IMG/VR virus record: IMGVR_UViG_3300005613_000384 | Coordinates: 1-25,228 of that record | Strand: one strand, 5' to 3' | DNA from: a virus | DNA: 25,228 bases | Shown here: positions 1-25,228 of the stretch, in pieces | Layout: every line of letters begins with the position of its first letter | Position numbering within the stretch: position 1 is the stretch's first letter | The notes under the pieces: generated by a model | Told to the model about the DNA's origin: nothing | Seen by the model: the letters and a program-made list of their open reading frames with translations, nothing else | Database searches by the model: none | Translations under genes and position numbers: made by a program

Positions 1-192
1 ATAATATTCTAAATCTTTTTGAGTTGAGGTTTTTTTAGCGTCTTCAGTACCAGACCATCTAAAAAGACCAGCCGACTTGATATAAGCTCTATTTATAGCC
101 TTTTTAACAGTTGCTAGAGGATATAATGGCGAATTATCATTTACGTTTAGTCCTGACTGAACCGCTAGTATTAAATCTTCAAATGTGTTCAT
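1..192 (-). CDS. Partial virion protein, possible head-tail adaptor (5' end only)
   Basis: The reading frame starts at an ATG at 192 and stays open to the left edge, giving 64 residues beginning MNTFEDLILAVQSG. The sequence then reads as a helical segment (PLATVKKAINRAYIKSAGLF) and a polar RWSGTEDAKKTSTQ stretch. A helical N-terminus, the phrase VKKAINRAY and an aromatic/Trp segment resemble the N-termini of phage neck or adaptor proteins of the gp6-like type, but the evidence is thin because most of the gene lies outside the window. A 39-bp gap with a conserved motif (215-229) precedes it, and AGGA lies just before the ATG, so it probably begins a new transcription unit. The first 17 nt around the start are shared with the gene starting at 4405. 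Confidence 0.6.
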   Translation of the reverse strand, partial: MNTFEDLILAVQSGLNVNDNSPLYPLATVKKAINRAYIKSAGLFRWSGTEDAKKTSTQKDLEYY

Positions 193-214
193 ATCCTAAG
201 AATAAATCCCTTAA

Positions 215-229
215 CTATTTTAAGGCAAG
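215..229 (-). promoter_or_regulatory. Conserved intergenic motif, copy 1
   Basis: The minus strand reads CTTGCCTTAAAATAG. It ends 22 nt before the ATG at 192, and the first base of the motif is 37 nt upstream of that ATG. Copies with the consensus CTTGCCTTWAWATA lie at 20263-20277 (also exactly 37 nt from an ATG) and 22179-22193. TTGCCT could serve as a -35 element, but no good -10 follows in this copy. It may be a promoter or a phage-specific regulatory site. Confidence 0.4.
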
Positions 230-231
230 CA

Positions 232-414
232 TTATTGTTTCTTTTCTTCTAATTCAAACTTAATAACCATGCCATGTTTTTCTAGAATATTTAAAGCCAA
301 TTTAACTTCATCTGGCAAGATTCTATAGACTGGAAATTCCAGTTTATATTTAATGTGCAGGTTATTTTGTTTACAAATATTATCTATTTGTTTTTTAGCT
401 TCTTTTTCTTCCAT
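232..414 (-). CDS. Small hypothetical protein, 60 aa
   Basis: This short, charged, mostly helical protein begins MEEKEAKKQIDNICKQNN and ends FELEEKKQ, with a central YKLEFPVYRILPDEV segment. An AAGGA Shine-Dalgarno sits directly before the ATG, and the gene starts 9 nt after the stop of the tail protein upstream, so it is probably co-transcribed with the tail/fibre genes. There is no signal peptide or membrane segment. I do not recognise a family. Its position at the end of the receptor-binding block would suit a small tail chaperone or accessory protein, but that rests on position alone. Confidence 0.6.
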   Translation of the reverse strand: MEEKEAKKQIDNICKQNNLHIKYKLEFPVYRILPDEVKLALNILEKHGMVIKFELEEKKQ

Positions 415-423
415 AAGTCCTTT

Positions 424-1326
424 CTAGACTAATTGATCTATAAATATGTAATAATAAATTTTATCTCCGCTAACTAAACCGTCTATATATAGATTAGTAC
501 CATCTACATAAAAGCCAGTAGTCCCAAAGCTAGGATACTTTTTCCATACGGATAAACCATTTTCTTTAATAAACATCATAACAAAAGGCTTATATCCCAA
601 GTTATGAGCAATAGTTTTAGTAGTTCCGGTTATATCAACTTCGCCTTCCATATAGACTTTTAATTGATCTCTTCTCGAGGTATAAAACAGTTCTTCTTCT
701 GTAGCCTCTAAAACATTGATTCCAGGCTTAGATATTTTAATTCCATAATCTAAAGCGTCTGGTAAAGAAGGGGCTGTAACAGATTTTGGAGTTGGTTTAA
801 AGTTAGGCTCTGCTGATTGCCTATAAACTAAATAAGAACTAGACGTACTAGCTGAGGCATAAACATCAGTACTAGATCCATTATTCTCGAATAAAAATCC
901 CATAGCGTTGCCACTAGACCAACCACCCCTAGTAACTATTTCATTAAAGATACTTGTTACATTAAAACTAGTGCTTCCTGGATATTGAGGACCTCCACCA
1001 CCTTGATTTATATCTAGCCTATTACTTGTATGAGTTCTACCAAAAGGATTAGAACTAAAACTACCAGTATTATCTTCATCAATTCCATATACATAAAATT
1101 TCCAGTCACCGCTATTTTCATTATTAGAACCACCGTAAACATATTTAATTTCAGCCCAATTTACTGACCCACTAACTGCAATACTAGTAAATCTTAGTCC
1201 ACCCTTAACTCTGCTACCACTTACCCACATACCATTACCGACCGCACAAGGACCACTGCTAGAATATCCGAGAGATGTATGTTCATAACAAGCTTGGGTT
1301 ACAGATTTTACAATTTCATTTGCCAT
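424..1326 (-). CDS. Tail/fibre protein with beta-sandwich N-domain and C-terminal receptor-type module
   Basis: The protein has 300 aa. Residues about 1-170 look like a DNRLRE/carbohydrate-binding-type beta-sandwich known from phage tail proteins: LRFTSIAVSG, then WKFYVYGIDEDN, SSNPFGRTHTSN, FNVTSIFNEIVTRGGWSSGN and FLFENNGSS, each typical of that fold. A linker near 170-190 (FKPTPKSVTAPSLPDA) leads to residues 191-300, a module beginning DYGIKISKPGINVLEATEEE and containing IAHNLGYKPFVMMF. This module occurs twice more in the neighbouring 312-aa protein. The ATG follows the upstream stop after one base (TAATATG), with no strong Shine-Dalgarno, suggesting translational coupling. It is probably a receptor-binding or distal tail protein. 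Confidence 0.7.
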   Translation of the reverse strand: MANEIVKSVTQACYEHTSLGYSSSGPCAVGNGMWVSGSRVKGGLRFTSIAVSGSVNWAEIKYVYGGSNNENSGDWKFYVYGIDEDNTGSFSSNPFGRTHTSNRLDINQGGGGPQYPGSTSFNVTSIFNEIVTRGGWSSGNAMGFLFENNGSSTDVYASASTSSSYLVYRQSAEPNFKPTPKSVTAPSLPDALDYGIKISKPGINVLEATEEELFYTSRRDQLKVYMEGEVDITGTTKTIAHNLGYKPFVMMFIKENGLSVWKKYPSFGTTGFYVDGTNLYIDGLVSGDKIYYYIFIDQLV

Positions 1327-1327
1327 A

Positions 1328-2266
1328 TTAACTTGCTGTCGCTGTTAAATCTTCAGCGAACATAATACATTTTATATTAATAGTCTTTGCAGAAAAAGAA
1401 TGAGCATCTTGAGAAGACGTCCAGTAGCTTTTTCTAGTGAATAAAACCCGGACTCTTTCATCATCAGCCCAGGCTGAAACTTCTTCTTGACCAGAAAGTG
1501 TAGTTGAGCTGGCATCATAAAGCCTAAGATAAGGAATTTGATACCAATTAGAAGTTCCAAAGTCGGTATAAACAAAGAAGTAAGGTACATATCCCAAGTT
1601 ATGATTAAAATCAACATAGGTCGCTTCTTCTACTTCTGTATCATGTTGACTAGCCCACATAATAGGTAAGGTTAAAGAAGATGAAACTAAGTGATTAGGA
1701 TAGTATTGCACTGCTTTATATTTACTTGAGTAAGCCATATCATACTCATTAGCGGTTAAGACATTTTTACCAGTTTTAGATACTTTAAAACCATAATCAT
1801 CAGTAAGAGAAATATTAGATTTATTTTCGAAAGCTTGTGATTGATCTACAAAAATCATATACCTAAAATAATAGGTTGTGTTTGGTTGATTGCCACCATC
1901 TAAAGGAGAACCAATAGCCGGGAAGTTTTTAATTACAATGTTATCTTCATTTGCTTCTACTCGAGAACAAATATTAAAATCAGTTGGGGCATAGCTGTTA
2001 TAAGCACCGTCATACATATAAGCATTTGAGTAAGTTGTAGCTGATAAGAAAGTATATTGAGCGGTTACTTTTCTCCAGACTACTACCATAGGGGCATAGT
2101 CTAGATCGTGAGGGATAGTTACAGAACCTTGAGAGGAAGCATTAGTAGTAAACTGGGCATCACCCCACTTATAGAGTTTCAAAGAGGGATATTTACTTGT
2201 AAATTTAAGCTCTTTGTCTGTATCTGTAATGATATTATCACCAACTTTAATTCCATAGTTTGCCAT
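1328..2266 (-). CDS. Tail/fibre protein with two copies of a YGIK...HNLGY module
   Basis: I place the start at the ATG at 2266 (MANYGIKVGDN), which has GGGGGA seven bases upstream, rather than at the in-frame TTG at 2293, which lies inside the preceding gene. The result is 312 aa. Residues about 3-151 and 160-312 are two diverged copies of one module. Each opens with YG(I/F)KV, then a D/NxL..TxxEx..(F/Y)(T/S)SKY stretch, then an (I/F)xH(D/N)L(D/G)Y(A/V)P signature, and ends in a (R/K)xxMF(V/A)(D/E) strand. A third copy ends the downstream neighbour (424-1326). The gene starts one base after the upstream stop. Repeated beta-rich modules at the distal end of a tail cluster suggest host-surface binding; the actual ligand is unknown. 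Confidence 0.7.
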   Translation of the reverse strand: MANYGIKVGDNIITDTDKELKFTSKYPSLKLYKWGDAQFTTNASSQGSVTIPHDLDYAPMVVVWRKVTAQYTFLSATTYSNAYMYDGAYNSYAPTDFNICSRVEANEDNIVIKNFPAIGSPLDGGNQPNTTYYFRYMIFVDQSQAFENKSNISLTDDYGFKVSKTGKNVLTANEYDMAYSSKYKAVQYYPNHLVSSSLTLPIMWASQHDTEVEEATYVDFNHNLGYVPYFFVYTDFGTSNWYQIPYLRLYDASSTTLSGQEEVSAWADDERVRVLFTRKSYWTSSQDAHSFSAKTINIKCIMFAEDLTATAS

Positions 2267-2267
2267 T

Positions 2268-2783
2268 TTAGAATCCCCCGGCTTGATATCCAAGTATTAT
2301 TCTAGGAATACCATCATCATCATAAACAACAATTCTTTTAGCATCGCCATCAATAACCACGTTATTATCACCGACTGCTACAATTCCTGAGACGATAGCT
2401 CCTGTTTGGATAGTACCTTTAAAAGTAGCATCACCAGTTTCACCATCTAGAGTAAAAGTAGTAGTCCCGGCACTATTTCTAGCAACAATTCCGGCTGGTG
2501 ATATCTTTACATCGCCAGATATTCCATTTTCATATTGTCCAATTTGCAAAGCTCCTGATTGAGTAAATTCAAACTCTCCTAGAATCTTTTTAGATTTAGT
2601 ATTTAAAGAACTAGAAATAAGTTCATGAGCAACTTTTCTATATGGGAAGGCTTGGCTCTCTGTTTCTTCGTTGCTATAAGTATCATTAGAAGTAGATTGT
2701 CTAGTAGCATAATCTATAACCGATTCATCTTCCGGAAAAGAAGTTTCTTCAATGGTTTCGTTGTAATAAACTTGATCTGTCAT
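2268..2783 (-). CDS. Fibre-like tail protein, 171 aa
   Basis: The N-terminal 60 residues are acidic and Ser/Thr-rich and probably disordered. Residues 65-150 carry the short beta-repeat style of phage tail fibres and tip proteins: GDVKISPAGIVARNSAGTTT, FTLDGETGDATFKGTIQTGA and then IVSG. The C-terminus RIVVYDDDGIPRIILGYQ is a common ending in tail-associated proteins. There is no enzymatic motif. It begins two bases after the stop of the 539-aa protein and ends one base before the next ATG, so it belongs to one tail operon. It most likely forms a trimeric fibre segment or a connector between the propeller-like protein and the receptor-binding modules. Confidence 0.65.
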   Translation of the reverse strand: MTDQVYYNETIEETSFPEDESVIDYATRQSTSNDTYSNEETESQAFPYRKVAHELISSSLNTKSKKILGEFEFTQSGALQIGQYENGISGDVKISPAGIVARNSAGTTTFTLDGETGDATFKGTIQTGAIVSGIVAVGDNNVVIDGDAKRIVVYDDDGIPRIILGYQAGGF

Positions 2784-2785
2784 AT

Positions 2786-4405
2786 TTATTCAAAGAATGT
2801 CCTTATTCTATGTACTTCTGGGCTACTATTACCGACTGGATTTAACACTACTTTAGGCTCGAATATATCTCCATCAACTCCAAGCAAAAAGACCGCTTTT
2901 TGAGTATCTGCTATGCTGTGGGTTGCTGTACCATCTGTAGTATAAGCTTGAACAAAATCTCCATCTTTATTTACCCTATACCAAAACTCTAAAGAAGCTC
3001 CATCTGGCAAAGGATCAAAGTATAACTCTGTCATTTTCCAGTTAGTTATCATTGTTGGTTTTTCTAGAGGTGATTTAAAATCTAAGCCTTCATAAGTTGC
3101 AGTAGCTTTAGTAGTTGAGCTAGTAGCTTTAACCCCAAAGTCTGTACCATCTTGATAAGAAGCTAGAACAGTTCCATTAATATTGATAACTGCACCAATT
3201 TCATCTACATCCATTTCATAATCAAGATTTAGAACGAATGGTTTGTTTTTAGCTTTTCTACCGTAAGAGTAAACTCCATTTTTACCAGAATCAGCTCCAT
3301 AAACTCCAAATAAAGCTAAGTTACCGACTGATTGTTTATCAATCCAGCTAGAAGCTCCTTCTTCCCAGAGGAAAAAGTCTACTGATTTAATAGTGTTTGT
3401 AACTCCTCCTGGGTTTACTTTACCGCCTCCAGGGAATTTAGTAACAGGCTGAGAATCTAGCATATCTGCAAAGAATATCTCTCCGTCACTTCCTACTTGA
3501 GCTAAAGGTACTTCTGTATCAATAGCACCATTTACGCCTCTAGTTGGTTGTGAAGCTTTGACAGTTCCAATAACTGCTCTACCATCTCTTTCAACAATAG
3601 TTTTAGAAATGTTTCCAGGAATAAGATCTGTAGCCTCTGGGGTAAATGACTGGTCATAACCTACATAAGCAATAAGTTCTTTATTACAAATAGTTAAAGC
3701 ACCGCCTGCTTGAGTCATTGTGTGCCAGTCTGATTGAGTTAAATTGCCGACTGTTTCAACATCATTCCAATCATCTAATCCTGGCAAAGGTTTTTTCTTT
3801 ATTAAAGTTCCTGTAGCAAAGAATAGATAAGTATCGGTTGAAGAGTACCACTCTGAAGCTCCGACAATTCCTCCATCTGGATCTTTATATACCCTCGCCC
3901 AGAATCCATCGGAATCTCTTCTATAAACAGATCCGGTGTTACCAAAGCCATATGTATAACCATCATTAGCTTCGACAAAGAACAGTATAAGGTCGTCAAA
4001 TACTGTACTTAAACCGGACGAGGGGCTAGGTGATGGACTAGTCGAACTTGAAGGACTAGTAGAGGCACTAGGGCTAGCTGAAGCACTTTCACTTGAGGAA
4101 GGGCTATCTGAAGTTCCTGTTGATGGACTTGGTGAAGATGATACTGAAGAGCTAGGACTAGCAGAAGAGCTAGGGCTAGCAGTAGCACTGGGGCTTGATG
4201 AAGGTGAAGTAGAAGAAGAAGGAGAAACTGAGGCTGATGGCGAAGAACTACTATTTAAACCCTCATCAACCATAGCTTGTAAAGAGCTTAAAGAATCTAC
4301 TCTTTTTCTTACATCTAAGTTAGTTCCAAATTTAAAAGATCCGGTTATACCTTTATCTTCATAATCGCTTAGACCTGTAAATGATTTAATTTCAAATGTG
4401 TTCAT
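2786..4405 (-). CDS. Probable beta-propeller-like tail protein with internal Ser/Pro segment
   Basis: The protein has 539 aa and an AAAGGC Shine-Dalgarno. Residues 1-50 form a conserved-looking opening (GLSDYEDKGITGSFKFGTNL, then DVRKRVDSL). Residues 52-132 are almost pure Ser/Pro/Ala/Thr. Residues 133-539 show repeated four-strand-like blades with aromatic GxxY/W motifs (YTYGFGNTGSVYRRD, WYSSTDTYLFFATG, NLALFGVYGAD), ending VHRIRTFFE. This architecture resembles propeller-type tail or stabiliser proteins of phages, but I cannot assign a named family. The Ser/Pro block sits inside the protein, between the N-terminal anchor and the propeller, unlike the C-terminal stalks of its neighbours. It may be an inserted flexible, possibly glycosylated, loop. 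Confidence 0.65.
   Translation of the reverse strand: MNTFEIKSFTGLSDYEDKGITGSFKFGTNLDVRKRVDSLSSLQAMVDEGLNSSSSPSASVSPSSSTSPSSSPSATASPSSSASPSSSVSSSPSPSTGTSDSPSSSESASASPSASTSPSSSTSPSPSPSSGLSTVFDDLILFFVEANDGYTYGFGNTGSVYRRDSDGFWARVYKDPDGGIVGASEWYSSTDTYLFFATGTLIKKKPLPGLDDWNDVETVGNLTQSDWHTMTQAGGALTICNKELIAYVGYDQSFTPEATDLIPGNISKTIVERDGRAVIGTVKASQPTRGVNGAIDTEVPLAQVGSDGEIFFADMLDSQPVTKFPGGGKVNPGGVTNTIKSVDFFLWEEGASSWIDKQSVGNLALFGVYGADSGKNGVYSYGRKAKNKPFVLNLDYEMDVDEIGAVININGTVLASYQDGTDFGVKATSSTTKATATYEGLDFKSPLEKPTMITNWKMTELYFDPLPDGASLEFWYRVNKDGDFVQAYTTDGTATHSIADTQKAVFLLGVDGDIFEPKVVLNPVGNSSPEVHRIRTFFE
4010..4252 (-). repeat. Ser/Pro low-complexity segment (internal)
   Basis: The segment encodes residues 52-132 of the 539-aa protein as irregular SPSxS units with Ala, Thr, Glu and Gly interspersed. 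Serine codons are mixed (AGT, AGC, TCT, TCA), so the DNA is not a perfect tandem repeat and the bias acts at protein level. It is the shortest of three such blocks in the window. Confidence 0.85.
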
Positions 4406-4412
4406 ATTGCCT

Positions 4413-7400
4413 TTATATATCCCAGTTCTTGTATTTGTCTATATAAGCACTGTTAGTAGTATCTTCGTATTTATCATTATAAGTGTTGCCAACATCTTCG
4501 TATTTATCAGCGTAAATAGCTGGTGATGGTGATGCTGAAGGACTAGAAGATTCACTAGCACTTTCACTAGAGGAAGGTGAGAGGGATTCACTTGCTGATG
4601 GAGAGCTAGAAGGTGACTGTGAAGCACTTTCTGAGCTTGATGGTGAGCTACTTGGTGATTGTGAAGCCGATGGTGAACTACTTGGAGTAGCTGAAGGACT
4701 AGCACTTTCTGATGCTGAAATAGATCTAGAAGGACTAGCACTTTCTGTAGCACTTGGAGAAGGACTTTCACTAGCAGATATTGAACTAGAAGGACTAGCA
4801 CTAATACTTGAACTAGGTGAAGGGCTTATAGAGCTACTAGGTGATTGTGAACTAGAAGGAGAAGCACTTGGAGTAGCACTTGGACTAGCAGAAGTAGAAG
4901 CTGATTCGCTTGAACTAGGACTAGCACTTGGTGATTGTGAAGCTGAAGGACTAGCTGAAATACTACTCGATGGAGAAATACTTGAGCTAGGACTTTGTGA
5001 GGCTGATTCACTAGACGATGGGCTAGGACTACCACTTAATGATGGAGAGTTACTAGGTGAAGAAGATATTGAACTACTTGGCGATTGTGAGCTACTTGGT
5101 GATAAAGAAGGTGACAAAGATATAGACAAACTCTCACTTGAAGATGGTGAAGGAGAGGCAGAAATAGAGCTTGAAGGCGATAAGGATATAGATCTACTCT
5201 CACTACTACTTGGCGAAGGTGATATAGAACTTGATTCACTAACTGATGGTGATCTACTCTCACTTGATGATGGCGATAAAGATATAGAGCTAGAAGGTGA
5301 AGGGCTAGCAGAAATAGAGCTAGATGGAGAAAGAGAAATAGAGCTAGATTCACTTGAGGAAGGGCTAGCAGAAATAGAACTACTAGGCGATTGGCTAGAA
5401 GAAGGACTAAGTGATTCACTAGCACTAGGGCTTAAAGAAGGGCTAGCGGAAGGAGAAAGAGAAGGGGATGGAGAACCCACCGTCCAAAACGTACTAGGGC
5501 TATCTTGGTTGTTGTATTCTGTGGATATCCAGTCTCCTGTTCTAACCACATTTAATACTCTAACTTCATCTAAAATACCATCAAAACCTTCTGCTGTATT
5601 ATTGCTATTTAACCCTATAAAAAAATCTTTATTACTATCCCCTATAGATCCACTAGCTGTAACTTCATCAACAGAGCCATCAATATAAATTCTTAGTTTA
5701 GTTGCAGTTACATCATAAACACCACAAAAATGATACCAATTATTATTTGATACTGTTGTGCTTGACTCAACTACATTGTTTGTAGTTAATCCTTCACAAT
5801 AAAATCTAGGAGTTGTCCCAGAATTATGAGCTAAATAATAACCGCCACCAGTACTTCTTTTACTTAAAGCATAACCAGAAGCCCAACTGCCAGCAGTATT
5901 TGTTGGTTTTTCCCAGGCTTGAATAGTTAAATTACTAGATATTTCTAAATTAGGGCAAGAAGCATCTGCAATAGAAGCATAAGAAGTTCCAGCAACAAAC
6001 GATTTTCCACCATCTATCTTTCCAGTAGCATCACCTGGAGTACCAGTAGCAGTAGTATCATATCCATTAGGACTAGAATCATTAAAATTACCACTTAAAT
6101 GATAAACACCCTCATAATCACTCCACACATTCTGACTTCCATAAGTATCACCTGCTTCATAAGGTAAAGCACTAGCATTTCCATACCAGATAAATAAACT
6201 TGTAGCACTGTTATAACTTAGAGTAGGTACTTTAGCCCAAATCTCACATTCTTCTGCACTAGTATCTAAGCTAACTATTTCAAAAGGTACTTCTGTTGTA
6301 CCTGCTGAGTCGGTGGTTATGCGAAGATCATGCCCACCCTGAGCAATAGCTCTAACTTCTTGACTTGTTAAAACACGATCAAAAACTGCAAAATCATCAA
6401 CTATAGCATCCATATAAGAAGCACTACCATTATAATTTCTTCCAATAGCAAAACCATTACCACTAACACTACTACCAGTTGCAGTAGTTAAAGTACCAGT
6501 ATAAACACTAGATCCATTAACAAAAATCTCAACACTATTACCATTAACTGTATAAGCAACATGAGTCCACGTTGACGTTGTAAAACTATAACTAGTTGTT
6601 TCTAATTCTGTATTAGAACCATCATAAACTTGTATCCTTAATGTCCCAGAATTATTCTGTAATTCAAATTCTCTTTCTGAATCATCTTTAAAATGAACAA
6701 TATTTTGTGTACTAGTATTATTATAAAAATTAACCCAACCTGAAAAACTATGGACACCAGATGTTGATGTATCAACTAAACCAGAGGTGCTAGAAAGATA
6801 TTTATTAGTATTAGAGCTTCCAAAATCTGCTCCATAATCAAACTTACCACTTGATGTATTAGATACTGAATTATTGTTTGTTAGTGTATAACTACCAGCA
6901 CTATCTGTGGTTAAAGAACCATTACTAAATCTATAATAAGAAACTAAATTAGGATCATCTATAAAATTATTATTTATCTCTATAGGTGCAACTCCACTAT
7001 AAACCGTACTACTCAAGTTATCATCTTTAATTAGAACAGGAAAATCAGTTAGGTTAGATGAGCCAGATACTTTGCTTGAGTCTGAGGCAATTTCTTGAGA
7101 GCCTGTCCAATCGGTAGAATTAGCACTTGTCCAGGGTACATCTGTACTAAAACTTGGAGATCCAGAAGCAGTTAAATCATTGTTACCAGATTCAGAAGTA
7201 TAATCATTATTAAATTTCCATTCATCAACTAAGTTATTAGAACCAACTGTTAAGTTAAACTTAGCCATATTATCTTCAATTTCAGATTGAGTTCTAATAT
7301 CTGACCAGATTCTAACGTGATTTAATTTACCATCAAAAAAGTTAGTTGGAGATCCAGAAACACTTCTTGAGCCAATATAAAAAGGAGCTGTACTATTATA

Positions 7401-7820
7401 AATAGATGTTACTCCAGATCCAACATCTGTCTGAGAGCTAGCAACGGAGCTTCCATTAATATAAAAAGTAGCAGAAGTAGCAGAAGCATCTAACGTAACA
7501 GCAACGTGAGTCCACACTCCAACATAAGAAGTTAAAGCATCATCTGTATAATGGTCAGTATAATTAGTTAAAGTTCCGTCTTTATATTGTATAAAACCAA
7601 GTGTACTATCTGATTTAATCCAAAAAACATAGCTTCTTTGATCTCCATTATTTTCAAACTTTGCAACAATAGTATTAATAGCCCCTATAGATTCAGGTTT
7701 TATCCATGCTTCAATAGTAATATCTCCTGTAATATCTAAACCAGTTTGAGAGGCATCAGTAATACCAGCATATTGAGAGCTAGAAGATTCTAAATCTAAT
7801 GAATATTGATTAAATGCCAT
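4413..7820 (-). CDS. Large LamG/DUF2341 virion adhesin with C-terminal Ser/Pro stalk
   Basis: The protein has 1135 aa and AAGGA before the ATG. Residues 3-215 are a first LamG/ConA-like lectin domain (ITIEAWIKPES, WTHVAVTLD, ATFYINGS, DGKLNHVRIW). Residues 245-278 look like the first part of a DUF2341 domain (VSGSSNLTDFPVLIKDDNLS). Residues 285-495 are a second LamG. Residues 496-565 resume DUF2341 (GHDLRITTDSAGTTEVPFEI, then LFIWYGNAS). Residues 568-760 are a third LamG. Residues 783-1100 are a Ser/Pro stalk, and residues 1101-1135 carry three YxDKY(E/K) units. There is no signal peptide. It is likely a virion surface protein binding glycans. It directly follows the fused glycosyltransferase gene and has its own candidate promoter. 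Assignment to tail or head fibre is open. Confidence 0.8.
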   Translation of the reverse strand: MAFNQYSLDLESSSSQYAGITDASQTGLDITGDITIEAWIKPESIGAINTIVAKFENNGDQRSYVFWIKSDSTLGFIQYKDGTLTNYTDHYTDDALTSYVGVWTHVAVTLDASATSATFYINGSSVASSQTDVGSGVTSIYNSTAPFYIGSRSVSGSPTNFFDGKLNHVRIWSDIRTQSEIEDNMAKFNLTVGSNNLVDEWKFNNDYTSESGNNDLTASGSPSFSTDVPWTSANSTDWTGSQEIASDSSKVSGSSNLTDFPVLIKDDNLSSTVYSGVAPIEINNNFIDDPNLVSYYRFSNGSLTTDSAGSYTLTNNNSVSNTSSGKFDYGADFGSSNTNKYLSSTSGLVDTSTSGVHSFSGWVNFYNNTSTQNIVHFKDDSEREFELQNNSGTLRIQVYDGSNTELETTSYSFTTSTWTHVAYTVNGNSVEIFVNGSSVYTGTLTTATGSSVSGNGFAIGRNYNGSASYMDAIVDDFAVFDRVLTSQEVRAIAQGGHDLRITTDSAGTTEVPFEIVSLDTSAEECEIWAKVPTLSYNSATSLFIWYGNASALPYEAGDTYGSQNVWSDYEGVYHLSGNFNDSSPNGYDTTATGTPGDATGKIDGGKSFVAGTSYASIADASCPNLEISSNLTIQAWEKPTNTAGSWASGYALSKRSTGGGYYLAHNSGTTPRFYCEGLTTNNVVESSTTVSNNNWYHFCGVYDVTATKLRIYIDGSVDEVTASGSIGDSNKDFFIGLNSNNTAEGFDGILDEVRVLNVVRTGDWISTEYNNQDSPSTFWTVGSPSPSLSPSASPSLSPSASESLSPSSSQSPSSSISASPSSSESSSISLSPSSSISASPSPSSSISLSPSSSESRSPSVSESSSISPSPSSSESRSISLSPSSSISASPSPSSSESLSISLSPSLSPSSSQSPSSSISSSPSNSPSLSGSPSPSSSESASQSPSSSISPSSSISASPSASQSPSASPSSSESASTSASPSATPSASPSSSQSPSSSISPSPSSSISASPSSSISASESPSPSATESASPSRSISASESASPSATPSSSPSASQSPSSSPSSSESASQSPSSSPSASESLSPSSSESASESSSPSASPSPAIYADKYEDVGNTYNDKYEDTTNSAYIDKYKNWDI
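4521..5474 (-). repeat. Ser/Pro low-complexity stalk, 318 residues
   Basis: The segment encodes residues 783-1100 of the LamG protein, dominated by SPSxS and SSSxSxSPS units with Ser the majority residue and Pro, Ala, Glu, Gln, Ile and Leu in between. At DNA level it is rich in CTAG and (A/G)CTAG(A/G) words, because Pro-Ser and Ala-Ser are often written CCT-AGT and GCT-AGT. Long open frames overlapping this block in other registers are by-products of the bias. Confidence 0.9.
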
Positions 7821-7838
7821 TAGTCCTTACTATAAATA

Positions 7839-7866
7839 ATTATATATCTTAAGGATAAGCTCTAAA
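7839..7866 (-). promoter_or_regulatory. Candidate promoter for the LamG gene
   Basis: On the minus strand TTTAGA (7861-7866), a 16-nt spacer and a perfect TATAAT (7839-7844) lie in the 47-bp gap upstream of the ATG at 7820. The predicted start leaves a leader of about 12 nt that includes AAGGA. The AT-rich context makes chance matches likely, so this is tentative. Confidence 0.4.
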
Positions 7867-7867
7867 A

Positions 7868-9520
7868 CTATTTCAAGTCAAAGTTAGATTCTCGCCAGCC
7901 TTTAGTATATTTCTTATTTCTAAATTGGTCTGGACTCCATCTAGTAGAAGTTAAATTTCCGTTATGCCTAATATCTAAATTAGGTTTAGCAGATTCCCAA
8001 GTATCGCAAGTAGAATTATCAACTCTTTCAGCTCTTCTATGTGTACCAGGCTCAAAACCCATTTTTCTAACATTAAGATTCGGGTTTTCTTCTAGTATTT
8101 TAATACGTTTCATATAATGTTTAATAGCAAACTCTCTATTGACGCAAATTCCACTAACTTGTTTACAGTCATCAACTCTATAAGCGTGACCATCTTCCCA
8201 TCTAACTTTCCAAATATTAGTGTTGTAATACCAAACATCGTCTTTAGGAGGGGTAAAATCAAAGTGAGAAGGATCATAGAGGACGTCATGTTCGCAGAAG
8301 AACACATACTTAGTTTTTGAGGCTTCTAAAGCACTAAGAATTTGTTTAAACATGGTTAAGTAGCCTCGTTTTTCTTTAATACGGATATTAAAACCCATAT
8401 TATTCATTTTCTTTAGTGAAGCGGAGACAATAGGCAAGCCAATTTCTCTAAGTCTTTGCTGGACTTTATGAGCGATAGCCAGTTTAAGTTTGTTATCAGT
8501 GTAATAAATAATGCCTTTATTAGATCCAAATTTCTTTCCTTGCTCCATAACAAGATTTAAAACCTTATCATTTTCGCCAGTATGCCAGCCTGGAATTGGT
8601 TTAAACTTCTCAAGTAACCAAGATAGAGGTCTTTTTTGACCTTTCCAACGGTTATATAAAAACAGATCCCTAGAGTATTTTCTAGCGTGGTTTACTTGAC
8701 CTTTTTCATGTTTATATGGAAAACCAAAGTCGCCACCCTGAGTTCTGAACATATGGGCGTACCATGTCTTGCGATTCGTGACCAGACGACCGCCAGAAAG
8801 CCAGGTTTTGCAGGCGACTTCAGTTCCCTGTTGACCCCAAGAGCCAAACTCTTCTTCAGAAATATCTAGATCCCAATACTTTTTTTTAGTGAGCATGAAA
8901 CAAGATCCTTGAGATGAAAACGTATTAATAATGTCTCCTTCTTGTTTCTTTTTTAATGCCCCCCAGTATTGAAAATGAAGAGTAGTATCGAATCTATAAC
9001 ACTCAGATCTTCTGGATTTACGCCTTTCCCAGTAGATCTTTCGTTCAAATTCTTTACTATCACACTTGGAGTTAATACCTTTATTTTCCCCTGGATTCAT
9101 ACAATGGGTAGGGGTTGGAGATTGATACCATTCATTCCCACACTTTTTACATCGCCAATTAAAAGCGTGCAAGTTATACATAGCCGGGAGCATAGTCCAG
9201 TCATCGTGACCTTCCATAGCTTCCATCATTTTAACGTCAAAACCTTCATCGACTGCACAATGGGCATCGATTTTCATAACCCATTTACCTCTAGCAAGTT
9301 TGCAAGCATCATTAGTAGCTTTTCTTTGGCCAACTGCTTTGTTATGCTCGATAATAGTTACTCTTTCGTCATCTTTAAGAGCTGGATCAATCCAGCCACC
9401 ATCCATAACAACAATAATTTCAGTATTACCTCTAATATTCTCTAGGATGTTTTCTACAGTATTTTTAAGAAACATTTCGTTTCTAGCTGGAATAAGGATT
9501 GATAGATCTATCTTTTCCAT
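7868..9520 (-). CDS. Two-domain glycosyltransferase fusion (GT2 + second GT-like domain)
   Basis: The protein has 550 aa. Residues 4-270 form a GT-A glycosyltransferase of GT2 type: LSILIPARNE near the start, VVMDGGW, GQRKATNDACKLARGKW, and a DxH metal/nucleotide motif DAH at 85-87. A probable zinc ribbon is inserted (C124, C127, C140, C153). Residues 335-550 form a second unit with KYVFFCEHDVLYDPSHF, whose EHD at 410-412 replaces a DxD-type motif. The first half is a paralogue of the 241-aa protein at 12152-12877 (shared DAHC, QGSC, KTWYAH). The second half is a paralogue of the 253-aa protein at 10865-11626 (KYV...E(D/H)D(I/V)LY..SHF). It overlaps the dehydrogenase gene by 13 nt and ends the enzyme operon. 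The role is presumably transfer of sugars to a phage structure; the acceptor is not shown. Confidence 0.8.
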   Translation of the reverse strand: MEKIDLSILIPARNEMFLKNTVENILENIRGNTEIIVVMDGGWIDPALKDDERVTIIEHNKAVGQRKATNDACKLARGKWVMKIDAHCAVDEGFDVKMMEAMEGHDDWTMLPAMYNLHAFNWRCKKCGNEWYQSPTPTHCMNPGENKGINSKCDSKEFERKIYWERRKSRRSECYRFDTTLHFQYWGALKKKQEGDIINTFSSQGSCFMLTKKKYWDLDISEEEFGSWGQQGTEVACKTWLSGGRLVTNRKTWYAHMFRTQGGDFGFPYKHEKGQVNHARKYSRDLFLYNRWKGQKRPLSWLLEKFKPIPGWHTGENDKVLNLVMEQGKKFGSNKGIIYYTDNKLKLAIAHKVQQRLREIGLPIVSASLKKMNNMGFNIRIKEKRGYLTMFKQILSALEASKTKYVFFCEHDVLYDPSHFDFTPPKDDVWYYNTNIWKVRWEDGHAYRVDDCKQVSGICVNREFAIKHYMKRIKILEENPNLNVRKMGFEPGTHRRAERVDNSTCDTWESAKPNLDIRHNGNLTSTRWSPDQFRNKKYTKGWRESNFDLK

Positions 9521-10395
9521 AATGGCTTCTTTGGGATAAGTTGTACAGTGCTTTCAACATCTTTTCTTCTGGCTACATTTTCTTCAATAGAGTTTTCTAA
9601 TCGATATAAAGGGCGTCCAATCTTACGCATAAAATATGCAAGAGCGTTCATATCTTTAGGCAGGCACTTTCCAGACCATCCGGGGTTATTTGGGTAAACA
9701 TTAGAATGAGTCCTATTAAGTCTAGGATCTAAGGTTAAACCCTCTCTAATATTAGAAAAGCTAGCGTGCATAGTTTGAGCTACTTCAAAGACATCATTCC
9801 AGAAATCTACTCTTCTACTTATCCACATATTCTCACAATACTTAATAATTTCAGCTTCTTTATGGCTAACTAAGTAAATAGGGGCATCAGCGTGTAAAAC
9901 TTTCATAAACATTCTAGCCACTGCTTCACGAGCTACTTTATTTCCACCTATAATCTGGAAGGCATCTCTTCTTGGCTCTAATAATGGATGACCTAGAGTT
10001 TCACCGATATATTCAGGACTCATACAGACTGGTATTCCATGTTCTTTTTCTAGTCTTTCACTTGTACCAATTTCTACAGTAGATTTAATTAAGAAGTTAT
10101 CCACCATATCTTTATGGTTTTCCACACACTTTTCCACAATAGAAACATCACATTGACCTGTTTTAGGGTTCATTGGAGTAGGAACGCTAATAATAGCTAG
10201 ATCATAATGTTGGTGTCTAGTTACTGGTTTATTATCTGATACTCTTCTAAAATTACCTGTGCTATCGGTATAATTAGCAGTTTTAAAGTATTTACCCATG
10301 TATTGACCAACCCAGCCATACCCAATAAGTAAGACTTTAGGTTCTTTATTAATTACATCTGAGCTAGATTCTGGTTTTCCAAGTGTTTTAGCCAT
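9508..10395 (-). CDS. UDP-glucose/GDP-mannose dehydrogenase family protein (UDP-sugar 6-dehydrogenase type)
   Basis: The protein has 295 aa. An N-terminal Rossmann fold has GYGWVG at 25-30 (GxGxxG). It then shows family landmarks: IISVPTPM near 69-75, KSTVEIGTSE at 104-113 (the STVxxGT motif), SPEYIGE at 126-132, K185 in EIIKYCENM, and the catalytic cysteine C244 in GWSGKCLPKDMNAL. Known members oxidise a nucleotide-sugar C6 alcohol to a uronic acid using NAD+. At 295 aa it lacks most of the C-terminal UDP-binding domain of full-length enzymes (over 400 aa), so substrate binding may be altered or supplied by a partner. It overlaps the upstream SAM-fold gene by 43 nt and the downstream GT by 13 nt. 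It may make the activated uronic acid used by the neighbouring transferases. Confidence 0.8.
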   Translation of the reverse strand: MAKTLGKPESSSDVINKEPKVLLIGYGWVGQYMGKYFKTANYTDSTGNFRRVSDNKPVTRHQHYDLAIISVPTPMNPKTGQCDVSIVEKCVENHKDMVDNFLIKSTVEIGTSERLEKEHGIPVCMSPEYIGETLGHPLLEPRRDAFQIIGGNKVAREAVARMFMKVLHADAPIYLVSHKEAEIIKYCENMWISRRVDFWNDVFEVAQTMHASFSNIREGLTLDPRLNRTHSNVYPNNPGWSGKCLPKDMNALAYFMRKIGRPLYRLENSIEENVARRKDVESTVQLIPKKPLWKR

Positions 10396-10868
10396 GACAG
10401 ATCTTTCCTATTACTTAATACTAACGTATAGGGTTTACCAACTTTAGTAAACTCATATTTATACTTAAATTGATCGTAAATTTTATGATAGCTGTATGGT
10501 TTACCTTGTTCGCTATCATGTAGAACAATGTAATCTGCACTATCTTTATACTTAACTGCACTATATTTTCTCTTGTAAGCCGGGCGATGATCTATAAAGA
10601 CAATGCTTAGATCAGCTTGAATATTAAAGTCGTAATTCTCTACCCATTCGATAATATGATTTTTACCTCTATATTCTTCAAAGTTTTTAAACCAGTTAGC
10701 ATCGGATTCATAGGAGAAAACAGGGATATTTCTCTCAAGAGCCATCCAGTGTAATAAAGGAGTAGAACTCCAACCAACGCCAAGTTCTAGGATAGGTTTA
10801 TCAGCTTGGCTTATAAGCTTAACTAATACTGGGATATGGCTACCACACCAGGCAGTTGTTTTTTTCAT
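10353..10868 (-). CDS. SAM-methyltransferase-fold protein, 171 aa
   Basis: A class I methyltransferase-like glycine-rich loop occurs early (ILELGVGWSSTPLL at 26-39), followed by an acidic residue after the next strand (FSYESD, E54), a LSIVFIDHRPAYKR strand near 77-91, and a C-terminal IVLHDSE strand. These match motifs I, II and IV of small SAM-dependent methyltransferases of sugar or peptide type. The start overlaps the upstream stop as ATGA, and the 3' end runs 43 nt into the dehydrogenase gene. The protein is short and lacks an obvious substrate-binding cap. Methylation of a sugar hydroxyl or another surface group is a plausible role; the fold call is firmer than the reaction. Confidence 0.65.
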   Translation of the reverse strand: MKKTTAWCGSHIPVLVKLISQADKPILELGVGWSSTPLLHWMALERNIPVFSYESDANWFKNFEEYRGKNHIIEWVENYDFNIQADLSIVFIDHRPAYKRKYSAVKYKDSADYIVLHDSEQGKPYSYHKIYDQFKYKYEFTKVGKPYTLVLSNRKDLSWLKHLENQNLAQM

Positions 10869-11626
10869 TTTATTGGTTTATCTCCCCATAATTTAATAAT
10901 ATCACTAGCTTTACCCCATTCAGCGAGTTCAACGATTTTAATATCGCCATGACGTTTTCTAGTTCCTTGAGAAAGGAAGCCATAAGCTTGAGGATGAGAA
11001 AAGACAATAGAGGGGCTTTGAGAGTAAGTTTCGTAAGTATTTCTAACAGTTACTCTTAATTGTTTTTCATAACGTCCAGGATCGCCAAAGAATTTTAATA
11101 GGTCTTCTTCTTTGCCACCGTTTTTGACGTGTTTAGCAACTCTTTCAAATCTTTCTTGCATAGCATCAACTAGATAATCTTTTTCACATAGAAGTTGATT
11201 AACTACTTTGCGTTTACTTCTAAAAGAGAAAATAGGAGGATTAGTCCATGTAAATAAACTAACTTTATTCATGTCATAAACAAAGGTATTAGGTTTGGTT
11301 AGAAGATCTTTTTCTATCTGCCTAGAGTTAAAATGAGATTCGCTATAAAGGATATCATCTTCAGCCATAGCAACATACTTAGTTTTAGCTTTTTTAGCTC
11401 CGATTGTCATCTGCCTGTAGATATTAAGATGTGATCTACCAATATCACCTAAAACTATGTTTTCATATTCACCGTTGTTAAATTTCTTTACAGGCTTATG
11501 ACTAACTACAACTAAAGGAATATCGCCAATAGCTTTTTTTAATTGTTTCTTAGTATTTTTCAAGAAAAAAGGATTAGTTTCCTCAAGATGATTGCTAGTA
11601 TAGTAGACAACTGTTAAATCTTTCAT
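10865..11626 (-). CDS. Glycosyltransferase-like protein, 253 aa
   Basis: I choose the ATG at 11626, which overlaps the upstream TGA as ATGA, over an in-frame TTG at 11647. The protein starts MKDLTVVYYTSN, a beta-strand opening typical of GT-A folds. It continues PLVVVSHKP and GRSHLNIYRQMTIGAKKAKT, then KYVAMAEDDILYSESHF with an EDD/DxD-like centre at 89-91. The region around this motif is paralogous to the C-terminal half of the 550-aa fusion. The remaining 150 residues are basic and helical and carry no second motif I know. It probably uses a nucleotide sugar with a metal ion. It lies within the six-gene overlapping enzyme chain. Confidence 0.65.
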   Translation of the reverse strand: MKDLTVVYYTSNHLEETNPFFLKNTKKQLKKAIGDIPLVVVSHKPVKKFNNGEYENIVLGDIGRSHLNIYRQMTIGAKKAKTKYVAMAEDDILYSESHFNSRQIEKDLLTKPNTFVYDMNKVSLFTWTNPPIFSFRSKRKVVNQLLCEKDYLVDAMQERFERVAKHVKNGGKEEDLLKFFGDPGRYEKQLRVTVRNTYETYSQSPSIVFSHPQAYGFLSQGTRKRHGDIKIVELAEWGKASDIIKLWGDKPIK

Positions 11627-12162
11627 TTCTTTATAAACCACCAGCAAGGAGCTTGGTCATCTTTATGAACGCCAGTTGCTCTTGGAATAATATTTAACTC
11701 TATTTGGTGTGCTAGTGTATACGTTGTAATCGCCTTAAATACTCCACCGGTCTTGAAGTGATACATATCATGGCCGGAAACAATTCCTCCAGGTCTAACT
11801 TTCTTTGACCAGAGAATAATATCTGTCATTACGCTGTCAAAATGATGATCCCCGTCAATAAATACAAAATCTAAAGCTTCATCCATGATTTTTAGTGAAG
11901 CTTCTACTCCGGTAGTTCTTAAAATCTTAGCATTATGGGTACTTAATCTTTCCATAGCTTTTTCATAAGCTTTTTGTTGGTAGTCGTTACTTCGCCAGTT
12001 ACCCTCATATTTCATATATGGATCTACACAATAAAGCTGTAGTCCTGGGATTTCTTTGCATAATATTTCGGCATAGCGTCCGTCTGCTGTACCGATTTCT
12101 GCTCCATACTTAAAACCCTGTTTATTAAAGTGTTTAGCTAGTTCTATACGATCAGTTATCAT
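11623..12162 (-). CDS. Class I SAM-dependent methyltransferase, 179 aa
   Basis: Motif I is AEIGTADGRYAEIL at 21-34. It is followed by LYCVDPY (acidic residue binding the SAM ribose), KILRTTGVEASLKIMDEALD, then DFVFIDGDHHFDSVMTDI and VRPGGIVSGHDMYHF. The FIDGDH and GGxxxxHD pair is characteristic of the Methyltransf_24 group, which acts on sugars and other small or polymer-linked substrates. Length fits a complete domain. The start overlaps the upstream glycosyltransferase by 11 nt, and the stop forms ATGA with the next gene. By context it probably methylates a sugar made or transferred by the operon. Confidence 0.8.
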   Translation of the reverse strand: MITDRIELAKHFNKQGFKYGAEIGTADGRYAEILCKEIPGLQLYCVDPYMKYEGNWRSNDYQQKAYEKAMERLSTHNAKILRTTGVEASLKIMDEALDFVFIDGDHHFDSVMTDIILWSKKVRPGGIVSGHDMYHFKTGGVFKAITTYTLAHQIELNIIPRATGVHKDDQAPCWWFIKK

Positions 12163-12877
12163 AGAGTTTCCTTATTTCTTTTCTAACTTTTAATTGATCT
12201 TCGTTAAGTGAATAGCCTCTACCTTTAGTTTTATGGAAGTGTGCATACCATGTTTTAGTGTTACGCATGACTTTTCCACCTAGTTTTCCACATTTAATAG
12301 CTATTTCTTGAGCTTCTTGCCAAAAACCGCCGAATCTCTCTTCATCCATTAGATCTAATTTATTAAACCAGTCTTTAGTCATAAACCAGCAACTACCTTG
12401 AAATGATTCAGTTGGGATAATAGCGTTATCTTTACGCTCCAGAGTTGGTCTACCTTGTAGGTTTTCATCTAATTTCATCACATCAATAGGGTATTTAGCG
12501 TCTTTTCTTTCTTCAATCGCCCATTTCTTAGGGTTTAGGGGGTATCTTCTTGGGATTGTTACCCAATTATCTTTATGGTCTTTAATGAGTTTTTCATCAA
12601 AGCCTTTATCAAACATACAGTGAGCATCAGTTTTAAGGATATATTTACCTCTAGATAAAGCAACTCCAGAGTTTATTGCGTTCCTCATTCCTCTAGCTTT
12701 GGAATAATGAATGTAATTTACTCTGGAATCTTTACTATATTGACCAGGATTAAGCCACCAGCCATCTAAGATGATATAAATCTCGATTTGACCAGTGGCT
12801 TTATCTAATAAGTCTTCAACTGTTTGCCTTGTATATTCTTCATTCCTTGAAGGAATAATGATGGTTACTTTATCCAT
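12152..12877 (-). CDS. GT2-family glycosyltransferase, 241 aa
   Basis: The opening MDKVTIIIPSRNEEYTRQTV is a classic GT2 nucleotide-binding strand and loop. It is followed by IYIILDGWW, ARGMRNAINSGVALSRGKYI (the GxxxARNxG-like segment) and a DxH metal motif (TDAHC, D84-H86). FQGSCWFMTKDWF and TKTWYAHFHKTKG complete the catalytic half. The same landmarks occur in the first half of the 550-aa fusion, so the two are paralogues; this one lacks the zinc-ribbon insert. There is no membrane segment, so it acts in the cytoplasm. It is the first gene of the enzyme operon; a candidate promoter would place the transcript start at its ATG, although AAGG precedes it. Confidence 0.85.
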   Translation of the reverse strand: MDKVTIIIPSRNEEYTRQTVEDLLDKATGQIEIYIILDGWWLNPGQYSKDSRVNYIHYSKARGMRNAINSGVALSRGKYILKTDAHCMFDKGFDEKLIKDHKDNWVTIPRRYPLNPKKWAIEERKDAKYPIDVMKLDENLQGRPTLERKDNAIIPTESFQGSCWFMTKDWFNKLDLMDEERFGGFWQEAQEIAIKCGKLGGKVMRNTKTWYAHFHKTKGRGYSLNEDQLKVRKEIRKLYDN

Positions 12878-12883
12878 AACCTT

Positions 12884-12913
12884 AGTTTATTCCATTCAAC
12901 CGCTTCTAGTCAA
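12884..12913 (-). promoter_or_regulatory. Candidate sigma-70-like promoter for the glycosylation operon
   Basis: The minus strand has TTGACT (12908-12913), an 18-nt spacer and TAAACT (12884-12889). Six nucleotides then separate the -10 from the ATG at 12877, so initiation would fall at or next to the start codon (leaderless). The same geometry is seen at 16107-16136. Confidence 0.45.
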
Positions 12914-12918
12914 TAGGA

Positions 12919-13776
12919 CTATGCAGGAGGGAATGAAGGACTTGCACTAGGACTTAAGCTAGGGCTTGCACTTGGGCTAGAGCTTGCACTAGGACTTAAG
13001 CTTACACTTGTACTAGGACTCAAGCTAACACTTGCACTTGCACTTGCACTAGGGCTAGTACTTGCACTAGGACTTGCACTCACACTCACACTTGGGCTTA
13101 AACTCGCACTGGAGCTAGGGCTTGCACTTGGTGATTCAGAGGCACTAGGACTCTGACTTACCGAGGCTGATGGTGAAGCACTAGAACTTGGGCTAGCACT
13201 AACACTGACACTAGGACTTAAACTTACACTTAAACTTGGGCTAGCTGATTCGCTAACACTTCGGCTTAAACTTGGGCTATTACTAGGACTTGCACTTACA
13301 CTAACACTTGGGCTTGCACTTGGGCTAGCACTTGGGCTGGCACTAGAGCTAGGACTCAAGCTGACACTAACACTTGGACTTAAACTGACACTAGCACTAG
13401 GACTTGGGCTAACTGAAGCTGATCCAGCCTCACTTACCTTACTCCATGTGGAAGAGGTAGTCGATCCAGTATTGATATAAACGACAGTACCAGTACCATT
13501 TATTTTGTAAAAGGTTGCCCCTTTAGCAAAACCAGTATATCCGTTAGGAACTGTATTGCCTTCTGCTTCAAGGATAGTATCAGAGCTAGAAGCTTTGACG
13601 CTATTTCCTGAAGTTCTATATCTAAGTATTCTATTAGTTCTATAAGGTGCAAGAGCAGTTAAAAGATCGGCTTCTGTAGTAGTACGAATACCACTATCGA
13701 TAGCCTCAACACGAGCTAACTCTTTTTGAGTTAAAGCTGGCAAGTCTGATTTGACTTCAAATGTTGTAGATGCCAT
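12919..13776 (-). CDS. Virion surface protein with C-terminal Ser/Pro stalk, 285 aa
   Basis: Residues 1-118 form a compact domain (MASTTFEVKSDLPALTQKEL, then ILRYRTSGNSVKASSSD, ending VVYINTGSTTSSTWSKVSEA) whose last part is beta-rich and resembles phage head-fibre or decoration N-domains. Residues 121-281 are Ser/Pro/Ala/Val units of the SVSxSPS type, ending SFPPA. No enzyme motif or signal peptide is visible. It lies immediately downstream of the major capsid gene, separated by an inverted repeat, and immediately upstream of the glycosylation operon. I infer a capsid- or neck-attached fibre whose stalk is a candidate glycosylation substrate. The exact attachment site is unknown. Confidence 0.7.
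   Translation of the reverse strand: MASTTFEVKSDLPALTQKELARVEAIDSGIRTTTEADLLTALAPYRTNRILRYRTSGNSVKASSSDTILEAEGNTVPNGYTGFAKGATFYKINGTGTVVYINTGSTTSSTWSKVSEAGSASVSPSPSASVSLSPSVSVSLSPSSSASPSASPSASPSVSVSASPSNSPSLSRSVSESASPSLSVSLSPSVSVSASPSSSASPSASVSQSPSASESPSASPSSSASLSPSVSVSASPSASTSPSASASASVSLSPSTSVSLSPSASSSPSASPSLSPSASPSFPPA
12934..13416 (-). repeat. Ser/Pro low-complexity stalk, about 161 residues
   Basis: The segment encodes residues 121-281 of the 285-aa protein: SxSxSPS units with Val, Ala and Leu as the variable residue, more regular than the other two blocks. The DNA shows frequent (A/G)CTTGCACT and ACTAGG words but no exact long tandem unit. Confidence 0.88.
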
Positions 13777-13795
13777 TTTGCTCTTTCTATAACTT

Positions 13796-13836
13796 GAGCC
13801 TAGTATCTAGTGTTTTACCCCTAGAACACTAGGCTC
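13796..13836 (-). terminator. Inverted repeat downstream of the major capsid gene
   Basis: Outer arms GAGCCTAGT and ACTAGGCTC (9 bp, perfect) enclose a second pairing option, AACACTAG with CTAGTGTT, so two alternative hairpins can form. No U-run follows on the minus strand. It is better seen as a partial terminator, attenuator or 3'-end-protecting hairpin than as a canonical intrinsic terminator. Confidence 0.5.
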
Positions 13837-13860
13837 TTGTTATTAGTTACTTACTAATAT

Positions 13861-14976
13861 TTATGCAAAGGTTGCGAATAACTCGACAGCCATGTGTCTG
13901 CGAGAATCTGCAACTTTAGCACCGTATACAAAGAGATCTTTGTATGCTGAACCGAAGTTACCAATTAAATCTTCTTCAATAGTAGCTTCTAACATTTTTT
14001 CAGCGAAAGTCATCCAGTTAGAATGACCAGCTAAAATTCTATAACCGTCACTGTTGTTTCCGGTTAATCTGTTAGATCTGAAGATCTTCATTCCTAATAA
14101 TTCGGTGATTAAACCTTTTTTAACGAGTTCTGAATAAACTTCAGGAACGTGTAAAGCGACACCGCTTGCACGAACTAAAGTATTTTCAAATTCTGGAGGA
14201 ACGACCATCCATCTACCTTGATCTGGTACTGCGTTATTACTATATTTTTCAGCTTCATCTAATTTTTGTTTAACATTTGCAACGTATTGCAATAAATTAG
14301 TTGTAGTGATTTCCACTGCACTTGTAGCTTCAATAGTATATTCTGCACCTGCTCCAATAGCACCGCCAGTATATTGTGAATCGACATCATCGAGGTCGTC
14401 TTCAATTACAATGGAAGTAGCACTGGCAAAAGATTTAACTCTATACCATGCGGAATGACCAGTAGCTTTAAAGCCTCTGCCCACCATAGAAGAAGTAAAA
14501 GTAGTACCAGAACCGGTTACTGCACCAGTAGTTACATCAACTGTAACAGTACCGGTAGTGTAATCAGTACCTACACGATTACCAGCCCCAACATCAGCGT
14601 AAAGACCAAAAACAAACTCATCCATGTTTTTGTTTCTTTCGTCTGCTTTTTGAGCAACGACTGTAGAATGGGGATCTTTAATATAAGATTTCCAATTATC
14701 AATAGTCAATTCTTTCCAGTAGAAAGATTTCAATTGATCGATAGTTAATACTGCATTGTTTTCTAACAAGCTATCTGCTGTTAGATTAGCTCCGGTATAG
14801 TCCTTCTCGGAAATACGATCAAGATTCAAGATGTTGAGTTTAGAACCAACTTGGTTGATTTCACCTTGATAATCTCTATTGACGATAACGTCAGTTAGAG
14901 ATCGATCATACATTTCCTTGAGAAGTCTAGTGGAGAACCCTTGTGCTAGGGTTGTAGCTCTTGCTGAACCTGCCAT
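13861..14976 (-). CDS. Major capsid protein (HK97-fold candidate)
   Basis: I take the ATG at 14976 (MAGSARATTLAQGF), which has AAAGGA just upstream; the in-frame TTG at 14988 would fall inside a hairpin. The protein has 371 aa. Residues 10-135 resemble the coat N-arm, E-loop and spine helix (FSTRLLKEMYDRSLTDVIVN to KNMDEFVFGLY). Residues about 138-216 are a beta-rich insert (TGTVTVDVTTGAVTGSGTTF, then YRVKSFASATSIVIEDD) of a kind common in phage virion proteins. Residues 225-371 resume with RWMVVPPEFENTLV, GMKIFRSNRLTG and the C-terminal RRHMAVELFATFA. The order portal, scaffold candidate, then this gene supports the assignment. Its own promoter, 5' hairpin and 3' hairpin suggest separate high expression. 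Confidence 0.85.
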   Translation of the reverse strand: MAGSARATTLAQGFSTRLLKEMYDRSLTDVIVNRDYQGEINQVGSKLNILNLDRISEKDYTGANLTADSLLENNAVLTIDQLKSFYWKELTIDNWKSYIKDPHSTVVAQKADERNKNMDEFVFGLYADVGAGNRVGTDYTTGTVTVDVTTGAVTGSGTTFTSSMVGRGFKATGHSAWYRVKSFASATSIVIEDDLDDVDSQYTGGAIGAGAEYTIEATSAVEITTTNLLQYVANVKQKLDEAEKYSNNAVPDQGRWMVVPPEFENTLVRASGVALHVPEVYSELVKKGLITELLGMKIFRSNRLTGNNSDGYRILAGHSNWMTFAEKMLEATIEEDLIGNFGSAYKDLFVYGAKVADSRRHMAVELFATFA

Positions 14977-14986
14977 AGATCCTTTC

Positions 14987-15007
14987 AAGTTAATTAATAA
15001 TTAACTT
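14987..15007 (-). other. AT-rich hairpin in the major capsid 5' leader
   Basis: A perfect palindrome has 9-bp arms (AAGTTAATT and AATTAACTT) around a 3-nt loop. Its base lies directly before GAAAGGA and ten nt before the ATG. A 5'-terminal or leader hairpin next to the Shine-Dalgarno can stabilise mRNA or tune initiation. Confidence 0.5.
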
Positions 15008-15038
15008 ACCGGCTCTATGAGGTTAGGAAGTTGAGTAC

Positions 15039-15067
15039 AAATTACCGCAAAATCTCTATTTTGTCAA
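15039..15067 (-). promoter_or_regulatory. Candidate promoter for the major capsid gene
   Basis: The minus strand has a perfect -35 TTGACA (15062-15067), a 17-nt spacer and a weak -10 TAATTT (15039-15044), about 60 nt before the start codon and inside the only long gap between head genes. The spacer contains GCGGT just before the -10, a pentamer also present in the candidate promoters at 12884 and 16107. Confidence 0.5.
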
Positions 15068-15079
15068 GATGTGCAAGAA

Positions 15080-15910
15080 TTATACCTCGAGGCTGATACG
15101 ACCAGCCTTCATTTCCTTTAAATATTGTTTGTAGTTAGCAGTTCTAAGTCTTTGGGCTTCTGAAAGTGATAATTTTCCGTCATTAGGTTTAGATTTTTTA
15201 CTACCAGCAGTACCGGTAGGCATCATAGATCCTTTTTTCTTAACGACTTTTTTACCTTCTTCATAAAGGAAGGATGATATTAGAACATCAAAATCAACGC
15301 CTCTTCGTGTAGGAAGGCTAGAGAATAGTTTAAATTCTTCTTCTTTACCTTCTAATTCTGAGTGTTTAGAGAGAGTTTCTGGATCAGCCATAAACTTATC
15401 TACTTTGCCATTCCAGGCGTCCATTTCTTTAAAATCTTTAGTAGCATCCCTTATAGCATTAAGTTGTTTAGAATGAGTTAAGTTCTGTTTAGCCATGTCT
15501 TTTTCAAAATCAGTCATAGCTTCCCAGTCGGAGTATTTAGCTTGAAGTTCTTCTGTGGTTGGCTCTACTACTTCGCCTGCTTTCTCAATAGCTTCAGCCA
15601 TTTTTTTGTTCTTATTATAGAGAATTTGAGCTTCTCTTGAGGAGTCCTGGTAGCGTTTCTTATATTTGTCGTCTTTTTCATCTTCAGGCTTATTATCTTT
15701 AGATTTTTCAACTTCTTTTTTAAGTTCTTGATCTACTTCTTTTCCTGATTCTTCGCTATCTTCTTCCTGTTCTTTATCTGCTTCTTCGTCAAGTTCTTTA
15801 GCTTTATCTACAACTTCTTGATCTTTTTCTTCTTCTTTATCAATTTCTTCTAAAGAAGCATCGATTTTTTCCTGTAGTTCTTCTTTTGTTGGTTGGGTAT
15901 GGTTTGCCAT
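15080..15910 (-). CDS. Capsid scaffold candidate, 276 aa
   Basis: Residues 1-85 are extremely acidic and Glu/Lys-rich (EEIDKEEEKDQEVVDKAKEL style), predicted long helix or coiled coil. Residues 90-210 are helical (LTHSKQLNAIRDATKDFKEM). A flexible GSMMPTGTAGSKK linker leads to a basic helical C-terminus (LSLSEAQRLRTANYKQYLKE), as expected for the coat-binding end of a scaffolding protein. It sits immediately upstream of the major capsid gene, the usual place for a scaffold. No Ser/His/Asp protease signature is visible, so self-cleavage is not supported. Confidence 0.75.
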   Translation of the reverse strand: MANHTQPTKEELQEKIDASLEEIDKEEEKDQEVVDKAKELDEEADKEQEEDSEESGKEVDQELKKEVEKSKDNKPEDEKDDKYKKRYQDSSREAQILYNKNKKMAEAIEKAGEVVEPTTEELQAKYSDWEAMTDFEKDMAKQNLTHSKQLNAIRDATKDFKEMDAWNGKVDKFMADPETLSKHSELEGKEEEFKLFSSLPTRRGVDFDVLISSFLYEEGKKVVKKKGSMMPTGTAGSKKSKPNDGKLSLSEAQRLRTANYKQYLKEMKAGRISLEV

Positions 15911-15935
15911 AATAGGACTCTTTCAGAGTGTTAAA

Positions 15936-16100
15936 TTATTTTTTACTTTTTTTAGGGTTAAGTACTGAGGCGTATTTTTCTAATTGATCTTTAGTTAAAT
16001 AGGATATTCTAGCTTTAAGAAACTCAATATCTGGCTTAGTTAAAGCCTCAACTTCTTTCACTGTAATCTCTTTTATTTTTTCTTGGAATGTTTTCAACAT
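15936..16100 (-). CDS. Small helical protein, 54 aa
   Basis: The protein reads MLKTFQEKIKEITVKEVEAL, then TKPDIEFLKARISYLTKDQL, ending NPKKSKK. It is amphipathic, helical and basic at the C-terminus. Its ATG has no Shine-Dalgarno, but TTGACA-18-TAATAT ends six nt before it, so it may be translated from a leaderless transcript. The scaffold gene follows 25 nt downstream. Phrases such as FLKARISYL echo the LKARLQNYML segment of the 107-aa protein upstream, suggesting a related or interacting helical protein. Function is unknown; a minor head-assembly factor is a guess from position. Confidence 0.6.
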   Translation of the reverse strand: MLKTFQEKIKEITVKEVEALTKPDIEFLKARISYLTKDQLEKYASVLNPKKSKK

Positions 16101-16106
16101 ATTTTT

Positions 16107-16136
16107 ATATTAGTCTTTAATACTACCGCTTGTCAA
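16107..16136 (-). promoter_or_regulatory. Candidate sigma-70-like promoter, possibly leaderless
   Basis: The minus strand has a perfect TTGACA (16131-16136), an 18-nt spacer and TAATAT (16107-16112), with only six nt between the -10 and the ATG at 16100. The -35 contains the TGA stop of the 107-aa gene. It would drive the 54-aa protein and the scaffold. Confidence 0.5.
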
Positions 16137-16456
16137 GAGTTCTTGATATTGCCAAGAGCATTTTCGACTTGTTTTCTTGCTTTTTTAGGACTTAATAGAA
16201 AAGCCTCGATAAGCATATAGTTTTGTAATCTAGCTTTTAAGAACACGTGTTTTCTGTTAATAAAAAAGAACCACTTTCTTTCTGGCTCATTTACTAATTC
16301 ATCTTCAACCGCATATTTCATTTGTTGAATTTGATCCAGAAGTATGTCTGGAGTTATTAAGTTTTGCTTAAGAGATTCCAACATTTGGAAGTATGTCTCT
16401 TTTTCTGTTGAGTTTAGATCGTCATACTTTAAACCGACCTCTTTAAGTATGTCCAT
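16133..16456 (-). CDS. Helical phage protein, 107 aa
   Basis: The protein is mostly helical and starts MDILKEVGLKYDDLNSTEKE. Its central part is ILLDQIQQMKYAVEDEL and its C-terminal part is VFLKARLQNYMLIEAFLLSP, followed by KKARKQVENALGNI. The layout resembles small uncharacterised proteins that sit between portal and scaffold in many phage contigs, but I know no assigned function. AAAGG precedes the ATG, and the gene starts 16 nt after the 667-aa protein. The stop codon lies within the next unit's -35 element. Confidence 0.65.
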   Translation of the reverse strand: MDILKEVGLKYDDLNSTEKETYFQMLESLKQNLITPDILLDQIQQMKYAVEDELVNEPERKWFFFINRKHVFLKARLQNYMLIEAFLLSPKKARKQVENALGNIKNS

Positions 16457-16472
16457 AAGACCTTTCTTTTAA

Positions 16473-18476
16473 TTATTCGTAAACTACCGTGATTTTAGCT
16501 CCAAGAGCTGTAACTACTGTTAGACCATCACTGAATGGGGCATCAAATTGAATATCTCCTAAAACTTTAGTAGTGTCTAAATCTGCCATCTGGATTCCAC
16601 CAGTTGTAATACCATCATAAATCTGGACATTACCAGAATTATCATTATTTACTACCATGTGAAGTATCCCAGCCCCATATTTCAAAACTGTTGTAGCATT
16701 TGCCCCAATATATTTAACTGCTGGGTTAGTTATTAACTCTCCAAGTCTTAAGATAGTTGCAAATCTTAATTGGAATGAATTATCAGTTGTATTTCCATTC
16801 TCGTTGTAGTTTTCCATTCTAATAGGAAAATCTACTGTATTAGTTCCTGCACTAGTTGGAAAAGTCATTGTGTGTAAAAGTATGCCATTTATAAAGAATC
16901 TAGCTGATATAGCAGTGTAATCAATCACAAACCTATAAAGATCTGTGCCTGTAATATCTACTGTGTCACCATAATTACCATTAAAACTGCCATTTTGGAC
17001 TACTGTATCAACTGTGTTTTTTCTACTTCCAACTCCAAAAGTAACACCGTCATATTCAAAGAAGTAACCATTGTCATCATCATAAGCACCAGCTCTTCTA
17101 ACATTATCTGCTTGTGGATCTGTAGTTAGCCTACCAACCATTCTAAATTCATTGACAGTTCCAGGTACTTTGCGAGCTTTTCTAACACTATCGTATTGAG
17201 CTGATGAATCGGCTGTAGTACCAGTTGATAGTGTAATCTGTCCTGCTTGAGTAACCGTTCCACTACCAGTAACAGTTTCAGTCCAGAAGTTAGTATCCTT
17301 AGTTCCATTATTAAAAGCTGTGCCAACCAATCTAACAGGTGTAATAGATTTCATAGAACCTAGTGGATCAATGTCTAACCTAATTCCTGTTTGTTCATCT
17401 TCTTGGGACACCTTTAGAGAACCTCCAAAAGAAGAACCAATGTTTAAAAAATCTCCGTCTGAGGTTTTACCAGTTAAGATTGATTTAACCAATCTAGCAT
17501 CATCATCATCGCTAATAGTGTCTTGTATTCTGTGGCTAGATGGTAGTGAGTTTCCTTTTAATATAGTTTGTAACCTAAACTCTGTTTGAGCATCAGCTCC
17601 GTTTGTATAAACAACCCTTATGTATTTTGAGTGAGGATTGATAGCATAATTCTTTTCTGTATCTGCTGGAACAGTATAAAAATCTCCATCATCATCCCAA
17701 TTAGTACTATCCTGCGATTGTTGAATACAAAGTCCATCAGTAGCACTAGCGACATCACTATAAACAGTAACAAAGCCAATACCATAATCTAAAATCTCTG
17801 TGCCAACACCAGTAAAAATATGATCTGATCCTCCAGTATCTGCTGGCAATAATGAAGTAGATGAATTATTTTCATCAACTTTACCAGGCATAGATAATAC
17901 ATCAACTTGGACGTGACCATCATCATCTACTAAAGCTGGATGTTTAGCGTTATCCGATGTAGCAAAGGTATGTATATTAGCTACTCCACCAGTAGAACCG
18001 CCACCGCCACGATAGAATTTACCTTCGTGAACCAGTCTAACAGGAATAGCATCTTTAGCTCTTTTAGGAAGTTTAACTGTTTCTTTTTTAACAGTAACTT
18101 TAGGGGCAGGAACTACAACTGGATCAGCTTTAGGCACGTTAATAGTAGGAAGTTTAATCTCTGGTACTTTGATATCAGGTACAGTCACTTTGATATCAGG
18201 TACTTTAATCTCTGGGATAGTTACCTCTGGGGGTTTAATCTCTGGTACTTCTACCTTTATTTCAGGTAGTTTAACCTCTGGTACAACTACATCAGGAACG
18301 ACAATATCAGGTATCTTAACTTCTGGTACTTCGATTTTAATAGCTTTGATAGCTTCTAAAAGTTCTTCTTTGTCTTTTCTTTTCTCTAGCTTTTCAATAT
18401 GCCTCATTAAACGAGCATCAGCTTTAATTTCACCAGATTTAACTTTTTTAACTAATTCATTTAGTTTAATAGGCAT
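16473..18476 (-). CDS. Fibrous virion protein with VPEIK repeats and beta-sandwich C-half, 667 aa
   Basis: Residues 1-47 form a basic charged helix. Residues 50-117 are a run of (V/L/I)P(E/D)(I/V)K-type pentapeptide units (IPDIVVPDVVVPEVKLPEIK style), a probable extended rod. After a Lys-rich linker, a GGGGSTGG spacer (157-164) opens a beta-rich region (170-667). This includes a stretch near 380-570 with lectin-like phrases (GYFFEYDGVTFGVGSRK, ARFFINGILLHTM) resembling ConA/LamG sandwiches. The ATG follows the portal stop with no gap (TAAATG). It lies between portal and scaffold, so it is probably head-associated. I infer a head fibre or portal-linked spike; a tail role cannot be excluded. 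Confidence 0.65.
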   Translation of the reverse strand: MPIKLNELVKKVKSGEIKADARLMRHIEKLEKRKDKEELLEAIKAIKIEVPEVKIPDIVVPDVVVPEVKLPEIKVEVPEIKPPEVTIPEIKVPDIKVTVPDIKVPEIKLPTINVPKADPVVVPAPKVTVKKETVKLPKRAKDAIPVRLVHEGKFYRGGGGSTGGVANIHTFATSDNAKHPALVDDDGHVQVDVLSMPGKVDENNSSTSLLPADTGGSDHIFTGVGTEILDYGIGFVTVYSDVASATDGLCIQQSQDSTNWDDDGDFYTVPADTEKNYAINPHSKYIRVVYTNGADAQTEFRLQTILKGNSLPSSHRIQDTISDDDDARLVKSILTGKTSDGDFLNIGSSFGGSLKVSQEDEQTGIRLDIDPLGSMKSITPVRLVGTAFNNGTKDTNFWTETVTGSGTVTQAGQITLSTGTTADSSAQYDSVRKARKVPGTVNEFRMVGRLTTDPQADNVRRAGAYDDDNGYFFEYDGVTFGVGSRKNTVDTVVQNGSFNGNYGDTVDITGTDLYRFVIDYTAISARFFINGILLHTMTFPTSAGTNTVDFPIRMENYNENGNTTDNSFQLRFATILRLGELITNPAVKYIGANATTVLKYGAGILHMVVNNDNSGNVQIYDGITTGGIQMADLDTTKVLGDIQFDAPFSDGLTVVTALGAKITVVYE
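18126..18329 (-). repeat. Pentapeptide-like VP(E/D)(I/V)K repeat region
   Basis: The segment encodes residues 50-117 of the 667-aa protein. Units vary (VPEVK, IPDIV, LPEIK, VPDIK, TVPDIK), with Pro roughly every five residues and alternating hydrophobic and charged positions. The matching DNA has imperfect direct repeats with (C/T)TCTGGTAC and TATCAGGTA words on the plus strand. Confidence 0.85.
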
Positions 18477-20240
18477 TTAAGCTCCTTGTAATGCTTGTAA
18501 TCTATCTACTGCTTGACCTTGCATTGGGCTTGTTTGTTGAGTTGTTTGTGCTTGTGCAGTTGGTTGAGCCATTGTTGGCTGAGCTTGACCAGGCATCATA
18601 GCTTGACCTATTTGCTCTTGTTTTCTTCTTTCATAGTCCATAACCTGATTATTTTCTTCAGGAGTAAGATCAGCAAATTCAAGTAGTTTTCTCTTATAAA
18701 TTTCATCTAATTTAGGATTATCTGGCATAGTAGCTTTAGCTAAGTGCATCTTCTGTAAAGAATCGCTATCTTGAGAGTTTTTCTCTTCTTGAGTCCAGAT
18801 CTTGCAGTTATAACCAGATTTAGTCATCCAATCTTTAGGGGCAATTTCTCTACCATAAAGTTTGTTAGTGTTCTTGCCTTTTTTCCAGATCTTAACCGCA
18901 TCTAGTTTACTTGCCCCGGCTTCAATTAGTTTATCGAATAATAAGCCTCTACGCTTCCAAGCTGGAGTATAGAACTTAGATAAGCCTTTAACACGTTCTT
19001 TAGCTTCACCTAGAGCAAGTTTAACCTCGCCTAGTGTAACTTGTCTTTGTTGAATATCACCTTGTTGAGTAGCAGTAGCACCAGTCGCTTTTTCAGTCAT
19101 AGCGATAATAAAGTTCATAGTATCTAAGTTACCAACTAAAGCAGGGATATCAACTCTTGAGATAATTTCTTTTGGATTTCCTGGAACTCCATACCAGCCG
19201 AAAGGTCTAGCTTGGTAGGTATTAGGATTAAAGCCATTCTTAGCGTTATAGAACTGCATACCAAAGTTTCTAAGCGTTCTATTTTCAGCTTCCTGAGACA
19301 TAAATACGTTAAGGATCTTATTAGGTTGTCTAACAATATCGCCAACGCCATCAGACCAGAAGTCTTGTCTTTCAACATCATCAGCCCAGGTACAGTAGTT
19401 ATAGTGAGTTCTCCAGAAATGATCTTTAGTTTTACCGATAACTTCTTCTAGAGGTTTCTTCATTAAGATTTCTCTATCATCAGCTTCAACATACATATAA
19501 ATCTGTTCATCTTCGCCATCTTCAGCTCTCCAAACTAAGTGGATAGTAAGCTCGACAATAGTTTCACCTAGAATTGGAGAATCTACATCTTCCAATCCCA
19601 TATCTTGCATTTTCTTATTCTTATCTTGGAGTGAAGCTTCGTTGCTAGTAGATCTAATTAAGCCCATTTCAGAAGCGTGCCAGGTTTTAAGTCTATTTAC
19701 TGCTTCTTTGTCATAGTCATCATTATTTTCAATAATAGATAAAGGAATAAAGATGTGTTGATGTATTAAGAATCTTGAGCTATCAATATTAGTAGGATCG
19801 CAATATCTATCGATTAAAATATCCATAGGATCTTGGATAGTCATCTTAATTTCGCCATCTACAATCTGCCACTGATCGAAAGATCTACCAAAGAGTAACA
19901 CTTGTCTTTTATCAACAATATCTTGAAGAGTCATGTTGTTTTTATCTACAGTTAAATTCCAAAACTCGTTCTTAAACTCTTCTGCTTGTTCGTCATTATC
20001 TCTATTTTGATAATAAAGCACTGGCATATCATCAATATCTTTTAGAAGCGTTCTAACAGTTTGCTTCATAAGAGGGATGTTTACAGTTTGTCTTTGCACC
20101 AAGCGGTCAACAATAACAGTATCTCGGTAAAGAGTATAAGTTTCGTTCCATTGATCGTGGCGTCTTTCTCTATAGTTATAACCTGACTTTTTATTATTCA
20201 GGAGCATTTGCATTTCGTCTGTGATAAAGTTTTCTGTCAT
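18477..20240 (-). CDS. Portal protein
   Basis: The protein has 587 aa, within portal size range. It follows the large terminase and precedes the scaffold and capsid genes. The N-terminal half has portal-like segments: QRQTVNIPLMKQTVRTLLKD, FGRSFDQWQIVDGEIKMTIQ, and DPMDILIDRYCDP. The middle has DVERQDFWSDGVGDIVRQPN and MSQEAENRTLRNFG, which fit the stem and long helices. Then QQRQVTLGEVKLALGEAKER suggests the crown-proximal helix. The last 45 residues are Gln/Ala/Pro/Met-rich (GQAQPTMAQPTAQAQ) and probably disordered. It forms the dodecameric DNA channel at one capsid vertex. The 113-bp gap upstream contains regulatory candidates. Confidence 0.85.
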   Translation of the reverse strand: MTENFITDEMQMLLNNKKSGYNYRERRHDQWNETYTLYRDTVIVDRLVQRQTVNIPLMKQTVRTLLKDIDDMPVLYYQNRDNDEQAEEFKNEFWNLTVDKNNMTLQDIVDKRQVLLFGRSFDQWQIVDGEIKMTIQDPMDILIDRYCDPTNIDSSRFLIHQHIFIPLSIIENNDDYDKEAVNRLKTWHASEMGLIRSTSNEASLQDKNKKMQDMGLEDVDSPILGETIVELTIHLVWRAEDGEDEQIYMYVEADDREILMKKPLEEVIGKTKDHFWRTHYNYCTWADDVERQDFWSDGVGDIVRQPNKILNVFMSQEAENRTLRNFGMQFYNAKNGFNPNTYQARPFGWYGVPGNPKEIISRVDIPALVGNLDTMNFIIAMTEKATGATATQQGDIQQRQVTLGEVKLALGEAKERVKGLSKFYTPAWKRRGLLFDKLIEAGASKLDAVKIWKKGKNTNKLYGREIAPKDWMTKSGYNCKIWTQEEKNSQDSDSLQKMHLAKATMPDNPKLDEIYKRKLLEFADLTPEENNQVMDYERRKQEQIGQAMMPGQAQPTMAQPTAQAQTTQQTSPMQGQAVDRLQALQGA

Positions 20241-20262
20241 AGTTCTATACTCCTACACAATA

Positions 20263-20277
20263 CTATTTAAAGGCAAG
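20263..20277 (-). promoter_or_regulatory. Conserved intergenic motif, copy 2
   Basis: The minus strand reads CTTGCCTTTAAATAG, its first base exactly 37 nt upstream of the portal ATG at 20240, the same distance as in copy 1. It lies in the TerL-portal gap. No strong -10 follows at a standard spacing, so it may be a non-sigma-70 signal or an operator. Confidence 0.45.
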
Positions 20278-20317
20278 TTTAAAGCTATTTCTATGTTATA
20301 GGTCTAATTTGTAAGCA

Positions 20318-20331
20318 AAAACACGTGTTTT
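20318..20331. promoter_or_regulatory. 14-bp perfect palindrome in the TerL-portal gap
   Basis: The palindrome AAAACACGTGTTTT lies 78-91 nt upstream of the portal ATG. Twelve of its bases (AAAACACGTGTT) recur at 16242-16253 inside the 107-aa gene. The symmetry suits a dimeric regulator site, or a weak hairpin on RNA; nothing shows which. Confidence 0.35.
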
Positions 20332-20353
20332 GTCTTTCTTTTTTATCCTATAA

Positions 20354-21760
20354 CTATGCTAGAGTTCCCGGTAAATAAGGATTCATGCCACCAACATCAG
20401 TAGGTTGAACAAACTCTTGCACTTCTTTTAGTTCAAAGAACATTCTCATCATAAGCATATCACTAAAATCAGGAGATCTACCTAATGCTTCTTTAACCTC
20501 ATCTTTCGGTATTAGTGAGTGTTTTTGTTCTGTAGTGGTGATTTTTCTCTTTAACTGCATTAGTTCCTCGATAATCATATCTTTAGTAGCCTCATCTATT
20601 GGGGCTGAGATAGCTATTTCGTGGTTATTTATCTTTTCAGCTAGCATAAAGCCACACTGACTCTTTAAGTTACGATAATTTTGAGTAGGTAAGCCATCTT
20701 CTTCTTCTTTTTCTGTTTTAATTGCAGAACTATTAGAAACAAACCCTTTAATTCCTCTTAAATGATCTACTACGCCACCACCAACACCATCATCATCAAC
20801 GACAGCGTGAGAATAAGGTATTGCATCTCTTTGAAGTAAATCTCTAATATCAGTTGTTGTTTGATCTACGCCTCGCTTAATCTTCCATATAATTTTCTTA
20901 ACATCTAAGCCCTTCCATGTGCCTATTACGGTCTTATCAGATCCATATCTAGCTACATCAGCAGACAAATACTTATCATCCGATTTCTCTACAACATTAG
21001 TAAAAATATCGTTAATAGCATCGAAATCACATAAAGCGTTATCACTTGGCATATAATCCCAATTTCCAGCTTTTAATCTAGCTCTCATAATTGGATCAGT
21101 AATTTTACTTAATTGATCTTCATATTGATCTCTTGTATGAGAATTATCCCCATAGAGAGATTGAATAAAAGCATAATCTTTATCAAGTGTACCCTTTTTC
21201 CATGGTTTATAAAAGATACGGTATAACCAGTTTTGCTCTGGATTCATTGTTAGGAGAATCTTAGCTGGAAAAAGATTAAACTCTTTATTTTTCCACCTAC
21301 CAACACGAGTTTTCAGCATATCGAAGGCTTGGAAGGTAATTTCACCTGCTTCTTCTATCCAGCCACCAGTATATTCAGTAGATCCTAGATCCTGGAATTG
21401 AGGATCAGTTGGTTGGAGTTTTAAGTCTAGAAGGTCGATTCTTGATCCATTCTTAAAGAGTATGTAGTTATATTGACCGTTTAGTTTCCAGTCGTCTTTA
21501 GGGATTTTATGATAAGTACAAACCTTAATGAAGGTAGCGAAAGAAGACTTCATAAGGTTGGTTAACTTATTTCTTCCGATAAACCATTTAGTCCCTGGGT
21601 ATCTATAGCAATTAGTGAGTAACCATTCAGCACCTAGCCAAGATTTACCACCACCAGCACCACCACCAAAACCAACATAGTGAGTAACATCATCAAATAG
21701 CTTTTCATAAGCCAGATGTTGTTTATACTCTGGTCTAATTGTTGGAGTTATCTTTATCAT
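20354..21760 (-). CDS. terL: Terminase large subunit (packaging ATPase/nuclease)
   Basis: The protein has 468 aa. The ATPase half has Walker A GGGAGGGKS at 32-40, Walker B region TGGWIEEAGE at 131-140 with the catalytic Glu, and coupling motif ILLTMNP at 168-174. The C-terminal RNase H-like nuclease has its acidic residues at D268 (YLSADVARYGSDKT), D322-D324 (VVDDDGVGGG) and D431/D434 (RSPDFSD). All motifs for an active headful-type motor are present. It translocates DNA into the prohead through the portal. Its ATG lies 26 nt inside the end of the small subunit gene, showing translational coupling. Confidence 0.95.
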   Translation of the reverse strand: MIKITPTIRPEYKQHLAYEKLFDDVTHYVGFGGGAGGGKSWLGAEWLLTNCYRYPGTKWFIGRNKLTNLMKSSFATFIKVCTYHKIPKDDWKLNGQYNYILFKNGSRIDLLDLKLQPTDPQFQDLGSTEYTGGWIEEAGEITFQAFDMLKTRVGRWKNKEFNLFPAKILLTMNPEQNWLYRIFYKPWKKGTLDKDYAFIQSLYGDNSHTRDQYEDQLSKITDPIMRARLKAGNWDYMPSDNALCDFDAINDIFTNVVEKSDDKYLSADVARYGSDKTVIGTWKGLDVKKIIWKIKRGVDQTTTDIRDLLQRDAIPYSHAVVDDDGVGGGVVDHLRGIKGFVSNSSAIKTEKEEEDGLPTQNYRNLKSQCGFMLAEKINNHEIAISAPIDEATKDMIIEELMQLKRKITTTEQKHSLIPKDEVKEALGRSPDFSDMLMMRMFFELKEVQEFVQPTDVGGMNPYLPGTLA

Positions 21761-22124
21761 TGGGTATGTAATTGAATCCCACTATAGATTCACCGTCACT
21801 AGTGATGTCGGTATCTTTCTTCTCTTTCATTCCATGGTTACTCATAAGCATTAGCTTAGTGATGGTCGAATTACAATCCTTATCAAACAGTCCTCTATCA
21901 ATCAACATTTTGCGTTGTTCATCCTTAATATTATCTAAAGACTGTCGAAATTCTTCATGTTCATTAGCCCATTCATATAGTCTTTTCTCTGTTACACCAA
22001 TGATAATAGCAATATCTACTATCTTAGGCAATTGGTTTCTTTTGTTAGGGATGTCAGCTATATACTCTTCTATTGTTTGTATATATTTTTTATCGTATTT
22101 TGAAGGTCTTCCTACTTTTGCCAT
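21735..22124 (-). CDS. terS: Terminase small subunit
   Basis: I choose the ATG at 22124 (MAKVGRPSKYDKKY), which has AGGA upstream, over an in-frame TTG at 22163 that overlaps the candidate -10; the result is 129 aa. The N-terminal GRPSKY and a helix-turn-helix near 34-60 (IVDIAIIIGVTEKRLYEWAN) match Sf6-type small terminases. The following EHEEFRQSLDNIKDEQRKML helix and acidic tail (TDITSDGE) complete the pattern. It recognises phage DNA for packaging and delivers it to TerL, whose gene it overlaps by 26 nt. Confidence 0.85.
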   Translation of the reverse strand: MAKVGRPSKYDKKYIQTIEEYIADIPNKRNQLPKIVDIAIIIGVTEKRLYEWANEHEEFRQSLDNIKDEQRKMLIDRGLFDKDCNSTITKLMLMSNHGMKEKKDTDITSDGESIVGFNYIPNDKDNSNN

Positions 22125-22162
22125 ATTTATCCTGTCTATTACTAGAGTTAGGTTATAAATCA

Positions 22163-22192
22163 AGTATAGCTTACGGTTGTATATAAAGGCAA
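22163..22192 (-). promoter_or_regulatory. Candidate promoter for the packaging genes, containing motif copy 3
   Basis: The minus strand has TTGCCT (22187-22192), an 18-nt spacer and TATACT (22163-22168), followed by a leader of about 30 nt to the TerS ATG. The -35 belongs to the third copy of the CTTGCCTTWAWATA motif (22179-22193). This is the copy with the best -10. Confidence 0.5.
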
Positions 22193-22196
22193 GTAT

Positions 22197-22274
22197 CTAC
22201 TCATCCAGGAAATCTAGATCTAATTCTTCGTCTAGGTCTACATCATCGTTGTAATAGCCATCAGCTTCTATCAT
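22197..22274 (-). CDS. Acidic microprotein, 25 aa
   Basis: A 25-codon frame begins MIEADGYYNDDVDL and ends DFLDE, with 12 of 25 residues Asp or Glu. The start overlaps the stop of the helix-turn-helix gene as ATGA, and AGAGGA lies nine nt before the ATG. The extreme composition and coupling suggest a real product, but such a short frame may be fortuitous. A negatively charged partner for a DNA-binding neighbour is one speculation. Confidence 0.4.
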   Translation of the reverse strand: MIEADGYYNDDVDLDEELDLDFLDE

Positions 22275-22459
22275 TCTTGTCTTTCCTCTAAGAATTTAAT
22301 AATATCTTCTTTTTTAAATACTTTATCGCCTCGTGAGTTTATTCTAATACATTCTAAATCCCCACGCTTTAACATTCTATTTAGAGTAGTAGTACTAATC
22401 TTTAAGTATTTAGCTACTTCATTTGGTTTTAGTAGTTCTGGGTAGTTATTTATGTTCAT
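22271..22459 (-). CDS. Excisionase/MerR-like helix-turn-helix protein, 62 aa
   Basis: The sequence LLKPNEVAKYLKISTTTLNR gives a helix-turn-helix, followed by MLKRGDLECIRIN as a wing and by KKEDIIKFLEE, the standard layout of HTH_17 excisionase-type domains. The length fits a stand-alone domain. Known members bind DNA as recombination directionality factors or transcription regulators; no integrase is visible, so regulation is likelier. Its start lies inside the upstream basic 47-aa gene (14-nt overlap). It sits just before the packaging promoter, a fitting place for a late-gene switch. Confidence 0.75.
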   Translation of the reverse strand: MNINNYPELLKPNEVAKYLKISTTTLNRMLKRGDLECIRINSRGDKVFKKEDIIKFLEERQE

Positions 22460-22589
22460 TTAATTTCTTAATAAACTTAAATTGTTTATTCTTTACTTTG
22501 CGTTCTTCGTTTAATAAATCTTGCCAGCTTAGCTTTTTAGGTTTTCTTCTAGCTAAGATGCGTTTAAATAGTTGTTTATTTATTTTCAT
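22446..22589 (-). CDS. Basic small protein, 47 aa
   Basis: The protein reads MKINKQLFKRILARRKPKKL, then SWQDLLNEERKVKNKQFKFI, ending KKLNEHK. It has 17 Lys/Arg against 4 Asp/Glu, is helical and has no membrane segment, so nucleic-acid binding is possible. It overlaps both neighbours by 14 nt. I know no family. Confidence 0.5.
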   Translation of the reverse strand: MKINKQLFKRILARRKPKKLSWQDLLNEERKVKNKQFKFIKKLNEHK

Positions 22590-22683
22590 TATTTTTCTTC
22601 TTTCTCATAGCTATTAATATCCAAAAGAATACTCCAAAGGGGAGTGTAAACAACCCCATGAAAAACAATATAAAATTTATCAT
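22576..22683 (-). CDS. Tiny single-pass membrane protein, 35 aa
   Basis: Residues 2-25 are hydrophobic (INFILFFMGLFTLPFGVFFW), followed by a basic tail MRKKKNNENK, so the tail should stay in the cytoplasm. The start overlaps the upstream stop as ATGA. The size would suit a membrane-acting phage peptide, but no function is shown. Confidence 0.5.
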   Translation of the reverse strand: MINFILFFMGLFTLPFGVFFWILIAMRKKKNNENK

Positions 22684-22838
22684 CTTCTACCCCTTCTTGG
22701 TACTTTGCTGTCTAGCCAGTCATTTATAGCTTTAGCAGGAAAGACTTTAGCTAGCTCTACAATTATTTGCCATCGTTCTAAACCTTTTTCATGCAGATCT
22801 TTGGCTTTAGTTTCTATAGTTTCGTTAGATACTTTCAT
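22680..22838 (-). CDS. Small helical protein, 52 aa
   Basis: The protein begins MKVSNETIETKAKDLHEKGL, continues ERWQIIVELAKVFPAKAIND and ends WLDSKVPRRGRR. It has a canonical AAAGGAG Shine-Dalgarno, which supports expression despite its size, and it leads a run of overlapping ORFs. The basic C-terminus may bind nucleic acid. Family not recognised. Confidence 0.6.
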   Translation of the reverse strand: MKVSNETIETKAKDLHEKGLERWQIIVELAKVFPAKAINDWLDSKVPRRGRR

Positions 22839-22862
22839 TTAATCTCCTTTTATAATTTAGTT

Positions 22863-22887
22863 TTCATACTTCCTTTAGATTTTTAAT
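22863..22887 (-). repeat. 25-bp direct repeat, copy 1 (ribosome-binding junction)
   Basis: The 25 bases are identical to 23104-23128. The minus strand contains AATCTAAAGGAAGTATGAA. In this copy it follows the stop of the 73-aa gene and would start a 5-codon frame, MKTKL (22850-22867). In the other copy it encodes the last residues of the hexapeptide-repeat protein and the Shine-Dalgarno of the 73-aa gene. Confidence 0.9.
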
Positions 22888-23104
22888 TTTCATCTTTTAA
22901 ACTTAATAAGTTTTCAAGTTCATCTAATCTTCCCCACACTTCACAAATATAGCTACTATTTTCATCTCTAATAACCTGTTCTTTTGCAGAAATTGAATCC
23001 TTGTTATACTTAAATCTAGTTAAGTTATTTTTATGTTCATCTTCTATTTTTTTATAAATAGCTCTTAATTCTTTAATTCTTTTTTTTATATATTTTATTT
23101 GCAT
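22883..23104 (-). CDS. Coiled-coil protein, 73 aa
   Basis: The protein is charged and helical throughout (MQIKYIKKRIKELRAIYKKI, then SSYICEVWGRLDELENLLSL). Its ATG directly follows the TGA of the hexapeptide-repeat gene, with AAAGGA supplied by the end of that gene. It is a likely two-helix coiled-coil with no catalytic motif. Function is unknown. Confidence 0.6.
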   Translation of the reverse strand: MQIKYIKKRIKELRAIYKKIEDEHKNNLTRFKYNKDSISAKEQVIRDENSSYICEVWGRLDELENLLSLKDEN

Positions 23105-23128
23105 TCATACTTCCTTTAGATTTTTAAT
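23104..23128 (-). repeat. 25-bp direct repeat, copy 2
   Basis: This is the second copy of the repeat at 22863-22887, spanning the 3' end of the 247-aa gene (residues NLKEV) and the first base of the next gene. The flanking bases differ from copy 1, so the duplicated unit is exactly 25 bp. Confidence 0.9.
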
Positions 23129-23848
23129 AGCTTCCTCAAACTCTGATTTAATAAATGTTTTACCTGCTATTTCTACAGTTTCTTTTGGTTTTGGTAGACC
23201 TAATTCTTTGACAATGCCATATTCGACAGTTCCACCTTCTAACTTGCCACAAGTGATAGTTTTTTCTTCGTCATTGATTTCTCTCCAAGTGCAAATTCCT
23301 GCAAAGATTTTTAATCCAAAAGATAATCTCTCTTTACAAGTAATTGATAGACCTGCCTGTATGCCATAATTTTCACCAGCTTCAATCGAGCTACCAGCTT
23401 CAATCGAGCTAACAGCTTTAATCGAGCCACCAGCTTCAATCGAGCTAACAGCTTTAATCCAGTAACCAGCTTCAATCCAGTAACCAGCTTTAATCGAGCT
23501 ACCAGCTTCAATCCAGTAACCAGCTTCAATCGAGTCACCAGCTTTAATCGAGTCACCAGCTTTAATCGAGTCACCAGCTTTAATCGAGTCACCAGCTTTA
23601 ATCGAGCCACCAGCTTTAATCGAGCTACCAGCTTCAATCGAGTCACCAGCTTTAATCGAGCTACCAGCTTCAATCGAGTCACCAGCTTCAATCGAGCTAC
23701 CAGCTTCAATCTCTATATAACCAGCCACATAAAGTCTACCAGTAAAATCTAAAGAGCATTTAAACTCTAGGTTTCCTTCTACTGAATAGCCATAGTCATC
23801 TTTGTGTTTTTCTAAATCATTTAAAGATTTAATAATATATGTTTTCAT
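23105..23848 (-). CDS. Hexapeptide-repeat (left-handed beta-helix-like) protein, 247 aa
   Basis: Residues 1-45 form a folded cap (YIIKSLNDLEKHKDDYGYSV...). Residues 51-158 are 18 uninterrupted hexads of the form (S/D/G/Y)(S/W)I(E/K)A(G/V). Read as I-(E/K)-A-G-(S/D)-x, they fit the left-handed beta-helix hexapeptide rule and would make about six 18-residue coils. Residues 160-247 form a C-terminal domain with Cys171, Cys186 and Cys200. AAAGGAAA precedes the ATG. There is no acyltransferase catalytic His motif, so an enzyme role is not supported. Its charged ladder faces could bind ligand, DNA or another copy. Similar repeat proteins occur in uncultured bacteria and phages, but I know no function. 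Confidence 0.7.
   Translation of the reverse strand: MKTYIIKSLNDLEKHKDDYGYSVEGNLEFKCSLDFTGRLYVAGYIEIEAGSSIEAGDSIEAGSSIKAGDSIEAGSSIKAGGSIKAGDSIKAGDSIKAGDSIKAGDSIEAGYWIEAGSSIKAGYWIEAGYWIKAVSSIEAGGSIKAVSSIEAGSSIEAGENYGIQAGLSITCKERLSFGLKIFAGICTWREINDEEKTITCGKLEGGTVEYGIVKELGLPKPKETVEIAGKTFIKSEFEEAIKNLKEV
23375..23698 (-). repeat. Tandem repeat, 18 units of 18 bp
   Basis: 324 bp of near-identical 18-bp units read on the plus strand as CACCAGCTTTAATCGAGT, with variation mainly at the CTTTAAT/CTTCAAT site (Lys/Glu) and at the GAGCTA/GAGTCA/CAGTAA triplets (Ser, Asp or Tyr). The high identity indicates recent expansion or gene conversion by slippage. There are no spacers, so it is not a CRISPR array. 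Confidence 0.95.
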
Positions 23849-23860
23849 AATTTCCTTTCT

Positions 23861-24073
23861 TTAATAAATGTTTTTAATCTCTCCGTCTATTTTACAAATA
23901 CACTGATCTGGAGCATAAGTTCCACCCCACATATATTCTTTCATTTCTCCGTTCATTTCCTGGCAGTAACTAGAACATTTTAATTCTAAATCGCTTGTTG
24001 ATTTTAAAATTAATGACACAAATAGAATAATAATAAGTGTCACAATTGATAAAAATGCTGTAATTTCTTCCAT
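23861..24073 (-). CDS. Small membrane-anchored cysteine-containing protein, 70 aa
   Basis: Residues 5-24 form an N-terminal hydrophobic helix (TAFLSIVTLIIILFVSLIL). A polar domain follows with Cys33, Cys37 and a CIC pair (CSSYC, then QCICK) that could form disulfides outside the membrane or bind a metal. The ATG follows the upstream stop after three bases. The helix is signal-anchor-like. Function is unknown; an envelope-acting phage accessory such as an exclusion or lysis helper is only a possibility. Confidence 0.55.
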   Translation of the reverse strand: MEEITAFLSIVTLIIILFVSLILKSTSDLELKCSSYCQEMNGEMKEYMWGGTYAPDQCICKIDGEIKNIY

Positions 24074-24076
24074 AAT

Positions 24077-24250
24077 TTATTCATGGCAACTTAAAGCGTT
24101 ACCCATGCCTTTTATATAACTAGTATGTAATTCTTGACTCATTGATTCCTGTAGTTCTTGCTTAGTTCTAACTACAAAGACTGTAAATAGAGCTACTATT
24201 AAAGCTAAAATGATTAGATTAGCTATATAGGTTATTAGTTGTTTGTTCAT
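24077..24250 (-). CDS. Small single-pass membrane protein, 57 aa
   Basis: The start MNKQLITYIA is followed by a transmembrane helix at about 5-27 (NLIILALIVALFTVFVV), then a basic RTK stop and a helical tail (QELQESMSQELHTSYIKGMG) ending SCHE. A strong AAAGGAAAA Shine-Dalgarno lies before the ATG. Together with the adjoining 70-aa protein it forms a pair of membrane proteins with a shared transcript. Function unknown. Confidence 0.6.
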   Translation of the reverse strand: MNKQLITYIANLIILALIVALFTVFVVRTKQELQESMSQELHTSYIKGMGNALSCHE

Positions 24251-24265
24251 GTTTTCCTTTTGTTA

Positions 24266-24736
24266 TTAGCCTAAAAGTTCTTGTTTTTTCTTATTAAATT
24301 CATCTTGAGTTATTTCTAAAAATTCTGGCTCTGTTAAAGATTTACTAAGTTCTCCGTTTGCAAAACTTTCAGCTTTTTTAAGTGCTTCAATTTTATCTTG
24401 CAATTCTTTTTTCTTTTCTTTTATATTTTCTTTTACAGTGTTTATAGCTTCTTTAAAATAACTTTTTACTTCGTCTAATGTTGCTGGAAAAATAGTTAAA
24501 TCATCTGTGCCAGCATAGGTTTTTATTTCAGCCTCAACACTGTTGTAATCCTTAGTATATTCAAGAATTTGTATAAAAGTTTTATTACCAGTATTCATTA
24601 GATCTAAAACAACACCGTACTTTGTTTCATAAGTATCAGAATATTTTTTAGATATAATTTTTAAAACATCTCCTTTTACTAAAGTTGATATTTTTATAAC
24701 ATTTGCTTGAGTTTGTATTAAGTTTTTAGTTTGCAT
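24266..24736 (-). CDS. Hypothetical protein with small beta-domain and coiled coil, 156 aa
   Basis: Residues 15-85 look like a small beta-barrel (STLVKGDVLKIISKKYSDTY, then KYGVVLDLMNTGNKTFIQIL). Residues 95-125 form a Lys/Glu coiled coil (INTVKENIKEKKKELQDKIE), and the C-terminal helix ends FNKKKQELLG. AAAAGGAAAA precedes the ATG. A perfect GC-rich hairpin lies 24-46 nt upstream. There is no enzyme motif. The layout resembles phage proteins of unknown role. Confidence 0.6.
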   Translation of the reverse strand: MQTKNLIQTQANVIKISTLVKGDVLKIISKKYSDTYETKYGVVLDLMNTGNKTFIQILEYTKDYNSVEAEIKTYAGTDDLTIFPATLDEVKSYFKEAINTVKENIKEKKKELQDKIEALKKAESFANGELSKSLTEPEFLEITQDEFNKKKQELLG

Positions 24737-24759
24737 TTTTCCTTTTATATTTTTATATT

Positions 24760-24782
24760 GGCGGTTTTTTCAGAGAACCGCC
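24760..24782 (-). terminator. GC-rich intergenic hairpin
   Basis: Perfect 7-bp arms GGCGGTT and AACCGCC surround a 9-nt loop in an otherwise AT-rich gap after the stop at 24807. No U-run follows on the minus strand (AATATAAAAATATAAAAG), so it may be a processing or 3'-end-stabilising hairpin, or an attenuator for the downstream gene. Confidence 0.45.
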
Positions 24783-24806
24783 TAAACTCTTTAATCTCTA
24801 CCCAGA

Positions 24807-25228
24807 TTATTTATCTTTCTTTTCCTCTTTTTTGATTCTAGCTACTTCTTTAATAGCTTTAGCACCTAATTTAGAGGTCATTTCTTCAAATAGAAGTAGA
24901 TCCATAGCATCAATTCCTGATCTAGTAGCTTCTAGCTCATTATCAATCCAGCCGAGTTGATACATAGCTCTAAGATCTTTAGAGAGTAACTTTTTAATTT
25001 TGTTTGGTATGTCTTTTAATATTGACATAATTCCTTTCTTTTTAGTTTTATTAATTAGTTCTTGCATATTAGTTAATGTTAAAGTGTCACTAGATGTGGT
25101 TGTAGAAGTATAAGCAGAACGTGTTAAACCCCAATCAAAATAATCAGCATAAAATTTACTCCAGTTATCTATCATTTCTGTAGCAGTTTTAGGATTATTT
25201 ACTAAATAAGGTTTTGTTGACTCAACAA
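24807..25228 (-). CDS. Partial protein running off the right edge (3' end only)
   Basis: An internal ATG exists at 25175 (MIDNWSKFYADYFDWGLTRS), but the frame stays open to the window end (reading VESTKPYLVNNPKTATE before it) and no Shine-Dalgarno precedes that ATG. The gene therefore probably begins outside the window. The visible 140 residues are helical with a Ser/Thr patch (SAYTSTTTSSDTLT), an ILKDIPNKIKKLLSKDL segment and a Lys-rich end (RIKKEEKKDK). I do not recognise a family. A longer replication, DNA-metabolism or tail-associated protein is possible. Confidence 0.5.
   Translation of the reverse strand, partial: VESTKPYLVNNPKTATEMIDNWSKFYADYFDWGLTRSAYTSTTTSSDTLTLTNMQELINKTKKKGIMSILKDIPNKIKKLLSKDLRAMYQLGWIDNELEATRSGIDAMDLLLFEEMTSKLGAKAIKEVARIKKEEKKDK

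Follow-up and report, generated by a model that had tools for sequence, protein, structure and literature searches.

The window is the whole IMG/VR record IMGVR_UViG_3300005613_000384, a linear fragment of 25,228 bases from one uncultured phage. The capsid and terminase genes within it identify a phage record, probably of a tailed phage that infects Patescibacteria (CPR), a huge and barely cultured group whose cell-surface biochemistry is little known. Six overlapping enzyme genes (positions 7868–12877, minus strand, mutual overlaps of 4–43 bases) are located inside the late structural module next to the major capsid gene, where two genes for proteins with long Ser/Pro stalks flank them and a third stalk gene lies beyond (table 1). 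This arrangement had been reported in a preliminary description of the sequence and was confirmed for all six reading frames and their strand as well as for the two flanking stalk genes and the third Ser/Pro gene (stalks of about 182, 342, and 109 amino acids); the lengths of 161 and 318 residues given earlier refer to the first two stretches within tighter limits. The identities proposed earlier were recovered for the GT2 glycosyltransferase (GT), the methyltransferase, the second GT-like protein, the UDP-sugar dehydrogenase homologue, and the two-domain GT. The SAM fold proposed for the product of the sixth gene is unproven because neither a Pfam family nor a PDB sequence match was found for it.

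Table 1. Features of the stalk and glycosyltransferase locus (positions in the window).
Feature	Position	Strand	Evidence
SP2, structural-module protein with a Ser/Pro insertion	2786..4405	-	Homologue comparison
Ser/Pro insertion of SP2, near the N-terminus, about 109 aa	3974..4300	-	Composition
LamG-stalk protein, three Laminin_G_3 domains then a Ser/Pro stalk; probable virion protein	4413..7820	-	PF13385, E 7e-72; PHROG virion structural protein 8510
Ser/Pro stalk of the LamG protein	4488..5513	-	186 Ser and 52 Pro in 342 aa
Double GT, N-terminal ppGalNAc-T-like domain and C-terminal GTb-like domain	7868..9520	-	PF00535 Glycos_transf_2 at the N-terminus; PDB profile
Short homologue of UDP-sugar 6-dehydrogenases that lacks the C-terminal domain	9508..10395	-	PF03721 and PF00984 (UDPG_MGDP_dh, N-terminal and central only)
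Small conserved cassette protein, probably SAM-dependent methyltransferase-like (weak)	10353..10868	-	Homologues in 14 related loci
GTb, GT-A fold, probable extending glycosyltransferase	10865..11647	-	Model pLDDT 94; Foldseek to GT-A enzymes, TMq about 0.46
Methyltransf_24-type SAM methyltransferase, probably decorating the glycan	11623..12162	-	PF13578, E 1.2e-14
GT-1, polypeptide GalNAc-transferase-like glycosyltransferase, probable initiating enzyme	12152..12877	-	PF00535 Glycos_transf_2; PDB profile; AlphaFold model; Foldseek
H213 of GT-1, counterpart of the third His that binds the metal in ppGalNAc-Ts	12239..12241	-	Invariant in 35 homologues; aligns with the GHVFRS His of 6s22
D84-A-H86 motif of GT-1, predicted metal/UDP site	12620..12628	-	D and H invariant in 35 homologues; aligned with the DAHC motif of ppGalNAc-T
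SP1, capsid-adjacent protein, conserved N-terminal domain (~103 aa) and Ser/Pro tail	12919..13776	-	Gene directly after the major capsid gene
Ser/Pro stalk of SP1, probable acceptor	12919..13467	-	91 Ser and 27 Pro in 182 aa; 25 SPS motifs
Major capsid protein gene, anchor of the comparative test	13861..14988	-	PHROG major head protein, E 7.6e-24; similar to proteins annotated as capsid or major head protein in isolated phages

Polypeptide GalNAc-transferases (ppGalNAc-Ts) start mucin O-glycosylation and are the enzymes behind animal mucins. They are the best PDB profile matches of both GT-1 (241 amino acids, E = 1e-10) and the double GT (ppGalNAc-T1, E = 4.7e-12), and the matches take in the D-x-H motif as well as the stretch that precedes the third His. 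Structure prediction, proposed earlier as a check on the GTs, points the same way: the top 50 Foldseek matches of the AlphaFold model of GT-1 (pLDDT 92) were all ppGalNAc-Ts (E = 2e-15, TMq 0.73–0.84; 14–20% identity in the structural alignments). The GTb model adopts a GT-A fold and, unlike GT-1, gave only generic GT-A matches. Residues D85, H87, W228, E234, and H256 of the double GT are invariant or nearly so among its homologues; D85 and H87 represent its D-x-H metal motif and H256 its third metal-binding His. In the loop that corresponds to the W-G-G-E type catalytic loop, the double GT displays an invariant S-W-G and a nearly invariant Glu; in GT-1 the Glu is retained (E191) and the Trp is absent. 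Overall, the likeness to the eukaryotic ppGalNAc-Ts (CAZy GT27) consists of the best profile and fold match, the conserved D-x-H and third His and, as proposed here, a Ser/Thr/Pro-rich mucin-like stretch as acceptor. The phage enzymes are small and differ in the absence of the lectin domain and the membrane anchor (no Pfam domain for the ricin-type lectin domain or the type II membrane anchor of GT27 was found in GT-1 or the double GT), and a second GT-A domain occupies the lectin-domain position in the double GT. This C-terminal domain is homologous to GTb, as both profiles match the same proteins; no Pfam family matched GTb. A screening of 50,697 records identified no full-length relative of these GTs in any isolated phage, mycobacteriophages included.

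The dehydrogenase (295 amino acids) resembles UDP-glucose 6-dehydrogenases in its N-terminal NAD domain, its central domain and the retained catalytic Cys and Lys: it matches the Klebsiella enzyme (3phl, E = 2e-20), with the active-site Lys/Asn (EAEIIKY...N) and Cys (GKCLPKD) regions aligned. The match stops before the C-terminal domain, which binds the nucleotide in the known enzymes; no match to this UDP-binding domain was found in the phage protein, and its relatives are also short. Given this missing domain, the uronic acids suggested in the preliminary description can be named only as possible sugars. Methyltransf_24, the Pfam family of the cassette methyltransferase, is the commonest family among the other cassette genes of related loci (26 out of 90), which comprise methyltransferases, short dehydrogenases, an aminotransferase, RmlD, an epimerase, and a formyltransferase. 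The same methyltransferase matches a PHROG named DNA methyltransferase (phrog_2675, E = 2e-16), a label that was set aside in favor of the Pfam assignment. GTs of phages often modify DNA and, together with the PHROG label, this would suit an action of the cassette on the phage DNA itself (base hypermodification). That reading is highly improbable given that the GT folds match peptide-acting enzymes, that the methyltransferase belongs to Methyltransf_24, that the cassette genes are grouped with late structural genes, and that capsid relatives without stalks also lack the GTs, which DNA modification does not predict. No base-modification enzymes were recognized in the 25-kb fragment; early genes lie outside the window.

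The Ser/Pro stretches use every one of the six Ser codons, with the two codon families intermixed, and are therefore not DNA-level microsatellites; the window contains an SPSx-type codon pattern twice, against none in 100 shuffles. Two of the three stalk-bearing proteins are also found in a stalkless form. The N-terminal domain of SP1 is kept without the stalk in about 20 out of 48 stalkless, cassette-free relatives, and homologues of SP2 have 65–97 SP residues in phages with the cassette and no such residues in relatives without it. The position of SP1 is conserved, with its start <150 bp from the capsid stop in 36 out of 38 relatives that carry both a stalk and the GTs.

The association between stalks and GTs was analyzed in a sample of loci selected by the capsid gene regardless of stalk or GT and with at least 3 kb of downstream sequence. 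Both were present in 24 loci and neither in 34, a single locus contained a GT only, and no locus contained a stalk only. In the exceptional locus (L333), the protein concerned, of 568 amino acids, matches the GT-1 profile at only 52 bits and probably represents a different type of GT. On the capsid tree, the stalk state changes three times on starred branches and the GTs change in step in all three cases, a number of independent changes with which a sign test cannot reach significance. The co-occurrence and co-loss that the preliminary description proposed to test are thus both seen, and the gene neighborhood recurs as well: a Ser/Pro stalk ORF is present in 100 out of 105 fragments with a GT-1 relative, usually within 50 bases of that GT, and in 69 out of 80 fragments sampled via the double GT. 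Cassettes do not regularly occur without a Ser-rich structural protein, the observation that had been named as evidence against the proposal, but about five real-looking exceptions of reasonable length were identified among the 80 double-GT fragments (L103, L387, L393, L425, and L440). Two stalk records, L264 and L271, in turn lack GT-1 relatives. With these two kinds of exception, the link is strong and not absolute. A scan of viral contigs from the stalk side (TCN/CCN codon pattern) was too loose, with a real SPS stretch in 20 out of 120 fragments, few of which represent phage stalks; five out of nine records checked have GT-1 relatives, and none of the 100 fragments without a true stalk carries these GTs.

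Co-transfer of a linked surface module could yield the same statistics without the stalk being an acceptor. Stalk and cassette are both found where the genome is variable, there is clear evidence of exchange between phage and host, and the independent changes on the capsid tree are few. Nevertheless, such hitch-hiking without an enzyme–substrate relation is extremely improbable: a single linked insertion is insufficient because the stalks lie in three separate proteins, two of them with stalkless forms in the absence of the cassette, and because the stalk proteins encoded next to the cassette in bacterial chromosomes look unrelated outside the Ser/Pro part.

These chromosomal cassettes were identified in Patescibacteria, directly upstream of giant Ser/Pro proteins. 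Immediately after the double GT come Ser/Pro proteins of 907–2660 amino acids, and housekeeping genes, TatC and BipA among them, adjoin the cassette. These loci were read gene by gene, since counting the pattern over whole Patescibacteria MAGs lumps SP and TP repeats together and overlooks stalks that do not hold a four-residue phase. A tree of the double GTs shows phage and chromosomal members interleaved, the evidence of exchange referred to above, and the constant partner in phage and chromosome is the Ser/Pro protein encoded next to the cassette. As the hosts carry homologous cassettes beside their own Ser/Pro proteins, the phage enzymes could act on host proteins. The cassette would then modify host surface glycans or glycoproteins during infection (superinfection exclusion or adhesion) and the phage stalks would merely be linked to it. 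The interleaved tree agrees with this, and a study of sugar and lectin “auxiliary metabolic genes” in Patescibacteriota phages (PMC12911398), which shares with the present locus the presumed hosts, ConA-like lectin domains, and nucleotide-sugar genes, assigns such genes to host surface modification; GalNAc-transferase-like enzymes, Ser/Pro stalks, and their linkage are not described in its section on these genes. A role at the host surface is nonetheless unlikely, as the cassette is located by the capsid gene in the late structural module, tracks stalks on the phage's own proteins, and keeps the adjoining Ser/Pro protein as its partner in either setting.

A different virion acceptor is suggested by the mycobacteriophages, in which phage-encoded GTs place O-glycans on the phage's own virion proteins, with the C-terminal ends of the capsid and tail-tube subunits as acceptors (Freeman et al. 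2023, Cell Host Microbe, as cited in PMC12619734). The present locus shares with that system the phage GT genes and the, here predicted, use of own virion proteins, and the cassette adjoins the capsid gene. Glycosylation of the capsid or tail-tube protein with passive stalks is still very unlikely: phages that share this capsid family may or may not carry the cassette, which tracks the stalk and not the capsid, and the chromosomal cassette pairs with Ser/Pro proteins where there is no capsid. The acceptors here would instead be long Ser/Pro stalks.

It is thus quite probable that the six genes form a virion O-glycosylation cassette that acts on the Ser-rich stalks of SP1, the LamG protein, and SP2 in a phage of, probably, Patescibacteria. 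That the enzymes glycosylate the stalks, the main inference, is well supported and not proven by the sequence evidence, namely the GT likeness, the co-occurrence, the changes in step, the stalkless homologues, and the chromosomal pairing. The enzyme activities, the donor sugar, the order of steps, the location of the stalk proteins on the virion, the host and the benefit are those that we infer in the following. The first sugar would be taken from a UDP-sugar and attached to serines of the stalks by GT-1, by the N-terminal domain of the double GT, or by both, in the way that ppGalNAc-Ts act on mucins. The C-terminal domain of the double GT, together with GTb, would extend it, and the methyltransferase(s) and the short dehydrogenase would cap or oxidize the sugars. 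The outcome would be rigid, hydrophilic, bottlebrush-like fibers on head and tail. A tentative extension, plausible as it stands, is a prokaryotic mucin-type system in which giant Ser/Pro glycoproteins coat Patescibacteria via ppGalNAc-T-like enzymes, and phages repeatedly exchanged these enzymes and fitted similar stalks to their heads and tails to gain a host-like virion coat. If true, the mucin-type reading would represent a separate branch of protein O-glycosylation with no counterpart in any isolated phage. To our knowledge, a few mycobacteriophages are the only phages with demonstrated virion glycosylation. Here, it can be predicted for an entire lineage of uncultured phages, with the acceptor stretches and the probable initiating enzyme named. 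The chromosomal counterpart suggests mucin-like coats in Patescibacteria, which bears on host-cell attachment and on phage recognition or mimicry.

Serine-rich repeat glycoproteins of Gram-positive bacteria are exported by the accessory Sec system and serve as adhesins. As described for these proteins and for the Pgf system of Streptococcus mutans (PMC7948813, PMC5856776), a GT gene cluster acts on a Ser- or Thr-rich surface protein, a likeness to the present locus. The acceptor repeats are different, and the proposed acceptors here are virion proteins in the phage and large proteins encoded near TatC in Patescibacteria.

The window corresponds to one whole IMG/VR record, a 25.2-kb linear fragment. 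Its likely genes are all encoded on the minus strand and run from the small and then the large terminase through the capsid region, SP1 and the six enzymes to the LamG-stalk gene, SP2 and further structural genes. The capsid assignment is based on PHROG matches and on similarity to genes annotated as capsid in isolated phages. The preliminary description of six enzymes and three Ser/Pro proteins held at all points checked, except that the SAM fold of one enzyme was not confirmed and that the UDP-sugar dehydrogenase homologue lacks its C-terminal domain.

Positions of the features discussed (window unless stated)
Feature	Positions	Remark
Enzyme cassette	7868-12877	six overlapping genes
GT-1	12152-12877	glycosyltransferase (GT)
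GTb	10865-11647	probable GT
SAM-fold candidate	10353-10868	fold unconfirmed
Short UDP-sugar dehydrogenase homologue	9508-10395	
Double GT	7868-9520	
SP1	12919-13776	Ser/Pro stalk, capsid-adjacent
LamG-stalk protein	4413-7820	Ser/Pro stalk
SP2	2786-4405	Ser/Pro stretch
PEVKVPEIKVP-type repeat protein	16473-18476	structural module
SIEAGDSIKAG-like repeat protein	23105-23848	247 aa
Shared repeat modules	424-2293	two adjacent proteins
Thr-rich stalk	L098:8376-8744	

The stalks consist of about half Ser and 13-15% Pro, with Lys and Arg nearly absent. They are features of the protein level, since they are encoded with all six Ser codons, which is not expected from a slipping DNA repeat. Among the relatives, 36 out of 38 have the start of the stalk gene no more than 150 bases from the capsid stop, and in 25 out of 38 no more than 100 bases separate the GT-1 start from the stalk gene.

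Homologous loci were gathered via the capsid protein alone, so that sampling was uninfluenced by stalks or GTs, and were counted if they extended at least 3 kb downstream. Stalk and GT occurred together in 24 loci and were both absent from 34; one locus had a GT without a stalk and none a stalk without a GT (Fisher p = 1e-15, not a true probability as the loci are related). On the capsid tree, the stalk changes state on three well-supported branches and the GT changes along in all three, a number too small for significance alone. The claim of the preliminary description that the cassette glycosylates the stalks gains from this co-occurrence and co-loss. The co-change is convincing because stalk-carrying proteins persist without their stalks: the SP1 N-terminal domain adjoins the capsid gene in 35 out of 36 loci with a stalk and in about 20 out of 48 without one, where another C-terminus takes the place of the stalk and the cassette is absent. 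Similarly, the Ser/Pro insertion of SP2 spans 65-97 residues in close cassette-bearing relatives and is missing from cassette-free relatives; in a few phages with the cassette, the SP2 homologue lacks the insertion and stalks are present elsewhere.

The same neighbourhood recurred in other phage contigs when sampling started from the enzymes. A stalk ORF was present in 100 out of 105 loci with GT-1 relatives, the remainder being mostly contig ends, and in 69 out of 80 loci sampled via the double GT, where several of the others are cut off and five (L103, L387, L393, L425 and L440) appear to be genuine exceptions. One of the GT-1 loci counted as lacking a stalk, L098, has a Thr-rich stalk (TKTSTATRTKTSTSTRTKTPTT...) just past the same kind of cassette in place of the Ser/Pro stalk; the enzymes may accept Thr. 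From the stalk side, GT-1 relatives were found in 5 out of 9 records checked. Records L264 (84 kb) and L271 encode clear phage-type Ser/Pro stalk proteins and no GT-1 relative was found anywhere in them; these stalks may be served by other glycosyltransferases or be unmodified. With exceptions on both sides, the association is strong, not absolute.

A search of one genome per species identified 33 loci, most of them in MAGs bearing the names of Patescibacteria groups (Woese-, Zambryski-, Collier- and Saccharibacteria, WWE3, Parcubacteria and others). One locus, from a Woesebacteria MAG (L149), carries this phage group's portal, capsid, SP1 and cassette. We infer, rather than assign, Patescibacteria as phage hosts because MAG binning can be wrong. 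Several other loci are plainly chromosomal, with the cassette on 95-456 kb contigs amid genes such as BipA, TsaD, dihydroorotate dehydrogenase, ribonucleotide reductase, CorA and TatC; here Ser/Pro proteins of 907 to >2,600 residues are encoded immediately after the double GT or one gene further on. Five Patescibacteria chromosomal loci (L365, L366, L369, L370 and L371) encode giant versions after the double GT (with up to 2,377 of 2,615 aa in Ser/Pro stretches), several with TatC beside the cassette, and look like a cellular mucin-like coat system. Phage and chromosomal copies are interleaved in the double-GT tree, so exchange between phages and hosts, in whichever direction, has taken place on more than one occasion.

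A profile of GT-1 (35 aligned homologues) was searched against the PDB, and its best matches over the full enzyme length were polypeptide GalNAc-transferases (ppGalNAc-Ts; best E = 1e-10), spanning the D-A-H-C motif, the Gly-Gly region and the third histidine. The E. coli chondroitin polymerase scored equally but in two partial pieces. The double-GT profile matched ppGalNAc-Ts down to E = 4.7e-12 and little else. The best 50 structural matches of the GT-1 model (pLDDT 92) were all ppGalNAc-Ts, whereas the GTb model (pLDDT 94) matched a variety of GT-A enzymes, with TM near 0.46. Based on these profile and structure matches, GT-1 and the double GT are read as predicted peptide-acting GTs distantly related to family GT27, and as non-members because they lack the lectin domain and membrane anchor of the GT27 enzymes.

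The other cassette genes (90 proteins from 28 related phage loci) encode mostly Methyltransf_24 or other SAM methyltransferases and short UDP-sugar dehydrogenases, with single cases of an aminotransferase, RmlD, an epimerase, a GFO/IDH/MocA oxidoreductase and a formyltransferase, a mix expected of a fast-changing glycan-decorating set. The short dehydrogenase homologues (295-323 aa; window, L004, L005, L026 and L031) lack the C-terminal nucleotide-binding domain, and the window copy keeps the catalytic Lys, Asn and Cys. This conserved shortening suggests an unusual substrate; our guess is protein-attached sugars instead of free UDP-sugars.

Cassette and stalk are paired in two settings, phage and chromosome, and the stalk carriers have no evident domain in common beyond the stalk itself. 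The simplest reading of these sequences is enzyme and substrate. The GalNAc-transferase-like enzymes would place the first sugar on stalk serines, GTb-type domains would extend it, and methylation and oxidation would cap it, giving glycosylated fibres on the phage head and tail. Such fibres could possibly benefit the phage by being stiff, by giving protection or by resembling the coat of the host. Virion glycosylation is known in mycobacteriophages (cited in PMC12619734); sugar genes of Patescibacteria phages were noted earlier and ascribed to host surface change (PMC12911398). The present combination was not found described in the open-access literature searched, where absence is not proof of novelty, and no full-length relative of GT-1 or the double GT was found among the isolated phage records searched.

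Three further repeat proteins or modules were observed in the window. The PEVKVPEIKVP-type repeat is long, lies near the N-terminus and belongs to a protein with a PHROG virion structural match. The SIEAGDSIKAG-like repeats make up most of a probable beta-helix protein with weak matches to PHROGs of unknown function. The modules YGIKVSKTGKNVLTA...YSSKY are common to two adjacent proteins, and related modules occur in L282, another collected record.
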